Shown in pieces: positions 1-64,000 of a stretch of DNA of 64,000 bases; within the stretch, counting starts at the first letter, position 1; each line of letters begins with the position of its first letter. Position numbers and translations under genes: made by a program. Under the pieces are notes generated by a model. That model made no database searches and had not been told where the DNA came from. It worked only from the letters and a program-made list of their open reading frames with translations. Origin of the DNA: Opitutales bacterium (GTDB lineage: Bacteria; Verrucomicrobiota; Verrucomicrobiia; Opitutales; Seribacteraceae); contig JAOFTV010000005.1 in NCBI GenBank assembly GCA_028045305.1, positions 1 to 64,000 on the forward strand. Direction: 5' to 3'.

Positions 1-1047
1 CCGTAAAGTCTCCCTCACCTCTTCAACTGCTCGTGGGGACCGGGAAAACTCCTCCACACAAGCCTGTCGTCTTTGAATCTCGGTCAAGTCGCGTTCGGGA
101 CGGGCAAGAAAAGTTTCCACCAAGCGGGCACCTGCTGGGCTTGCGGTGTCGTCCATACAATCGAGCAAAGATCCCTTTCGGGCCTGAGCAGATGTTCGAA
201 AGACCTCGAGGTTTCGTTGGGTCGCAGGGTCGAGCAAAAGAGCAGCTCCTGCCTGGTATTCTTCAATCCTGTTTAAATTTCCGGGCTTCCCCTTGAGCAC
301 ATCCTGAGCATAGACCAGTACGGCACCTGCCGGGCCAAGCCCACCGTGTTCTAAATCAATCCCAAAGCCCTCCAGGTTCATCACCCCTAGGCTTTCCATA
401 ACTTCGCGAGCTCCCGAGCGTTGATCAAAATCAAAATCTGGTCGTTCCGTACGGGTAATTTCTCCGAGTGCCCGGTCAATTTCATCGCTCAACGCCTTGC
501 CATTTTCCATCATCTCCAAGCGTCTGCCCAAACTTTCCGGCATTAGGACCTCCCGGGGGGAGAGGGAGTGTAAAACGGAAAATAAATCTCCCGGTTTGGT
601 TTGTGCAGAAAGAGCAAATTTTCCGGTGGACAGATCGAGCCAGGCAGCACGGGCTCCCTTTTTGTCTAGGTCAAGAGCGAGTAGGAAATGATTATGTGAA
701 GCCTCCAACTGGCGGTCCTCCAAGACCGTGCCTGGGGTTAGAATACGGGTAATTCCCCGCTTCACCAGTTTACCGGGCTGAGGAGCTTCCAGTTGGTCAC
801 AAATTGCCACCTTTTTCCCCTGAGCCAGCAGCTTACTCAGGTAAGACTCGGCAGCATGGGAGGGAATACCCGCCATGGGCATATCATGCCGCTTGGTCAG
901 GGTAATACCTAGCAGGGCAGCACCCTGCTCGGCATCGGTCTCGAACATCTCGTAGAAATCTCCCAGGCGGAAAAGCAACAAGGTGTCATCCTCGAGGCTT
1001 TGCCGGGCCTCGCGGTATTGTTTCATCATGGGAGTATCCGAGCTCAT
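1..1047 (-). CDS. mutS: DNA mismatch repair protein MutS, N-terminal part (3' end outside window)
   Basis: The open frame starts at ATG 1047 and runs off the left edge after 349 codons with no stop. The protein opens with MKQYREARQ and a DTLLLFRLGDFYEMF stretch, which is the mismatch-recognition domain I signature with the Phe-x-Glu that wedges into mismatched DNA. It continues with LTLTKR-type sequence, MAGIPSHAAESYLSKLL, VAICDQLE and ITRILTPGTVLED, all MutS landmarks, then the connector domain and the start of the core domain (LLLDPATQRNLEVF). MutS is usually about 850 residues, so roughly 40 percent is present and the ATPase lies outside the window. MutS binds mismatches and recruits MutL. 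Identity is secure. Confidence 0.96.
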   Translation of the reverse strand, partial: MSSDTPMMKQYREARQSLEDDTLLLFRLGDFYEMFETDAEQGAALLGITLTKRHDMPMAGIPSHAAESYLSKLLAQGKKVAICDQLEAPQPGKLVKRGITRILTPGTVLEDRQLEASHNHFLLALDLDKKGARAAWLDLSTGKFALSAQTKPGDLFSVLHSLSPREVLMPESLGRRLEMMENGKALSDEIDRALGEITRTERPDFDFDQRSGAREVMESLGVMNLEGFGIDLEHGGLGPAGAVLVYAQDVLKGKPGNLNRIEEYQAGAALLLDPATQRNLEVFRTSAQARKGSLLDCMDDTASPAGARLVETFLARPERDLTEIQRRQACVEEFSRSPRAVEEVRETLR

Positions 1048-1119
1048 GCAGGAAAACTTCCAAGCAATCCTCGACAGGGGGATTCGTCAAGGGAATGAAA
1101 TTGACGTGAGAATAAAAAA

Positions 1120-2109
1120 CTAAAAATTTGCCCCTGCTCCTAATTCAAACAGATGCTGAAACGACCCTTCAAATTCTTTATTTGAAGTCAGCCCAAACAT
1201 ACGGTAGCCGAAATAAGCAGTAAAGTTTTCTGCCACCAAATATTCAAAACCCAAGGCCAAATCATAAGTAAAGACCATGGAAGATTGGAAGTCAGAATAA
1301 GAGGCAAATTGGGTTTGCGTAGTATTTGATCCGCCACCGGGTGCAACCGAAGTGCTTTTGAAGTACAAATCAGAGTTAAAACTATTACGGCGCCATGCCG
1401 CGCCTATTCCCAATGTACCAATGGTAGAAAGTTGTTCCATAAGGGGAACCGAGTACCCCCCACCAAAACCAAAGGAATACGACTCCTCCACTCCATGTGC
1501 TTTTGCATGAATAGTACTTATTCCACTCGAGAAGGAATCATTCTTGTAGGTTTGGTGCTGATAAGCTATTCGGTAATAAGTCATCAAGTTTTCCCACCGC
1601 TTGCCACCAGTTAAAGCAATTGAGTTTCCCCATTCCCCGTCCAATTCGTCGCGAAACTTTTGATTACTCTCAACGAATGCATAGGTGGTGTAGGAAGTTA
1701 GAGCAAACCCGATCATCGGCATAAAATAATAGTCGCCTCTAATTTGCTGATTTGTAGGGGCTACCCGCGAAACCTCAGATTGATAAACCACTGGTTTATC
1801 CCACTCAGAATTATCTTCAGGTAAGCTTAGAGGCTCAACAGGTGGGCCGGGCAAGGCTTCGTAGGATTTCTGGGCCGCGGTCTTGGGTCGGGGAGGAGTC
1901 AAGGATTCATTACGATCGATCAGTTCGATCGGTTCGGTTCCAGATACCTTTCCCATTCTCTGTGAAAGTTCGAGCATTCTCTGCTGCATCAAACGGTAAC
2001 GATAATCCCGCTCAGAAGACAAATCACGAGAATCTATCTGACCATATAATCTGACCCAGAAAAAACCTAGGACCAGAAGAATTCCAAAAAATCGTAACAG
2101 GTTAGACAC
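1120..2109 (-). CDS. Outer-membrane beta-barrel protein, unknown function
   Basis: This encodes about 329 residues with a signal peptide (hydrophobic core LLRFFGILLVLGFFWV, then LYGQ), a short charged helix rich in Arg, Gln and Met, a Pro-rich linker (SLTPPRPKT), and a C-terminal half of alternating aromatic strands that ends in Phe (LFELGAGANF), as outer-membrane barrels do. I chose GTG 2109 because the signal peptide begins there. A longer frame to 2265 would overlap the upstream giant gene and adds an unlikely N-terminus. Only 19 bases separate it from the stop of that giant gene, so the two are probably cotranscribed. A role as anchor or transport partner for the giant protein is inference. 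Confidence 0.7.
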   Translation of the reverse strand: MSNLLRFFGILLVLGFFWVRLYGQIDSRDLSSERDYRYRLMQQRMLELSQRMGKVSGTEPIELIDRNESLTPPRPKTAAQKSYEALPGPPVEPLSLPEDNSEWDKPVVYQSEVSRVAPTNQQIRGDYYFMPMIGFALTSYTTYAFVESNQKFRDELDGEWGNSIALTGGKRWENLMTYYRIAYQHQTYKNDSFSSGISTIHAKAHGVEESYSFGFGGGYSVPLMEQLSTIGTLGIGAAWRRNSFNSDLYFKSTSVAPGGGSNTTQTQFASYSDFQSSMVFTYDLALGFEYLVAENFTAYFGYRMFGLTSNKEFEGSFQHLFELGAGANF

Positions 2110-2128
2110 GCGAATAATGGAAACGCAT

Positions 2129-5100
2129 TTAGTAAGAAAAATCAAACTCAAGAATGCGATCAAGAGTTGGAGATCTTCGAGTAAAGACCAACTCCCGTAA
2201 AATCTGAGATTTTTGGGAATCGCTAAAGAAAGAACTACTGTTAACAAACTCCGCGAGGTCATCAAGGCTTGGAAGAATGCTCTTCACTTGGTTGCGCACC
2301 ACTTTCTTTTCAAAGTATACCTCTTGGTATAGATTTTCTTGAGTATCCCTAAGAAACCATCCATTTGGATCGTTCACGCCACCTTCCCAGTGCAACCACT
2401 TGGAATCATCATTGTAATACAACCACCCAAAGTAGTCTTCCCCAGTCCAAAACCATCCTATTTGGTCATGCCAAATCCATGTGGTTGAGTACAGGCCTTG
2501 GAGGCTTTTTGCATATACCCACCCCATTTTCAGTGAATAAACCCAGTTGGTATTACCCTCGATGTAGTAACCCAAGTTACGCAATGAAGTAACCATCGGC
2601 ATCGATTCTGTCTTGGCTATCCAAATCCGTACAAGCCCAACGGATGAGGAAAGCGATTTGCTTTTATCCATCAGTGAATATTCAAAAGTATCCTCGCCAA
2701 TAAACCCCTTGTTGGGAGTGTAATAATACCGGCCATTACCCGAGTTGCTTTGTTCCTCCTGCAATAAACCATTTTTAGGAAGTGAAAGTGCTTGTACCTC
2801 GTAAAACTGCTCCTCAGAAGAGTCATCAGGACCGGCATGATCATTGGCGAGTACATCAAAAAACAATGGAAATTCCTGCTTAAGATCGCCATAAAATACA
2901 TCATCTTGCTCTGCAACAGGTGGGTCATCTATGGGTAAAACTTTTAATTCAAGGGTCTGTAGACGACTCCCTTGATCATCCGCTAGCTTTACCACAAAAC
3001 TGTCGGTCCCTGTAAAGTTTTTATCAGGCGTATAGGTAAAGAAAGTGGAGTTCATTGAAAAGGTCCCAAGAGAAGGAGGTGAATGAGGCTCAAAAACATA
3101 ACCATCCCCATCTTCGTCGATGATCTCAAAATCTGCCTTGATGTAGCCATCCTCATTGAGGGAGTAAGATCCGGGCTCAAAATAAGGTAGTGTATTGTCT
3201 GCACCCAAAACATAAGGAATGTCATTCAAGTCAGTTAAGCGAACAATAATAGTCTGAGTAACATTATATGTACCATCTGAAACTTGAATGATGACTTCAA
3301 AACGACCATCGTTATTGGCGTCAGCGGGGTATTCGTAATTTTGTCCCTCTTTAAATTCTAACAACCCATAACTGGCATCGATTACGAAGAATTCTTCCTC
3401 ACCTCCACCTACAATACTGTAAACCAAGTCGGATGTTTCTGGATCCGTGGCAACAGCCTGAACTATAAATTTTTGATTTTCCTGAACAGGAATTTCGTAA
3501 GGCACCTGATCCTTACCAGTCACAAAATAAGGGGGTGTTTCATCTAAGTCCAAAACCTTAATTGTGGTAAAATAAGTTTCGTTTAAATCGGCGTCCCCAA
3601 TGTAAACTTCTATCTCGTAAAGGTTATCTCCATTTGCATCCACCGGGTTTTCAAAATCTAAGGTTGCACCGCCGAACACCTTGATCAAGCCATCCACAAC
3701 CACAAAATGTGATGCATCCGTTCCGCTAAGTAGGATTGTTAGTTGATCAGCCTGACCAGGGTTTACTGCATCCGGATCTGAAGCTTCCAAATTGACGATT
3801 ACGTTTTCTCCCTCCACGCGTTCGATAACATTTTCCTGCCCAGACACGAGAATGGAGGCAGGCTTAGTATCTGGAAGGTTTTGCACGGCTACCTCAAGCA
3901 CAACGGGCACCGTGTGAAATTGGTCCCTGTCATAAAGATTTAACTCCGCAGTGTAGACATTGCTGTTAGCTAGAGCGTGAGGGTCCTCGAAGTCTGGAGC
4001 AAATTGGAAATACAGTACATCGTTCACAATTTTGAAGATAGGGTCATCCGTTTTGCTAAGTGACCAGGTCAGCAATTCATTCTCATCCGCATCGTAAGCT
4101 TCCAACGCAACAACCTTTTTAATGTTTTCGTTAATTTTTATATGAGTAGGCACCCGCGACACTGGAGGGTCAGGTATGGGCGTAACATTAATTTCAACCG
4201 CTACACAATAAAGTGCTCCCCCTCCATCATCCACGGTGATAAAGACCTGGTCATTTCCAGATAAGTTATTATCTGGAGAATACAAAAAGTTGGATTGGCC
4301 AGAGATTTCAACCACTTCCGCCTGCCCAATTTCGAGACCATGATAGGGATATACTCCAAAGGTCAATTGAGTGGGAGAGGTGGAGGTAATCAAATTGCCG
4401 AGATTGGAAATATCAACATTTACATCCTCATCGGTAATCAGTGAAAGCAAGGAGTGGTCAGATATATCAATATCGGAAGGTTCTTCGGGTGCGTTCCTGA
4501 TGCCTACGATGATCGATTGTTCATCGAATTCACCGCCATCATCCGTTGCCCGTACTGTTACCGAATAATTTCCATCCAAATCCGCAGAATCGTTATTTTC
4601 AAAGTCAGGCAAAAAGGTAAAATTGACCGTGCCGTACTTGAGGGAGTCATCAGGAAAACCGAGTTGGGTAAAAATCACATGATCATCACGATAGGATAAG
4701 CGACCAGTCTTAGGATCGATTTCAAATAGACTCTCATCTGCACCACCCGAAATTGAAAAAGTTACATTTTCATCAATCTCATGGTTGGTAAAATCGATCC
4801 GGTCAACGATATCGAGTCGGTTCTCGGGTCGCTCCAAAAAGATGACCCCATCCGTACCTGCAACATTGCCCTCAGTTTCGTGAAAAAGTAGATCAATCGA
4901 AGGTGGATCATTGGCATCGAGAACCTCGACGGTTACGGACTCTGAAGTTTGGGCAAGCCAGGACGATTCGTCATCAGGATCATCACCAATAAAGGCAGTT
5001 ACTGTGACTCGATAATTATTAAAACCATCTGCATCTGCAGGCGATTCGTAATCTGGAGGGTTCTTGAATAATAGCTTACCTCCAGACTCAATCTTTCCCT

Positions 5101-8100
5101 CGTCAAAAAAACTTTCATCAATTCCTCCACTAATCTTAAATTTCACGAAATTGGATTTGGTATCGAGATCAGCCAAACCTAGGGAATATAGGTTGCCATC
5201 AATCCCGCTTCCATCATCCACTCCAAGAAAAGTACTGGGTTCACCAATTTGCACGAAGGGTTCGACCGAAATGGGTCGAGCCTGAAAAACCCAGGCGTGA
5301 GGACGGTTTTCATCCGATAGAAAGATGTAAGCAACAGGAACATTTTGCCCATCATCCATTAGGTAGACTTGTAGGGAGGAAGGATCCCCAAATTGTTTTT
5401 CAATGTGAGTATTTTGGACATATGTATCGTCATCAAAAAATGGATAGGGAGTAGAAAATCCAGATGCAGATTGTAGAACAAAAAGTGGGCTTAACTGACT
5501 AGGTGAATTAGTTATATATACAAAATCAATGGTCGTTCGGTCGTTGTCCAAATCTATCGCCTTGATCGCTCTACAAGTGGATATCGTTTCATCAAACCCA
5601 GAATTTGCGTTACTAGGTGAGACTATCCTGGAAACTACAAAATTTCCGTCCCCATCATTACGGGCGAGATAAATAGCCTGCTTCCCTCCAATGAGAAAAT
5701 CCCTGCACGCAAAGGGATCACCAAGGTTTTGAGCACCATCAATATCCACAACCTCAAGGCAATACGGATTATCAATATTATCAGCAACAACCCCACCAAG
5801 AACAAAACTAAGACCTCCAAGGTTTCTATACCACAAAACTTGCCCTGAACCCGAGTTGGCAACAACCAGGTCTAGTTCACCATCATCATCAACATCTGAA
5901 GAAACAACGAAATGAGGACCAGAAATCCCGTCAGTGGCTTCCAAAACTGAAGAATTAGGCCCGAGTTCCTTAAACCCAACAGCGCTAGGATCAGATTTGT
6001 TTTCAAAGATGTGTACTTTATCGACTGTTCGAGCGGCAACTATCAAGTCCTCATCTCCATCCGTATCAAGGTCTACCAATATGGTGTGATCTAAACCCGT
6101 GAAAGAACGACCGTCAAAATCACTGCTAGAAACATTGAATTGCCCGAGTCCATCGTTTGCAAAAACACTAATTTCATTCGAGGTAAATGAAATAACATCC
6201 GTGGATCCATCGTTGTTAATATCGCCAAAAACAGCAAAGTTCGCTTCATCGACTGACACAGGTTTCAAGTCTAGCTTATCCAGGGTAATCGAGTTGTCAT
6301 TTCGATCAGTCCGGTCTACCTCGAAATTTTCAAAGAGCGTGCCTGCACTCTCCTCGTGCCAAGAATTGGAAGCATAATGAACTCCAGAATTTGATAAAAG
6401 AATAAGATCAGGGTAAGCCTTTGACTGAAAATACTCCCCCTCCATATCCACCACATCAAAGTCGGCAACAAATGGGCGGTTTTCATAATGCTGAAAATCG
6501 AAAAAAGGTGAGTCGTCTTTCCTTTTAATTTCCAAAATGGATGTCAAATCATTGACCTTAACTTTTAGAGTTTCAGTAAGATCAGAATCCGAATTGTTCG
6601 TTTTTATTGTAAAATCAACCTCATAAATATTGTCGAATCCATCGTCCCGAGGGTTTTCAAAATCAGGGGGTAAAAAGAATCGAAATTCTGTGCGATTACC
6701 CTCACCTGAAATGGTTTCAAAATACTTTCCATCCTTTTGGTCAGCGATGAGTGAAACATTGATATCCTTGTCAAAGTCATCTGTTCCCGCCTGAACGACA
6801 AATGAAGCAAAAGTCTGCTCATCGATGGAAAAATTAGAATCAACATCATTGGTAGAAATTGCATTAAAGTAAGGTGGTTCAACCGTATTTTTTAGATGTA
6901 TGGTTAAATCCATAGTGGATGAAAACTCTGTCTCCGTCTCGTCCTCATATACACCCGGAGCAGTCTCTGTGCTGGTATCTCTAATCCACTTGGTGGCAAC
7001 TATCCTTATTTTGTAAGCATTTGGGCTGCTTGCATCCAGATTCTGGGGGTTTTCAAAGTCTAGGACTTTACCATCAAATAGGACTATAGAGGAGTCTTCA
7101 CCCTCTTTCGGGCTTACATCAAAGAAATCCTGATCAAATCCTTCAACACTGTATTTTATAATTGTCTCATTTGTGTCGGAGGTATCGTCATCCCCGTCAA
7201 AATCGACTGCCCTTAATAATATTTTTTCAGTTATACCCTCCTGAAAGTCAGCAGTCCACTTACCTGAGGAACCCTTACTCATTCCTACATTAACTTGTGA
7301 CTCCCCATCGGTTTCCAAAAAGATTGGAGGAATCGTGGAGTCGATAATCTCGACATTGATGGGAAAGACAATGGTGGACCCATCAGAACTACCATCAGTG
7401 GGTCTATCCAGCGGGTTTAGTTCACTAAGTATAATATTAAATTTATAAATCTTATCGGTTGCTCCGTTGGGTGGGTGATTATTGAAACGAGTGGTTGGAG
7501 CACCAACGGCATCCAAATCCCAAAGAAGTTCAGTGGATTGCCCGGGACGAATTTGATAAGAGGAAAATTTAAAATATCGATCGTCTCCAGTTCCTTCAAT
7601 CCCGCCATCAAGTGGTTGCAAGGACCAATAGAAAACTTCATTATCGATTACAGTATCCTTGGCATCTGAAGGAAAAAGCTCACGAATGATCACCTTCCCC
7701 TCTTCTATATCCACCCGCGTATTAATACCATCGCCAGTGGAAGGATCAAATAAGGTCGTCACACCCTGATCATCGACCATGGTGAAGGTCGGTCGGTCGT
7801 CCACATCTTCAAGATGAAATATTACTTTTAGGTATGAACTATATTGCCCCGGGCCATCCGTTAAATTGAGGTCAATGCTTAAGGGACCAAAGTGATCTTG
7901 GGGAGGATCTAAAATAAAAGTACCATCAGTTTCATAGTTCAAAAACTCAGACATTCCATTCAAAGCAGTAATTACCAGGGAACCAGTAGGATCCTGTGGA
8001 TCATAAATTGAAAGATTGAGATCGATCGAATAAGGACCGCCATCTTCCATGAGTTTTCCGCCATCTTTGGATAAAAAGACTTCCCAAGTCTTGGCAGAAA

Positions 8101-11100
8101 TTAAATCAGGTGCAGAAAGTAAATTATATTCGGAATCAATTGCCACAGGAACTTCATTAGCAAGATCCTTGACCTCAATTCGAAATGTAAGCGTTTTTTC
8201 AACACCCACCATTTCGGTTTGTGCCTTCAATTTTAGAGAATAAGCCCTTTCCCTTTCCTCAACTTCAGGGTTCTCAAAGTCAGCATCTCTTACCGGATTT
8301 TGAAAAATCACTTTATTGCTTTGAGTCGAAATAGAGAAAAACTCCCGACTTTCGTCAGTATCCAAAGAATAAAAAACTTCCGAACCCTCTTCGATGAAAT
8401 AGTCCTCCAAAGAAATAACCGAAACTGAATTTTCATTTAGTGGAATTAAAATTGTGTTAAGGGGAGAATAAGTGGATTTGATTTTTGGTGGATCAGGACG
8501 ATCCAAAAATGCTAACTGCAATGTCTTGGTGTAGGACACTCCATCCTTGTCGGTTACCTGGTAAGTTACATTCAAATCACTAGAAATTTCGTAGTTTGGA
8601 TACTTTCCATCCAAAAACTTTAACTCAACCTCCGTGCCTGTATTTGGCTGAAACGCAAGAGTCTGTGCATTGACACCCAAAACTTGCCAAGTAAAATCAT
8701 TCGAAGAAAGATCTTCCGGGTCGGAAGCTGACAATCCTAAAACAAATTCCTGTTCTTCAGGTACAAATTTTGGCCCTCCCCATCTTTCCCAATTTTCGAC
8801 GACAACCGGAGGTTCATTTTCGTCTCTGAATATGAAATTGAAATTATAAACCCTGGGGTTTTCATTATCAAAATCGACTGGACTCGTGTCCTTGACCTCT
8901 ACTTTGAGAGTGTAGTTCCTGTCACCCAATTCCTCGTAATCAAAACTTTCAGCATTGGGAAGTATGAGGTGGATCTGGGTTGGTTCACCTTCGAAGTTTT
9001 CCACAATTCCAAAAGAGGACCAATCCTCACTTTCCAAAACTTTTGCATATTCGATATCTTGGTCGTCATCACCCTCTGCAGTAAATTCAAGGGTCACATC
9101 TAAAGGATAATTCTCATAAAAACTGATGTCATAATTTTTTATGGAATCAGAGATGGGAGGGGAAATGGGATACGCATCCAAACTATTTTCGTTATATTTT
9201 GCTCCGGTTAAACGTATACCATTATCAGCAAGAACAGGAGGATCGGGCACATCCCTAACCACCACATTATAATTGATTAAACCAGGGGGACCATCATCCA
9301 CTCTGAATTCTATCCTAAATGAAGTATTACTCGCTCCACGCAAATTTGCATCAGGAACAAACCTAAACTCGAAAGGACCATCCCTGCCATGGTATCCATC
9401 AGGAATATTTTCGATGGGATTGATAATTACCTGATGGTTGGCGGTTTGAAATTTATCATCATAAAGTCCCCAGCTTATGTTATATCCCTCAATCAATTTC
9501 TTGTGCTCATCACTGATCACTCTTAATTCTTCGACTCTAGTTGCGTCACTTGGATCAAAAATCCAATCTTTTCGCTCATCGGTGTATATGGTTCGGTTAT
9601 AATCACCATCGTCTAGCCATTGCTTGCCCGTGGGCGATTCAAGCTGCGGGTTTTCAACTTGATTCGTTACCGTAACCGTGAAATTCAAGATGTCATCTGG
9701 TTCATCCAATGCCAGTTCTGAATCAAGCGGAATTTCGTCTTGGCTGTCATAAAGTCTGATCCGAACTTCATACTTATTGTCCTGAACTTGAGCATTTTCA
9801 GTGAAATGATCCTTGGGATCTTCGTAATCAGGCGGCACATTGAACCTAAGAACCCCTGAACCATTGACTTCAAAAAAACTATTATCTGCCTCACTTGGGA
9901 ATAATTTATAAATGAAGGTGGCGAGAGGATTCTCAATTTGCAAATAAGGCAAAATGTGAGAATCTAGGTCCCACGAATCAAGATCGATGACAAAACTTTC
10001 ATTTTCCCGAACTTCAGGTTCCTGCGGTATGTCATCAAATCCATCACCCCAAAAAAATTGAACAGGGTCATCAGTATTCCTGAGATTCACAGTTAACTGG
10101 ATCGGTTTTCCGTAACCACGTCCATTTGAACCAATTGGTGTAAATCGATAAATCTCTCTGCCAAAAGCATTTGGAATATCATGACTTATTTGAATTCTAA
10201 TATCCTGTCCGCTATCAAAAAAATGATCCGTATCGGTATCTATGTATTTAGGAGAAGTGGTTGGATCGCCTGTGGCATTAGGATCATAGTTGAGTTCCTG
10301 AAAATTTCCGTTTCCTTCATAATCAACAAAAACGGAAGCTCTCTTCTTATCCGCCTGATCGTAATCATAAGTTCTTTGCATTCGTAATTTAAATTGATCT
10401 CCCTCATCATCATTGAACCTTAAGGTATAATCCAATACTGCTTCACTATCCTCATCGACTTCTTCAACCCTGACCCAGTAATTATCAGTCTCGATAAAAG
10501 GGTCGTTATTTTGGGCAGGTAAATAATCCGGCCCTTCTTCAATATCCTGAATCTTAAGCCTTAGGGGAATATCTACTGAATAATCGCCGTCGGATATTGT
10601 AACGCTAAAATCATAATCAGTTGTCAGATCTGCATCATTTTTAAATCTTTCATAGTCCAATTCTCCTCCGCCATGGGTAGATAATTGGAATGGCAATATC
10701 CATCCTGCCGCCTTGCTAGGACTCGGGTTCTGAAATTCGACCGGCAGAAGTGACAAATCAAAATAAGTCCAAATAACATTGCCTGGATAGGAAGGGAAAA
10801 TCGTAATATCATTTGGGTCTCCATCGGGATACTCACCTTCATCGTCTGGCTCAAAAGTTGCGTTCAAATCACTGTCCGAGGCAGCGTAATTGTAGGAATC
10901 TGGATCAAAGACTAGAAATTCCGTGTGAGAGATAGCACTCCCCTCACGGAAGGGGAAGTCCGTTCTTGAAGTTGGAACTACGAGATTTCCATCAGTAATC
11001 GAATTCAGGTAAAATTTCGGGTTATCCTTCTGAGGAAGTATTTTTACTTCCACACTGTAATTATTGTCTTCGCCACGTTTATCAGGCCACCAAGTGAAAA

Positions 11101-11518
11101 CATCATATCCCTCTGCGTGTTTGTAAGGCTCGTAAATGAAAAAGTTTCCATTGATTCGAACCGTTCCCTTTTTGGGCAGGTGTTGGGTTTTGGTTGGCCG
11201 GTGTATGGGATCATTCCAATCGATTACATCATACCCACTAGGTATTGGAATTAAAACATCGGTTTCGGCGTCGGTGTATATACTTGTATTTCCATCCGAA
11301 TATTCATTCACTGTGTAATTTGTACCTTGATGATCTGGATGAACAGGGTGCCTGTCTGAATCTGCAAAAGATACAGAAATAAAATACCCAAAAAGAAAGG
11401 CTAAAAAAAGTGCCTTGAAAACTTTTTTTTTCAAACCTTCAATCACAACCTCAAAAAAGCAGAATTTTAAAAAGGAAAATTTTGAGCTGCACACAGGATA
11501 TACTGCAAATTTTTGCAT
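2129..11518 (-). CDS. Giant secreted cadherin-repeat protein with FG-GAP block and Trp-rich tail
   Basis: This frame of 3129 codons encodes a cell-surface or secreted protein. The signal peptide (KKKVFKALFLAFLFGYF, then SVSFA) begins near residue 29, so the true start may be TTG 11434 or GTG 11446 rather than ATG 11518. Most of the length is cadherin-like repeats of about 110-130 residues, each carrying variants of PDFENPxDxxxNxYxVxV (for example at about residues 570, 1600, 2180 and 2560). From about residue 1690 to 2105 there is an FG-GAP/VCBS region with calcium-loop motifs DINNDGSTD, DLDTDGDED and DVDDDGELD. Near the C-terminus are Big_9-like domains (FTYTPDKNFTGTDSF, YYTPNKGFIGEDTFEY), then a Trp/Tyr-rich module (about 2975-3065, GWFWTG, GWLYYND, WLHWEGG) and a short helical tail. 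I see no LPXTG or type IX sorting domain. Adhesion is inferred. Confidence 0.88.
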   Translation of the reverse strand: MQKFAVYPVCSSKFSFLKFCFFEVVIEGLKKKVFKALFLAFLFGYFISVSFADSDRHPVHPDHQGTNYTVNEYSDGNTSIYTDAETDVLIPIPSGYDVIDWNDPIHRPTKTQHLPKKGTVRINGNFFIYEPYKHAEGYDVFTWWPDKRGEDNNYSVEVKILPQKDNPKFYLNSITDGNLVVPTSRTDFPFREGSAISHTEFLVFDPDSYNYAASDSDLNATFEPDDEGEYPDGDPNDITIFPSYPGNVIWTYFDLSLLPVEFQNPSPSKAAGWILPFQLSTHGGGELDYERFKNDADLTTDYDFSVTISDGDYSVDIPLRLKIQDIEEGPDYLPAQNNDPFIETDNYWVRVEEVDEDSEAVLDYTLRFNDDEGDQFKLRMQRTYDYDQADKKRASVFVDYEGNGNFQELNYDPNATGDPTTSPKYIDTDTDHFFDSGQDIRIQISHDIPNAFGREIYRFTPIGSNGRGYGKPIQLTVNLRNTDDPVQFFWGDGFDDIPQEPEVRENESFVIDLDSWDLDSHILPYLQIENPLATFIYKLFPSEADNSFFEVNGSGVLRFNVPPDYEDPKDHFTENAQVQDNKYEVRIRLYDSQDEIPLDSELALDEPDDILNFTVTVTNQVENPQLESPTGKQWLDDGDYNRTIYTDERKDWIFDPSDATRVEELRVISDEHKKLIEGYNISWGLYDDKFQTANHQVIINPIENIPDGYHGRDGPFEFRFVPDANLRGASNTSFRIEFRVDDGPPGLINYNVVVRDVPDPPVLADNGIRLTGAKYNENSLDAYPISPPISDSIKNYDISFYENYPLDVTLEFTAEGDDDQDIEYAKVLESEDWSSFGIVENFEGEPTQIHLILPNAESFDYEELGDRNYTLKVEVKDTSPVDFDNENPRVYNFNFIFRDENEPPVVVENWERWGGPKFVPEEQEFVLGLSASDPEDLSSNDFTWQVLGVNAQTLAFQPNTGTEVELKFLDGKYPNYEISSDLNVTYQVTDKDGVSYTKTLQLAFLDRPDPPKIKSTYSPLNTILIPLNENSVSVISLEDYFIEEGSEVFYSLDTDESREFFSISTQSNKVIFQNPVRDADFENPEVEERERAYSLKLKAQTEMVGVEKTLTFRIEVKDLANEVPVAIDSEYNLLSAPDLISAKTWEVFLSKDGGKLMEDGGPYSIDLNLSIYDPQDPTGSLVITALNGMSEFLNYETDGTFILDPPQDHFGPLSIDLNLTDGPGQYSSYLKVIFHLEDVDDRPTFTMVDDQGVTTLFDPSTGDGINTRVDIEEGKVIIRELFPSDAKDTVIDNEVFYWSLQPLDGGIEGTGDDRYFKFSSYQIRPGQSTELLWDLDAVGAPTTRFNNHPPNGATDKIYKFNIILSELNPLDRPTDGSSDGSTIVFPINVEIIDSTIPPIFLETDGESQVNVGMSKGSSGKWTADFQEGITEKILLRAVDFDGDDDTSDTNETIIKYSVEGFDQDFFDVSPKEGEDSSIVLFDGKVLDFENPQNLDASSPNAYKIRIVATKWIRDTSTETAPGVYEDETETEFSSTMDLTIHLKNTVEPPYFNAISTNDVDSNFSIDEQTFASFVVQAGTDDFDKDINVSLIADQKDGKYFETISGEGNRTEFRFFLPPDFENPRDDGFDNIYEVDFTIKTNNSDSDLTETLKVKVNDLTSILEIKRKDDSPFFDFQHYENRPFVADFDVVDMEGEYFQSKAYPDLILLSNSGVHYASNSWHEESAGTLFENFEVDRTDRNDNSITLDKLDLKPVSVDEANFAVFGDINNDGSTDVISFTSNEISVFANDGLGQFNVSSSDFDGRSFTGLDHTILVDLDTDGDEDLIVAARTVDKVHIFENKSDPSAVGFKELGPNSSVLEATDGISGPHFVVSSDVDDDGELDLVVANSGSGQVLWYRNLGGLSFVLGGVVADNIDNPYCLEVVDIDGAQNLGDPFACRDFLIGGKQAIYLARNDGDGNFVVSRIVSPSNANSGFDETISTCRAIKAIDLDNDRTTIDFVYITNSPSQLSPLFVLQSASGFSTPYPFFDDDTYVQNTHIEKQFGDPSSLQVYLMDDGQNVPVAYIFLSDENRPHAWVFQARPISVEPFVQIGEPSTFLGVDDGSGIDGNLYSLGLADLDTKSNFVKFKISGGIDESFFDEGKIESGGKLLFKNPPDYESPADADGFNNYRVTVTAFIGDDPDDESSWLAQTSESVTVEVLDANDPPSIDLLFHETEGNVAGTDGVIFLERPENRLDIVDRIDFTNHEIDENVTFSISGGADESLFEIDPKTGRLSYRDDHVIFTQLGFPDDSLKYGTVNFTFLPDFENNDSADLDGNYSVTVRATDDGGEFDEQSIIVGIRNAPEEPSDIDISDHSLLSLITDEDVNVDISNLGNLITSTSPTQLTFGVYPYHGLEIGQAEVVEISGQSNFLYSPDNNLSGNDQVFITVDDGGGALYCVAVEINVTPIPDPPVSRVPTHIKINENIKKVVALEAYDADENELLTWSLSKTDDPIFKIVNDVLYFQFAPDFEDPHALANSNVYTAELNLYDRDQFHTVPVVLEVAVQNLPDTKPASILVSGQENVIERVEGENVIVNLEASDPDAVNPGQADQLTILLSGTDASHFVVVDGLIKVFGGATLDFENPVDANGDNLYEIEVYIGDADLNETYFTTIKVLDLDETPPYFVTGKDQVPYEIPVQENQKFIVQAVATDPETSDLVYSIVGGGEEEFFVIDASYGLLEFKEGQNYEYPADANNDGRFEVIIQVSDGTYNVTQTIIVRLTDLNDIPYVLGADNTLPYFEPGSYSLNEDGYIKADFEIIDEDGDGYVFEPHSPPSLGTFSMNSTFFTYTPDKNFTGTDSFVVKLADDQGSRLQTLELKVLPIDDPPVAEQDDVFYGDLKQEFPLFFDVLANDHAGPDDSSEEQFYEVQALSLPKNGLLQEEQSNSGNGRYYYTPNKGFIGEDTFEYSLMDKSKSLSSSVGLVRIWIAKTESMPMVTSLRNLGYYIEGNTNWVYSLKMGWVYAKSLQGLYSTTWIWHDQIGWFWTGEDYFGWLYYNDDSKWLHWEGGVNDPNGWFLRDTQENLYQEVYFEKKVVRNQVKSILPSLDDLAEFVNSSSFFSDSQKSQILRELVFTRRSPTLDRILEFDFSY

Positions 11519-11679
11519 TCAAAAAAGTGTTAATTGAAGGAAATTTTATAATAGACTAAGAGGAGTGGTTCTTAAAGGAATCAAAATTTACCTATTTGAG
11601 CAAGTTTTGAGTGTGACAATTTACTTATTGGAGTAATCTTTCTTGCCAGCATTCTTATTTTCATAGCATTCTCCGTTCC

Positions 11680-11952
11680 ATGACAGCCCAAACTTCCAAT
11701 GCCGAATCCTACTGGAGCGAGAGCCTCAAGATTGTAGGGAAACTTTTATGTGTATGGTTTTTCGTATCTTTTGGATGCGGAATTTTATTTAAGGACTACC
11801 TAGACCAGTATTCAATCGGAGGAGCTCCACTGGGGTTTTGGATGGCTCAACAGGGATCAATCATCTGCTTTGTTGCCCTTCTGGTGACATACTCAAGGTG
11901 GATGAACAAACTGGATGAAAAACACGGCTTCACTGAAAAGGAGGGTGAATAA
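11680..11952 (+). CDS. Sodium:solute symporter small subunit (DUF4212)
   Basis: This 90-residue protein has two hydrophobic helices ([19 protein letters not shown] and a second around [14 protein letters not shown]) and the conserved [10 protein letters not shown] stretch between them. This is the small-subunit family that accompanies the VC_2705-type sodium:solute symporters. Its stop codon shares one base with the ATG of the large subunit at 11952, so translation is probably coupled. The charged C-terminus ([16 protein letters not shown]) should be cytoplasmic. Family placement is firm; the transported solute is unknown. Confidence 0.9.
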
Positions 11953-13727
11953 TGGAACAGACAATTTGGAACTTCATCTTTATTGGAATTACATTCAGCG
12001 TATACATTGGTATTGCGATTTGGTCGCGGGCTGGCTCAACCAAAGAATACTACACGGCTGGTGGAGGCGTCTCCCCGTTTGCCAACGGCATGGCAACCGC
12101 TGCGGATTGGATGTCTGCTGCAACCTTTATCTCCATGGCAGGCGGAATTGCTGCAGCGGGTTATGGTGCTTCGAAATTCCTCATGGGGTGGACAGGTGGC
12201 TTTGTGCTTCTTACCACCCTGATGGTTCCTTACCTGCGCAAATTTGGAAAAGCGACCGTTCCAGATTTTATTGGCGATCGATTTTATTCAAACGGTGCCC
12301 GCCTGGTCGCCGTAATCTGTGCAATCTTCATATGTATGACCTATATTATGGGACAAATGCGGGGCGTTGGCATTGTCTTTTCCCGGCTATTTGATATCGA
12401 AATCTGGATGGGTGTGATGATCGGCGGTGGAATCGTATTTTTCTACGCCGGTTTAGGCGGGATGAAAGGAATTACTTACACACAGGTCGCCCAGTATTGC
12501 GTGATGGTATTTTCCTATACTATTCCTGTGGTTTTCATCTCCATGATTCTTACTGGAAATGTCATTCCCCAACTCGGACTAATTGGAAATTATATTAAGG
12601 ATGGTGCCGAAAACTCCGTTCCTTTAATCGTTAAAATCAATCAAATCTCCACGGATTTAGGATTTACGGAGTATACAGCGAGCACAAGTAATACTCTGGA
12701 TATGTTTTGCATCACCGCTGCCTTGATGGTTGGAACAGCGGGTCTCCCACATGTTATTGTACGCTTCTTCACCGTAAAAAATGTAAAGGCTGTAAGAAAA
12801 TCCGCTTACTGGACCCTTAGTTTTATTGCCATTATTTACCTGACTGCTCCTGCCCTTGGTATGTTTGCCCGCACCAATTTCGTGGAGGAAATAAACCAAA
12901 AAAAGTACGCGGACGCTCCCCAATGGTTTAGAAATTGGGAGGACCAGGGGATGATTGCCTGGGTAGATAAAAATAACGATGGAATCATGCAGTACCAAGC
13001 AGGATCTGCATTTAAAGAAAAGCCCGTCTACGTTGAGGAAGGACGCTTGGAAAACGGCCCCCGTCCAATATCCAATGAGTTAACGGATTCCGCAAACGAG
13101 GTTTATTACGACAGGGACATTATTGTACTGGCCAACCCCGAAATGGCGGGGCTCCCCAAGTGGGTAATTGCACTGGTGATGGCGGGTTGCGTTGCTGCTG
13201 CCCTATCCACTGCAGCGGGACTCCTCCTCGTGCTTTCGACCTCGGTCTCTCACGACTTGATGAAAAAAATTCTCAAGCCTGACATCTCCGACAAACAGGA
13301 AATTCGTTACGCTCGAATGGCCTCGTTTGGAGCCTTGGCTATTGCGGCATATTTTGGAATCAACCCCCCATCGAGTTTTGTCGCCAAGACCGTTGCATTT
13401 GCCTTCGGTTTGGCTGCTTCGTCCTTCTTCCCTACCCTTATTATGGGAATATTTTCCAAAAAAATTAACAAGCAGGGAGCAATTGCAGGAATGATTTGCG
13501 GAATTGGATTTACCCTTGGTTACATCATACACTTTCAATTCCTTACAGAAAGCAAGGACTACTGGTGGGGAATATCTCCAGAAGGCATTGGTTTTCTCGG
13601 AATGTTCATTAATTTTGTTGTGGCATTTTTGGTAAGTGCAATAACTCCTCCTCCACCAAAAGAAGTTCAGGAACTTGTTGAAAATATTCGCGTTCCCCAA
13701 GGTGCGGGACAGGCGATCGATCATTGA
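11952..13727 (+). CDS. Sodium:solute symporter large subunit (SSF, VC_2705-like)
   Basis: This 591-residue polytopic membrane protein of the SSF family carries the early motif [20 protein letters not shown] and [20 protein letters not shown], and later the [18 protein letters not shown] helix. It is longer than ActP-type members because of an extracytoplasmic insertion (about residues 310-390) containing [10 protein letters not shown], which resembles a calcium-binding loop; such an insertion is usual in the subfamily that works with a DUF4212 partner. It follows the small subunit with a one-base overlap and overlaps the next gene by four bases. The family takes up small carboxylates or similar solutes with sodium. 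The DUF1080 neighbour gives only a weak hint of carbohydrate breakdown products. Confidence 0.9.
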
Positions 13728-14353
13728 GGGCAGCATTCTCTCTTTTTTTCTGTCTCCTCGCTTTTGAGGGGCAGGCAAAAAATAACCTACGAACTTCCCT
13801 GTTTAATGGAAAAACTCTGCAGGGATGGGAAGGGGACAAAGATTTTTTCCGAGTAGAAAAACAATGCATTGTTGCCGGTTCCCTAGACCGGGCAATTCCC
13901 GGCAACCGTTTTCTTGCCAGCACGCTGGAATTTAAAAACTTTGAGCTACAATTCCAGGCAAAACTGATAGGCCAAGGGAAAAATGCAGGTGTACAGTTCT
14001 GGAGCCAGAGACTACCGAATTCTCATGAAATGATTGGCTATCAGTGCGATATTGGTTCATTTAAAAAGGGAAAGCTATGGGGTTGGCTATACGATGAATC
14101 GAGAAGAAATAAATTTCTCGCTTCCACCGAACAGGAACAATTGGAAAAGTGGGTATTTCCCAAAGGAGAGTGGAACCAGATGCGAGTTCAGGCATTTGAC
14201 CAGTCGATCCGTATTTGGGTAAACAATCAACTAACGGTTGATTATGTAGAACTGCAAAAGAATATTGCTTCTAGCGGTAAATTTGGCCTGCAAGTTCATG
14301 GCGGTCCTCCTTTGGAAGCATGGTACAGAGAGATACAACTTCGATCATTTTAG
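13724..14353 (+). CDS. Secreted DUF1080 (3-keto-disaccharide hydrolase fold) protein
   Basis: This 209-residue secreted protein starts at a TTG that overlaps the symporter stop by four bases (TTGA). A short signal peptide ([14 protein letters not shown]) precedes a single DUF1080/LamG-like jelly roll: [11 protein letters not shown] opens the domain, FELQFQAKL and AGVQFWSQR follow, then [16 protein letters not shown] and [10 protein letters not shown] close it. DUF1080 proteins are very abundant in Verrucomicrobiota and Planctomycetota; characterised members act on 3-keto sugars, others only bind glycans. The overlap suggests coexpression with the sodium symporter, which may import its product. 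Substrate unknown. Confidence 0.85.
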
Positions 14354-14378
14354 TTGCCTGCTCAGGTAAATTTTAAAA

Positions 14379-14917
14379 ATGAAGAATATCCATAAAATCC
14401 TCCCTAGCTTTCACACTCATTGCCCTTTATCTTTTCGCCGGTCTGCCCCAGCAAACACAAGCTAAAGAATACCACCTTGGCTTCAGGATTACTCCAAGAA
14501 TCAGCACTCTAGGAGGCGGACTGGAAGTGGCACAGGGAGTCACCCCATGGCTTGGTTTACGTGGAGGTGTTAATTATTTTACTTATAATTACAAAACTAA
14601 CGAATCGGGAAATGATTACGATATTCATCCCTTTTAAAAAAGCATTACGGATAAGTGCAGGTTTTTTAATCAACAGAAATACGATTCATGGTAAGGCCAC
14701 CTTTGGAGATGATGAACGATGGGGCTTTGTATTTGATCTTGGAATTATTTATTCAGGAATCCCAGACCTGATAATAAATGCTGCCGTTGATCCTACCGAC
14801 CCAAACAAAGCAACTTTTGAAAAGCATAAGAAAAAAGAAGTCGATCAGCTTCAGGAGGACTTAAACCAATTCGAGTTCTACCCCGTTCTCAGCACCGGAA
14901 TTGTCTATCAGTTCTAA
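14379..14917 (+). pseudogene. Broken outer-membrane beta-barrel gene (frameshifts, probable internal deletion)
   Basis: The ATG at 14379 gives MKNIHK, but that frame stops soon. The next frame resumes with a good signal peptide (SLAFTLIALYLFAGLPQQ) and barrel-like strands (YHLGFRITPRISTLGGGLE, PWLGLRGGVNYFTYNY), then stops just after DYDIHPF at about 14637. Past a TTTTAAAAAA run the third segment continues in another frame as KKALRISAGFLINRNT through YPVLSTGIVYQF, ending at 14917 with a terminal Phe. Removing one T from the run would join HPF to KKALRIS. At about 175 residues in total the barrel is short, so a middle part may also be lost. Homopolymer assembly errors are the alternative explanation for the frameshifts. 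Confidence 0.7.
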
Positions 14918-14929
14918 TTTTCTGACCAG

Positions 14930-15583
14930 TCAGTCGTTTTTGACAAGCTTGGGCTCGTGGTCCCAAAACCAATAGATTGGAAATTTAATCGTTTCTCCAA
15001 AAAATGCGAGGATTCCACGATCCGATTTCCACCAATCATCAATAGCAAAGACTTCATTTGGTGCACCCGCTACCTGCACTTCAACATCACTGGCTTGGAA
15101 AACTTTTTTAAAAGCCAAATGAGCACGTCGGGTGTGAAATTCATCGGTTACTAAGATAATTCTCTTCCACTTGGCACGCTTGGCATAGGCAAGTGCATCT
15201 TCTGCCTCATCAAAAGTAGATGTCGCACCACCGCTAAGGGAAGGAAGCAACTCCCAGGAAGCCATCATTCTCATCCGCTTGGTCACCTCTCTGGCAAATT
15301 GAAGGTGACTAAGTTCCAAATCGTGAAACTCCTCATTCTTCGGCTTTTCCTCGGTAACAAAAAGCTCAGCCCCATAGCCCTGATTCCACAACCTTAGGCA
15401 CTCGGGTGTACGGGTCTGCCTACTTCCTGAAAGGCAGATTATGGCATTAGCACCGGGTTTGGCATTTTGAAAAACAAATGTACGGGCATAAAGGGTGAGG
15501 AGAGGTTTATGAAAGAAATAAAGTGAGCCAAGAAGGAATAAAAATATGACAAGTGCCCAAATAGATTTTCGGAAAACCCTCAT
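14930..15583 (-). CDS. YdcF/SanA-like DUF218 membrane-anchored protein
   Basis: This 217-residue protein has one N-terminal membrane helix (ALVIFLFLLGSLYFF) and a DUF218 domain. Landmarks are AIICLSGSRQTRTPECLRLW, LFVTEE, the central STFDEAEDALAYAK and ILVTDEFHTRRAHLAFKK. DUF218 proteins (YdcF, ElyC and SanA in E. coli) are linked to envelope integrity and lipid-carrier use, but no reaction is established for this member. ATG 15583 is preferred over TTG 15586 because it overlaps the stop of the upstream RidA-like gene by one base (TGATG), which suggests coupling. Its 3' end lies 12 bases from the convergent barrel pseudogene. Confidence 0.82.
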   Translation of the reverse strand: MRVFRKSIWALVIFLFLLGSLYFFHKPLLTLYARTFVFQNAKPGANAIICLSGSRQTRTPECLRLWNQGYGAELFVTEEKPKNEEFHDLELSHLQFAREVTKRMRMMASWELLPSLSGGATSTFDEAEDALAYAKRAKWKRIILVTDEFHTRRAHLAFKKVFQASDVEVQVAGAPNEVFAIDDWWKSDRGILAFFGETIKFPIYWFWDHEPKLVKND

Positions 15584-16044
15584 CAACGAACCTGAAAAAT
15601 ACCTTCAATTTCCACCATTACCCCGGCAGGCAACCCAGATACGCCAAGAGCGCTTCTCGCCCCCACCCCAACATCTTCTCCAAACACTTCTTTGAATAAT
15701 TCGCTGCAACCGTTAATGACCTGGGGATGCTGGGAAAAACCCGAGGGGGAATTTACCAAGCCCAATAGTTTAACCACTCGGACAACTCGATCAAGAGAAC
15801 CCAGACCTGCACGCAAAGTAGCCAACATATTTAGTCCGACTTGCCGGGAGGCGGCATGCCCTTCCTCTACGGTATTTCCATTGCCCACCTCCCCAACCAT
15901 AGGGGTTCCATCACCCATAATAGGCAGGTGCCCGGACAAATAAGCAAGGTCACCCACGATTACCATGGGTTTGTATAATCCCGCAACTGCCGGGGGCGGA
16001 GGGAGATCAAGGGCAAAGGAGGAAATCACTTCTTCTGGATTCAT
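15583..16044 (-). CDS. RidA/YjgF family protein (UK114-like subgroup)
   Basis: This 153-residue protein belongs to the longer RidA-like subgroup with an N-terminal LPPPPAVAGLYKP and the core LAYLSGHLPI, EEGHAASRQVGLNMLATL, LGSLDRVVRVVKLLGLVN, VINGCSELFKEVFG and ARSALGVSGLPAGVMVEIE. The Arg of GARSALG corresponds to the residue that holds the substrate carboxylate in RidA deaminases. RidA hydrolyses reactive enamines and imines from PLP enzymes; members of this subgroup are largely uncharacterised, so enamine deaminase activity is possible but unproven. It is the first gene of a two-gene unit with the DUF218 gene. Confidence 0.88.
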   Translation of the reverse strand: MNPEEVISSFALDLPPPPAVAGLYKPMVIVGDLAYLSGHLPIMGDGTPMVGEVGNGNTVEEGHAASRQVGLNMLATLRAGLGSLDRVVRVVKLLGLVNSPSGFSQHPQVINGCSELFKEVFGEDVGVGARSALGVSGLPAGVMVEIEGIFQVR

Positions 16045-16141
16045 AACTATGAAAATGGATTGCGGGCATGCCTTTGGGCAAGCGTCAAATGGTCAACAAT
16101 TCCAAGTTGCCTGAATCCGCTAAAATTCATTTGCTTTGAAT

Positions 16142-16903
16142 ATGCATATTTCACCAGGCATTTCGAGGCGGGCCATGCTTGCCGGTTCTATAATTACGGG
16201 AATTTCCAGTTCCATTCCTAAGAATGCTCTGGGCAACCCGACAAGTTCCTCAAGAAAAGTAAATTTACGATCGGGAATGACCGTCCTTTTTCAGGGAGAC
16301 TCTATCACCGATGCGGGTCGACAAAATCGCCAAAAGCCAAAACCTAATGATCAGAACTCTATGGGTAATGGCTATGCCTGTATGGCAGCTTCTTCTTTAC
16401 TGACTCAAAAACCTGATTTACAACTTTCCATATACAACCGGGGAATTTCGGGAAATAAGGTCCACCAACTGGATGCACGTTGGCAAAGTGATTGCCTTGA
16501 TCATAAGCCTGACATTCTCAGTATACTTATTGGAGTAAATGACATTTGGCATGGCTTGAAGGGAAAGTATGATGGCACCGTACAAAGGTATGAAAATGAC
16601 TACCGGGGTCTGATTAGTCGTACTCGCAAGGCATTACCCAATGTCCAATTAGTAATTTGCGAACCCTTTGTGCTTAGGTGTGGTGCTGTTACCGAAAAGT
16701 GGTTTCCCGAATTCGAACGCTACCGAGCATCCGCCCGTAAGGTTGCTGATGAACAGGGATCTTTATTCGTCCCATTCCATGAGATGTTTGAGCAAGCTAT
16801 TCAATTTGCACCGCCACATCACTGGGCCAAAGATGGTGTACACCCCACCCCATATGGAGCGGCTCTAATGGCCGATCATTGGCTACAAGCAGTACGCGGC
16901 TGA
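16142..16903 (+). CDS. Exported SGNH/GDSL hydrolase
   Basis: This 253-residue hydrolase has a Tat-like leader (SRRAMLAGSIITGI). The four SGNH blocks are visible: FQGDSITDAGR (nucleophile Ser), NRGISGNKV (Gly), IGVNDIWHG (Asn) and DGVHPTPYGAALMA (Asp and His). It therefore probably removes acyl groups from an oligosaccharide or lipid outside the cytoplasm. I chose ATG 16142 over TTG 16136. The gene ends 32 bases before trhO on the same strand; the functional link is not obvious. Substrate unknown. Confidence 0.9.
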   Translation: MHISPGISRRAMLAGSIITGISSSIPKNALGNPTSSSRKVNLRSGMTVLFQGDSITDAGRQNRQKPKPNDQNSMGNGYACMAASSLLTQKPDLQLSIYNRGISGNKVHQLDARWQSDCLDHKPDILSILIGVNDIWHGLKGKYDGTVQRYENDYRGLISRTRKALPNVQLVICEPFVLRCGAVTEKWFPEFERYRASARKVADEQGSLFVPFHEMFEQAIQFAPPHHWAKDGVHPTPYGAALMADHWLQAVRG

Positions 16904-16935
16904 ATCAATTTTTACAAAAATACTCAAACCGGGCG

Positions 16936-17856
16936 ATGGATCAAACAGTCTCAACCTTTTACAAATTTGCGGAGTTCCCGGACCATGCAGAATGGAAAAC
17001 TGAACTCGAACAATTAGGCGAAAAAGAAAAGGTCACTGGTACATTAATTTTAGCTAATGAAGGGATCAATGGTACTCTTTCTGGACCAATCGCCGGCCTA
17101 AATCGGTTTCTCGAACGGATAACCTCGGACAAACGGTTTGATAACATGCCCATTCGTTCGATGACCACTCCAGCCAAAACCTTCTACCGCTTACGCATCC
17201 TTTTGCGCCCAGAAATTGTAACCTTGGGAGACCCTGACATTCTCCCCTCAAATGGCTCTGGCAAATATGTGGAACCCGAGGCGTGGAATGATCTCATTTC
17301 TCAGCCAGATGTTGAGGTGATTGATGTCAGAAATGATTATGAAGTGGAAATCGGTAGCTTTGATGGAGCCATCAATCCAAAAACCCAAACCTTTGGTCAA
17401 TGGGCCAATTTTGTTGAAAAAAGTTTGGGAGATTCGAAAAAGAAAAAAGTGGCAATGTTTTGCACCGGAGGAATTCGGTGCGAAAAAGCATCCGCACATC
17501 TTGTGCAAAATGGATTTGAAGAGGTTTATCATTTAAGAGGAGGAATTCTTCACTACCTTGAAAAAGTTCAACCGGAAGAAAGTAAGTGGACGGGTGAATG
17601 CTTTGTGTTTGATCATCGGGTCTCTGTTACACATGGATTAAAAGATGGTAAGACCAAACTTTGTTTTTCCTGTCGTTGGCCACTGAACAGGGAGGATTTT
17701 GAATCTCCAGAGTTTGAAGAAGGTGTATCCTGTCCCAGATGTGTCCGTTCCCTAACTCAGGAAAGAAAAAAAAGTTTACGGGAACGACAAAAACAAATGA
17801 AGCTTGCGAGGGAGCGAAAAACCCAGCACCTAGGAAAAAAAATGCCCCGACATTAA
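16936..17856 (+). CDS. trhO: tRNA uridine(34) hydroxylase TrhO (YceA rhodanese family)
   Basis: This 306-residue protein has the TrhO layout: an N-terminal acylphosphatase-like domain (GTLILANEGINGTLSGP), a rhodanese domain with VIDVRNDYEVEIGSF and the active loop FCTGGIRCEKAS (Cys176, Cys182), and a C-terminal zinc-binding part with CFSCRWPL and CPRC. TrhO makes 5-hydroxyuridine at tRNA position 34 using oxygen. ATG 16936 fits the family start (MDQTVSTFYKF). A longer frame from 16879 would overlap the SGNH gene and is unlikely. The Lys/Arg-rich tail is usual. Confidence 0.93.
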   Translation: MDQTVSTFYKFAEFPDHAEWKTELEQLGEKEKVTGTLILANEGINGTLSGPIAGLNRFLERITSDKRFDNMPIRSMTTPAKTFYRLRILLRPEIVTLGDPDILPSNGSGKYVEPEAWNDLISQPDVEVIDVRNDYEVEIGSFDGAINPKTQTFGQWANFVEKSLGDSKKKKVAMFCTGGIRCEKASAHLVQNGFEEVYHLRGGILHYLEKVQPEESKWTGECFVFDHRVSVTHGLKDGKTKLCFSCRWPLNREDFESPEFEEGVSCPRCVRSLTQERKKSLRERQKQMKLARERKTQHLGKKMPRH

Positions 17857-17921
17857 AAGATGAACATCCCTCTTCTTGCACTTCTTCGTAACTCGCTTTA
17901 CCTTAATCTTTACAAATCGTC

Positions 17922-19013
17922 GTGATTAATAAGGAAGATAAAGACTATCGCCTCCAGCAAGAGCAAACAGACGAGTTGCTCCCCCGGGCTTGGAAAAGCG
18001 GATCTCTCAAATACGACGAACTTAAACCTCTAAGTGAGGGAGGAACTGCTAAACTATTCCTTACTGAAGACTTGAACCTTCATCGCAATGTAGCCTACAA
18101 GGCCCTTCATAAGGATTTACAAGATTCCGATATTGAAACACAACGGTTTGTACGGGAAGCGAGGGTGACTGCAAATATTCAGCACCCCGGCACCGTTCCT
18201 GTCTATGAACTCGGGCGGGATAGAGATGGACAATTATTCTTTACCATGAAACGTGTACTCGGACTGGACCTTCGCCAAATCTTGCTCGATTTGAAACACG
18301 AAGTCCCGGATACAATGGAAAGATTTCCTCTTCCACGCCTACTTGATGTCCTTATACAGGTAAGTCAGACCATCGCTTACGCACACGATATTGGAGTCGT
18401 TCATCGCGACTTGAAGCCCGCCAACATCATTATTGGAAAATTCGGAGAGGTATATGTATTGGACTGGGGACTCGCCAAGGTGATGGGCGGAAAAAGCTTG
18501 GCTAAGGAACTAGGATCAAATCCACAGTCGGGAGATCTTAGCCTTACGCGCAGTGGCATGCACTATGGAACGCCCATGTACATGACTCCTGAGATCGCAC
18601 GGGGCTTGAGCGACTTGGATGAAAAATCCGATGTTTTTTCCCTAGGTATTCTACTCTTTGAAATGCTTACCCTGGAACCTTTCCTTCAAGGAAATGATAT
18701 TTCTGAAATTAAGCAAAAACTCCTGGAAGAACCTTACAGGCTCCCTCGGGAAGTTAACCCGGAACGCCACATCCCCAAGGATTTGCAAGCCATATGCATG
18801 AAAGCGTTACACCGTTCCCGCGGGCTTCGTTATTCTAACGCAACCTCATTCCTTGAAGATTTACAAAGGTACCGCCATGGAGAAGAAGTTTCGGTCTATT
18901 GGTATTCCGGTTGGGAAAGATTTACCCGCTGGAATAATCAAAACGCTTACCTCATAATTTCTCTAATCTCTGGTCTGATTGGAGCGGGCATTTACGCGTT
19001 ATTTGCTCACTGA
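17922..19013 (+). CDS. Membrane-anchored Ser/Thr protein kinase with DWG motif
   Basis: This 363-residue kinase starts at GTG 17922. Kinase landmarks are a glycine-rich loop (LSEGGTAKLFL), the ATP lysine K60 (VAYKAL), helix C Glu79, the catalytic loop HRDLKPAN (161-168), DWG at 181-183 in place of the usual DFG, and GTPMYMTPEIARG in the activation and P+1 region. The last 20 residues form a membrane helix (LIISLISGLIGAGIYALF) ending almost at the C-terminus, so this is a tail-anchored cytoplasmic kinase without a sensor domain. It converges on a cNMP-domain coiled-coil protein. The stop codon lies inside a 24-base tandem duplication. Targets unknown. Confidence 0.92.
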   Translation: MINKEDKDYRLQQEQTDELLPRAWKSGSLKYDELKPLSEGGTAKLFLTEDLNLHRNVAYKALHKDLQDSDIETQRFVREARVTANIQHPGTVPVYELGRDRDGQLFFTMKRVLGLDLRQILLDLKHEVPDTMERFPLPRLLDVLIQVSQTIAYAHDIGVVHRDLKPANIIIGKFGEVYVLDWGLAKVMGGKSLAKELGSNPQSGDLSLTRSGMHYGTPMYMTPEIARGLSDLDEKSDVFSLGILLFEMLTLEPFLQGNDISEIKQKLLEEPYRLPREVNPERHIPKDLQAICMKALHRSRGLRYSNATSFLEDLQRYRHGEEVSVYWYSGWERFTRWNNQNAYLIISLISGLIGAGIYALFAH

Positions 19014-19041
19014 TCGGACGCGTTATTTGCTCACTGATCGG
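18994..19041 (+). repeat. 24-base perfect tandem duplication across the kinase stop codon
   Basis: Two identical 24-base units lie head to tail at 18994-19017 and 19018-19041. Each reads acgcgttatttgctcactga and then tcgg. The first copy encodes the last residues and stop of the kinase, so the second copy is a non-coding duplicate of the gene end. Perfect identity suggests a recent slippage event. Confidence 0.95.
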
Positions 19042-19064
19042 ATTGTGTTTCTCAATCCCTAATA

Positions 19065-20702
19065 TTAAGGGTTAGGGAAAAGGGCTCCTCCTCCATTAGC
19101 CATTTTCTTGGCACGGCAATCCTTACAGACGCAACTTCTTCCATGATCGTTAGGATCACTATTCATCATAGAACCAGGTGCAGTTGCTTTCAAAAAGTCT
19201 TCCCCCTTTTGCGGTTGGAGAGGCTTACTTTGAATAACTTTAGAGGTAGAAGAAGCTGGCTTTTCAACCGATGGCCTTTGCGCTGTGACTGTCGGTGATC
19301 TAGTTGTAGTTAAAGGAGCGAAAGTTTTGGCCGGTGTTGTGGCAGGAACCGAAGTGTTATTTGAGGACTTCCCCACATATGGATTCTTTATATTTTCTCC
19401 ACGAGAACGCATGAAGTTTATATATTTCGGTGCGACGACTTCCACAAAGTTTGAGTTTTCTATCTTAATCGTAGCAAGAAATTTGTCGCTATGCTTTTGG
19501 GCAACAACTATGTAATCTGGTGCGGACGGATGAAAACGTACAGCACGCAACTGACCACCTGTTTTAACGGGCACCTTTACCTTTTGACTGCGATCAGTAA
19601 GGGTAATGGCTGATCCCACAACCACAATTTCTGAGGGAAATGCCAACGTTACATGAGCCCGTGCCCAAGAAAGGGTGGATTTGATAAAGGCTGGACTCGC
19701 CTGCGGAGCGGCAGTTTCCTTAGCCACTGGTCGTGCGGCCACAGCCCGCTGGGCTCTGACAATGTCATCCTTGGCATTGCTCAACTCTCTCTCCAGGGAA
19801 CGCACTTCATCCCGTAAATCTTTAATATCGTCGTCCGCACGGGAAATCTTTTTTTCTAAATTCTCATTTTCTAAGAGTAATGATTTCGTCTGGTCGACCA
19901 TATCAGTGTTCTCCCCTTCCAATCGCTTCTTTAGATCGAGATAAAAAGATTCGTTCTTTTCAAGTTTCTCTACTTTTTCAGCAAGGGCAACGGCTTGTTC
20001 TTTTGCCGAGTCATCAATTGAAATGAAGAGCCCAACCATGCCTGTGGTACTCAACCCAGCAAGAACAAAAGCAACCATCGCCAAGGGACTGAGTCCAGAC
20101 TTCTTAACCGAACTGCCCTTGAATGCATTTTGCATATTCGACACTTTTCCCTGCATTTGCTTGAGTGCAGCAGATTTTTGCTGGTCGGCTGCCGATGCAG
20201 ACTGCAGGTGAGCCAAAGAATCTTGGAGTTCACGACCCATCTGTAGAACTTTTTGGTTCCCCTCAACCAACCTTCCAGAAAGAATGCCCGCTACATTTAA
20301 ACAAAGCTGCCCCCCGGCAAATCCATTTTGACCAATAAATTCGATCAGGCGCTCATGGTCCATTCGCCAGAGAATGCACTCCCCTATCGCCTGTACGCTC
20401 GCTGAGGCAACACCGCCGCTCAAAAAAGCCATTTCCCCGAAAGCAGCCCCTGCGTCCAAAGTTGCAATTTGCTGACTGGCTCCTTGGTCGTTCGCCTTGT
20501 AAATACCAACTTGGCCATTCACCACCATGTAAAGATGTCGCTGCTCGTGCCCATCAGAAACGAGCACTTCATCACGCGCGAGCACCCATTCACCACCATA
20601 TTTAAGAGCCTTCATTTCTTCATCGCCAATATTGGCACACAGACCCTCTGTGGGCAGATCGTACCCAGCTTCTTCGACATCTTCGCGGTAGAGCAATTTC
20701 AT
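19065..20702 (-). CDS. Cyclic-nucleotide-binding-like domain protein with membrane helix and coiled coil
   Basis: The order over 545 residues is: cNMP-binding-like domain (about 30-150, with LYMVVNGQVGIYK and AAFGEMAFLSGG), a coiled region, one membrane helix (about 203-227, LAMVAFVLAGLSTTGMVGLF), a long coiled coil (about 235-320), a small domain with LSWARAHVTLAFPSEIVVVG, a Ser/Thr/Pro-rich stretch, and a C-terminal CVCKDC pair. At position 99 the Arg that grips the cyclic phosphate in CAP-type domains is Ala (GVASASV), so cyclic nucleotide binding is doubtful. An inverted repeat CCCTAA/TTAGGG (19057-19077) spans its stop. Function unknown; it converges with the Ser/Thr kinase, which hints at shared signalling but proves nothing. 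Confidence 0.75.
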   Translation of the reverse strand: MKLLYREDVEEAGYDLPTEGLCANIGDEEMKALKYGGEWVLARDEVLVSDGHEQRHLYMVVNGQVGIYKANDQGASQQIATLDAGAAFGEMAFLSGGVASASVQAIGECILWRMDHERLIEFIGQNGFAGGQLCLNVAGILSGRLVEGNQKVLQMGRELQDSLAHLQSASAADQQKSAALKQMQGKVSNMQNAFKGSSVKKSGLSPLAMVAFVLAGLSTTGMVGLFISIDDSAKEQAVALAEKVEKLEKNESFYLDLKKRLEGENTDMVDQTKSLLLENENLEKKISRADDDIKDLRDEVRSLERELSNAKDDIVRAQRAVAARPVAKETAAPQASPAFIKSTLSWARAHVTLAFPSEIVVVGSAITLTDRSQKVKVPVKTGGQLRAVRFHPSAPDYIVVAQKHSDKFLATIKIENSNFVEVVAPKYINFMRSRGENIKNPYVGKSSNNTSVPATTPAKTFAPLTTTRSPTVTAQRPSVEKPASSTSKVIQSKPLQPQKGEDFLKATAPGSMMNSDPNDHGRSCVCKDCRAKKMANGGGALFPNP

Positions 20703-20774
20703 GCTGTTTGCGAATCTAGTTACTATGAGTGGTACAGGGCAAGGAAAGAAAAGTCATTCTAGCTTTCTATCCCC

Positions 20775-21197
20775 TCACGAACCGTGACAGCATTTGCCAT
20801 GTTTTTTTAATCGCCAGTAATTATAGGGCCATGCCGCGAGGAATCCTGCTCCCAGGGTAACAGGGAGTACAGTAAGTGTGATAACTGGTGCACCCATCAT
20901 TCCAAAATCTGCTAAATTCATCGCTGCTTCCATCAACAACATAGAAACCATACTCATACCCACCGCTGTGCGAAAGGCTTCCCTTGGACCAACCTGCTTC
21001 CACAGAATAAAGGTTTCCAAAATCACACTGGTACAAATCCCAGCAATCATCGCTAAGCCCCATACTAATGTCCATAAATCCACAGGGATATACTCTGGGG
21101 AGTAGTAGAATTGAAAACCTGCAATTGTACCGAGATCACCCAAGGCACAACCCAAAAGGCACCAAAAAGTATTTTTGGCGGAGCGACGGGCAATCAT
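20775..21197 (-). CDS. DUF4396 membrane protein
   Basis: This 140-residue protein has about four membrane helices. It has the DUF4396 signature: FWCLLGCALGDLGTIAGFQ, a central TSVILETFILWKQ, MSMVSMLLMEAAMNLAD and LAAWPYNYWRLKKHGKCCH at the end. The His/Cys tail could bind a metal, and relatives often sit near metal-handling genes, but no function is established. ATG 21197 is preferred over TTG 21203. It lies just downstream of the cytosine methyltransferase on the same strand, so both may share a transcript. Confidence 0.8.
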   Translation of the reverse strand: MIARRSAKNTFWCLLGCALGDLGTIAGFQFYYSPEYIPVDLWTLVWGLAMIAGICTSVILETFILWKQVGPREAFRTAVGMSMVSMLLMEAAMNLADFGMMGAPVITLTVLPVTLGAGFLAAWPYNYWRLKKHGKCCHGS

Positions 21198-21207
21198 ACG
21201 CAAAACA

Positions 21208-22182
21208 TCAGGCAGCTTTTAATTTACAGGAATTCAGTGACTTTTCGATCTCACTCACTAACGCAACTACAACAGGAACCACCACCGAGTTCCCAAACTG
21301 CTTGAAGCAGACATTTGGTTTATCATGGAGTACAAAGCCTTCGGGGAACCCCATCACTCTCCTGCACTCCTCGGGGTGTAAACGACGAACCTGGTCACCT
21401 ACCAGATACATCCCCGTCTTTGCCCCGACCCCTCCGCCAAATGCAGATAAAGTAACGGCATGTCCTTTAATGCTGTACACCCGCTCCCCCTGACCTCCTT
21501 TGCCTACCGTACCAATGCGCAAAGGTCGGTTTTCACGATGCTCTGGAAAGGTGTTCTTAAAACGTAAATCATTCCGGTTAATCAAAAATTCTTTCAACCT
21601 TTGATCATCCGCAGGTAAAAGAATATCCTCCAATGCCACATCTTGGTTCGATGGTTGAGGAAAGTTAAAGTCAGTAATTCCAAGATTCTTCCGGAAACAT
21701 ACAAAAAACAAACGCTCCCTCTTCTGCGGCACTCCAAAACCAGAAGAATTCAAGGTTTGATAGTAAAAATCATAACCCGCTCGCTCCAGCAATGTAAGAG
21801 TGGTTGCCAGTGTCCTTCCGCCGTCATGAGTTAAATAGTTGCGCACATTTTCCAGCAAAAGAACCGATGGCTGTTTGTATTTAGCAATTCGCAAAACCTC
21901 ATGAAGCAAAGTTCCACGGCCATCCTCAAAACCACGCTGGTTTCCAGATATGCTAAAGGGTTGGCAAGGGAACCCCCCGCATAGAAGATCATGAACAGGG
22001 AAATCCTTTTCGGATAAATCTGTAAGATCACCTTTCGGGGACTCTCCATAGTTAAGCAAATAAACTTCCTGGGCATGTGGATCCCAATCAGAGGAAAATA
22101 CGCACCTGTGCCCTCTTTCCACAAGGGCTTGGCGAAAGCCACCAATTCCACAAAATAAATCTATGAATTTTAACTTTGCCAC
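21208..22182 (-). CDS. DNA (cytosine-5) methyltransferase, apparently orphan
   Basis: This 324-residue protein has the m5C methyltransferase motifs in order: I (FIDLFCGIGGF), IV (CGGFPCQPFS, catalytic Cys73), VI (LLLENVRN, Glu111), VIII (QKRERLFFV), a target-recognition region around 190-260, IX (RRLHPEECRRVMGFPEGF) and X (KQFGNSVVVPVV). It starts at GTG 22182. The length is typical of type II enzymes. I see no restriction endonuclease or Vsr-type nuclease beside it, and the flanking genes code for an isomerase-like protein and a DUF4396 protein. It could be an orphan regulator of methylation or the remnant of a restriction system. The recognition site cannot be read from sequence. Confidence 0.94.
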   Translation of the reverse strand: MAKLKFIDLFCGIGGFRQALVERGHRCVFSSDWDPHAQEVYLLNYGESPKGDLTDLSEKDFPVHDLLCGGFPCQPFSISGNQRGFEDGRGTLLHEVLRIAKYKQPSVLLLENVRNYLTHDGGRTLATTLTLLERAGYDFYYQTLNSSGFGVPQKRERLFFVCFRKNLGITDFNFPQPSNQDVALEDILLPADDQRLKEFLINRNDLRFKNTFPEHRENRPLRIGTVGKGGQGERVYSIKGHAVTLSAFGGGVGAKTGMYLVGDQVRRLHPEECRRVMGFPEGFVLHDKPNVCFKQFGNSVVVPVVVALVSEIEKSLNSCKLKAA

Positions 22183-22232
22183 CTACAGATAGATCAGATC
22201 ATTTCATTATAAAAGTCGGGGCGAAATCATGA

Positions 22233-23168
22233 TCAAATATCACAAAGTTCGACGGCTTGCCGAAGCCCATCCAAAGGGTCTCCTGTAGGTATAAACTCTT
22301 GCCCAACAAAACCTTTGTATCCAACATCCAAAAGAGCTTGCATGATTGGCCGGTAATTTAATTCCTGAGATTGATCAAGTTCCCCACGGCCAGGATTACC
22401 CGCCGTATGCACATGGCCAATCATATCTCCACACTCTCCAATTCTCCGGATTACATCTCCGTCCATGATTTGCACATGATAAATATCAAATAATAATTTG
22501 ATACGGGGCGACCCCACCGCATTTAAAAGATTCATGCAATAGTCAACATGGTCTCCCTGGTAACCCGGGTGTCCCTTGTCTGGATGGTCCCCAACCCGAC
22601 TATTGAGCATTTCCAAGCAAACAGAAACCCCCTTCCTCTCTGCATATCCAGCAATTTTCTTAAACCCAGCAATGCAGTTCTTTGCACCTTCATTACGAGA
22701 AAAATTTTCCGAGAAACCGGTAAAGGCAATGACATTAGGACAACCAAAATCGGCGGAATCATCGATCGCTCGCTCGGTCACATTTAGCAGGTAGTCATGA
22801 TAACCAGGATTGTTGAAACCTTTAACAAAGGGACGCCCTTCCACATCGATTGGTGAGATGGCACAAGTGAGTCCATATTTTCGCAGCGTTGGCCAATTTC
22901 TTGGGCTAACCAACTCCACACTCCCACAACCCAATTCCTTGGCATACCGGCAGGTCTCTTCCAAACTCCAATGGTTTGCGAAACACCAGGAAACAACAGA
23001 CTGCTTGATTCTTCCATGCTTTACACCAACTGCTTCTGAGAGACTTTCTCCCCAAAGGCCTTGTGAACCGGCATTTATTAAGCCTGCACCGGCTAACCCT
23101 GCTACCGACCCTTTGAGAAGATTTCGTCGGGACATTTTTACTTTTCTTGAGGACTCTAATTCTTTCAT
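22233..23168 (-). CDS. Tat-exported sugar isomerase/epimerase-like TIM barrel (hydroxypyruvate isomerase family)
   Basis: This 311-residue protein has a twin-arginine leader (SRRNLLKGSVAGLAG) and a xylose-isomerase-like TIM barrel. Landmarks are the metal-site residues in VSVCLEMLN (Glu), LLFDIYHVQIMDGD (Asp and His), GHVHTAGNPGRGELD and GFVGQEFIPTGDPL (Glu). This fits the hydroxypyruvate isomerase-like family, which Verrucomicrobia and Planctomycetes often export by Tat. The substrate is unknown; a keto-sugar produced outside the membrane is plausible. ATG 23135 (MSRRNLLK) is an alternative start. Confidence 0.88.
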   Translation of the reverse strand: MKELESSRKVKMSRRNLLKGSVAGLAGAGLINAGSQGLWGESLSEAVGVKHGRIKQSVVSWCFANHWSLEETCRYAKELGCGSVELVSPRNWPTLRKYGLTCAISPIDVEGRPFVKGFNNPGYHDYLLNVTERAIDDSADFGCPNVIAFTGFSENFSRNEGAKNCIAGFKKIAGYAERKGVSVCLEMLNSRVGDHPDKGHPGYQGDHVDYCMNLLNAVGSPRIKLLFDIYHVQIMDGDVIRRIGECGDMIGHVHTAGNPGRGELDQSQELNYRPIMQALLDVGYKGFVGQEFIPTGDPLDGLRQAVELCDI

Positions 23169-23205
23169 AAGTTAAAAATTTTTACATAACCCATTCTGGG
23201 AATGG

Positions 23206-23547
23206 CTATTTTTTCCAAAAAACCATGGAGCAAAGAAGTCCGGCAAAAGATCCCGCGGCATCCATCGCAACATCCCAAACCTCTGGTGATCGACCTTTAG
23301 ACCACCAGTCCTGCCAACATTCATCAGCAATTCCAAAACACGCACAATAAGCGAACAAACCCCATGGAAACCCCACTCCTGAACCTCCGAACGCTGCCCA
23401 GCCCAAAAAACCCAAAAAACTGTATTCTAAAAAGTGCAAAAGATAATCTGGCACTGCCAGAGCCTGGTCAGGCAATTCCTTGGGGGCCAGGCTTGAGAGC
23501 CACAAAATCAGGCAGCAATAAGCAACGAATGCAATTTTCCATTTCAT
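23206..23547 (-). CDS. VanZ-like small membrane protein
   Basis: This 113-residue protein has about three to four membrane helices. It shows the VanZ-like pattern: CLILWLSSL near the start, DYLLHFLEYSFLGFLGWAAF in the second helix (the His-Phe-x-Glu core), and DECWQDWWSKGRSPEVWDVAMDAAGSFAG. The acidic and aromatic residues are those conserved in the family, whose function is unclear outside teicoplanin resistance. I chose ATG 23547 because a good ribosome-binding sequence (AAGGATAGG, ending seven bases upstream) precedes it; the frame extends to 23625 without such a signal. It is divergent from rmuC. Confidence 0.82.
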   Translation of the reverse strand: MKWKIAFVAYCCLILWLSSLAPKELPDQALAVPDYLLHFLEYSFLGFLGWAAFGGSGVGFPWGLFAYCACFGIADECWQDWWSKGRSPEVWDVAMDAAGSFAGLLCSMVFWKK

Positions 23548-23638
23548 AACACCTATCCTTTTCATACCCATCAAGAGATCAAGCCCGGATTGTGTTGTCC
23601 TTGTTAATATAATCTTTTCTGTCACAACCGAGGGCGAC

Positions 23639-25069
23639 TTGACATCCCTTCAAGGGGTGAACAATTTGTTAAAGGTGGAATCATTAATTTACGTTTGGGC
23701 AGGCCTGGGTATGGGCTTAGCCATTTTGTTAACCTGGACATTAATTTCCCGACGATCCCAGAAAGCTCAGGAACTGGAAAAAGATCATGCTTTCAATGAA
23801 AACCGTGCAAGCTTACTTCAAGCGAACAAGGAAAATGAGATGCTCATACAAAGAATCGAGAAAGCTGAAAGCTTAGAGCATGAGTTAAGGCAAACATTGA
23901 AGGACTCAGAAAAAGAAGGGACTCGTTTGCTCACGCATACCGAGGATCTAAACCGTAGGCTTAAAGAAAAAGAAAAAGAACACGAAGAATCTGCCAAATG
24001 GATGCATGAAAAATTCGAAAACTTGGCCACCAAAATACTTGAACAAAAATCTGCAAAATTTACGGAATTGAACAAGGAAAACATAAAGGTTGTGCTCCAA
24101 CCTTTGGACAAGGACATCCGGGAATTTCGTAAAAAGGTGGAAGATTTACACGAAAAGGAAACCACACAGCATGCCGCTCTACGTGAATTCCTAAGTAATC
24201 TTCAACACTCACAAAACCAGTTGAGTCAGGAAGCTCACAACCTTACACAAGCACTCAAAGGGGATACCAAAAAACAGGGGGACTGGGGAGAATTCATTTT
24301 ACAAAGAGCGCTCGAAGCATCTGGACTTTCCAAAGATCAGGAATTTTCAATGCAATCAAGCTTTGATGGAAAACGTCCAGATGCCATCATTCACCTTCCC
24401 GGCAAACGCCAGTTAATTATTGATGCAAAAGTATCCCTTACCGCTTATGAAAGATCGATCGGTGCTGGTTCTGAGGAGGAGCGTAAGAAAGCTCTAAAAG
24501 AGCACCTACAATCTGTCCGTAAACATATTGATGAATTATCCGAGAAGGACTATTCCTCGATCGAAGAGCTTACCTGCCCGGATTTCACGCTGATGTTCAT
24601 TCCTGTAGAACCGGCATTCGGTGCCGCCTTATCCGAAGATTCTGAGCTCTACCAATATGCCTTTGATCGTAAAATTGCCCTAATTACAGCATCCACCCTC
24701 ATGGCAACGATCAAAACGGTTGCTAACCTTTGGAAACTTGAGAAACAAAACAAACACGCCCAGGATGTGGCAAAGCGTGCTGGTTTACTCTATGATAAGT
24801 TTGCTGGTTTCCTCGGTAATATCGAAGAAATCGGAAAATCCCTGCACAAGGCGGTTGGTGCCCATGAAAAAGCAGTTGGACAGTTATCCACAGGCCCAGG
24901 CAACCTCCTGGGACAGGCAGAGAAACTTAAGTCTATGGGCATACGTACAAAGAAGGAAATGCCTCCTGCTTTCGATAAGGAAGAAAACGAACAGGATGAA
25001 TTCATGGAACAGTCCGGACTTTCTTTCGAAAATGATAAAGACAATAATGGCGATCGGCAATCCGCCTGA
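23639..25069 (+). CDS. rmuC: DNA recombination protein RmuC
   Basis: This 476-residue protein is built as RmuC: one N-terminal membrane helix (WAGLGMGLAILLTWTLI), a long coiled coil to about residue 205, then the nuclease-like core with KKQGDWGEFILQRALEASGL, RPDAIIHLPGKRQLIIDAKVSL and PDFTLMFIPVEPAF. The Asp-x-Lys of IIDAKVS is the PD-(D/E)XK-type catalytic pair. RmuC is linked to limiting DNA inversions and to processing of recombination intermediates. The start is TTG 23639, seven bases after GAGGG-like sequence. It ends 18 bases before the protease fusion gene, likely cotranscribed. Confidence 0.94.
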   Translation: MTSLQGVNNLLKVESLIYVWAGLGMGLAILLTWTLISRRSQKAQELEKDHAFNENRASLLQANKENEMLIQRIEKAESLEHELRQTLKDSEKEGTRLLTHTEDLNRRLKEKEKEHEESAKWMHEKFENLATKILEQKSAKFTELNKENIKVVLQPLDKDIREFRKKVEDLHEKETTQHAALREFLSNLQHSQNQLSQEAHNLTQALKGDTKKQGDWGEFILQRALEASGLSKDQEFSMQSSFDGKRPDAIIHLPGKRQLIIDAKVSLTAYERSIGAGSEEERKKALKEHLQSVRKHIDELSEKDYSSIEELTCPDFTLMFIPVEPAFGAALSEDSELYQYAFDRKIALITASTLMATIKTVANLWKLEKQNKHAQDVAKRAGLLYDKFAGFLGNIEEIGKSLHKAVGAHEKAVGQLSTGPGNLLGQAEKLKSMGIRTKKEMPPAFDKEENEQDEFMEQSGLSFENDKDNNGDRQSA

Positions 25070-25087
25070 ATATTCAATTGTATACTC

Positions 25088-27376
25088 ATGAAGAAGCCTT
25101 CCCTTTTCATCCCCAAAGTTTACGAGTCCTTGAAATGGAAAGGTGCCTCTATAATTCTTCCAGCAATCTGGATGATTTTCTTTCCGCAAATTGTATTGCA
25201 GAGCAATCAACTGAATGATGATGACCCGGCTTTTTTCGATTCCTATGCTCAACTCGCGGCCCAGATCAAACCCTCCATTGTAACCATCTCAAGCACCGAC
25301 AGGGGAGGCGGACCATGGGGTGTAGGCACCGGATTTGTGGTCGATCCTTCCGGTATTATCGCCACTAATTTTCATGTCATTGGGGAGCATCGAGAGTTAA
25401 TTGTCGAATTGGCGGATGGGGAAATCTGCAAACCTGTGGAAATTATTGCAATCGATCGAAGTGAAGATCTTGCCTTGCTTCGAATTGACCGGTCGGACTT
25501 ACCCGCCCTTCCCCTTGGTAATTCCGATCGTATTGCTCCAGGACAAAAGGTATTATCAATTGGCAATCCGTTAGGCTACGGATTGAGCGTTAGCCAAGGG
25601 GTCATCTCAGCGGTCCGAGAGTTGGAGTTCGGTGATGGGAGACCAATGGTTCAAGTCGCGATCCCCATCGAGGCGGGAAGCAGTGGCAGCCCAGTAGTCA
25701 ACCTTCAAGGAGAAGTGCTCGCCATTCTCACGATCAAATCCGGTGGAGCGATTGGGTTCGGCATTCCCTCCAATTCCTTAAAATTATTAAAAGAAGAGCA
25801 AAACCCTATACCTATCGAAAAATGGTACACCGTTGGAATGCTCGACAAAGAGGAATGGGCCCGCCCCATGGGTGGAAATTGGCGTCAAAGAGCGGGCATA
25901 ATCAAGGCATCAGGAATGGGGAATGGTTTTGGGGGGCGGAGTGTCTGTCTGGCCAAACAGCCTGACATTTCGCCCCCTTTTGACTTGGAGGTCGAGGTAC
26001 GACTGGAAGACGAGAGCGGAGCGGCAGGCTTAGTCTTTGCATCAAATGCTGGTAACAAGCATTATGGATTCTATCCGACCAATGGCTCGCTTCGCCTCAC
26101 CTGCTTTAATGGACCCATGGTTTTTGACTGGGAGATCCTAGAGACTGTAACCGCCCCGGAATACTTACCCGGAGAATGGAATCGGATTAGCGTGCGATTT
26201 GAACAAGGCGGCCAAGTGCGTTGTATGGTCAATGGAATTGTTGTAATTGAGCAAACTGACTTCACTTTACGAAAAGGCATGGTCGGTTTGTGCAAGTTTC
26301 GTGAACCTGGGGCAGAATTCAGGAATTTTCGGATCGCACCAAGAATCCCTAATCACGCCATTCCAAATGAGGCAAGAGTACGAGCCTACGAGCTTTCTGA
26401 GACTTTGATGCTTCAAGATTTTCTTCCCTCTTCGGACTTGCAAAGCCTTACTGAACTGGGAGACTCTGCACGCCAAGCTCTGATCGACCGGGCAAATGAA
26501 TTGGAGGTCGCAGGTGGCCGCCTGCGGGAATCAGCTGAGAAATTACGCCTCTCGTTAATTACCCGTGAACTGGCCAACCTTCTCGACTCCAACCAAAGCG
26601 GGAAACCAGAAATATTGCTTCGTTCGGCTCTGCTCGTTTCCAGGTTAGATAACCCTCACTTTCAACTCGAACACTACCTTCAGCGGGTGGACCGCTTAGC
26701 CGAGCGCATCTCTAAACGCTTTCCGCCAATGGCCAGCAAAAGAGAAAAGCTTACTCTTTTAGTTGAACAACTTTTCGATCAACTCGGATATCATGGAAGC
26801 ACCCTGGACTTCCACCACCGTTCTAACAGTTACATCAATGAAGTAATTGAGGATAGAGAAGGACTACCAATTACCCTTTGCCTGCTACTGGTGGAAATGG
26901 GGAAACGTATGCAGTTACCGATTACAGGCATGGCCACCCCGGGACACTTTCTTGCCCTTTACCGAGAACCAGAACAATCCATTAAAAACTCAGTTATCAT
27001 TGATGCCTTTGGAGGACGGATGATTTCCCACGAACAGGCGAATGAACTTACGAGTAAAAAGCTTTCCGACTCCGATTTTCATCCCGCCTCTGATGCGGAA
27101 ATTATTTCTAGAATTTTGCGAAACCTTCTTCGCTCTGCCGAGTGGGATCGAGACACAACTTCTTCCCTACGCTATTTGAACGCTTTGGTTGCAATTAACC
27201 CCCAAGACCAATACCACAGAACCCTTCGGGCCATGACCTACTATGGAGAAGGTCGCTTTGATGAAGCACTTGAAGATGTGAGCTTCCTTATCGGTTCGAA
27301 TCGTGATGACCCCCAAAACGCTTCATTACTGGAAATCGAACGACGACTCCTTCGCCCTCACCGAGACGATCCTTAA
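25088..27376 (+). CDS. Trypsin-like protease fused to a LamG-like domain and a SirB1/transglutaminase-like domain
   Basis: This 762-residue protein has a hydrophobic export signal (about 20-38). Domain one (about 50-245) is an HtrA-type serine protease with His96 (ATNFHVIG), Asp127 (RSEDLALL) and Ser199 (EAGSSGSPVV). No PDZ domain follows. Domain two (about 260-430) looks like a DUF1080/LamG jelly roll (GLVFASNAGNKHYGFYP, WNRISVRFEQGGQVRCMVNG). Domain three (about 470-750) has the SirB1 signature (NSYINEVIEDREGLPITLC, LLLVEMGKRMQLPITGMATP, then GHFLALYRE) and a TPR-like end. Each part is recognisable; the fusion is unusual. It follows rmuC by 18 bases. Function of the whole is unknown, perhaps envelope quality control. 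Confidence 0.87.
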   Translation: MKKPSLFIPKVYESLKWKGASIILPAIWMIFFPQIVLQSNQLNDDDPAFFDSYAQLAAQIKPSIVTISSTDRGGGPWGVGTGFVVDPSGIIATNFHVIGEHRELIVELADGEICKPVEIIAIDRSEDLALLRIDRSDLPALPLGNSDRIAPGQKVLSIGNPLGYGLSVSQGVISAVRELEFGDGRPMVQVAIPIEAGSSGSPVVNLQGEVLAILTIKSGGAIGFGIPSNSLKLLKEEQNPIPIEKWYTVGMLDKEEWARPMGGNWRQRAGIIKASGMGNGFGGRSVCLAKQPDISPPFDLEVEVRLEDESGAAGLVFASNAGNKHYGFYPTNGSLRLTCFNGPMVFDWEILETVTAPEYLPGEWNRISVRFEQGGQVRCMVNGIVVIEQTDFTLRKGMVGLCKFREPGAEFRNFRIAPRIPNHAIPNEARVRAYELSETLMLQDFLPSSDLQSLTELGDSARQALIDRANELEVAGGRLRESAEKLRLSLITRELANLLDSNQSGKPEILLRSALLVSRLDNPHFQLEHYLQRVDRLAERISKRFPPMASKREKLTLLVEQLFDQLGYHGSTLDFHHRSNSYINEVIEDREGLPITLCLLLVEMGKRMQLPITGMATPGHFLALYREPEQSIKNSVIIDAFGGRMISHEQANELTSKKLSDSDFHPASDAEIISRILRNLLRSAEWDRDTTSSLRYLNALVAINPQDQYHRTLRAMTYYGEGRFDEALEDVSFLIGSNRDDPQNASLLEIERRLLRPHRDDP

Positions 27377-27393
27377 TTGGGATTAACTAATTT

Positions 27394-27927
27394 TCAAACC
27401 AAAGTATTCCCCCAACCCAGTTTGAGCAAGGCGGCATGCACATCCTCGAGGTCTTCGTCTTCCATCGCCATAAGCTTGTACCGTTCATCACGCTTGGCTG
27501 CCTCTTTCAAAAAATCAAGGCATTCCCCCTTGCTACCGAGCTTGCAGGCATAGCAAGCCAGGTTAAAACGGATCGTCGCATTTTCATAGTGATGGACGAG
27601 GCCTTCGAGCAAGATTTCTCTAGCCTCCTCGATTGTATGAGTTCGCCTTGTGGCGTAGGCATCCGCAATCCACCAATCCACATTTTCGGGGAACTCAATT
27701 CTTAATCCATGGGCAAACTTTTTCATCTCCTCCCAATTTTCACGCGACTGCCATATTTGCACAAGTATGGTTCGTCGGCGCTTATCCCAGCAGGGTTCGT
27801 TCGGAAAAGCTTGAAGTTCTGTCTCGGCTTGCTCGAACATTTCCAGCTTAAGGTATCCAATCGCCCGTGACCAATGAACTTTGGGATGGAGAATATGCGC
27901 GGGTAGTTCTGAATCTTTTTCAGTCAT
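27394..27927 (-). CDS. TPR-repeat protein
   Basis: This 177-residue soluble protein is made of TPR-like helical hairpins. Examples are WSRAIGYLKLEMFEQAETEL near the start and ENATIRFNLACYACKLGSKG towards the end, with LDFLKEAAKRDERYK as the partner helix. There is no signal peptide or membrane segment, so it should be a cytoplasmic scaffold. The Asn-Leu-Ala-Cys-Tyr-Ala-Cys pattern is common in small TPR proteins of this phylum. It starts four bases after the stop of the BASS transporter, so the two are probably cotranscribed. Partner unknown. Confidence 0.8.
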   Translation of the reverse strand: MTEKDSELPAHILHPKVHWSRAIGYLKLEMFEQAETELQAFPNEPCWDKRRRTILVQIWQSRENWEEMKKFAHGLRIEFPENVDWWIADAYATRRTHTIEEAREILLEGLVHHYENATIRFNLACYACKLGSKGECLDFLKEAAKRDERYKLMAMEDEDLEDVHAALLKLGWGNTLV

Positions 27928-27931
27928 TTAA

Positions 27932-28888
27932 TCAAGAGTCCTCTTGTAACTCTGTAGATTTAATATTTCTGCGACTCCACCAAGATGCAAGAAAACTGCC
28001 AATCATGCAGTGAAGTATGGCACTCAAGGCACACGGCGCTGGAGTCATGGGCATGCTGGAAAAGTTTTTGGTGGCAAGAGCAGCACCCAATCCAGAATTT
28101 TGCATACCCACTTCGATAGATAATGTTTGTTTGTCCAATTCGTCACGACCAAGCCATTTGGCCCCCCAATAACCTCCCAAGAAACCTCCCAAGTGAAGCA
28201 AGCCTGTAGCACCAAGGAGCATCCATCCATGCGCGAGGATCAAATCTCTTTTATCGGCAAGCACAAACCCCACAATCAGAAGGATAAAAAGAACGGAAAT
28301 CGAGGGTGAGAACACCGCCACTTTCCTCGCTGATTTTGGTAGCCATTGGTTCCAACCCACTCCAATGGCAAGAGGTAATAAGACAATCACAACGATACTG
28401 TTGAACAAAGCCCACGGGTCAATCGGCAGATAATGTCCTGCATAAAGATAAGTCAACCATGGGGTCAACAGCACTGCAACCAAAGTGGAGCAAAGGGTAA
28501 TGCTTACGGAAAGAGCGACCCGTGCCTTTGCCAAAAAGACGACAACATTCGATGCCGTACCTCCAGGACAACAGGCAACCAGAATCAAACCGACCGCCAT
28601 CTCCGGTGGTAATTTTAACGCCCAAGCCAGAAATGCACTCCAACCAGGCATAACCAAAAACTGTAAACCAACTCCAAGTGCAATTACCTTGGGGGCTCGC
28701 CAGACTCGTAAGAAATCTTCGGGCCTTAGGGTCATCCCCATTCCAAGCATAATTAACCCAAGTCCCCATCCAATGGCATCTGATCCGAACCATAAAAAGA
28801 GCGGGGGATGATAGATAGCTAGTACTGCACTTAGACATGACCAAAGGGGAAACCCTCGGGTAATCCAATTACTCACACATGCATTCAT
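27932..28888 (-). CDS. Bile acid:sodium symporter (BASS) family transporter
   Basis: This 318-residue protein has about nine membrane helices and BASS landmarks: IMLGMGMTLRPEDF, ALGVGLQFLVMPGWSAF, the unwound sodium-site segment ILVACCPGGTASNVVVFLAK, and the second crossing segment EVGMQNSGLGAALA. The family carries organic anions such as pantoate, pyruvate or bile acids with sodium. The solute here is unknown. ATG 28888 is preferred over TTG 28900. It is followed four bases later by a TPR gene. Confidence 0.92.
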   Translation of the reverse strand: MNACVSNWITRGFPLWSCLSAVLAIYHPPLFLWFGSDAIGWGLGLIMLGMGMTLRPEDFLRVWRAPKVIALGVGLQFLVMPGWSAFLAWALKLPPEMAVGLILVACCPGGTASNVVVFLAKARVALSVSITLCSTLVAVLLTPWLTYLYAGHYLPIDPWALFNSIVVIVLLPLAIGVGWNQWLPKSARKVAVFSPSISVLFILLIVGFVLADKRDLILAHGWMLLGATGLLHLGGFLGGYWGAKWLGRDELDKQTLSIEVGMQNSGLGAALATKNFSSMPMTPAPCALSAILHCMIGSFLASWWSRRNIKSTELQEDS

Positions 28889-28927
28889 TGAAATTTGCAA
28901 GGCTCAGGAAAGATAACCTACCTTTCC

Positions 28928-29467
28928 TTACCTCGTAAGTTCCCAAAATTCAATTTCTCCCCATTGATGACCCCATCCTTGAAATTGAGGGGATAATCGA
29001 AAGTACCTCCCTTTTACGGCCTTCAAGTCCATCTCTACCCAGACCCCCTTTTCCCGAACGGATATTATTTCCCCGTATTCATTGAAAGGTAGAAACCTTT
29101 TCCCATCCAAGCTTACTTCCACTTGTATACTTTTGAGTTCATCCTCCCTTGAAAACGCCTGAAAATACAGTCGAATAACCCCAATCCTTTTCTCAGTTCC
29201 GCAATCAAAGGTTAGAACTGGATTCTTTTGGTACCATGCAGTCCAGGTGGACCGCCATCCGTCTCGGGGAAGTTTTCCATCAAACAAACGCTTAACTCCA
29301 TAACGGGCCGCATCCATAGTGGGAGGAATGGAGGAATCCACATCTTTAATCTCGCTCAAACGAAGGGCACGGGAACTATCAGGGGTTGGCGAGGGTTGGC
29401 CGAAGACCCAAGTTAGTAAAACAAAAAAGAAAGCAAAGAAGGAAAGCGGATATGTGAAGAAACTCAT
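28928..29467 (-). CDS. Secreted F5/8 type C (discoidin-like) domain protein
   Basis: This 179-residue protein has a strong signal peptide (PLSFFAFFFVLLTWVFGQ) and one discoidin-like galactose-binding fold: AARYGVKRLFDG, STWTAWYQKNPVLTFDCG, VIRLYFQAF, SIQVEVSLDGKRFLPF and the closing YFRLSPQFQGWGHQWGEIEF. Such domains bind glycans or surfaces; no catalytic domain is attached. It lies just upstream of the BASS transporter on the same strand. Role unknown. Confidence 0.85.
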   Translation of the reverse strand: MSFFTYPLSFFAFFFVLLTWVFGQPSPTPDSSRALRLSEIKDVDSSIPPTMDAARYGVKRLFDGKLPRDGWRSTWTAWYQKNPVLTFDCGTEKRIGVIRLYFQAFSREDELKSIQVEVSLDGKRFLPFNEYGEIISVREKGVWVEMDLKAVKGRYFRLSPQFQGWGHQWGEIEFWELTR

Positions 29468-29521
29468 AGTACATTTTTCTTACGGCTAAGGCCTGTAAGG
29501 CAAGCGTTATAGGATTAATTT

Positions 29522-30475
29522 TCATTCATATATCGCCTTTGTTTTAAAAGACGGGTCGCGATTAACCATCCAGCGACACCCCATTTGTTCAACACACTTT
29601 ATAAAAGTTCTTTCCGCAGGCCTTAATGAACGACCCTTCAGGGTTGAAATACCCCAGGGGCGAATCAATCTACTTGGCCCAAGAGGTAAGGAGATCAATT
29701 CTCCACAACCAACCTCCTTTGCCACAAACCAATCGGCTAAAATTCCAATTCCGAATTTATTTTTGATTAGTTCTTTAGTAGTTTCCCAACTGTTCATTTC
29801 CATAAAAGAATTTAGCTTTAGGCCTTTTTCCGAAAAATAATTTTTAATTGTCCGAAAAGTGAAACCTCTTCGGTTAGGCAAAATTAACTTCTCTGCTTCC
29901 GCATCCCTCCAACTGGGAATACCCTTCTTTGCCCAACTGTGCTCTGGATATGCAACCACAACCAACTCATCAGAAAAACAAGGGCGAAACAAATAATCGG
30001 AACCAGGAAACGGTTCCATAGTTAAGGCCAGATCAACTTCTCCCGAGCACAACAAATTAATACAATCCGAAGTATCAAGACCTCGAATTTCAAAATTGCA
30101 CAAACTTACTAAACTTGAAAATTTATTCAATAAAGGGGGTAATAAAAATCGACAAATTTGATCACTCGCTCCTAAGCGGATCTTTTGTATTTTCCGATCG
30201 TTGGAGGTGCGGATTTCTTCCCTCACCCGATTCATCTCCTCTAAACATGGACGAGTGAAGGCAAGCAGTCTTTCACCTGCTTCCGTTAGCAAAATTCGTT
30301 TTCCCTGCTTTTGAAAAAGTTTTGTACCCGCTTCATCTTCCAATGTGCGAATAGAATGACTCACAGCTGATTGAGTGATGAACAATTTTTTGGCGGTACC
30401 AGTATAACTTCCTGTCTGACAAAGATGCTCAAAAACTTGGAGTTGGCGGGTATCGAGTGGTCGAATTCTTTTCAT
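29522..30475 (-). CDS. LysR-family transcriptional regulator
   Basis: This 317-residue protein has an N-terminal winged helix-turn-helix (TRQLQVFEHLCQTGSYTGTA followed by KKLFITQSAVSHSIRTLE) and a periplasmic-binding-protein-like effector domain (GASDQICRFLLPPLL, GEVDLALTMEPFP, LVVVAYPEHSWAKKG, FGIGILADWFV). LysR regulators commonly control a divergent neighbour, here the unknown secreted protein at 30606. The intervening 130 bases contain AGTG-N2-CACT at 30528-30537, a possible but weak operator half-site pair. Effector unknown; the Cys residues in the effector domain are not obviously arranged as in OxyR. Confidence 0.93.
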   Translation of the reverse strand: MKRIRPLDTRQLQVFEHLCQTGSYTGTAKKLFITQSAVSHSIRTLEDEAGTKLFQKQGKRILLTEAGERLLAFTRPCLEEMNRVREEIRTSNDRKIQKIRLGASDQICRFLLPPLLNKFSSLVSLCNFEIRGLDTSDCINLLCSGEVDLALTMEPFPGSDYLFRPCFSDELVVVAYPEHSWAKKGIPSWRDAEAEKLILPNRRGFTFRTIKNYFSEKGLKLNSFMEMNSWETTKELIKNKFGIGILADWFVAKEVGCGELISLPLGPSRLIRPWGISTLKGRSLRPAERTFIKCVEQMGCRWMVNRDPSFKTKAIYE

Positions 30476-30605
30476 TTTACAAAAACTCCAACTGCAAGAT
30501 TTAATCCAATCACCCTTTTTTTAGTGTAGTGGTCACTCTTTGTTCACTTTACACACTCCCTTAATTGCTTGTAGCATGAAATAAATTAGGTACTTTCCGA
30601 AAGAA

Positions 30606-31562
30606 ATGCTTAGTAGATTTATATCACTCTTCGTGTTAATGATTTCTTTATCAGGAATCACTAACACGCCTTCATTTGGGCAGATTCATCCAAAGGAAGC
30701 TTTTGGTAGAAAGATTTTTGACTCCTTCCGTAACAATCAATTCAGCGAATTCTACCTTCGTTCGATCTTTGCTTTAGAAGAAACGGATTTTAAAGAATTT
30801 CTTTTCGGGATTAATAATCTCAATTTGCGCAATGATCTACTTGCTTTGTATAAACAGGAATTTCCTCCCAGTGCCGAAACCATGGATGACCGTTGGAAAA
30901 TCGCATTTGCCCATACATGGCGCCAGCAATGGACTCACATTGCACAGCAAACCCCAAAAATGATTCAAGCGGAAGCGTTCGATCCCATTTTAAGGCAAGC
31001 CAAGGAATTTGGTATTCAATGGCAAACTGTTCGCCTAATTGGCATCGAAGTTCTCCTCCCTGTTTCATGGGAGTATGGAAGGTTTGATGTCAAACGAGAT
31101 GCTCCGTTCCGAACAGAATCCCTCCCCACCCGAACTCTGCATCTGGACCGTAAGCTGACCTACCGTATGGAATTGGACTCAAACACCTATGGCAAGGCAT
31201 TGATGCTTGGCTATTCTCCTGAAGATTCAGAGCAATTGTTCAACAAAGGCATACTCGGCAACGGCTCGGGGCAAGGTAATGTGGTCATTCGACTATCTAC
31301 TCAATATCCAGAGAGGCTTTACTATTTTTGCCCCGACCAACCCGGAGCTGGTGGTTCCATTTTGGTTCATGATTTTGACTCGCCTGAGAGACCAAACCAA
31401 AGGACAGATATTTTACTGACCTTTGCTTACGGGCAACCTCAGAAGGCCTATCAAATTATTATTCGGGATGTATTGAGCACTGCCCAAGGAGAAATTTTTT
31501 GCGAACGTCCAGAATGGCGTGGAGAGGTTCCTCTTCCCAAAGGTTTGAGTTTCGAAGATTAA
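30606..31562 (+). CDS. Secreted protein of unknown function
   Basis: I do not recognise this 318-residue protein. A clear signal peptide (FISLFVLMISLSGITN, then PSFGQ) is followed by an alpha-helical region (about 35-140, many Phe, Trp and Gln, e.g. WKIAFAHTWRQQWTHIAQQ) and a beta-rich half (about 150-310) with LTYRMELDSNTYGKALMLGY and YYFCPDQPGAGGSILVHDFD. The two halves may be separate domains. It is divergent from a LysR regulator, which may control it, and converges closely with a MORN lipoprotein gene. Location is probably periplasmic or secreted. Confidence 0.72.
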   Translation: MLSRFISLFVLMISLSGITNTPSFGQIHPKEAFGRKIFDSFRNNQFSEFYLRSIFALEETDFKEFLFGINNLNLRNDLLALYKQEFPPSAETMDDRWKIAFAHTWRQQWTHIAQQTPKMIQAEAFDPILRQAKEFGIQWQTVRLIGIEVLLPVSWEYGRFDVKRDAPFRTESLPTRTLHLDRKLTYRMELDSNTYGKALMLGYSPEDSEQLFNKGILGNGSGQGNVVIRLSTQYPERLYYFCPDQPGAGGSILVHDFDSPERPNQRTDILLTFAYGQPQKAYQIIIRDVLSTAQGEIFCERPEWRGEVPLPKGLSFED

Positions 31563-31575
31563 ATACGCAGAATCC

Positions 31576-32076
31576 TTATTTTCGGAGAATCTCAATTAGC
31601 TCTCCGTTTTTATATCTCACCGCCTTAAGCAGTTTTCCTTCCTCATCCCACGATCGCATTAACCCATTTGCCCGATTGTCAAACCACTGTCCCTCTTCTT
31701 TTAGTTTTCCATTAAGATACCAAAACCTTTCCATTCCATCCTTTTGACCTTCAAGAAAGTGAGCCTCTGCCTGAGGATTGCCATTTTCAAAAACTTCCAA
31801 AGCAATGCCCGTAAATGGAGTGCGCTCCACATCAAAGTGCCAAAGTCCGGTTTTTCTGTCCCTCACCAGGGAAGCTCCGTCCACCCGTCTCATTTTCAGA
31901 CTTAACCTGCTATTCTCCCATTTTGCCACATCCAGATCCGCTTCCAAATCACGAATTCTTTCACGCCGTGTAAGAGCAGATTCTCCATCTATATTTTCAA
32001 CGAGCTTGGTTTTTTCTTCTTCGCAACAGCAAAGAAAAAATCCTAAAAAAAATACAAATCCTACTCTCCAAATCAT
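31576..32076 (-). CDS. Lipoprotein with MORN-like repeats (YwqK family)
   Basis: This 166-residue protein has a lipoprotein signal (GFVFFLGFFLCCCEE; several Cys at the lipobox), a short charged helix, and then MORN_2-type repeats: GIALEVFENGNPQAEAHFLE, KDGMERFWYLNGKLKEEGQW and NGLMRSWDEEGKLL. The family is named toxin-antitoxin YwqK, but the fold is common in lipoproteins without any toxin; no partner toxin is seen nearby. It probably sits on the periplasmic face of a membrane. Function unknown. Confidence 0.8.
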   Translation of the reverse strand: MIWRVGFVFFLGFFLCCCEEEKTKLVENIDGESALTRRERIRDLEADLDVAKWENSRLSLKMRRVDGASLVRDRKTGLWHFDVERTPFTGIALEVFENGNPQAEAHFLEGQKDGMERFWYLNGKLKEEGQWFDNRANGLMRSWDEEGKLLKAVRYKNGELIEILRK

Positions 32077-32228
32077 TAGTTATTTCACTAACCTTAATCC
32101 ATGCCTTCCGCAAGTCGCTAAACCAATTCTTCCGAAAAGAAAAGTCATTATAATCACTCAAAGAGATTCATTTCAACCTCTGAAGATCTTTTAAATCGAA
32201 AAGTCCTAATTAGTGAGCAACTAAAGAG

Positions 32229-32301
<73 letters not shown>

Positions 32302-32393
32302 GTAAGACACTAAAGTGAATTTATGAAAATGTTTATTGGTATAGTTTTTGGCAAATCTCAAATTACAAAACGGGGCACCGATAGGTAAAATTG

Positions 32394-32939
32394 TTAGTTT
32401 TGGGAGTGAGGGTATTTCCGGGCTTTTTCCCCGCTCAGATTATTCACCACCATGGCCACAACCACCATGATACATGCACCAACACCTACAGGGCATAGCA
32501 CATACCAATATCCAAGCTTATGGATCGCACTTCCCCCAATCACTGCAATTAGTGCGGTGGCTCCACCAGGAGGATGGACCGTACCGGTGAGTTGCATTGC
32601 AAAAATGGAAAGGGCAACTGCTAGAGGACAAGAAAGGATGCCCTGGTCGCCAAGGAGCAAAAAAACGGTCACACCAATGAGGGCAGATAGGCAATGTCCG
32701 CCAATAAGGTTGCGTGGCTGAGAAAAAGGGACTTGGGGAGCCCCGTAAACAAGAACAGCTGAAGCTCCAAAGGAGCCTATCAAAAATAGAGATGCCCGGT
32801 CGCCCAAATCTGCAAATCTTCCTATTTGCTCGATCAAAAATATTCCTAAAAATCCTCCAATCCAGGAAAATAGCATCCATTTGAATGAGGGACGGGGCCC
32901 TTGACCCAGTAAAATTTTGAATAGTTTATGTTCTGCCAT
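32394..32939 (-). CDS. HPP-family integral membrane protein
   Basis: This 181-residue protein has about five to six membrane helices and the HPP signature (QLTGTVHPPGGATALIAVIG). Other conserved stretches are IGSFGASAVLVYGAP, SQPRNLIGGHCLSALIGV and YWYVLCPVGVGACIMV. Some HPP proteins are implicated in nitrite transport; for most members no substrate is known. It lies alone between a tRNA and the divergent deoC, so context does not help. Confidence 0.9.
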   Translation of the reverse strand: MAEHKLFKILLGQGPRPSFKWMLFSWIGGFLGIFLIEQIGRFADLGDRASLFLIGSFGASAVLVYGAPQVPFSQPRNLIGGHCLSALIGVTVFLLLGDQGILSCPLAVALSIFAMQLTGTVHPPGGATALIAVIGGSAIHKLGYWYVLCPVGVGACIMVVVAMVVNNLSGEKARKYPHSQN

Positions 32940-33064
32940 AACAGACCTATCAAATTGAATATTTCTTAAGAGCGGGCAATGGCAATGTTAGCTGGGAAAT
33001 TCTGAGCGAATTAAATAATCCAGACTTGCTGAATAGAAGAGCTCGGTACAGATTCGATAAAGCT

Positions 33065-33853
33065 GTGCACATAGAAGAGTATAACTACCAAGAGATTGCC
33101 GGGATGATCGACCATGCCCTGCTCCACCCCACCCTTACGGATGAGGAACTTGCTTCTGGTTGCTCCCTTGCCCATCTCTACGAAGTGGCAACTGTCTGTG
33201 TAAAGCCATACCATGTTGAACAGGCTGTAAGGAGATTGGAAGCTTCAAGCGTGAAGGTGTGCACGGTAATTGGATTTCCTCATGGGGCAAACCTAAGCGA
33301 AGTAAAAAAACTTGAAACTCAAAGAGCCTGCGAGCAGGGAGCCAGAGAGGTGGACATGGTCATTAACCTAGGAAAAGCAAGATCTGGAGACTGGGAATAT
33401 ATCGAAGAGGAAATCTCACAAGTTTGCGAAACTGCTAGGCAGGGAAATGCCAAAACCAAAGTTATTTTTGAAAACGATTATTGGAACTCATGCGAACCGG
33501 ATAGCGACGGAGACAGTATTAAGGAAAAACTCTGCAAGATTTGTGAAACCGTTGGTGCAAACTGGGTAAAAACCTCAACTGGATTTGGATATGTAGCCCA
33601 GGCAGATGGGAGCATGGCCACAATGGGAGCGACTGAACACGATATTGCCCTAATGGCTGGCACTTGTTCAAACAAGGTCGAGATCAAAGCAGCCGGCGGT
33701 ATCAAAAACTTTACTACCCTTTTAAAGATGAAAGATCTTGGAGTATCCAGAATTGGAACATCTTCCACCCGGCTCATTTTGGAGGAGTGCCGGGAATCTT
33801 TAAACCTAGACCCCCTCGGGCAAAACATTTTCAAAACAACTCAGGGTTATTAA
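33065..33853 (+). CDS. deoC: Deoxyribose-phosphate aldolase
   Basis: This class I aldolase has the family landmarks: MIDHALLHPTLTDEEL at the start, VATVCVKPYHVEQA, VCTVIGFPHGANLSEVKKLE, AREVDMVINLGKA, the Schiff-base lysine in NWVKTSTGFG, and VEIKAAGGIKNF near the end. It splits 2-deoxyribose-5-phosphate into glyceraldehyde-3-phosphate and acetaldehyde during deoxynucleoside breakdown. GTG 33065 gives the usual N-terminus; the frame extends to TTG 33026, and neither has a clear ribosome-binding site, so the start is uncertain. No other deo gene is nearby. Confidence 0.95.
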   Translation: MHIEEYNYQEIAGMIDHALLHPTLTDEELASGCSLAHLYEVATVCVKPYHVEQAVRRLEASSVKVCTVIGFPHGANLSEVKKLETQRACEQGAREVDMVINLGKARSGDWEYIEEEISQVCETARQGNAKTKVIFENDYWNSCEPDSDGDSIKEKLCKICETVGANWVKTSTGFGYVAQADGSMATMGATEHDIALMAGTCSNKVEIKAAGGIKNFTTLLKMKDLGVSRIGTSSTRLILEECRESLNLDPLGQNIFKTTQGY

Positions 33854-33873
33854 TTCTAAGCTAAATTCTACCT

Positions 33874-34260
33874 ATGATTGCACCTCTCAAACCGAACCAG
33901 CCAAAAAATGTGCTAGGAAACGACCTTATTCCCTGTTGCCTCGAAAATATGACCGGTTGGTATCGAAATGGAAGCTGTCAAACGGATGGGGCGGATCATG
34001 GAAGGCATGTGGTGTGTGCCATAATGACAGAGGAATTCCTTTCCTTCAGCCAAGAAGCTGGCAACGACTTGAGTACCCCTATACCCGAATATAATTTCCC
34101 CGGATTAAAGCCCGGAGATTGCTGGTGCCTTTGTGCCGGACGCTGGCAAGAAGCCTTTGAGGCTGGTATGGCTCCTCAGGTAAAACTCCAAGCCTGTGAA
34201 GAATCGGCATTAGAATTAATAAGCCTGAAAGATTTGAAGGCTCATGCGATTGCAGACTAA
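33874..34260 (+). CDS. DUF2237 family protein
   Basis: This 128-residue protein matches DUF2237: NVLGNDLIPCCLENMTGWYR, a Cys-rich centre (GSCQTD), HGRHVVCAIMTEEFLSFSQE, AGNDLSTPIPEYNFPGLKPG and DCWCLCAGRWQEAFEAG. Several conserved Cys residues suggest metal or redox chemistry, but no function is established. No export signal is present. It follows deoC by 20 bases on the same strand and may share its transcript. Confidence 0.9.
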   Translation: MIAPLKPNQPKNVLGNDLIPCCLENMTGWYRNGSCQTDGADHGRHVVCAIMTEEFLSFSQEAGNDLSTPIPEYNFPGLKPGDCWCLCAGRWQEAFEAGMAPQVKLQACEESALELISLKDLKAHAIAD

Positions 34261-34386
34261 TTGTTTCTTCTTCTAGCTTCGAAAACCTCATCTTTTATCT
34301 TCAAGTTAGTAGACAAATTTACCCCACTGTACTCGCTTATTCTCGACAATAGCTCTTTACTAAGAAACTGATAAGGAGCCTAACTG

Positions 34387-34944
34387 ATGCCACCAATCGA
34401 TACCATACACTGGGAAAACATAAGGGATCGCTCCCCCAATTCTCTAGCTGAACTTTATGACGGATTTGCCGGAGCAATGTTTTCTTTGGCATTGGAAGTA
34501 TTGGGTGATCGTTGGGAAGCCGAAGAAGTAATTCAGGATGTATTTGCCTATGTTTGGAAAAAACCAGAAGCTTTTTCTCCAGCGAAAGGTAAATTTAGCA
34601 GTTGGTTACTTGTAATCACCAGAAACCGGAGCATTGATCGTGTCCGCTCGCGGAAACGTAAGGTTGTACGTGGTGAACCAATCGAAGTACTCAGCAACCG
34701 GCAAGACCTTGGTTCTAAAGATGGAGCGGAGGAGGCCTCCAAATCCGACGAGCGTTCGTTCTTACAGAGTGCTTTTAAACAATTGCCTGATGAACAAAGA
34801 GAAGTGATCGAACTTTCCTACTTTAAAGGACTCAATCACCTCGAAATATCGGAACAATTAAAACTCTCCCTCGGAACCGTAAAATCACGCATCCGTTTGG
34901 GCATGGAAAAACTTAAACGTGCCCTTTCTAATCTACGTTCATAA
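34387..34944 (+). CDS. ECF-type RNA polymerase sigma factor
   Basis: This 185-residue protein has sigma region 2 (LAELYDGFAGAMFSLALEVL, AEEVIQDVFAYVWKKPEAF, GKFSSWLLVITRNRSIDRVR) and region 4 (LPDEQREVIELSYFKGLNHL, LKLSLGTVKSRIRLGMEKLK). This is the two-region ECF layout. A strong ribosome-binding site AAGGAG at 34373-34378 precedes ATG 34387 by eight bases. The next gene starts 96 bases on and has an anti-sigma-like N-terminus, the usual arrangement. The signal and regulon are unknown. Confidence 0.95.
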   Translation: MPPIDTIHWENIRDRSPNSLAELYDGFAGAMFSLALEVLGDRWEAEEVIQDVFAYVWKKPEAFSPAKGKFSSWLLVITRNRSIDRVRSRKRKVVRGEPIEVLSNRQDLGSKDGAEEASKSDERSFLQSAFKQLPDEQREVIELSYFKGLNHLEISEQLKLSLGTVKSRIRLGMEKLKRALSNLRS

Positions 34945-35040
34945 ATTTTTTCATTTCCTAAAATCATGAATATTAAAAAAAGTATAATCCTTTGTTTGCG
35001 AAGCATTATATCCCCGCATAGATATAAACACTGATTCGTT

Positions 35041-36288
35041 TTGGACTCCACTCGCCAACAAGCCATCGATTACCTAACAGGCTCTCTTTCCTCCGAAGAG
35101 AAAGTCACATTCGAGTCTATGCTCGAAAACAGCGAATCCACCCGTAAGTTACTCGCTGAATTAAGCGATGATTGGTCTAGTCTGGCACTGCTCTCACGAC
35201 CATCTTCGCCCGATCCTGATTTAAGGTCGCGTACATTGATGCTTACGCAAGAACCGCCTGACCTCGACCCTTTTCTTGGTTGTGATGGGGTGGAAAGATT
35301 ACGCCAAAACTATTCTAAACCAACCGACCGATACCTTGGTGGAGACGGGACTGTCGGTACCTCCGAGGTGAAAGATATTTCATTAAAAGACGGTATTTTT
35401 CGTACCTATGAACATTTATTAAGCCTTCTCCCACTGGTAAGCGGAGCCTCATCGGCAGCCTTTGGAGATTTTTCTGATTTGCAAAAATTTGTATGTGACA
35501 ACCTAATCTTGGAAAATGAGTTGGTCAAGTGGACCGATCCGTTATGTCCTGCAGAAGACCCGGTTGCACAATCCCTGCAACGATCTCTACTTGCGTCCCT
35601 CCCCTCCCTTGCTCACTTCACTGATCTTGCGGGCTCAGGAAAAATAGGACTAAGTGAAGTAAGGCGAATCTTTTATCTTTGTCGCGATCAATTAAAAATT
35701 ATGCGGGCATCCTTTCAGGATTTAGACCCGCAACGATTAGCCGAGGACGAACTTATCAGAGTGCATGGTACACATCTATTGCGACAAAAATGGTCGGGTG
35801 CACGCCATTCCTTCTTTAATCAATCAGGTTTAGCCAGTTGTGGTAATTTCTTTGAAGGTCCGATTAGTGAACGGTGTGTGGAATTTGCTGAGTACGACTC
35901 TAACCTTTACTGCCTAGCAAATTTGATTGCCAATCGTTCCACAGCTGGCAGTTTTCAAATCGAATTAATTAAGGATTCTGTCCCTGGTTGTGTACTGGCG
36001 GTTGCCCATGCAGAGGTAGACTCGAACCTCGACGAAGAATTAAATGCAGTCGCATCGCACCACTTATCTTCTCTACCTGGGGCCCTCTCCAAAGATGCAT
36101 GCCTTTGGTCGCTGCTCCAAGGATCAATGAGTCGAGGGTTCCCCAATCATTCGGTTGGAGAACTTGCAGATGCTTCCTTTTTTGGAAAGCAACGATTAAA
36201 GGGTGAGACCTACCTTTGGTTTGCCTGGCCTGAGATTGAAAATGCCCACTCCGGAGCGGTTGCCTCCACTGAAAAACCGGGGCAATAA
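35041..36288 (+). CDS. Putative soluble anti-sigma-like protein with unknown C-terminal domain
   Basis: This 415-residue protein starts at TTG 35041. The first 75 residues look like an anti-sigma N-terminus (QQAIDYLTGSLSSEEKVTFE, NSESTRKLLAELSDDWSSL), but there are no zinc-binding His/Cys residues and no membrane helix. The rest (about 90-400) is not a family I recognise. It holds helical stretches such as GIFRTYEHLLSLLPLVSGAS, an acidic segment DLAGSGKIGLSEVRR and a C-terminal half with SNLYCLANLIANRS. Its place behind the ECF sigma gene suggests it controls that factor in the cytoplasm; this is inference. Its 3' end overlaps the convergent DUF2071 gene by 79 bases. Confidence 0.62.
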   Translation: MDSTRQQAIDYLTGSLSSEEKVTFESMLENSESTRKLLAELSDDWSSLALLSRPSSPDPDLRSRTLMLTQEPPDLDPFLGCDGVERLRQNYSKPTDRYLGGDGTVGTSEVKDISLKDGIFRTYEHLLSLLPLVSGASSAAFGDFSDLQKFVCDNLILENELVKWTDPLCPAEDPVAQSLQRSLLASLPSLAHFTDLAGSGKIGLSEVRRIFYLCRDQLKIMRASFQDLDPQRLAEDELIRVHGTHLLRQKWSGARHSFFNQSGLASCGNFFEGPISERCVEFAEYDSNLYCLANLIANRSTAGSFQIELIKDSVPGCVLAVAHAEVDSNLDEELNAVASHHLSSLPGALSKDACLWSLLQGSMSRGFPNHSVGELADASFFGKQRLKGETYLWFAWPEIENAHSGAVASTEKPGQ

Positions 36289-36953
36289 TGCCCAAATTCG
36301 GGCTCACAAATCGGCTCACACATTCCCTGGCAGGCAAATAATTCCCCTTGGTACTTCGCCATGTTTAGCCGAACGGCGTTGTATGGTTGGTGGTTTACGC
36401 AGGCTGAAGGCGAAGGCTTGACCCGGGAGCGACTTGCCCAAAACCGATATCGTTCCAATAGAAAATGGTCTATTTTTTCACGAGCCAAATTTTGATTCAA
36501 GTCTTTAGAATTCCAAGATGCATCGATCGTAGAAAGTCCGCCCCCTTTTCGGTTACTGGTAAAAGATAAATGTCCGGCTTGCAAACTTCCAGATCGTTCA
36601 ATGCGGGCATTATTGTAGGGCAAACCATAAAGCATACGGGCACCGATGACTCCAACTGGATCCGTTGAATCTAGGGAAAAAAACCATACCCCCTTTCTCC
36701 CCTTTCTATCCCTTATGTAAGTACGCAAATTTAGCTCCCAAAAATCGCTCCATTTTAACCAACTAATCGGGCGAATTCGCAAATTGCTCAAGCGAAAGGC
36801 AACCACACTTATCCAAGCATCATCCTCAAAAATGTCGACCTCCAGATCATTTGGAAGCCTACCCTGAATCATCGCTGGGTTCACTCGGTAGTGTAACATG
36901 ACGAGATCCTCCCAGTTTTGAGACATAAACCGATTGAGAAAGGATTTAATCAT
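36210..36953 (-). CDS. DUF2071 (YqjF-like) family protein
   Basis: This 247-residue protein matches the DUF2071 acetoacetate-decarboxylase-like fold: QNWEDLVMLHYRVNPAMIQG with GRLPNDLEVDIFEDDAWISV, FWELNLRTYIRDRKGRKGVW and FFSLDSTDPVGVIGARMLYG, and a closing YNAVRLNMAKY. No enzyme activity is known for the family. It is followed upstream of its start by an SRPBCC gene on the same strand, 42 bases away. The last 79 bases overlap the end of the anti-sigma-like gene on the other strand. Confidence 0.88.
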   Translation of the reverse strand: MIKSFLNRFMSQNWEDLVMLHYRVNPAMIQGRLPNDLEVDIFEDDAWISVVAFRLSNLRIRPISWLKWSDFWELNLRTYIRDRKGRKGVWFFSLDSTDPVGVIGARMLYGLPYNNARIERSGSLQAGHLSFTSNRKGGGLSTIDASWNSKDLNQNLAREKIDHFLLERYRFWASRSRVKPSPSACVNHQPYNAVRLNMAKYQGELFACQGMCEPICEPEFGHYCPGFSVEATAPEWAFSISGQANQR

Positions 36954-36995
36954 AGGATCGGCTACCTGGTGGAAAAGCCGGTGGTTTGGACGGGA

Positions 36996-37451
36996 TTACT
37001 TTTTGGGGAAAATCTCGTCCAGTTTTTCCCGGCGATAGCGAAAAATCCGCTTTAAGGTTCGACGAACAAAAAGAAGGTGAGCAATGGATCCAAAAATTCC
37101 AAAGGGTACTTGGTAGATAATATCATCTAACATCCGGGTACCTTCATCCACTTCCTCCAGCCTATGGGTGTGCAACCACAATTTGTATGGGCCTACTCTT
37201 TGTTCATCCATAAAAGAATATCCCTCCTCAACATACTTAATTTCCGTGAGCCAAGGTGTCCAACCAAGGAGGGGAACTTTTACCTCATACTCAAGAAATA
37301 ATCCGGCGTAAGCACGCTCCGGTGGCTTTCCCTTGATTCGAAAAGCGAGATCGGGTGGAGTAATCTGATTGAGGTTTTGTGGAACCGATACGAAATCCCA
37401 AAGGGTTTTACGATCGATTGGCAAAATTTGTTCTTGGGTAAGTCGATGCAT
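36996..37451 (-). CDS. SRPBCC-fold ligand-binding protein
   Basis: This protein of about 151 residues has the START/SRPBCC pattern: HRLTQEQILPIDRKTLWDFV, PQNLNQITPPDLAFRI, EYEVKVPLLGWTPWLTEI, EGYSFMDEQRVGPYKLWLH and IIYQVPFGIFGSIAHLLFVR, ending in RRTLKRIFRYRREKLDEIF. Homologues begin at MxRLTxEQ, so I take ATG 37451; an open frame reaches 37514. The fold binds hydrophobic ligands. With the following DUF2071 gene it forms a likely two-gene unit. Ligand unknown. Confidence 0.85.
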   Translation of the reverse strand: MHRLTQEQILPIDRKTLWDFVSVPQNLNQITPPDLAFRIKGKPPERAYAGLFLEYEVKVPLLGWTPWLTEIKYVEEGYSFMDEQRVGPYKLWLHTHRLEEVDEGTRMLDDIIYQVPFGIFGSIAHLLFVRRTLKRIFRYRREKLDEIFPKK

Positions 37452-37525
37452 GGAATTTAATCTATCGTAGAACATAAAATGTTCAACCAACTTGACCATA
37501 TCCTTAAATCGCATAATTTAATCTT

Positions 37526-38386
37526 ATGACCAAGCCCGCCCTCCTTGCCTTCTTATTCTTTCCTTTCCTTTTTCTACATGGACAAGATTTCATGTCAGAT
37601 TCTGCAGCAGTTAAAATATCCTACGGTTCATCACCCGACCGAAAAGTGGAAGGATCAGCTATTGAGATTGGAGGGAGTCAGTGGGAATTAATGAGTCCAC
37701 TATATTATTATGGCGGAGAAGATTGGTCTTTCGGGGCAGGTCTACGTTATCAAAGCACAGACATTGATATTTCAGACGTTTCTTTTTTAAAGGAGGATCA
37801 TTTGCAATCACTTGAAATCGCCCTGTTCTTGAGCAAAGATTACTCAGACAGCTTAAAGGGGATTGCTCTGTTCGTCCCTGGAATGTCCGGAGATTTTGAA
37901 ACCATTGGAGGCGATGCCATGAATTATATGGCCATGGCTGGGGTTCGCTGGAAAAAAAGTGAAACCTTCCAATGGATATTCGGGGCCTTTTACTCAACCG
38001 GGTTTGACGATGATATGTTTCTCCCTGCGGTGGGCTTTATGTGGGAACCATCCGACAAAGCTGACCTGGTTTTTGCCGGACCTATCATTCGTTACCGTTA
38101 CAGTTTATCGGAATCTTTTGATTGGATTGCCGGCGGACAATTCTCCGGTAATCGCTGGTCAACGGAGGCGGATTACTCAACTGGCCCACGCGATAGAGAG
38201 TTTGCGATGACCGCCTATCGTTTGTACACCACCGTTCAATGGAATCCGTCCGTAAAACACGGAGTTTTTGCGTCCATCGGGGCTGAGTTGGGTAGAGAAG
38301 TAGCCATTAAAGGTACTGGTTTAGATTTAGATAAGGATGTAAAAAGTGCTCCGAGTTTCGAAATTGGATACCGTTTTCGCTTCTAG
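37526..38386 (+). CDS. Outer-membrane beta-barrel-like protein
   Basis: This 286-residue protein has a signal peptide (LLAFLFFPFLFLHGQ) and regular amphipathic strands (WELMSPLYYYGGEDWSFGAG, SLEIALFLSKDYSDSLKGIA, ADLVFAGPIIRYRYSLSE), ending SFEIGYRFRF with a terminal Phe. It resembles DUF6268-type barrels; no function is known. It is divergent from the SRPBCC gene and its stop overlaps the convergent oxidoreductase gene by four bases. Confidence 0.78.
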   Translation: MTKPALLAFLFFPFLFLHGQDFMSDSAAVKISYGSSPDRKVEGSAIEIGGSQWELMSPLYYYGGEDWSFGAGLRYQSTDIDISDVSFLKEDHLQSLEIALFLSKDYSDSLKGIALFVPGMSGDFETIGGDAMNYMAMAGVRWKKSETFQWIFGAFYSTGFDDDMFLPAVGFMWEPSDKADLVFAGPIIRYRYSLSESFDWIAGGQFSGNRWSTEADYSTGPRDREFAMTAYRLYTTVQWNPSVKHGVFASIGAELGREVAIKGTGLDLDKDVKSAPSFEIGYRFRF

Positions 38387-39348
38387 AAACTTTTCCCAAA
38401 AATTGCTTCGGCAGCCTCCAATCCGGAGATACTTGCCCGTTCGACCCTCTCACCTCCAAAACCATCTCCGGCAAGTGTAAGTCCGAGCTCGGGGACGTGC
38501 AAGTGGCTAGCACCAAAAGTAACCAAGGGCTTGGCAAATCCCCAACGATGCGGAACCCAAGACAATATACGGGCTCCCAATTGATCTTCAACAGAGGCCA
38601 ACAACTCAGGTGCCCATTCTTCTGCGGGCACATTCCAATTGGTTTGGGATAACTTAGCAGATGTGTGCAAAGTAATAGCAGGTCTTTGTGAAATTCCTTT
38701 TACCTGATTGTCGGACAACCAATCTATATTTTTGGCAGGATGCGTTACCGCCCCCGGATGAATAAGCCTGGAAGGACGATCCAATATTCCTAGAATTGCT
38801 AAGCATTGGGTATAACGGATTGCATCCAACCGATTCATCGGCTCGTTTCCAAGATTCACTGAACTCCGATCAAACAGTTCGAGCATTTGTACGGAAGGCA
38901 TCGTTATGACCAGATGGTCGGCTTCCAAAGCTCGCCCCTCTCCTTCACGCTCCAAAACTTTCCACCTCGTTGTCCTCTCGATTTTTTCTACGAAAAAATT
39001 CAGTGCCAGCGAACATCCTTGGGTCAGAGACTTGGCCGGCCCAGTCATCCCCGTTTTACCGCGGTAACGCATATCTGTTGGAATATCTGTTCTCCCAGGT
39101 ACTTGATCATACCATTCAACCACCCGCTCTTCTTTACACCATTGATTATTAAGAGCTTGCAACCGTATATCACGAGCGGTGTAGAACTGAGCACCATGAT
39201 CAATCCTTGCACCATCCATACGACGGGTAGCCATACGCCCACCGACTCCCCTACCTTTTTCGACCACCGTAACCCGGTGACCCGCATGGCTTAATTTATG
39301 AGCACAGGAACAACCCGAAATTCCAGCACCGATTACAATTATTCGCAT
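38383..39348 (-). CDS. Renalase-like FAD-dependent amine oxidase family protein
   Basis: This 321-residue protein starts with a dinucleotide-binding motif (IIVIGAGISGCSCAHKLSHA, then VTVVEKGRGVGGRMATRR) and the renalase-like DHGAQFYTARD. A second FAD contact is near the end (LTLAGDGFGGERVERASISG, then LEAAEAI). Bacterial renalase-like proteins oxidise misreduced isomers of NAD(P)H; that activity here is inferred from similarity. ATG 39348 is preferred over 39357. Its 3' end meets the barrel gene. Confidence 0.87.
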   Translation of the reverse strand: MRIIVIGAGISGCSCAHKLSHAGHRVTVVEKGRGVGGRMATRRMDGARIDHGAQFYTARDIRLQALNNQWCKEERVVEWYDQVPGRTDIPTDMRYRGKTGMTGPAKSLTQGCSLALNFFVEKIERTTRWKVLEREGEGRALEADHLVITMPSVQMLELFDRSSVNLGNEPMNRLDAIRYTQCLAILGILDRPSRLIHPGAVTHPAKNIDWLSDNQVKGISQRPAITLHTSAKLSQTNWNVPAEEWAPELLASVEDQLGARILSWVPHRWGFAKPLVTFGASHLHVPELGLTLAGDGFGGERVERASISGLEAAEAIFGKSF

Positions 39349-39602
39349 GGTACACATTGTAAAGATTACGAACCGAAAAGGAAACCACGACTTTTACAAG
39401 GTTGATATGCTTGGAAACGAATGAAACAGCAATTAGATACAAATAATGATTTTCAAATTGCGAAAAGCCAAGGATCGTGGAACTGCTGAGCATGTTTGAC
39501 TGCATGCCAATTTCACCTTTCTTTTGGTCAACTAAACACTCAGAGTCTTTTCAAATGCGGAAAAAAAGTGGAATGCATTTAAGAACACAGTAGTTTGTAT
39601 AT

Positions 39603-40316
39603 GTGAACATAAAAGTTAGAAGAGCATCCCACAGGGGAACCGCCGAACACGGTTGGCTCCATGCCAAATTTTCATTCTCTTTCGCTAATTATCATGACCC
39701 AGAACATTGCGGTTTTCATTCGTTAATCGTTATGAATAACGACATCATTGAACCAGGTGGCGGATTCCCTAACCATCCTCACAAAGCGGCGGAAATTTTT
39801 ACCTACGTGATATCGGGAGAATTAGAACATCGAGACAGCATGGGAAACAGATCAATCATTCGAGCAGGAAATTTACAATACATGAGTGCAGGATCAGGGG
39901 TTACACATAGTGAATGTAATCCCTCCAAACAAAACCGTACGGAACTTTATCAAATTTGGATGCTCCCAAACAAATTGGACGGAGAACCTTTTTACGCTGA
40001 AAAGGATTTGGCAGACACCAAGTACAAGACAGGTTGGACTCTTCTATTTTCTGGTAATGGTGCGAAAGGTTCCACCGTGATTCGGCAAAATGCACAGTTT
40101 TGGTTTGGTCGGGGTCAGGCGAACAACTCCCTGACAATTGAACCGGACCATTTATTACCAAACGCTTGGATTCAAGTGATTTCTGGATCAGTCCATACCC
40201 AAAACTACTCACTTAATAAAGCCGATGGACTAGGGATCGATGAGTTGGAAAAATCTATTACTTTGACCTTCTCGGAACCCAGCACTTTTTTCCTCTTTCG
40301 TTTGGCCCCGTTATGA
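39603..40316 (+). CDS. Pirin-family bicupin protein
   Basis: This 237-residue protein is pirin-like: KVRRASHRGTAEHGWLHAKF, SLIVMNNDIIEPGGGFPNHP, HKAAEIFTYVISGELEHRDS and MSAGSGVTHSECNPS. The His and Glu residues of NHPHKAAEIF and GVTHSE are the metal ligands of the first cupin. Some relatives (YhhW, YhaK) cleave quercetin or act as redox sensors. It starts at GTG 39603 and its end overlaps the AlkB gene by four bases. Function unproven. Confidence 0.92.
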   Translation: MNIKVRRASHRGTAEHGWLHAKFSFSFANYHDPEHCGFHSLIVMNNDIIEPGGGFPNHPHKAAEIFTYVISGELEHRDSMGNRSIIRAGNLQYMSAGSGVTHSECNPSKQNRTELYQIWMLPNKLDGEPFYAEKDLADTKYKTGWTLLFSGNGAKGSTVIRQNAQFWFGRGQANNSLTIEPDHLLPNAWIQVISGSVHTQNYSLNKADGLGIDELEKSITLTFSEPSTFFLFRLAPL

Positions 40317-40930
40317 ATATGCAGCAGTCTCTCAAACTTGATGATTTAGGATGCACCAATCTGCCGGACGCTGAGATTTTTTATCATTCTGATTTCTTTA
40401 CCTCCCTCCAAGCAAGTGAGTTACTAAAAAAGCTACAAGAAAAGATTGAATGGACCCAAAACCGCATACGGTTTTATGGCAAGGAAAGTTTAGTCCCCCG
40501 CCTTGAAGCGTGGTATGGAGACCCAGGCAAGTCCTACGCGTATTCTGGAATTCATATGGACCCCAAGCCTTGGACGGATGAATTGCTTCTTATTAAAAAA
40601 GCGATCGAGCCTGTAGCTGGTGTGACCTTCAACTCCGTGCTTATCAATTATTACAGGGATGGTGCGGACCGGGTGGCTTGGCACAGTGATGATGAAAAGG
40701 AGCTCGGACAAAACCCGGTTATTGGATCAGTCAGTCTAGGGGCGGAAAGAAAATTCAAACTACGACACAAAAAATATAAAACCAATGGATTAAAGCATGA
40801 TATCATGCTCAATCATGGAAGCTTTCTTTTAATGAAAGGATCAACCCAACATCATTGGATGCACGAGATTCCCCGAACGGCTAAGCCGATCGGACCAAGA
40901 ATCAACCTAACTTTTCGAATTATTCTCTAA
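40313..40930 (+). CDS. AlkB-like 2-oxoglutarate/Fe(II) dioxygenase
   Basis: This 205-residue protein has the AlkB iron site: His124 and Asp126 (AWHSDDEKELG) and His184 (QHHWMHEIPRT), plus the 2-oxoglutarate-binding Arg196 and Arg202 (PRINLTFR). The family motif NYYRDGADRVAWHSDDE is typical of the AlkB group close to human ALKBH2/3, which demethylate 1-methyladenine and 3-methylcytosine in DNA or RNA. It overlaps the pirin gene by four bases and so is probably translated with it. There is no ada gene nearby. Confidence 0.93.
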   Translation: MNMQQSLKLDDLGCTNLPDAEIFYHSDFFTSLQASELLKKLQEKIEWTQNRIRFYGKESLVPRLEAWYGDPGKSYAYSGIHMDPKPWTDELLLIKKAIEPVAGVTFNSVLINYYRDGADRVAWHSDDEKELGQNPVIGSVSLGAERKFKLRHKKYKTNGLKHDIMLNHGSFLLMKGSTQHHWMHEIPRTAKPIGPRINLTFRIIL

Positions 40931-40983
40931 TTTTTATACTTTTGCGATTGATCCAACCCTACTTCCTGATCGATCTATAAACT

Positions 40984-41562
40984 GTGCGTATTTCTTTTCT
41001 TTTTACCTACCTTGCCATATTGGCTAGCTTACCGCTTATGGGATACGAGGCGATGCATGAAAAAACTCCGGTTGGAGAGATTAAGGTTCTCGAACTTCCT
41101 AAACGGATCGCTCTCGAAGCTAAGAGCCCCCAAGGTTATTTTTCTGAAAACAATGGATTGTTCCGCACTTTGTTTGGATACATATCGAAGCACGATCTAT
41201 CGATGACCACCCCAGTGGAAGCAGAAATTGAACCTGGCAAAATGCGTTTTTTTGTGGGTGAAAAAGATGCAGCCAAAAAACGCCCAAATACGGGTAATGT
41301 GGTAGTGATAAACCTTGACCCAATTACAGTCGTAGCGATTGGCATTCGGGGTAGTTACAACAGTGAAAACTTTCAAAAGAATGAAAAACTCCTACTTGAA
41401 TGGATCGATGAAAATCCGGATTATGAAACTAGTGGGACTGCTTATGCCGTGTACTGGGATGGTCCATTCATTCCGTGGTTATTAAAACGCTCGGAAGTTC
41501 ACCTTCCCATTCGTTATTCCCAAAAAGAATCTGAAAAGAATCAACCATCCAAAAAACAATGA
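40984..41562 (+). CDS. Exported SOUL-family heme-binding protein
   Basis: This 192-residue protein has a signal peptide (FLFTYLAILASLPLMG, then YEAM) and a SOUL/HEBP fold: EIKVLELPKRIALEAKSPQG, the GYISKHDLSMTTPVEAEIEP core, MRFFVG and YAVYWDGPFIPWLLKRSEVH. SOUL proteins bind heme or related hydrophobic tetrapyrroles; iron-ligand residues cannot be assigned here. It starts at GTG 40984 and overlaps the exported glutathione peroxidase gene by four bases, so the pair likely works in the periplasm. Confidence 0.9.
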   Translation: MRISFLFTYLAILASLPLMGYEAMHEKTPVGEIKVLELPKRIALEAKSPQGYFSENNGLFRTLFGYISKHDLSMTTPVEAEIEPGKMRFFVGEKDAAKKRPNTGNVVVINLDPITVVAIGIRGSYNSENFQKNEKLLLEWIDENPDYETSGTAYAVYWDGPFIPWLLKRSEVHLPIRYSQKESEKNQPSKKQ

Positions 41563-42092
41563 AATTCATCCCCTTGCTACTCGCATCTATCATGAGCACT
41601 GCATCCGCTTCCACTGTTTACGATCATCAACTCGTCGATATCGACGGTGAAAAAACCAAACTTTCCACCCATCAGGGAAAAGTAATGCTCTTGGTAAATG
41701 TGGCATCCCGGTGTGGATTTACTCGTCAGTACAAAGGGTTGGAAGAGCTCCACCAAACATATAAGGACAAAGGCTTGGTAGTCTGTGGCTTTCCCTGCAA
41801 TCAATTTGGCGGACAAGAACCTGGTACCGAAGCAGAAATCAAAGAGTTTTGTTCCACCAAATTTGGGGTATCTTTCCCGATGTATTCAAAAATTGATGTC
41901 AATGGACCAAACAGGCACCCCCTGTATGAATCGATTATTGGAGAATCGGGTCCGCTCGCAGGGAATGTAAAATGGAATTTTACTAAAATCCTCATTGGCA
42001 AAGACGGTAAACCGATCGACCGCTTTGGGAGCATGACCTTTCCAACCTCCAAGAAATTAATCAAAGCAATCGAGGCGGCTCTAGCTAAATAG
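41559..42092 (+). CDS. Exported glutathione peroxidase (Cys type)
   Basis: This 177-residue protein has a signal peptide (FIPLLLASIMSTASAS) and the GPx core: LLVNVASRCGFTRQYKGLEE with catalytic Cys52, VCGFPCNQFGGQEPGTE, and NVKWNFTKILIGKDG. It is the cysteine form, which usually uses thioredoxin rather than glutathione, and it should act outside the cytoplasm on lipid or hydrogen peroxides. It overlaps the SOUL gene by four bases (ATGA). Confidence 0.95.
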   Translation: MKFIPLLLASIMSTASASTVYDHQLVDIDGEKTKLSTHQGKVMLLVNVASRCGFTRQYKGLEELHQTYKDKGLVVCGFPCNQFGGQEPGTEAEIKEFCSTKFGVSFPMYSKIDVNGPNRHPLYESIIGESGPLAGNVKWNFTKILIGKDGKPIDRFGSMTFPTSKKLIKAIEAALAK

Positions 42093-42120
42093 AGGATTCT
42101 ACGCCAATAAAACGATTACG

Positions 42121-43500
42121 ATGAGGAATCATTTCCTTATCATTTTACTCTCTGTCGGACTGCTTTCTTTTACGGGCTGTGTAAAAATGGAAATGCGGGG
42201 AGGAATGATCCCTTACATTGGATTGAAGAATTCCACTCCCGAACCCGTACCCTCTGAACCGATCAATGATACCGGTTGGCGAAAAGGCAATTTTCATTGG
42301 CCCCAGTTTCGTGGCCCCGAGAGGACGGGACATGCCCCGGAACAGGGGGTCGACATAAATTGGAACACTGCCCCTTCACCCGTCTGGAAAAAAGTGTGTG
42401 GGGCTGGACATTCCTCAATCATATCATCAGAAAAACTCCTCTACACTTTGGAACAACAAGGGGATGAAGAGACCCTGACTGCCCGTTCCCTGAAGAATGG
42501 GGAGCTAGTATGGAGCTTTGCGGAAAAAACCCGGTGGGATGATATGATGAGCGGACCAGGTCCCCGCTCCACTCCCACTCTAATCAATGATCAATTAATC
42601 GTTCTTTTTTCAAACGGTACACTCTCATGCCTCCAACCAAATACTGGAAAGTTGATTTGGGAGACAAAAACCATTGAGGATGACTATATTTTTCCACACT
42701 GGGGGATTTCAATTTCTCCTTTGGTTTGGAAAGAACAAGTAATTATCAATCCAGGGGGTGAGGGAAGTGCAGTAAAATCATACTCTCTAGCATCTGGAAA
42801 GTTAAACTGGGAATCGAAATTATCCGGCAAAGGGGTCTATTTATCCCCCACTATTTTAAGGCTTCTTGGAGAAGATCATTTATTAGTGGCCGTGGAAGGA
42901 AAAATTGCCTCTTTGAATCCACAAAACGGAAAAACTATATGGGAAAAACCATGGAAAATCTTTCTTAACAATGTACAAATTGTTCAACCGATCGCACTGT
43001 CCAATAACTCCTTTCTAATTGCGGCCGGATATGGCAAGGGCGCAGAATGTTTTTCCATCCGCCAAGAATCCGACAATGTAAATTATCTGATCGAATCGCA
43101 GTGGAAATCAAAAGACCTCAAGGCAAAGTTCTCCAACCCTGTGCTCCATGATGAATACCTTTATGGATTTAGTGAGAACCTGCTCGTCTGCCTGGAAGCC
43201 AAGACTGGAAAACTGATGTGGCGAGGGAAAAAATATGGATACAGTCGCATTCTTCTTTGCGATAAAAAATTACTTATTCTGGGAAACACTGGTGTTTTAT
43301 CAGTGGTCAATGTCAATCCAGATAATTTCCAGGAGGTGTTTTCTGAACAACTTTTAAACAATGTTCGTTGCTGGAATGGTCCCGTCCTAGCCAATGGCTA
43401 TCTCTTTGCCCGCAACGGCGAGGAGATCGCCTGCTTCAATTGGGCAAAACAATTGCCCTCCAGTTTTACCCGACTTCAGGAATTTCCGACCAGTTGGTAG
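42121..43500 (+). CDS. PQQ-like beta-propeller lipoprotein
   Basis: This 459-residue protein has a lipobox (LLSVGLLSFTGC) and a beta-propeller with repeated GxLxWxxK blades: WPQFRGPERTGHAPEQG, LKNGELVWSFAEKT, QPNTGKLIWETKT, SLASGKLNWESKL, NPQNGKTIWEKPW and EAKTGKLMWRGK. This is the PQQ_2/outer-membrane-assembly-factor-like fold common in Verrucomicrobia and Planctomycetes; quinone binding is not implied. It follows glutathione peroxidase by 28 bases. Its last 35 bases overlap umuC on the other strand. Confidence 0.9.
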   Translation: MRNHFLIILLSVGLLSFTGCVKMEMRGGMIPYIGLKNSTPEPVPSEPINDTGWRKGNFHWPQFRGPERTGHAPEQGVDINWNTAPSPVWKKVCGAGHSSIISSEKLLYTLEQQGDEETLTARSLKNGELVWSFAEKTRWDDMMSGPGPRSTPTLINDQLIVLFSNGTLSCLQPNTGKLIWETKTIEDDYIFPHWGISISPLVWKEQVIINPGGEGSAVKSYSLASGKLNWESKLSGKGVYLSPTILRLLGEDHLLVAVEGKIASLNPQNGKTIWEKPWKIFLNNVQIVQPIALSNNSFLIAAGYGKGAECFSIRQESDNVNYLIESQWKSKDLKAKFSNPVLHDEYLYGFSENLLVCLEAKTGKLMWRGKKYGYSRILLCDKKLLILGNTGVLSVVNVNPDNFQEVFSEQLLNNVRCWNGPVLANGYLFARNGEEIACFNWAKQLPSSFTRLQEFPTSW

Positions 43501-44707
43501 TGTAACGGGGGGTCCGTCTTTCACGGCGCATCCGCCAGGAATGATCCATTCCCTGAGCCGCCCAAAAGCCACCACTGGGCCCATAACGAGCGGCCACTTC
43601 CTCGACCGTATCGACGAACCCACGGGTACGATCGTCTCCAAACTCTTCAAACAATAAACTTTGGCGGGAACCAGCTGGTATAAGATCGAGCAGGATAACG
43701 CCCACCTTTTTGTAGGAATATCCTGGGCGATAAATAGACCGTAAAAGTTCCTTGGCCCGACGAATCACCCGGATGGGATCATCTGTGGGTTCGTCCAAGG
43801 CAAGGGCACGGGCATTGGAATATTGGGGCTGATCCTCGCGGAATCGATTGGTCATAACAAATACCTGTATCCCGGAAGCCAAGGAGTTTTCTGCACGCAC
43901 CTTACGAACCGCCCGTACGACATAATTAGCCACCACCTCCTCCAAGCCCTCCAGGTTGGTCAGAGGTTTACCAAAGGATCGGGAACAGCAGGTATTTTTA
44001 CGGGGAGGAACTATCTCTTCCATCTCGATGCAAGATGTACCCATCAATTCGCAATGGGTACGTTCGAGGGTCACTCCTCCGATCGAACGAACCACGGCGG
44101 CAGGCAACTCAACAAATTGACGGGCATCATGGGCACCAACCCGGCGCAAACGAACCGCCAATCGGCGGCCCACTCCCCAGATATCCTCAATCGCTACCCG
44201 TGCAAGGGTATCAAGATCGCCCACATCCACCTGCAAGCACCCGCTACCAGATTTCTTAGCTAAACGATTAGCCAACTTGGCCAATGTCTTGGTCATACCC
44301 AGGCCGACAGAAATAGGAATACCCGTCCATTGACCCACCGTTCGGCGCATCCGAACGGCCAATCCGATTGGGTCAGAAAGACCGGAAAAATTGAGGAAGG
44401 ATTCATCAATCGAATAGACCTCGAGCTCAGGAGAAAATCGCCGTAAGACCGAGACCACCCGGCCGGACATATCCCCATACAATTCATAATTCGAGGAAAA
44501 TACCTCTACCCCATTGCGTTCACAAAGATAGCGCACCTGATGATAAGGAGCACCCATAGGCACCCCAATTATCTTGGCCTCGTTAGAGCGGGCAACGGCA
44601 CATCCATCGTTATTGGATAGCACGATAACTGGCCGGTTTCGCAACTGCGGACGAAAGACCCGTTCGCAGGAGACATAAAAATTATTACAGTCCGCAAGAG
44701 CAATCAC
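43466..44707 (-). CDS. umuC: DNA polymerase V catalytic subunit (Y family)
   Basis: This 413-residue polymerase opens with ALADCNNFYVSCERVFRPQL (catalytic Asp), then VLSNNDGCAVARSNEAK, YSIDESFLNFSG (second catalytic acidic pair), IPISVGLGMTKTLAKLANRL and EDIWGVGRRL (helix-hairpin-helix). This is the UmuC layout with a C-terminal little-finger domain and DUF4113-like tail (QGMDHSWRMRRERRTPRYTT). It performs error-prone translesion synthesis. GTG 44707 overlaps the umuD stop by four bases (GTGA). The 3' end overlaps the PQQ-like gene by 35 bases. Confidence 0.96.
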   Translation of the reverse strand: MIALADCNNFYVSCERVFRPQLRNRPVIVLSNNDGCAVARSNEAKIIGVPMGAPYHQVRYLCERNGVEVFSSNYELYGDMSGRVVSVLRRFSPELEVYSIDESFLNFSGLSDPIGLAVRMRRTVGQWTGIPISVGLGMTKTLAKLANRLAKKSGSGCLQVDVGDLDTLARVAIEDIWGVGRRLAVRLRRVGAHDARQFVELPAAVVRSIGGVTLERTHCELMGTSCIEMEEIVPPRKNTCCSRSFGKPLTNLEGLEEVVANYVVRAVRKVRAENSLASGIQVFVMTNRFREDQPQYSNARALALDEPTDDPIRVIRRAKELLRSIYRPGYSYKKVGVILLDLIPAGSRQSLLFEEFGDDRTRGFVDTVEEVAARYGPSGGFWAAQGMDHSWRMRRERRTPRYTTNWSEIPEVG

Positions 44708-45222
44708 AGGGAATGAATCACACTGGTGACGACCCCCCAGAGATGAGCTTCATCCTGTTCCTGAAATTCTATAGATGGATAGTCGGGATTTTCGGAAGCT
44801 AGCCAGGTACTGCCTTTTTCCCGGCGCATTCTCTTGACCGTAAGTTCGCCATTGATTGAGACCACCACTACTTTACCATCTTCTGCGGTCAAACTCCGGT
44901 CGACCACAAGCAGATCTCCATCATGTATACCTGCACCAATCATGGAATCTCCCCGGGCCCGGGCAAAAAAAGTGGCCGCGGGTTGGCTGACAAGATGTGT
45001 GTTCAAATCAAGGGCACCCTCTGCATAATCATCGGCAGGAGAAGGAAAACCAGCGGACACCCCACAGGCATAGAGTGGCAGAGCATGTTCGCGCTCCCGA
45101 ACAAATCGTAAGACCCGTTCAATTTGACTAACAGGTATACGCACCGGCCGGGTGGGTTCGCCATATTGGTTGCTCCCTTTAGGCCGGCCGGCCCCCTCTC
45201 TTCTACCTCCTTGCTTAGTCAT
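44704..45222 (-). CDS. umuD: UmuD-like self-cleaving S24 subunit of DNA polymerase V
   Basis: This 172-residue protein has an N-terminal extension with GGRREGAGRPKGSNQYG and a linker before the peptidase. The cleavage region reads SAGFPSPADDY, with Ala-Gly where E. coli UmuD has Cys24-Gly25. The catalytic Ser is in ARGDSMIGAG and the Lys in GELTVKRM. RecA-stimulated self-cleavage activates Pol V. It is first in a two-gene operon with umuC, divergent from the SDR-photolyase unit. A palindrome at 45273-45293 lies in the shared control region. Confidence 0.94.
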   Translation of the reverse strand: MTKQGGRREGAGRPKGSNQYGEPTRPVRIPVSQIERVLRFVREREHALPLYACGVSAGFPSPADDYAEGALDLNTHLVSQPAATFFARARGDSMIGAGIHDGDLLVVDRSLTAEDGKVVVVSINGELTVKRMRREKGSTWLASENPDYPSIEFQEQDEAHLWGVVTSVIHSL

Positions 45223-45272
45223 GATTTATCACAGTATTTGATATATGTTACAGAATTCATAAAGGGCAAGCA

Positions 45273-45293
45273 GATCATGCAGAAAATATGATC
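45273..45293. promoter_or_regulatory. Palindrome in the umuD/SDR divergent control region (possible operator)
   Basis: GATCAT (45273-45278) and ATGATC (45288-45293) are perfect inverted arms separated by nine bases, and another ATGATC occurs at 45306-45311. They sit in the 100 bases between umuD and the SDR gene, an A/T-rich stretch where both promoters must lie. It does not match the E. coli or Bacillus LexA box. Binding of LexA or another regulator is a guess. Confidence 0.4.
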
Positions 45294-45322
45294 TATAAAA
45301 AACAAATGATCGTTTTATTGTG

Positions 45323-46036
45323 ATGGAAATATCTAATCAATCCACCCCGCTAAAACATTTTATCGCCGGTGCATCCCGGGGAATCGGCCGATCCTTAGTT
45401 GATCAATCTATTGCTATGGGCCACGAAGTTTATGCCATCTCGCGTACTCCTCCAGAAACAGTACCCACGGGTTGCCATTGGATAAGCGGGGATGTTTCTG
45501 ATCCAAGTTCTTATACCGATCAATTACCCGATCAAATTGATGCCCTTACTTTTTGCCCAGGAAAAGTGGTGCTTGGCCCGCTGAAACGTCTGCGTTTCGA
45601 ACAGATGCTGGAAACTTATCAAACCAGTGTGCTTGATGCATTTACGCTAATCCAAGCAATTCTTCCCAAACTTGCCGGTTCCATCGTTTTATTTTCTTCG
45701 GTCGCCGCCCGAACTGGATTGCCCAATCACTGTGCCATCTCCGCGGCCAAATCGGGACTGGAAGGATTTGGAATTGCTCTTGCCGCGGAGCTCGCTCCCA
45801 AGGTGCGGGTAAATTTGATCGCCCCTACCCTGACCCCAACCGAAATGGGATTGGCCATGGTGGGGGGAGAAAAAATGATTCCCATGATCGAAGGCAGGCA
45901 TCCCCTGAAAAAATTACCATCGGTTGAAGAAGCGGCCGCAACTGCTCTCTTTCTTCATTCATCCGCGGCTGTTTCAATGACTGGACAAATTCTCAAGGTT
46001 GACGGTGGAATGTCCCGTGCCAAACTCCCTGGATGA
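45323..46036 (+). CDS. Atypical short-chain dehydrogenase/reductase (catalytic Tyr replaced)
   Basis: This 237-residue protein is SDR-like: HFIAGASRGIGRSLVDQS (cofactor loop), ALTFCPGKV in place of the NNAG motif, IVLFSSVAARTG with the catalytic Ser, then PNHCAISAAKSGLEGF. In the last motif the expected Tyr of YxxxK is Ile, while the Lys is kept. Such SDRs exist but their chemistry is unclear. It heads the photolyase unit, its stop overlapping the photolyase ATG by four bases. A role in making a pterin or flavin chromophore is speculation. ATG 45323 is preferred over GTG 45320. Confidence 0.88.
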   Translation: MEISNQSTPLKHFIAGASRGIGRSLVDQSIAMGHEVYAISRTPPETVPTGCHWISGDVSDPSSYTDQLPDQIDALTFCPGKVVLGPLKRLRFEQMLETYQTSVLDAFTLIQAILPKLAGSIVLFSSVAARTGLPNHCAISAAKSGLEGFGIALAAELAPKVRVNLIAPTLTPTEMGLAMVGGEKMIPMIEGRHPLKKLPSVEEAAATALFLHSSAAVSMTGQILKVDGGMSRAKLPG

Positions 46037-47487
46037 TCTCCACATCCTCTCCATCCAATCAGCGGGCCATCGTCTGGTTTCGCAAAGATCTTAGGCTATC
46101 CGACCATCCCGCCCTGGATGCCGCCCTGCAGGGTGGCATGGAAATTATTCCCGTATTTGTATGGGATGAAAAAGAAGGCGGCTCGTGGTCCCCCGGAGCT
46201 GCGTCACGCTGGTGGCTACATTATTCCCTCGAGAGCCTTGGTTCTTCTATTACCAAGGCGGGAGGAAAACTCTTACTTGTCCGGGGAAATGCAGCTGAGC
46301 AATTACCCAAAATTGCCCGGGCCCACCAAGCTGGACATATCCTTTACAGCCGGGCCTATGATCCTGCAGGCATTGCCACTCAGGAAGCAGTCGAAGAAGC
46401 CTGTGACTCCAGGGGTATTACCACCGAATCCTTTAATGCCTCCCTTCTTCAAGAACCCTGGGAAACCAAGAACGGAACAGGTAAACCCTTTCAGGTATTC
46501 ACCCCGTATTGGAGGAAGTCCCGAGCCATCATTTATCGGGAACCGGCAAGTTACGACCCCAAGAAACTTTCATTCGTCCAGCAAACTTCCTCCCCTCAAT
46601 CACTTACCGAGCTTGCTTTGCTTCCCGATCATCCATGGCATAATAAAATGGGTGCCCATTGGGAAGTATCGGAATCTGCGGCTCATCAACAGATCGAACG
46701 CACGGTTGAGGAAGTTACCCGTTCCTATGCCACCCGAAGAAATCATCCATCGGTCGATGGAACCTCCCGTCTATCTCCCTACCTTGCCTGGGGCCAGGTA
46801 AGCCCGCGGCAAATTTGCAAAGCGGTATTGCAGGCGGAAAACGAAGGCAGTCACCGTGGAGAAAATAAATTTCTGGTTGAAATTGGATGGCGGGAATTTT
46901 CCTACCATTTACTCTATCATTTCCCCACCATTCCCGACCAGCCCTTGCGCCCAAAGTATGCCAACTTCCCATGGCTTGATGATCCGGACAATTTGAAACG
47001 CTGGCAGTTTGGAAATACTGGATACCCCATGGTCGATGCCGGAATGCGTCAACTTTACGAGACCGGATGGATGCACAACCGTGTGCGTATGGTTGTTGCC
47101 TCCTTCCTGGTCAAACATCTCCTCCTACCCTGGCAGGATGGAGCCCGATGGTTTTGGGATACCCTGGTAGACGCTGATCTTGCCAGCAATACCCAGGGCT
47201 GGCAATGGGCAGCCGGATGCGGGGCGGATGCCGCTCCCTACTTCCGTATTTTCAATCCTATTACTCAGGGGACTAAATTTGATGCCCGGGGGGAATATGC
47301 CAAGCGTTGGATCCCAGAACTTGGCAACCTTCCTGCCAAGCATTTATTTAGCCCGTGGACGGCCCCTTCCTCCACCCTTTTGGAAAGTGGAGTTGAACTC
47401 GGGAACAACTACCCCGACCCCTGCGTAGATCATCCCGAGGCCCGGGCCCGGGCACTCGCTGCTCTTGCCACGCTCAAGCAACCATAA
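46033..47487 (+). CDS. phr: Class I deoxyribodipyrimidine photolyase/cryptochrome
   Basis: This 484-residue protein has an N-terminal antenna domain (AIVWFRKDLRLSDHPALDAA) and the FAD-binding helical domain with DGTSRLSPYLAWGQVSPRQI, ENKFLVEIGWREFSYHLLYH, GYPMVDAGMRQLYETGWMHN and NTQGWQWAAGCGADAAPYFR. These are the class I CPD photolyase residues for FAD, damaged DNA and the Trp electron chain. It repairs cyclobutane pyrimidine dimers with blue light. It is coupled to the SDR gene and followed 14 bases later by an FeS-type photolyase. Confidence 0.95.
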   Translation: MISTSSPSNQRAIVWFRKDLRLSDHPALDAALQGGMEIIPVFVWDEKEGGSWSPGAASRWWLHYSLESLGSSITKAGGKLLLVRGNAAEQLPKIARAHQAGHILYSRAYDPAGIATQEAVEEACDSRGITTESFNASLLQEPWETKNGTGKPFQVFTPYWRKSRAIIYREPASYDPKKLSFVQQTSSPQSLTELALLPDHPWHNKMGAHWEVSESAAHQQIERTVEEVTRSYATRRNHPSVDGTSRLSPYLAWGQVSPRQICKAVLQAENEGSHRGENKFLVEIGWREFSYHLLYHFPTIPDQPLRPKYANFPWLDDPDNLKRWQFGNTGYPMVDAGMRQLYETGWMHNRVRMVVASFLVKHLLLPWQDGARWFWDTLVDADLASNTQGWQWAAGCGADAAPYFRIFNPITQGTKFDARGEYAKRWIPELGNLPAKHLFSPWTAPSSTLLESGVELGNNYPDPCVDHPEARARALAALATLKQP

Positions 47488-47501
47488 AACCATTTCATTT
47501 A

Positions 47502-49046
47502 ATGGCATCCTCCCCTGTTCCCTCTCCCCGTCGCCTGCTCGTGGTTCTGGGGGATCAACTTGATTACGACCGCTTTCTCCCCGCCGATTTCGATGCTTCA
47601 TCCGATCTCTTTTGGATGGCAGAAGCGAGTGAAGAGTCCACCCATGTGCGATCGAACAAACACCGTATTGTTTGCTTTCTTGCAGCAATGCGGCATTTCC
47701 GAAATCATTTATCGGACAGTAAAATCCCTCTCCTTTACCATGAACTCGCAGAGGGAAACTCTTCCTTGAATCAACTACTTGCCGAGGATCTCAAAGCATT
47801 AAACCCAGAAATGGTCAGCTTGGTAAAACCCGGAGACCATCGGGTTGAAGAAGCCCTGCAAAAAACCTGTCATGGCCTCGGGGTTGCCTGGGAAGTTCGC
47901 GAGGATGAACACTTTCTTTGTTCACAATCTGAATTTGAGGATCATGCCCGGGGAAGAAAATCTTTGCGGATGGAATTTTTCTACCGGGAGATGCGACGAA
48001 AGCACGATGTATTGATGGATGGAAAAGACCCGGTTGGTGGAGGGTGGAATTTTGACAAGGAAAACCGCGAAAGTTTCGGAAAGCAAGGTCCCCCTCAATC
48101 TCCCAAGACCCGTGGCTGCCCGCCCGATGCCATAACCCAAGAAGTCATCGAATTAGTAAATCTTCGATTCTCTGACCACCCGGGCGACCTCAAACAATTT
48201 ATCTGGCCGGTCACCCCCAAACAGGCAGAACACGCACTTGATCAATTCATCAATGATTGCCTTCCCACCTTTGGCCGGTTTCAGGATGCGATGTGGACAG
48301 ACGAGCCCACCCTCTTTCATTCCCTTCTTGGATCTCCCATAAATTTACGCCTGCTCGACCCCCGAAAAGTCATCCGGGCGGCCGAGAAAGCTTACCAAGA
48401 AGATAGAGCCCCCCTGCCCGCAGTCGAGGGTTTCATCCGGCAAATCTTGGGCTGGCGAGAATATGTTCGGGGAATTTATCATTTACGCATGCCCGAATAT
48501 CGTGAACTAAATTTCCTGGAGGCCGACCGTGCACTGCCCGATTTCTTCTGGACGGGCAAAACAGATATGGCCTGTATGCGGGCTTCCCTGACTCAGGTAC
48601 TGGATACCGGATATGGTCACCACATTCAAAGATTAATGGTGGTTGGACTTTATTCCCTGCTCCACGGAGTAAGACCGGGCGAAATTAATGATTGGTTTCT
48701 TGCCAATTATGTCGATGCAGTCGACTGGGTGACCACTCCCAATGTTATTGGCATGTCTCAATTTGCCGACGGGGGAATCATGGCATCCAAACCCTATTCC
48801 GCGACCGGTGCTTACATCGACCGGATGAGCAATTATTGTAAGAACTGCCAGTACAAACCCAAGGAATCAGTTGGTCCAAACGCCTGTCCCTTTACCACTC
48901 TGTACTGGGACTTCCTCGACCGGCACCGCGAACGGCTCCGTGGAAATCAGCGTCTTTCTATGCAGATGCGTAACCTTGCCCGACTTTCGGAGGATAAACT
49001 CTCAGAGATTAGAAAAGCAGCAAGTTGCCTGCGTCATCCGTCTTAG
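47502..49046 (+). CDS. FeS-type bacterial cryptochrome/photolyase ((6-4) photolyase-like)
   Basis: This 514-residue protein belongs to the prokaryotic FeS-BCP group. N-terminal LLVVLGDQLDYDRFLPADF opens the antenna domain. The C-terminal half has IRQILGWREYVRGIYHLRMP, TGYGHHIQRLMVVGLYSLLH and the cluster cysteines: one in DMACMRASLTQVL and three in NYCKNCQYKPKESVGPNACP. Characterised members (Agrobacterium PhrB) repair (6-4) photoproducts, using FAD, a lumazine antenna and a 4Fe-4S cluster. It pairs with the class I enzyme to cover both main UV lesions. Its last 38 bases overlap the convergent DNA ligase gene. Confidence 0.94.
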   Translation: MASSPVPSPRRLLVVLGDQLDYDRFLPADFDASSDLFWMAEASEESTHVRSNKHRIVCFLAAMRHFRNHLSDSKIPLLYHELAEGNSSLNQLLAEDLKALNPEMVSLVKPGDHRVEEALQKTCHGLGVAWEVREDEHFLCSQSEFEDHARGRKSLRMEFFYREMRRKHDVLMDGKDPVGGGWNFDKENRESFGKQGPPQSPKTRGCPPDAITQEVIELVNLRFSDHPGDLKQFIWPVTPKQAEHALDQFINDCLPTFGRFQDAMWTDEPTLFHSLLGSPINLRLLDPRKVIRAAEKAYQEDRAPLPAVEGFIRQILGWREYVRGIYHLRMPEYRELNFLEADRALPDFFWTGKTDMACMRASLTQVLDTGYGHHIQRLMVVGLYSLLHGVRPGEINDWFLANYVDAVDWVTTPNVIGMSQFADGGIMASKPYSATGAYIDRMSNYCKNCQYKPKESVGPNACPFTTLYWDFLDRHRERLRGNQRLSMQMRNLARLSEDKLSEIRKAASCLRHPS

Positions 49047-50661
49047 TTCCATCCTCCCTTACCCGCTCTCCCATTTGGGCATAGCCGAGCAAGTTTTCCA
49101 GGGTGTCCACTTCATCGGGCTTTTTATCCTGTCGCCATCTTTGAATCCGTGGAAAACGCAGGGCCACGCCAGACTTGTGCCTGCCAGATGATCGGGCACC
49201 CTCAAACGCAATTTCAAAAACGATTCCCGGACGGACTGAACGAACCGGACCAAATTTCCCGGTAATGTTTTTACGAACATAGCGGTCGACCTCTTTTAAT
49301 TCTGCATCAGACAACCCGGAATAGGCCTTGGCCACCGTGACGAATTCTCCCTGCTGATCGAGGACTGCCAGGGTATAATCAGAATAAATATTTGCTCGTT
49401 TACCATGGCCAAATTGTGCACCCACCACCACCATATCCGCAACATAGGGATCGACCTTCCACTTATACCAGTCCCCTTTTACCCGGCCAGATGAATAGAT
49501 AGAATCCGCCCGTTTGAGCATCAACCCCTCCACTCCCCGATCCCTGGATTCCTCGCGCTGCCTGGCAAGTTTCTCCCAGTCCGTAGATTCTACGGGCATA
49601 GAAAGTTGCAGAGGAAACCCTCCGGGTAATTCTGCAAGCATGGATTCTAACCTTTTGCGGCGATCAAGAAATGGGAGGGTTCTCATATCCACACCCTCCA
49701 TCTTTAAAAGATCATAAGCCATGAAACGGACCGGTTCTTTTTTTAGGACTGAAGGCCCAGGTTCCTTTCTACCTAACCGCTTTTGCAAGCGACTGAACGG
49801 GCGCATACCCTCTTGACCCCAGGCGAGAATTTCTCCGTCTATGGCCAGTCCAGTAGGCAAATGCGGGGAAAGGTTTAATAATTCCGGAAAAGATTCGCCG
49901 ACCGATTCATCCCCCCGTGTCCATAACATCCCCCCGTTTTCCTCGTTTAAAAATTGGCATCGTATCCCATCCCATTTCCATTCCGCCCACCAGTCTTTTA
50001 AATCGCCTAAAGAGTTAGGTTCTTCCTGTAAGGGACTCGCTAAACAAAACGGGAAGGGACGGCACCATGAATCCTCTGGTCTTTCATCGCCCACAATCTG
50101 TTCGAATTTTCGTATTCCAGGGTCCCAATCTCCGGAGATCCGCTGAGCGATAATTGCCGGATCAACCTGTCCGACCTCGGCCAGGGCCTTGCATAAATTC
50201 CCCCGGGATACCCCGATACGAAAGCCCCCGGTCAATAATTTATGAAAGGGTAAAAGGTCTATTGGTCGCAAACGATGCCACGCTCTTCTCAACGCTTCTG
50301 CCTTTTCACTCCTGTCCGCATGAGCCAAAGGAAGCAGGATTTCTTCGACCACTTTGCTTAAGCTGATAGATTCAGCTTTTTTATTTCCTCCAATTAAAAG
50401 CGACAAAGTTTCGGCCAAATCCCCCACCCGTTCGTAACACTCGTCAATCAACCAAACCGGCCAGCCTGAGCGTTGAGATGCCCACTCCCGCAACTCTCCC
50501 GTCTTGACCACGCCTTTGATCCGATTGCCGGCAAGAAACCAACTTGCCCAACTGGCATCTTTCTCCGGGGCTTGTTCAAAATAGTTTACCATTCGGGCAA
50601 TCCGCTCTCCTGTCTTGGTCATTTTGTCCAAGTCATAAAATAATTCGGAAAATCCTTTCAT
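49009..50661 (-). CDS. ATP-dependent DNA ligase (exonuclease-associated type)
   Basis: This 550-residue ligase has an N-terminal DNA-binding domain (FSELFYDLDKMTKTGERIAR, KLLTGGFRIGVSRG), the nucleotidyltransferase domain with Lys of EWKWDGIRCQF (adenylation site), LAIDGEILAW, VEGLMLKRADS and WYKWKVDPYVADMVVV, and an OB fold. It belongs to the group encoded next to an MBL-fold exonuclease. ATG 50661 follows a good AGAGGTGA ribosome-binding sequence (50666-50673), so the longer frame to 50760 is rejected. Helicase and phosphoesterase partners often found in such clusters are absent here. Confidence 0.94.
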   Translation of the reverse strand: MKGFSELFYDLDKMTKTGERIARMVNYFEQAPEKDASWASWFLAGNRIKGVVKTGELREWASQRSGWPVWLIDECYERVGDLAETLSLLIGGNKKAESISLSKVVEEILLPLAHADRSEKAEALRRAWHRLRPIDLLPFHKLLTGGFRIGVSRGNLCKALAEVGQVDPAIIAQRISGDWDPGIRKFEQIVGDERPEDSWCRPFPFCLASPLQEEPNSLGDLKDWWAEWKWDGIRCQFLNEENGGMLWTRGDESVGESFPELLNLSPHLPTGLAIDGEILAWGQEGMRPFSRLQKRLGRKEPGPSVLKKEPVRFMAYDLLKMEGVDMRTLPFLDRRKRLESMLAELPGGFPLQLSMPVESTDWEKLARQREESRDRGVEGLMLKRADSIYSSGRVKGDWYKWKVDPYVADMVVVGAQFGHGKRANIYSDYTLAVLDQQGEFVTVAKAYSGLSDAELKEVDRYVRKNITGKFGPVRSVRPGIVFEIAFEGARSSGRHKSGVALRFPRIQRWRQDKKPDEVDTLENLLGYAQMGERVREDGTKTDDAGNLLLF

Positions 50662-50671
50662 TTTTTCACCT

Positions 50672-51661
50672 CTACTCTTCTCCCGTACGCTCTCCCGAGC
50701 CATCAAGCATGGAAGCATCAACTCCACACTCCTGTAAATAACGGGCAAGAGGCTCGCCATTTCCGTGGATTAATTTTATGCATTCAGCACCTGTTCCCTT
50801 GATCACTTCCAGTAAACCGGACCAATCTGCATGATCAGACAGTACAAACCCACGGTCCAGGTTACGGCGTCTGCGGGCTCCCCGTACGGCCATCCATCCA
50901 GAAGCAAACCCTCGGCTGGCACCCTTGAATCGTCTCGTCCAACCAGCATCCTCCACCGCCGGAGGGGCCACAATCATTGAACCCGCCCATTCTCCCGATC
51001 CTTCTTTGGGTTTTTGCACTCGGGGAAACTGTACACCACATTTTTCATACACCGGAAGAAAAGGGTGAACTGCCCCGTGAGCAAAAATTGGCCCAATTGA
51101 AGAATCGAGTCCCCGCAGTACCCGTTGGGCCTTACCCAGGGAGTAGGCAAAAAGCATCGATGGGCGACCAGCCTCCACATTTTCCTGCCACCAGGCATTG
51201 ATCTGCTGGTGGATAATTTCTTCCTCCTGCCAGCGATAAACGGGCAGGCCAAATGTACACTCGCTGACAAAGACATCGCACTTTACAAGCTCGAACGCTT
51301 CGCAACTTTGGTCAGGTTGTGGCTTGTAATCTCCACTCACCACCCAGACCCGGCCACCCACCTCCACTCGAATCTGAGAAGAGCCCAGAATATGTCCGGC
51401 TGGGTGAAATGAAACATGAGCATCTCCAATCTTGCACACTTTTCCATAGGCGATGCCCTCTGCCCGGATTTCTTGACCAAGTCGTAATTTCAGAAGAGGC
51501 AGACAACTTTCCGAAACTAAATAATTCCCATGCCCCGGACGGGCATGGTCGCTATGAGCATGAGTGACCAAGGCTTTATCCACCCGCCCCCGAGGATCGA
51601 TAAAAAAGCCACCCGCAGGACAGTACAGTCCTTCTGGCCGCACGATCATGGGTTCATCCAT
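50672..51661 (-). CDS. Ligase-associated MBL-fold DNA exonuclease
   Basis: This 329-residue protein has the metallo-beta-lactamase motif ALVTHAHSDHARPG, further metal ligands in FHPAGHILGSSQI and VVSGDYKP, and the beta-CASP-like features VSECTFGLPVYRW and FVLSDHADWSGLL. It is the SNM1-type exonuclease encoded with ATP-dependent ligases. Its stop lies ten bases before the ligase start, so both form an operon. Together they probably repair double-strand ends or crosslinks. It is divergent from the sigma-factor operon, separated by about 120 bases. Confidence 0.93.
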   Translation of the reverse strand: MDEPMIVRPEGLYCPAGGFFIDPRGRVDKALVTHAHSDHARPGHGNYLVSESCLPLLKLRLGQEIRAEGIAYGKVCKIGDAHVSFHPAGHILGSSQIRVEVGGRVWVVSGDYKPQPDQSCEAFELVKCDVFVSECTFGLPVYRWQEEEIIHQQINAWWQENVEAGRPSMLFAYSLGKAQRVLRGLDSSIGPIFAHGAVHPFLPVYEKCGVQFPRVQKPKEGSGEWAGSMIVAPPAVEDAGWTRRFKGASRGFASGWMAVRGARRRRNLDRGFVLSDHADWSGLLEVIKGTGAECIKLIHGNGEPLARYLQECGVDASMLDGSGERTGEE

Positions 51662-51783
51662 AAGATAAACCGGTGAGAACCTCCGAAAGGAAAATACAAT
51701 CTTTCCAAGTTCGAATAAAAAAATCGGAATTTTGATTTCGCATGATCTTAAAATATAAAACCTTCGTTCTATTAATTGTTATG

Positions 51784-52722
51784 GCACCATATAGCTACAC
51801 GCAAACGAATGATTCCTCCGATCCGATCGGCCGTTTCATTTCCGACCGTTCACGCATGGCTCCCCCAACCAAGGAAGAGTACGATCAATTATTTGGAGAC
51901 TTTAATAAAGGCTCCGAGTCTGCAAAGCAGGAATTGATTGAAAGACATATCCGATTGGTTGCATCGATCGCCCTTAAATTCCGTCAGGTAAATGTCCCAA
52001 TGGAGGATGTAATGGCTGAGGGAATTCACGGACTAATTATTGCGATCGAAAAATTTGATCATACCAGGGGAATCAAACTCAGCACCTATGCCGCTTGGTG
52101 GATTCGTCAGCGCATCCAGCGTTTTGTCAGCAAAATGGCCGAGGCGGTTTCTATTCCTCACGATGTTTCTCAAGGCAAAAGAAAAGAGAATAATTTACGC
52201 ACAGAGCTTCAAATTTCCCTAGGGCGCGATCCTACAGATGATGAAGTAAAAGCTGCACTTGATGATACCCGAAACTTATCTGGAAGGGTTAAATATGCCC
52301 CGTCCGGTACTATGTCTCTCGATGAACCTTTTTCTGAAGATTCCGACCATTCCCTCATCGACATAATGACTGATGAGAATGAGTCCCAACAATCTTACCG
52401 CGAGGAAGGTTCTTTGGCAGATGACATTCGGGTGGCCTTGGGTTTTTTAGATCAAAGAGAACGCAAAGTATTAGGTATGCGCTTCGGTCTAACCAAGGAC
52501 AAAGAACCTATGAAATTAGATGATATCGCAGAAATTCTTAATGTATCTGGTGAGCGTGTCCGACAGTTAGAAGCACTCGGTTTGAGAAAATTACGGGCCG
52601 TTGTGATGAACAATGGCAAACTGGATTTTCGCAACCTAGACAAGTTAGTTGGTATCGAATTGCGTGGTAAAACCAAGATGAGTCCTTTACAACTCTCTCT
52701 AATCTTGGACAATGCCGCGTAA
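51784..52722 (+). CDS. Sigma-70 family RNA polymerase sigma factor (group 2/3-like)
   Basis: This protein of about 312 residues has region 1.2 (DPIGRFISDRSRMAPPTKEE), region 2 (ERHIRLVASIALKFRQVNVP, EGIHGLIIAIEKFDHTRGIK, STYAAWWIRQRIQRFV), region 3 (SIPHDVSQGKRKENNLRTEL) and region 4 (LGFLDQRERKVLGMRFGLTK, VSGERVRQLEALGLRKLR). This is a RpoD-like layout without region 1.1. ATG 51784 fits; an open frame reaches ATG 51742 but would add a spurious hydrophobic N-terminus. Its stop is three bases before the desaturase ATG, so it leads the lipid operon and may control it and the photolyase genes. That control is inference. Confidence 0.93.
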   Translation, partial: APYSYTQTNDSSDPIGRFISDRSRMAPPTKEEYDQLFGDFNKGSESAKQELIERHIRLVASIALKFRQVNVPMEDVMAEGIHGLIIAIEKFDHTRGIKLSTYAAWWIRQRIQRFVSKMAEAVSIPHDVSQGKRKENNLRTELQISLGRDPTDDEVKAALDDTRNLSGRVKYAPSGTMSLDEPFSEDSDHSLIDIMTDENESQQSYREEGSLADDIRVALGFLDQRERKVLGMRFGLTKDKEPMKLDDIAEILNVSGERVRQLEALGLRKLRAVVMNNGKLDFRNLDKLVGIELRGKTKMSPLQLSLILDNAA

Positions 52723-52725
52723 TTC

Positions 52726-53637
52726 ATGATTTCTAGCTTATCTAAGTGGGTCTGCCCTCCCCCGGAGACCCTAGACGAACCTGATTCCACTCAAGATAAA
52801 GTGGAATGGTTTCGTTGTGTCCCGTACATCCTCATTCATCTGGGTGCTCTGTTAGTCTTCTCAACTCCGTTTGCATGGCCTTGTTTGATCGTACTTTTAC
52901 TCTCCTACTCGGCACGCATGTTTGCGATCACTGCCTTTTACCACCGTTATTTTTCTCACCGTACTTTTCATACAGGACGAATCGTACAGTTCATAGGAGC
53001 CTTTATCGGTTGTGCATCCGGACAAAGAGGACCTCTTTGGTGGGCCGCACACCATCGTAGACATCACCGGCATTCTGACACCGATAAAGATTCGCACTCT
53101 CCCCACCACAAAAACTTCCTTTGGAGTCATACCCTTTGGTTTATGACTGATTATGCCCTCCCCACTTTTCTCAAGGAAATTCCTGATTGGGCAAAATTCA
53201 AGGAACTTCGCTTCATCAATCGTTTTGATTGGATCGCTGTGGTCGTGCTCGCTTTGGGATGTTATCTTTTGGGTGAATGGTCGCTCTTTCAAACTTGGAC
53301 TGGAATAAACGGCTTAGGCATGTTGGCTTGGGGATTCTTTCTACCCACTGTTCTTCTCTATCATGCCACCTTCTCGGTAAATTCGCTCACCCATATGTTT
53401 GGTAAAAAGAAGTACGAAACCGGTGATGAAAGCAGAAATAACTGGTTTGTTTCTATCATTACATTTGGTGAGGGATGGCACAACAACCACCACTTCTTTC
53501 CCGGCTCTGCTCGACAGGGTTTTTTACCCTGGGAGATTGACCCTACTTTTTACGGACTGCGTATCCTTTCTCTTTTTGGTCTGGTTCGCAATTTACGTCC
53601 CGTGCCCGCATGGGTAAAAGACAAAGCGAATCAGTAA
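52726..53637 (+). CDS. Delta-9-type acyl-CoA/acyl-lipid desaturase
   Basis: This 303-residue membrane desaturase has the three His boxes: FYHRYFSHRTFH, WAAHHRRHHRHSDTDKDSH and GEGWHNNHHFFPGSARQ. Hydrophobic helices flank them. It is a non-heme diiron enzyme that introduces a double bond into a saturated acyl chain. It lies three bases after the sigma gene and 31 bases before the FAD oxidoreductase. In this context it probably supplies the monounsaturated chain on which the downstream methyltransferases act. Confidence 0.93.
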   Translation: MISSLSKWVCPPPETLDEPDSTQDKVEWFRCVPYILIHLGALLVFSTPFAWPCLIVLLLSYSARMFAITAFYHRYFSHRTFHTGRIVQFIGAFIGCASGQRGPLWWAAHHRRHHRHSDTDKDSHSPHHKNFLWSHTLWFMTDYALPTFLKEIPDWAKFKELRFINRFDWIAVVVLALGCYLLGEWSLFQTWTGINGLGMLAWGFFLPTVLLYHATFSVNSLTHMFGKKKYETGDESRNNWFVSIITFGEGWHNNHHFFPGSARQGFLPWEIDPTFYGLRILSLFGLVRNLRPVPAWVKDKANQ

Positions 53638-53668
53638 GCGATCTTGTGATCGTCCCCTGGCGGACATC

Positions 53669-54907
53669 ATGAAATTTGCAATCATCGGTTCGGGCATATC
53701 TGGCCTAGCCTGTGCACACTTGCTCAAAAAAAACCACGAGGTCGTACTTTTCGAGGCTGCAAACAAACCAGGCGGACATGTTAACACCGTAGATGTTAAA
53801 GGGCGTACCGGAGATTATCGGGTGGATACCGGATTTATTGTCTTTAACGAACAAAACTATCCTAACTTTGTCCGCCTGCTCAAAAGTCTCGATGTACAAT
53901 CACAACCCACACGTATGGGCTTTTCCGTAAGATCGGAAAGAACTGGGATTGAATATAGCGGAGAATCAATCCTTGGGTTATTTGGCGGCTTTAAGAACCT
54001 GACCGACCCCAAGCATTGGGGAATGGTTCAGGATCTTTTACGCTTTCACCGACTGGCCGAAGGAAGTGGAAATGAAGACGAAACCGTGGGAGAATTTATT
54101 TCCCGTCATCGTTTTGGAAAACGATTTGCTGAGGCATTCTTACTTCCCCTTGGCTCCGCCCTTTGGTCATGCTCTGTGGATCGATTTTCTTCTTTCCCCA
54201 TCGAGTTCCTCACTGATTTTCTGTCCAATCATAATATGTTACAGGCCTACAATCGGCCGGTCTGGAGGGTTCTGCAGGGAGGATCAAGAACCTATGTCGA
54301 TAAAATCGTGCAGGGACTTGGAGATCGTTTGCGACTTTCCACTCCCATTCGTTCCGTTGAACGTTCCGAAAATGGGGTTACCCTCAGCCTACCAGATGGA
54401 AGCACCCAATGGTTCGACCAAGCCATCCTTGCCTGCCATGCTGATCAATCCTTAAAAATACTCGATGGTGCGGAGAGTGAAGAGATCGAACTTTTGCAGA
54501 AGTTTCCCTATGAACAAAATAAAGTCTGTTTACATTCAGACGATCGGTTACTCCCCCGTCGTACTTCTGCCCGAGCAAGTTGGAATGCTTACCTGCCCAA
54601 AGAAAAAAAAGACCATTCCGTAGTCACCTACGACATGAACATTTTACAAAACCTGCCAACCAAAGAGCCCTTTTGCGTATCACTCAACCAGGAATCCTCC
54701 ATCGATCCATCCTTACGACACGCAGATTTCACTTTCGAACACCCCACCTACCATCCCGGCCGTAAGTCCGCTCAGGCCATGCATCCCTCCTTTATCCAGC
54801 GTCGGGGAATATCCCTTTGCGGGGCTTATTGGGGCTATGGGTTTCATGAAGATGGATTGGCCAGTGCTCTTCGGGTGTGCCAATCATTTGGCGAAGAATT
54901 GGGATGA
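53669..54907 (+). CDS. FAD-dependent NAD(P)-binding oxidoreductase of the CFA/DUF1365 cluster type
   Basis: This 412-residue protein opens with KFAIIGSGISGLACAHLLKK and VLFEAANKPGGHVNTVDVKG, a Rossmann FAD motif with GGH in the amine-oxidase style. Further features are VDTGFIVFNEQNYPNFVRLL, MGFSVRSERTGIEYSG, and RGISLCGAYWGYGFHEDGLA near the C-terminus. This is the COG2907-like protein regularly found beside DUF1365 and CFA-type methyltransferases. In the furan fatty-acid pathway of Rhodobacter a related type of enzyme dehydrogenates the methylated acyl chain; that role here is inference. Its stop overlaps the next ATG by four bases. Confidence 0.9.
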   Translation: MKFAIIGSGISGLACAHLLKKNHEVVLFEAANKPGGHVNTVDVKGRTGDYRVDTGFIVFNEQNYPNFVRLLKSLDVQSQPTRMGFSVRSERTGIEYSGESILGLFGGFKNLTDPKHWGMVQDLLRFHRLAEGSGNEDETVGEFISRHRFGKRFAEAFLLPLGSALWSCSVDRFSSFPIEFLTDFLSNHNMLQAYNRPVWRVLQGGSRTYVDKIVQGLGDRLRLSTPIRSVERSENGVTLSLPDGSTQWFDQAILACHADQSLKILDGAESEEIELLQKFPYEQNKVCLHSDDRLLPRRTSARASWNAYLPKEKKDHSVVTYDMNILQNLPTKEPFCVSLNQESSIDPSLRHADFTFEHPTYHPGRKSAQAMHPSFIQRRGISLCGAYWGYGFHEDGLASALRVCQSFGEELG

Positions 54908-55665
54908 ATAGTTGTCTGTATTTTGGTGAGGTATCTCACCACCGAAAATCTCCCAAAAAGCATGATTTAAGCTACCAAGTATACATGGGTCATCTCTTTC
55001 TTGATGAATTGGCAGATATTTTTACCGGGCGTTTTTTTTGGTCAATCGATCGTTCTAACTTTGGATGTTTCTTTCGATCAGACTATCACCGCCCCGAAAT
55101 TCCTGATCTTTCCAAAGCGGTAAGGAATACCATGTCCGAACAGTTAAAAAAGGAATTTTCCGGTCCGGTATCGATCATTACTCACTTGCGCACCTTTGGA
55201 TACTGTTTCAATCCGGTAAGTTTTTATTTTTTATGGAATGAAGAAAAAACCAAACCGGTCGCGATGATGACCGAGATTACCAATACTCCATGGGGAGAAT
55301 GTTATTCCAAGTGCTTTGCCTGGGAAAGTGAAGCGGAAAATAGCCGGATGGACTACGAATTTCGCAAGGAATTTCATGTCTCTCCATTTATTGGTATGGA
55401 GGTCGAGTACGACTGGCGCTTTCGTTTACCCGCCGAACGTTTCCAGGCGGACATGATTTTACGGGAAAAAGAAAAAACTTTTTTTACCGCTCACCTCCAG
55501 CTTAGCCGGCGTCCTCTTGACGGACGGAACCTCGCTTGGGCACTGGGCAGGTTCCCATTTATGACCCTGAATGTAGTCCGGGCAATTTATTGGAATGCAT
55601 TGCTCTTGCGACTCAAGGGTTGCCCTTTTTATCCACACCCCAAACATTTGTCTGATCCTTCTTAG
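54904..55665 (+). CDS. DUF1365 family protein
   Basis: This 253-residue protein has the DUF1365 signature: SCLYFGEVSHHRKSPKKHDL with SYQVYMGHLFLDEL, SNFGCFFRSDYH, VSIITHLRTFGYCFNPVSFY with FLWNEE, and a central GECYSKCFAWESE. Its biochemical role is unknown, but the gene is nearly always beside the FAD oxidoreductase and a CFA-type methyltransferase. ATG 54904 overlaps the preceding stop (ATGA), so the longer frame from 54877 is rejected. Confidence 0.92.
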   Translation: MNSCLYFGEVSHHRKSPKKHDLSYQVYMGHLFLDELADIFTGRFFWSIDRSNFGCFFRSDYHRPEIPDLSKAVRNTMSEQLKKEFSGPVSIITHLRTFGYCFNPVSFYFLWNEEKTKPVAMMTEITNTPWGECYSKCFAWESEAENSRMDYEFRKEFHVSPFIGMEVEYDWRFRLPAERFQADMILREKEKTFFTAHLQLSRRPLDGRNLAWALGRFPFMTLNVVRAIYWNALLLRLKGCPFYPHPKHLSDPS

Positions 55666-55668
55666 TTG

Positions 55669-56934
55669 ATGAAAGCAAGCGCCCCCGCCTCGATTTCCCC
55701 GCCCCTTCGCTCGACCGGCGAAGACTTTGGACTGTTTGGACGTCTACTGCTCAAACAATTTGCTAAAATTAAACAGGGTCGATTAATTCTTGAATTTTCC
55801 GGTCGCGAACATGTTTTTGGAGATAGCCAGTCTCCCTCCCCCATAAACATTACGGTATTAAATCCGGTATTTTTTCGCAAAGCCTGCCTTGGTGGTTCCC
55901 TTGGTGTGGCCGACAGTTATTCAGCGGGCGACTGGGAAACCAATGACCTGGTCGGTTTGTTCCGTTTATTCTTACAAAACTTTGAAGTGATGGACGACCT
56001 GGAAGGCGGTTGGGCATCCCTACTGAACAAGCTTGCCCGCTGGGGATATATGATCGGGCAGAAAAACACCGTCAAAGGAAGCCGGCGGAACATCGCCCTG
56101 CATTACGACTTGGGCAATGATTTTTATAAGCTCATGCTCGACCCGACGATGACTTATTCCTGCGGTATCTTCGCCACCGAAGAAACCACCCTGGAAGAGG
56201 CATCCCTTGCTAAGTATGATCGCATCATCGAACAGCTTGATATTAAGGACGGGCAAAAAGTGTTGGAGATCGGATGTGGATGGGGAGGCTTTGCTAAACG
56301 CCTTATCGATACCACCGAGGCCATTTGGACGGGTACCACAATTTCCAAAGAGCAGCATGCTTATGCCCGAAAGGTGATCAAAGAGTCTGGCCATGCCGAT
56401 CGGGCAAATTTGCTCATGGATGACTATCGTACTCTTAGCGGTTCCTACGATCGCATTGTCTCCATCGAAATGATTGAAGCGGTGGGTCATGAATATTTAC
56501 CCACTTACTTCTCCAAAATTTCCGACCTTCTTGCTCCGGACGGAGCCGCTTTGGTTCAGGCAATCACCATGCCTGACCACCGCTACGATCAGTATTTAAA
56601 AGAAGTAGACTACATACGAACCCGGGTATTTCCCGGCAGTTGTGTACCATCTGTATCTGCAATGATCTCAGCGGTGTCCAAAAAATCCGACCTCCGACCC
56701 ACCGGGGTGCAGGGTATTGGATACCATTACGCCCGTACTCTGCGGGAATGGCGCCTGCGCTTTGTCGAAAATGAGGAAGAAATCAAATCCCTAGGCTACG
56801 ACGATGCCTTCCGTCGTGCATGGATCTATTACCTTTGCTACTGTGAGGCAGGCTTTGAGGAAGGGTATACCGGAGACATCCATTTGCTTTTAACCAAGCC
56901 AAATTGCAAAGTGGGCAAAGGGTTTCCGCAATGA
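55669..56934 (+). CDS. CFA-synthase-family methyltransferase, copy 1
   Basis: This 421-residue protein has the full cyclopropane fatty-acid synthase layout. An N-terminal lipid-binding domain (VFFRKACLGGSLGVADSYSA) precedes the SAM domain with NIALHYDLGNDFYKLMLDPT, MTYSCGIF, KVLEIGCGWGGFAKRL, GTTISKEQHAYARKV and VSIEMIEAVGHEYLPTYFSK. It transfers a methyl or methylene group from SAM to a double bond of a membrane lipid. ATG 55669 lies three bases after the DUF1365 stop (a TTG at 55666 is also in frame). The end overlaps the DUF2878 ATG. Confidence 0.94.
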   Translation: MKASAPASISPPLRSTGEDFGLFGRLLLKQFAKIKQGRLILEFSGREHVFGDSQSPSPINITVLNPVFFRKACLGGSLGVADSYSAGDWETNDLVGLFRLFLQNFEVMDDLEGGWASLLNKLARWGYMIGQKNTVKGSRRNIALHYDLGNDFYKLMLDPTMTYSCGIFATEETTLEEASLAKYDRIIEQLDIKDGQKVLEIGCGWGGFAKRLIDTTEAIWTGTTISKEQHAYARKVIKESGHADRANLLMDDYRTLSGSYDRIVSIEMIEAVGHEYLPTYFSKISDLLAPDGAALVQAITMPDHRYDQYLKEVDYIRTRVFPGSCVPSVSAMISAVSKKSDLRPTGVQGIGYHYARTLREWRLRFVENEEEIKSLGYDDAFRRAWIYYLCYCEAGFEEGYTGDIHLLLTKPNCKVGKGFPQ

Positions 56935-57455
56935 ATAAACATCCAAGCTTCCTTATCGATTTAGTCGTTTTTCAAGTCGCCTGGTTTGCATGTGTTCTCG
57001 GATCGGCAACCGAATACCCATTTCTCTTTCCCTTTGCTGGATTTCTTTTCGTCCTTTGCCGGATTGCCACGACCCAGCGTTTCCGTTCATCCTTTCCTTT
57101 TCTTCTCGCTTCGGTCGCACTGGGCATGGTTGGAGATTCCCTGCTTGTTCACCTGGAAATGCTCGCTTTTTATGCCGACCCCACAGTGGGCGGTGCCCCG
57201 CTATGGATGATTTTTCTCTGGGCCAATTTCGGGCTTATGCTCAGGCCCTTATTTTCCTGGTTCCTGCAAAATAATTCCCGATGCCTGATCGGATTTGGTC
57301 TTGGCGGATTGATCGCTTATGCCTCCGGTTGGCAACTTGAACGCCTCGCGTTTACCTCCGAGTGGATATCTGCCCTCTCCATCGCAATGGAATGGGCAAT
57401 CGCCGGACTGATCCTTCGAAAACTTCACCATAAGTACCGAAATATTGATCGATGA
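56931..57455 (+). CDS. DUF2878 membrane protein
   Basis: This 174-residue protein has about five hydrophobic helices and matches DUF2878: FLIDLVVFQVAWFACVLGSA, SVALGMVGDSLLVHLEMLAF, GGAPLWMIFLWANFGLML and ASGWQLERLAF. Its Gly-Asp and Trp-Ala-Asn residues in the membrane are family features. No function is known; it occurs in CFA/DUF1365/DUF1295 clusters. It overlaps both neighbours by four bases (ATGA at each end), so it is translated as part of the coupled run. Confidence 0.88.
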   Translation: MNKHPSFLIDLVVFQVAWFACVLGSATEYPFLFPFAGFLFVLCRIATTQRFRSSFPFLLASVALGMVGDSLLVHLEMLAFYADPTVGGAPLWMIFLWANFGLMLRPLFSWFLQNNSRCLIGFGLGGLIAYASGWQLERLAFTSEWISALSIAMEWAIAGLILRKLHHKYRNIDR

Positions 57456-58252
57456 ATAACCTGGATCTTCTGCTCTATGGACAGGCAGGAGCATCGGTGG
57501 TGATGCTCATTGGTTGGTTAATCGCCCTATCCATTCGTAACACTTCTTATGTTGATGTGTTATGGGCCTATGGTGTGGGCATACTTGGCTTGGTTTATCT
57601 CTATTTCATCCAGAAAGAATGCCACCCCGCCAGGCATGCCCTACTCCTCGGACTGCTCGGAGTATGGTCAGCCCGTTTGGGCACCCATCTGTTGCGAAGG
57701 TGCTGGGGGAAACCGGAGGATGCACGGTACGCATACCTGCGCGATTACTTGGGCAAAAATGCAAACTTCGGATTCTTTCTCTTTTTTCAGGTGCAAGCAT
57801 TTTGGATCGTTTTATTTGCCAGCCCTTTTCTCATCCTCGGAAGGAATTCGTCCGACCTCGCCTGGTTTGATCACCTGGGCATGTTTATTTGGATTTTAGG
57901 ATTTGTAGGGGTCAGCTTGGCGGATAAACAATTACGCCTTTTTAAAAACACCCCCGGACGTTCTCGCGATGAAGTTTGCGATTCCGGGCTATGGAAATAT
58001 TCACGACACCCCAATTATTTTTTCGAATGGATTCTTTGGCTGGGCTACCTACCCATGGGAATACTCTCTACCAATGGTGCCTGGTTATTGATCGTACCCC
58101 CAATCCTCTATCTCTTCCTTACCCGTATAACCGGCATTCCCTTTGTGGAGGCACGTAAATTGGAGGTGAGCGGAGATGCCTACCGGTCCTATGTCGAGCG
58201 TACCCGATCTTTCTTCCCTTGGTTCCCTAAATCAAAAAACTCTCATCAATGA
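57452..58252 (+). CDS. DUF1295 (steroid 5-alpha-reductase-like) membrane protein
   Basis: This 266-residue polytopic protein belongs to the DUF1295/SRD5A-like group. Landmarks are SYVDVLWAYGVGILGLVYLY, LGVWSARLGTHLLRRCWGKP, EDARYAYLR and the reductase-like end DSGLWKYSRHPNYFFEWILW with LGYLPMG. The Tyr-Ser-Arg-His-Pro-Asn-Tyr motif is the cofactor-binding site of C-14 and 5-alpha reductases and isoprenylcysteine methyltransferases. A reductase of an unsaturated lipid is plausible; not proven. ATGA overlaps join it to both neighbours. Confidence 0.9.
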   Translation: MNNLDLLLYGQAGASVVMLIGWLIALSIRNTSYVDVLWAYGVGILGLVYLYFIQKECHPARHALLLGLLGVWSARLGTHLLRRCWGKPEDARYAYLRDYLGKNANFGFFLFFQVQAFWIVLFASPFLILGRNSSDLAWFDHLGMFIWILGFVGVSLADKQLRLFKNTPGRSRDEVCDSGLWKYSRHPNYFFEWILWLGYLPMGILSTNGAWLLIVPPILYLFLTRITGIPFVEARKLEVSGDAYRSYVERTRSFFPWFPKSKNSHQ

Positions 58253-59298
58253 GCCTTACTGATTCTTTCATTCAATTAAGCGAACGCGGTTTGGTGCCTG
58301 ACTTTCTCATCCGTGCAGGCATACGCAACCTTTGTAAAAAACGCCTCACCCAGTGTCGGGTGGATGATTGCGAGGCCAATGCCGAATTGGCGGAAGAATA
58401 TTTGCGCAACGTCGACCAATCCGCTCTGGCCGTTGAAACCGACAAGGCCAATGAACAACACTATGAAGTACCGGCGGAGTTTTACCACTTGGTACTGGGT
58501 AAAAATTTAAAGTACAGCTGTTGCTGCTACGAGCCCGGCACCCATGGGCTTGATCAAGCGGAGGACCGTGCCCTTGAACTCACCTGCAAAAGAGCTGACC
58601 TGCAGGATGGCCAGGAGATTTTAGAGCTTGGATGCGGATGGGGTTCCCTCTCCCTATGGATGGCACAACACTTTCCAAAATCACATATCCGTTCGGTTTC
58701 CAACTCCCATTCCCAACGCGAATACATCATGGGGACCGCCAAGGAGCGTGGTTTAAACAACCTCGAGGTAGTCACTGCAGATGTTAATGCTTTTAAGCCC
58801 GATCAATCCTATGACCGAGTGGTCTCGGTTGAAATGTTCGAACATGTGCGCAATCACCGTCAACTCTTCCAACAAATTTTCAACTGGTTAAATCCAGGTG
58901 GAAAACTTTTTACTCATGTATTTTGCCACCGTTCCACCTCTTATCCCTTCGAAGTCGAAGGGGAGGACGATTGGATGTCCAAACATTTTTTTAGTGGTGG
59001 CACCATGCCCGCGGACGAACTCTTTTTACGGATTTGCGGAGGCCTCGAGCTCGAGAGCCGCTGGCGATGGTCGGGCAGGCACTACGCGGAAACCTCCGAG
59101 GATTGGTTGCGTAACCTCGATCAAAACAAATCAGCCGCCCTGCGCATCTTCGAGAATGATCAAACACCCGCCGAGGCAAAGAAAATTTTCCACCGATGGC
59201 GCATTTTCTTTCTCGCCTGTGCCGAGACCTTTGCCTACGCCAAGGGTCAGGAGTGGTGGGTCTCCCACTATCTCTTCGCCAAGCCGGCCAGAGGCTAA
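58249..59298 (+). CDS. CFA-family SAM methyltransferase, copy 2 (divergent)
   Basis: This 349-residue methyltransferase is related to CFA synthases but divergent: EQHYEVPAEFYHLVLGKNLK, YSCCCYEPGTHGLDQAEDRA, ILELGCGWGSLSLWMAQHFP, SVSNSHSQREYIMGTAKERG and VVSVEMFEHVRNHRQLFQQI. The N-terminal domain is shorter than in copy 1. It differs from cyclopropane synthases in several loops and looks like the non-cyclising methyltransferase seen in DUF1295 clusters. A methyl transfer to a mono-unsaturated chain (as by UfaM) is a reasonable guess. It closes the operon. Confidence 0.9.
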   Translation: MSLTDSFIQLSERGLVPDFLIRAGIRNLCKKRLTQCRVDDCEANAELAEEYLRNVDQSALAVETDKANEQHYEVPAEFYHLVLGKNLKYSCCCYEPGTHGLDQAEDRALELTCKRADLQDGQEILELGCGWGSLSLWMAQHFPKSHIRSVSNSHSQREYIMGTAKERGLNNLEVVTADVNAFKPDQSYDRVVSVEMFEHVRNHRQLFQQIFNWLNPGGKLFTHVFCHRSTSYPFEVEGEDDWMSKHFFSGGTMPADELFLRICGGLELESRWRWSGRHYAETSEDWLRNLDQNKSAALRIFENDQTPAEAKKIFHRWRIFFLACAETFAYAKGQEWWVSHYLFAKPARG

Positions 59299-59432
59299 AG
59301 AATTTATGACTCGATAGATTGTTGTTTTTTACGGGCTTATAAAGATAGTTGCCCTCTTCCCCGAGCTTTGCAAAAAAGTTCATTCGTCTTTTTTTTAACA
59401 ACTCACTCACCTCCTCCAACCCTAAGCGTATT

Positions 59433-60716
59433 ATGAAACTCGAAACCCAGTGCCTACACGCAGGCTACCAGCCCGACCCAACCACCAATTCGCGAGCCGT
59501 TCCAATTTATAAAACAAGCTCGTTTGTATTTAATAATACCGAACATGCTGCCAATCTCTTTGGTCTGCGCGAACTTGGAAATATTTATACCCGTTTGATG
59601 AACCCAACCACCGATGTGCTCGAACAACGGGTGGCCGCACTTGAGGGTGGAGCTGCCGGACTCGGAGTTGCCTCGGGTACGAGTGCCGTATTTTATGCCA
59701 TCATCAACCTCGCTGAAGCGGGTGATGAAATTGTATCCGCCAATAACCTCTACGGTGGCACCTATACCCAGTTTAATGACATTTTGCCCAAACTTGGGAT
59801 CAAGGTAAACTTTGTCGATCCCAACGAACCACAAAATTTTGCTGCGGCCATCACTCCCAAGACCAAGGCTCTCTTTTGCGAATCCGTGAGCAACCCTGGC
59901 TTAGATGTGGCCGATCTGGAAGCCATTTCCAAGATCGCGTCCGACCATGGCATTCCTCTGATTGTGGACAGTACCTTTTCCACCCCCTACCTCACCCGTC
60001 CGATTGAGCATGGTGCCAGCATCGTGGTTCACTCCCTCACCAAATGGCTCGGTGGCCAGGGCAACGGAATTGGTGGTGTGGTGATTGATTCTGGAACTTT
60101 TGATTGGAAGAATGGAAATTTCCCCCTCTATGACCAGCCCGACAACAGTTACCACGGATTACGCTGGGGGCACGACCTACCTGAACCTCTCGCCCCACTC
60201 GCTTACATTTTGAGAATGCGCACCGTTCCCCTACGCAACTTGGGTGCCTGTATAGCTCCGGATAATTCCTGGCAATTCATCCAGGGAATCGAGACCCTTC
60301 CCCTGCGTATGGAAAAACATTGTGAAAATGCTCTTACGGTGGCGACGCACTTAAAGAACCACCCATCGGTGGAATGGGCACGCTTCCCCGGCTTGGAAGA
60401 TGACCCCAATTACTCCCTCAACCAAAAATACCTACGTGGCAAAGGCGGGTCGATGGTCGTTTTTGGTATCAAAGGCGGGGCGGAAGCCGGTTCCAAATTT
60501 ATCGATCATTTAAAACTGTTCTCTCACCTCGCCAATGTGGGGGATGCACGAAGCTTGGCCATTCACCCTGCCACCACTACCCACTCTCAATTATCTGAGG
60601 AACAACAAAAAGCAGGCGGGATCGCCCCTGAATTGATCCGTCTATCGGTGGGAATCGAGCATGCGGATGATTTGCTTGCCGATCTCGACCAAGCCTTGGC
60701 GATCGCGACTGCTTAA
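59433..60716 (+). CDS. metY: O-acetylhomoserine sulfhydrylase
   Basis: This 427-residue PLP enzyme of the Cys/Met metabolism family has ETQCLHAGYQPDPTTNSRAV, NIYTRLMNPTTDVLEQRVAA, LYGGTYTQF, IVDSTFSTPYLTRPIEHGAS, the PLP Lys in VVHSLTKWLGGQGNGIGGVV, and the family-specific NVGDARSLAIHPATTTHSQL. The length and the insert around residue 230 are those of O-acetylhomoserine sulfhydrylases, which make homocysteine from sulfide. ATG 59433 is chosen over 59349. The 134-base leader shows no SAM-riboswitch fold that I can recognise. A strong terminator follows at 60745. Confidence 0.92.
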   Translation: MKLETQCLHAGYQPDPTTNSRAVPIYKTSSFVFNNTEHAANLFGLRELGNIYTRLMNPTTDVLEQRVAALEGGAAGLGVASGTSAVFYAIINLAEAGDEIVSANNLYGGTYTQFNDILPKLGIKVNFVDPNEPQNFAAAITPKTKALFCESVSNPGLDVADLEAISKIASDHGIPLIVDSTFSTPYLTRPIEHGASIVVHSLTKWLGGQGNGIGGVVIDSGTFDWKNGNFPLYDQPDNSYHGLRWGHDLPEPLAPLAYILRMRTVPLRNLGACIAPDNSWQFIQGIETLPLRMEKHCENALTVATHLKNHPSVEWARFPGLEDDPNYSLNQKYLRGKGGSMVVFGIKGGAEAGSKFIDHLKLFSHLANVGDARSLAIHPATTTHSQLSEEQQKAGGIAPELIRLSVGIEHADDLLADLDQALAIATA

Positions 60717-60733
60717 TCAGAATCGTTTTTAAA

Positions 60734-61069
60734 ATGAACCACTTAAGAGCCCGGATCTATTTATCCGGGCTCTTTTTGGTTATGCTTGCCGGCTTAATCT
60801 ATGGATTTGGCTGGGGAGACTTTTGGAAAGACGGAAGTGCCCTGATGGACAACCCATGGGGTGTCGTCTCTTTGGTCGATGTCTATGTGGGCTTTTTGCT
60901 CTTCCTTGGCTGGGTATGGATCCGGGAGGATCTGCTCCTTGCCAAACTGCTCTGGGCAGTTGCTATACTGGTGGGAGGAAATCTCTTTGCCTGCCTCTAT
61001 GCCCTGTTTGCTCTCGGACAAAGCCAGGGAAAGCTCGATCAATTCTTTTTAGGCAACCGTGGAGATTAG
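60734..61069 (+). CDS. DUF1475 small membrane protein
   Basis: This 111-residue protein has three membrane helices (LSGLFLVMLAGLIYGF, LVDVYVGFLLFLGWVWI, LLWAVAILVGGNLFACLYAL) and the DUF1475 core NPWGVVSLVDVYVGFLLF. The function is unknown. Codons 5 to 15 coincide with a perfect 12-base-pair terminator hairpin that belongs behind metY. The start could therefore be ATG 60782, but the longer form gives a complete first helix, as in relatives. Its expression may depend on readthrough or a downstream promoter. Confidence 0.75.
   Translation: MNHLRARIYLSGLFLVMLAGLIYGFGWGDFWKDGSALMDNPWGVVSLVDVYVGFLLFLGWVWIREDLLLAKLLWAVAILVGGNLFACLYALFALGQSQGKLDQFFLGNRGD
60745..60777 (+). terminator. Strong intrinsic terminator behind metY
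   Basis: The left arm (60745-60756, AAGAGCCCGGAT) pairs perfectly with the right arm (60763-60774) around a six-base loop (ctattt), and the right arm runs straight into a run of five T (60773-60777). It lies 29 bases after the metY stop and inside the first codons of the DUF1475 gene. Confidence 0.88.
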
Positions 61070-61090
61070 CAAAGCTTTATCAAACAACAA

Positions 61091-61115
61091 AGCCTGCCCC
61101 GAGATGGGACAGGCT
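61091..61115 (-). terminator. Hairpin terminator between DUF1475 and tkt
   Basis: AGCCTG (61091-61096) pairs with CAGGCT (61110-61115), and after one C/A mismatch an inner CCC pairs with GGG. On the minus strand the stem is followed by a T-rich tail (TTTGTTGTTT), as expected for the end of the transketolase transcript, whose stop lies about 45 bases upstream. On the plus strand no T run follows. Confidence 0.65.
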
Positions 61116-61161
61116 CTGCTGAAAAAAAACGGATTTAAAAATCCTAAATCGATCGGCTCGC

Positions 61162-63156
61162 TTAAGCACCCAAGCCGGCAAGAGCTGCCTGCTTGACCAC
61201 ATTGTCCACGGACATACCCAATTCCTCGAGTACAATATCTCCAGGAGCGGACATCCCAAAACGGTCGATCCCGACGACTACGCCGTCCAGCCCGACATAC
61301 TTCCTCCAGAGATCGGACACCCCCGCTTCCACTGCCATGCGATTACGGCAGGAGCGTGGAAGTACAGACTCGCAGTACCCGTCGTCCTGGCGGTCGAAGC
61401 GTTCCATGCAGGGAACGGATACCACTCGGACAGAGGATCCAAGCTTTTCAGCAGCTTGCAAAGCAAGGTTCAGCTCACTTCCGGAGGCAAGAATGATCAG
61501 TTCCAATTCGCCCTGTTCCTGGCGGGCAATATATCCACCTTTAAGCACGCCTTCCCGGCGGTCCTGTACGGAAATGGAGGAAAGATTGGGCACATTTTGG
61601 CGGGTAAGGATAAGGCCGGTTGGACCGTCGGTCCGTTGCAAGGCAGCTACGAAAGCACCCGCGGTTTCCTCAGGATCGGCTGGGCGGATAACATCCAAAT
61701 TAGGAATGACCCGCAAGCCACTGGTGGTTTCAACCGGTTGGTGAGTCGGGCCATCCTCTCCCACTGCCACAGAGTCGTGTGTCCATATATGAAAGATGGG
61801 CAAGCCCATCAGAGCGGACAAGCGGACGGATGGGCGCATGTAATCGGCAAATACCGCAAAGGTGGCACCGGATGGACGGAAGATACCGTAATAGGCAATC
61901 CCGTTAACGATTGCACCCATGGCATGTTCGCGGATGCCGAAGAGAAGATTACGACCGGAGTGGTTGTCTTTAGTGAAGTCGCCCACTTCCTTTATATAAT
62001 TCTTGGTCGATCCATGGAGATCAGCCGATCCGCTGATCAGTAGGGGCATTGCCTTGGCCAAATCGTTAATGATCTGACTGCCAGCTGCACGGGTTGCCAC
62101 ATTGGCATCCGAGGCAAATTCTTGCACACTGTTGAGTAAATCAACAGGTACATCACGAGATATTCCTGAATCAAGCAGAGCTGCTTTTTCGGGGTTGGCA
62201 GAACGCCAGGCGGCGTATGTGGCATCCCATTGCTGGCGGGCTTCACCAAGCTGAGCCTTGCGCTCGGCAAAAAATGCACGGACTTCATCGGACACATAGA
62301 ATGTTTCCGCGGGCAGTCCGAGACCCTGACGGGCAGCCTCGGCAAATTTTGCTCCACCCTCTCCATGTCCGGCAGAAGTACCAGCAACTTCGGGTATGCC
62401 CTTACCAATGATGGTCTTGATTTCGATAAAAGTGGGCTTTTCGGTATTGCTCCGAGCACGCTCGAGAGCAGCAGAGATCGCAGCCAGATCGTGTCCATCC
62501 TCAATCCGTTCAACCGCAAATCCATAAGAGGCAAAACGATCGATCACACTTTCGCTCTGGCTGGCATCGGCCATAGCATCGAGGGTGACATCGTTGGAAT
62601 CATAAAGAATGGTCAGGTTGTCCAAGGCAAGGTGACCAGCTAAGGAGGCAGCCTCTGCCGCTACCCCTTCCTGCAAACAACCATCCCCAGCTAGGGCAAA
62701 TACTTGATGGTTAAAAATCTCGTGCTCAGAGGTATTAAAATGTGCGGCCGCCATTTTGGAAGCGATAGCCATACCAACCGCATTACCTACGCCCTGCCCG
62801 AGTGGACCGGTTGTACACTCAACGCCTGGAGTCTCACCGTATTCAGGATGTCCGGGTGTTTTACTGTGAAGTTTACGGAAGTTCTTTACCTCTTCGAGGG
62901 GGAGATCATACCCGGCGAGGTGCAACCAGCCATAAAGGAACATACTGCCATGACCAGCGGATAGAATGAAACGATCGCGGTTGAGCCATTGATCGTCCGA
63001 CGGATCGACTTTTAAATCTTTGCCGAACAGAACGGCTCCAACCTCGGCTGCTCCGAGGGGAAGGCCCAAATGCCCTGAACTGCAGGCGTGAATCGCGTCG
63101 ATGGCCAAGCCACGGGCTTGATCGGCGGCTTGTTGTAGGATTTCTTGGTTTTGCAT
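61162..63156 (-). CDS. tkt: Transketolase
   Basis: This full-length 664-residue enzyme carries the family motifs: [59 protein letters not shown], the thiamin diphosphate and metal motif [20 protein letters not shown] with [29 protein letters not shown] and [16 protein letters not shown]. It moves two-carbon units between sugar phosphates in the pentose phosphate pathway. It is monocistronic as far as can be seen, with a hairpin terminator at 61091-61115. Confidence 0.96.
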
Positions 63157-63263
63157 AACGAAAGTTAGAATTTATAAGAATGAAAGCGTCAATTAAAGCA
63201 ACGGACTCTAAGATGGCGAGCAATTCTTGAAAAGTTCGCTAGATGAGCGAAGATGGGGAGGAA

Positions 63264-64000
63264 TTATTCCTGGTAAATAACATCGGTTGAGCTAAGCTCC
63301 ACCAAGTTTTCTCCAGGTTCAACATCCACTTCTTTGGACCAAATGGTCACGACATTTGTTTCCACATCCTTATCGATTCCAATGACAAAATATTTATCGT
63401 CCGGAGAAACATTTTCCATCGATGCATTTCCGTATGGATCGGTACGGGCACGACCCACTTTTGCAGAGAGAAGGATGGATTTTACTCCGAGAGCAATCTC
63501 TGGGTTTTGAGAAACATTCTTTTCCGCCTTCGCCCACATTTCTGCAACCGATCTGACCTCTCCGGCAACCAAGGGATCTTTGCTAAGGTCTTGGAGTAAT
63601 TCCTTAAGGTCTTGCGTGGTAAGATAAATCTCAGAAGCTTGGGCTGGATGAATTGTACCATCTCTTGACTGTTTGCGAGCAATAAAATTCAGGCTAGTGC
63701 TGGAGGGAATGTGTGAATTATCTATAATTTCTTTGGTTCTTTTTGGGGAAGAATTAATGACAACTTTTTGAGGACTCGGGATCGGTTGCCTTAGGGATGG
63801 CAAAGACCGGACAGGGTTGGAATATGTTGAAGGTTTTAAATTTATCGGGGAGTGCAAAAATTGTGGAGCAACTTTTAAATTCTCTCTCGCTGCATGGCCA
63901 AGAAAACCGGCAACTGGTTGGTTGGCATATTCATCTTTTAGTAAATTTTCGATAATTCGCTTTTGAGTTTCTTCATTGTATGAAGTCTTCCTCTTCTTGG
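63264..64000 (-). CDS. Unknown protein, C-terminal part (5' end outside window)
   Basis: The frame stays open to the right edge with no ATG, so the start lies beyond 64000 and about 245 codons are visible. The first visible part is basic and helical (SYNEETQKRIIENLLKDEYA), then comes a Pro/Ser-rich linker (YSNPVRSLPSLRQPIPSP) and a C-terminal domain. Its last 70 residues resemble a small beta sandwich of the carboxypeptidase-regulatory type (SAKVGRARTDPYGNASMENV, KYFVIGIDKD, VEPGENLVELSS). I do not recognise the whole. There is a 107-base gap before tkt on the same strand. Confidence 0.7.
   Translation of the reverse strand, partial: KKRKTSYNEETQKRIIENLLKDEYANQPVAGFLGHAARENLKVAPQFLHSPINLKPSTYSNPVRSLPSLRQPIPSPQKVVINSSPKRTKEIIDNSHIPSSTSLNFIARKQSRDGTIHPAQASEIYLTTQDLKELLQDLSKDPLVAGEVRSVAEMWAKAEKNVSQNPEIALGVKSILLSAKVGRARTDPYGNASMENVSPDDKYFVIGIDKDVETNVVTIWSKEVDVEPGENLVELSSTDVIYQE

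Follow-up and report, generated by a model that had tools for sequence, protein, structure and literature searches.

A sigma factor-led candidate furan fatty acid operon in a putative ECF-controlled photo-oxidative stress island of marine Opitutia

The functions of UfaD, UfaO, UfaM, and FufM in furan fatty acid synthesis have been described, UfaO being a DUF1365 protein, and RPA2571-2570-2569 are sufficient for the furan fatty acids of Rhodopseudomonas palustris (PMC7380195). FufM resembles AT4G33110 (PMC10940516). The published promoter of the singlet-oxygen RpoE-ChrR system reads TGATCC-N16-CGTA (PMC5507510, PMC4336711), and the position of RpoHII below RpoE in Rhodobacter sphaeroides provides a precedent for a sigma cascade (PMC6852236). 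In Chlamydomonas, the genes for CFA1, CFA2, DUF1365, DUF1295, SOUL, and GPX5 are all induced by singlet oxygen under SAK1 (PMC4067076). Our literature search returned no paper tying Verrucomicrobiota to furan fatty acid synthesis.

We analyzed a 64,000-nucleotide stretch of DNA from an Opitutales bacterium (contig JAOFTV010000005.1), here called the window. A sequence-only reading had described a tightly spaced, same-strand set of eight genes led by a sigma factor gene (SIG), with photolyases next door. This description was borne out: a profile search placed the named domain in each of the eight predicted ORFs, all on the + strand (Table 1). SIG and the desaturase gene (DES) are separated by 3 nt and the desaturase and FAD genes by 31 nt, and ATGA overlaps at 54904, 56931, 57452, and 58249 account for four of the last five junctions. 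The neighboring photolyases are two in number and accompanied by an SDR gene. The proposed operon start, 51784, required correction, as it is codon 2 of SIG, whose ATG is at 51781. An alternative ATG at 51742 precedes the predicted −10 element and is therefore an improbable start.

Table 1. Genes and predicted promoters of the island within the window
Feature	Coordinates	Strand	Remarks
ECF sigma factor, proposed master regulator	34387..34944	+	Far end of conserved island, 17 kb from sigma-lipid operon
Anti-sigma-like protein	35041..36288	+	NF052375 2.3e-5 on residues 9-71
Predicted ECF-type promoter before SOUL-GPX	40949..40978	+	Motif in 8/18 family loci
SOUL heme-binding protein and glutathione peroxidase (GPX)	40984..42092	+	PF04832 2.4e-15, PF00255 6.1e-43
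Predicted ECF-type promoter before SDR-photolyase operon	45289..45318	+	17/18 loci with 16-nt spacing, one with 17
SDR, photolyase/cryptochrome PHR1, DPRP photolyase PHR2	45320..49046	+	Proposed co-regulated operon
Ligase-associated exonuclease and ATP-dependent DNA ligase	49009..51661	-	TIGR04122, TIGR04120; divergent from SIG, same island
Predicted ECF-type promoter of sigma-lipid operon, TGATCT-N16-CGTTCTAT	51743..51772	+	Ends 8 nt before SIG ATG, nearly leaderless
SIG, sigma-70 family factor, 313 aa	51781..52722	+	Sigma70 r2/r3/r4 domains; proposed second-tier sigma
DES, fatty acid desaturase	52726..53637	+	PF00487 4.5e-24
FAD amine-oxidase family protein, candidate UfaD type	53669..54907	+	PF01593 6.7e-30; adjoins DUF1365 and CFA1 as in UfaD clusters
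DUF1365 protein, candidate UfaO type	54904..55665	+	PF07103 4.6e-66
CFA1, candidate UfaM-type SAM methyltransferase	55666..56934	+	CMAS 7.8e-81; start TTG 55666 or ATG 55669
DUF2878 small membrane protein	56931..57455	+	PF11086 1.7e-27
DUF1295, steroid-reductase-like membrane protein	57452..58252	+	PF06966 2.2e-61
CFA2, FufM/coclaurine-N-methyltransferase-like methyltransferase	58249..59298	+	CMAS 2.3e-41

A search for the same order in Verrucomicrobiota, as had been suggested, found all eight genes intact in 18 loci from relatives, all within one marine Opitutia family, indicating that the arrangement is not due to chance. SIG shares 49-72% identity with its counterparts in other genera of this family, to which it was restricted in the comparisons made. 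In 11 proteobacterial loci, the seven lipid genes recur in the same desaturase-led order with no sigma gene, and the lipid cassette itself is therefore not new. Nor is the desaturase a novel addition, as had been thought; a desaturase gene comes first in this order in other phyla as well, and desaturase-led versions are common in Gammaproteobacteria. Across the family, the operon forms one end of a syntenic island that carries an ECF sigma factor gene at the opposite end. Two related genomes, one of them G339, possess the ECF gene and the lipid operon and lack SIG.

We assessed the regulatory signals of the island by alignment and pattern searches. In 24/24 family loci, SIG is immediately preceded by TGATC[CT]-N16-CG[TA][TA]. 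Pattern searches of the 2.3-Mb genome returned exactly three matches to the extended form, TGATC[CT]-N16-CG[TA]T, all within 11 kb and located at the starts of SOUL-GPX, the SDR-photolyase genes, and the sigma-lipid operon. In the family counts (24/24 before SIG, 17/18 before SDR, and 8/18 before SOUL), the spacing peaked sharply at 16 nt, with 72 hits compared with 8-22 at other spacings. Other gene starts of the island lacked the motif apart from rare single hits, and none was found upstream of the ligase-associated exonuclease. The Opitutia consensus closely resembles the published RpoE-ChrR promoter and has identical spacing; its −10 element is CGTT or CGAT, not CGTA, the fourth base being mostly T instead of A. 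ChrR plasmids carry the same motif between their ECF and FAD genes, without SIG, and in G339 sites resembling the motif precede both GPX and the anti-sigma gene.

The sequence-only reading had stated that no ECF/ChrR or LitR/CarH gene was present. The first part does not stand, as the window contains the ECF gene of the island. ChrR, as claimed, was not found: the ChrR cupin (PF12973) occurred in 1 of 37 family genomes, possibly as contamination, and in none of the window's genus. LitR/CarH-type control was considered and rejected, as MerR genes lie near the proteobacterial cassettes and none was seen in this operon or its flanks. Among the organism's own ECFs compared, the island ECF is the closest to the ECF11 and ECF19 references, forming its own clade beside both sets and not within the ECF11 clade. 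A clear ortholog was missing in 7 of 31 family genomes, some of them poorly complete. The adjoining anti-sigma-like protein has a conserved, Cys-containing C-terminal domain without a recognized family. This protein gave no sequence match in the PDB and a poor AlphaFold model (pLDDT 41), and a histidine-kinase identity of its C-terminal domain found no support in a profile comparison (probability 0.2%).

SIG lacks region 1.1 and has a conserved C-terminal tail. Its −35 recognition helix is RpoH-like, reading VSGERVRQLE in 19/24 loci and V/ISAERV/IRQ in 5/24, compared with VSAERVRQLE in RpoH and RpoHII. By overall sequence, SIG is not an RpoH (26% identity to E. coli RpoH); it scores below all curated cut-offs, with RpoD and RpoS models scoring higher than RpoH. 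The analysis turned up no target promoter for SIG. The earlier proposal that an RpoD-like sigma replaces ECF/ChrR conflicts with the ECF11-type promoter on the operon, the ECF gene in the same conserved island, and the two genomes with ECF and lipid operon but no SIG. On these grounds, SIG is better read as an ECF-regulated second tier than as a replacement for the ECF.

Could SIG itself read the TGATC-N16-CGWT promoters, as an autoregulated master of the lipid and photolyase genes, leaving the ECF another role? Such a role would suit the position of SIG at the head of the operon, its strict conservation alongside the operon, and its recognition residues, which are unlike those of the primary sigma. 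Further in its favor, no clear motif copy accompanies the ECF gene in the window's genus, although rpoE-chrR operons elsewhere are autoregulated. However, the architecture of the motif is that of an ECF promoter and resembles the published ECF11 one, and both the ChrR clusters and G339 present it, or sites like it, without SIG. We consider control by SIG unlikely and favor the ECF as the regulator.

Turning to the enzymes, the FAD oxidoreductase, DUF1365, and Cfa-type methyltransferase genes stand together in the order of RPA2571-2569. Neighbors, literature, and structural relatives suggest that the lipid genes match the furan fatty acid pathway, with FAD, DUF1365, CFA1, and CFA2 as candidate orthologs of UfaD, UfaO, UfaM, and FufM, respectively; proxy sequences from ChrR plasmids stood in for the experimentally tested UfaD, UfaO, and UfaM. 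The UfaM-type enzyme is the first methyltransferase, which adjoins DUF1365. UfaM had previously been sought in the second, CFA2, which is instead of the AT4G33110/coclaurine N-methyltransferase type expected of FufM: it keeps the bicarbonate-site His, yet falls in the coclaurine-N-methyltransferase-like clade of a quick tree, and its best solved relative is 6gkv (1.9e-72, compared with 2.5e-25 for any CFA synthase).

The pathway might also end before the furan, with a methyl-branched fatty acid, a methylene fatty acid, or a DUF1295-reduced product as its outcome and with another substrate for DUF1365 and the FAD protein. The characterized furan pathway includes neither DUF1295 nor DUF2878, and in R. 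sphaeroides furan synthesis does not require three of the genes in the RSP1087-1091 operon (PMC7380195). Against this, the UfaD and UfaO types lie beside a UfaM-type enzyme in the very order that suffices for furan synthesis in R. palustris, and we regard such an early stop as improbable. Both methyltransferases match the CMAS family, which would point to ordinary cyclopropane fatty acid synthesis aided by accessory genes. This reading is very unlikely, since in the quick tree neither enzyme groups with plain cyclopropane synthases (CFA1 forms its own clade and both clades are separate from E. coli Cfa, with support of 98 and 100), Gln replaces Cfa His266 in 36/36 CFA1-type enzymes, and CFA2 is nearest to coclaurine N-methyltransferase.

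Together, homology, gene order, promoter type, and neighbors agree with the candidate furan or methylated fatty acid and photo-oxidative stress operon first suggested for this member of the Verrucomicrobiota (class Opitutia). We consider it probable that a furan-type lipid operon takes part here in a light/singlet-oxygen response in which the ECF drives both the lipid genes and a second-tier SIG. The product would be a methylated, most likely dimethyl-furan, membrane fatty acid, furan-type chains being oxygen scavengers. DES, the proposed source of the cis double bond, would supply a cis-monounsaturated chain, to which CFA1 would add a methyl branch; the FAD protein would desaturate the branched chain, DUF1365 would insert an O2-derived oxygen and close the furan, and CFA2 would add the second methyl, with DUF1295 and DUF2878 as putative accessory membrane proteins. 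The ECF would be held by the adjoining anti-sigma-like protein and released by photo-oxidative stress. We infer that the freed ECF reads TGATC[CT]-N16-CG[TA]T before the three nearly leaderless operons. As part of an ECF-driven operon, SIG would therefore be induced along with the lipid genes and could, as a second tier, spread the response to further genes.

More tentatively, a hard-wired singlet-oxygen response with two tiers may have arisen separately in pelagic Opitutia. Here, an ECF held by a novel kind of sensor for redox state or photo-oxidation (a conserved-cysteine domain, no ChrR) would drive furan lipids and, from one shared transcript, a sigma that is specific to the family, has an RpoH-like −35 helix, and ends in a C-terminal tail of its own. 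Our analysis would extend the furan fatty acid/singlet-oxygen stress system to open-ocean Verrucomicrobiota without ChrR, in which the ECF-to-second-sigma cascade is arranged independently. It also corrects the roles of the two methyltransferases and names a precise three-operon regulon that is open to testing.

Compared with the furan pathway of Rhodobacter (Cereibacter) sphaeroides and R. palustris, the Opitutia locus shares the RPA2571-2569 gene order, a FufM-like second methyltransferase, a singlet-oxygen-type promoter, and photolyases. It differs in being a single operon, found in Verrucomicrobiota, that adds a desaturase, DUF2878, and DUF1295 to the pathway genes and starts with a sigma gene. 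With the RpoE-ChrR (ECF11) regulon and its RpoHII, part of the singlet-oxygen response described in photosynthetic bacteria, it has in common the TGATC-N16-CG promoter and candidate targets that include a second sigma as well as genes for photolyase, SDR, and furan fatty acids. The Opitutia family, however, has a separate ECF clade and an unrelated long anti-sigma in place of the ChrR cupin, and its SIG, unlike RpoHII, sits inside the lipid operon and is no RpoH overall. The desaturase-FAD-DUF1365-CFA-(DUF2878)-DUF1295-CFA2 cassettes of Gammaproteobacteria (Acinetobacter, Xanthomonas, Kangiella, Aquimonas, and Rudaea) have an identical order of enzyme genes, but two-component, MerR, or SigK/RskA-like regulators lie nearby and no group-2-like sigma gene stands in front. 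Finally, the Chlamydomonas SAK1 response involves the same set of CFA1, CFA2, DUF1365, DUF1295, SOUL, and glutathione peroxidase genes, there unlinked and under a eukaryotic regulator.

Gene calls and domain searches bore out all eight ORFs of the lipid operon proposed in the sequence-only reading, with their strands (all +), domains, and junctions; only the start of the leading sigma-70 family gene (SIG) moved, from 51784 to 51781. The complete order, SIG-desaturase-FAD (amine-oxidase family)-DUF1365-CFA1-DUF2878-DUF1295-CFA2, in which CFA1 and CFA2 are CFA-type methyltransferases, is intact in 18 loci from four genera of the same marine Opitutia family, including three with CFA2 cut by a contig end. 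One additional family locus lacks DUF2878 only, and the remaining loci are cut by contig ends.

Features of the syntenic island and lipid operon
Feature	Position	Strand
DUF2071, SRPBCC-like protein, FAD amine oxidase, pirin, AlkB-like oxygenase, PQQ-type repeat protein, UmuC/LexA-like pair (all syntenic in the family)	33874-45222	
ECF + anti-sigma-like gene pair	34387-36288	+
ECF sigma gene	34387-34944	+
Anti-sigma-like gene	35041-36288	+
SOUL-GPX operon	40984-42092	+
SDR-photolyase operon (PHR1 photolyase/cryptochrome, PHR2 DPRP photolyase)	45320-49046	+
Ligase-associated exonuclease + ATP-dependent DNA ligase (between photolyases and sigma operon)	49009-51661	
SIG	51781-52722	+
DUF1365	54904-55665	+
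Lipid operon, end	59298	+

The seven-gene lipid order is already known outside Opitutia and hence is not new. Among the best 80 named genomic loci, 11 carry it in full without SIG (Kangiella taiwanensis, Aquimonas voraii, Chiayiivirga flava, and Rudaea sp. are examples), and SIG heads the cassette in only four, all Opitutia. The regulators beside the cassette differ among these 80 loci: MerR, two-component, ECF with ChrR, or a SigK/RskA-like pair. An Acinetobacter sp. WY4 plasmid has desaturase-FAD-DUF1365-CFA1-DUF1295-CFA2 beside a two-component system, with a photolyase close by. A sigma search of a sample of 195 genomes of the phylum (E 1e-45) found SIG in none outside the window's own genome. 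The cassette also occurs in a 5.4-Mb record labelled as a Klebsiella pneumoniae plasmid (CP125156.1), whose size suggests a mislabelled chromosome.

Alignment of upstream DNA revealed TGATC[CT]-N16-CG[TA][TA], with a variable spacer sequence, immediately 5' of the SIG ATG in every family locus (24/24); transcripts starting there would be nearly leaderless. The motif also precedes the SDR-photolyase operon in 17 of 18 loci, plus one with 17-nt spacing, and SOUL in 8 of 18. Other island gene starts lack it, save rare single matches. Across 731 kb from the family, matches numbered 72 at a spacing of 16 nt versus 8-22 at other spacings; these counts are not independent, as many of the loci are related or overlapping. 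The entire 2.32-Mb assembly, which is 77% complete, contains three matches to the longer form TGATCY-N16-CGWTNTAT, where about 0.3 would be expected by chance, estimated with even base composition; all three lie on the + strand, directly 5' of SOUL, SDR, and SIG. The published RpoE-ChrR consensus is TGATCC-N16-CGTA (PMC5507510; for Shewanella promoters, see PMC4336711). As a control, we found this consensus between the ECF and FAD genes on ChrR-bearing plasmids. On a Burkholderia plasmid with a SigK/RskA-like pair, TGCATCC...CGTA lies 5' of DUF1295, FAD, and the ECF gene.

Clear orthologs of the island ECF were present in 24 of the 31 family genomes searched. The order ECF-anti-sigma-DUF2071-...-SOUL-GPX-...-UmuC/LexA-SDR-PHR-ligase/exonuclease-SIG operon is syntenic in the family, with losses in some genera. 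Among the genome's own ECFs compared, this one is nearest to the ECF11 and SigK-like references, beside which it forms a separate clade; ChrR (PF12973) is missing from nearly all family genomes searched. Two family genomes, G339 and G344, keep the ECF and lipid operon in the absence of SIG, and G339 has motif-like sites 5' of GPX, 5' of the anti-sigma gene, and ~175 bp upstream of the desaturase. This suggests that ECF and motif are independent of SIG and that the motif is read by the ECF rather than by SIG; the putative signal that releases the ECF would be photo-oxidative stress.

The best conserved part of the anti-sigma-like protein is its C-terminal 200 residues, with conserved cysteines (FYLCRDQxKIMRASF...CGxFFxGPxERCVEFAEYDxNxYCLANL); they gave no Pfam or PDB match. 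In Phyllobacterium, a ChrR-furan cluster is adjoined by a relative of the island's ligase-associated exonuclease and by the helicase partner of that exonuclease. Loci of genus g156 have, in the position of PHR2, another photolyase/cryptochrome that is distant from PHR1 (27-34%).

The second methyltransferase had been likened to UfaM, an assignment that our comparisons reverse. Although its closest PDB relatives are CFA synthases, CFA1 falls into a single clade with methyltransferases that are linked to DUF1365 in ChrR clusters, and E. coli Cfa lies outside this clade. Gln replaces Cfa His266, a residue with a bicarbonate role, in 36/36 sequences of the CFA1 type. CFA2 is closest to coclaurine N-methyltransferase (6gkv, 1.9e-72, versus 2.5e-25 for a CFA synthase), the type to which Arabidopsis AT4G33110 belongs. 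The latter is similar to FufM (PMC10940516). Together, these data lead us to read CFA1 as probably UfaM-like and CFA2 as probably FufM-like. Lemke et al. 2020 (PMC7380195) showed that, in the furan pathway, vaccenate is methylated by UfaM; UfaD (FAD) then desaturates the methylated chain, UfaO (DUF1365) uses O2 to form the furan, and a second methyl comes from FufM. The lipid genes would yield corresponding products. The AlphaFold model of DUF1365 (pLDDT 93), a beta-barrel plus a long helix, gave weak matches (E 2e-4 to 3e-2) to nitrobindin and to fatty-acid-binding-like barrels, which may offer a lead on the UfaO cofactor.

SIG reaches the cut-off of none of the curated sigma families and is nearest to RpoS/RpoD. 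Region 1.1 is missing from it, its -35 helix (VSGERVRQLE or VSAERVRQLE) is RpoH-like, and it ends past region 4.2 in a conserved, family-specific tail of ~35 residues, RGKTKMSPLELSL.

FAD-DUF1365-CFA1 has the same gene order as R. palustris RPA2571-2570-2569. The singlet-oxygen ECF of R. sphaeroides drives transcription of rpoHII, and RpoHII controls ~145 genes (PMC6852236); SIG, with its putative targets, would parallel RpoHII in function, not in family membership. The three motif operons hold SOUL and glutathione peroxidase, photolyases and SDR, and predicted furan-lipid genes. The SAK1-dependent singlet-oxygen set of Chlamydomonas includes SOUL, GPX5, CFA1, CFA2, DUF1365, and DUF1295 genes (PMC4067076), an overlap that supports, by analogy, photo-oxidative stress as their probable theme and links DUF1295 to it independently.
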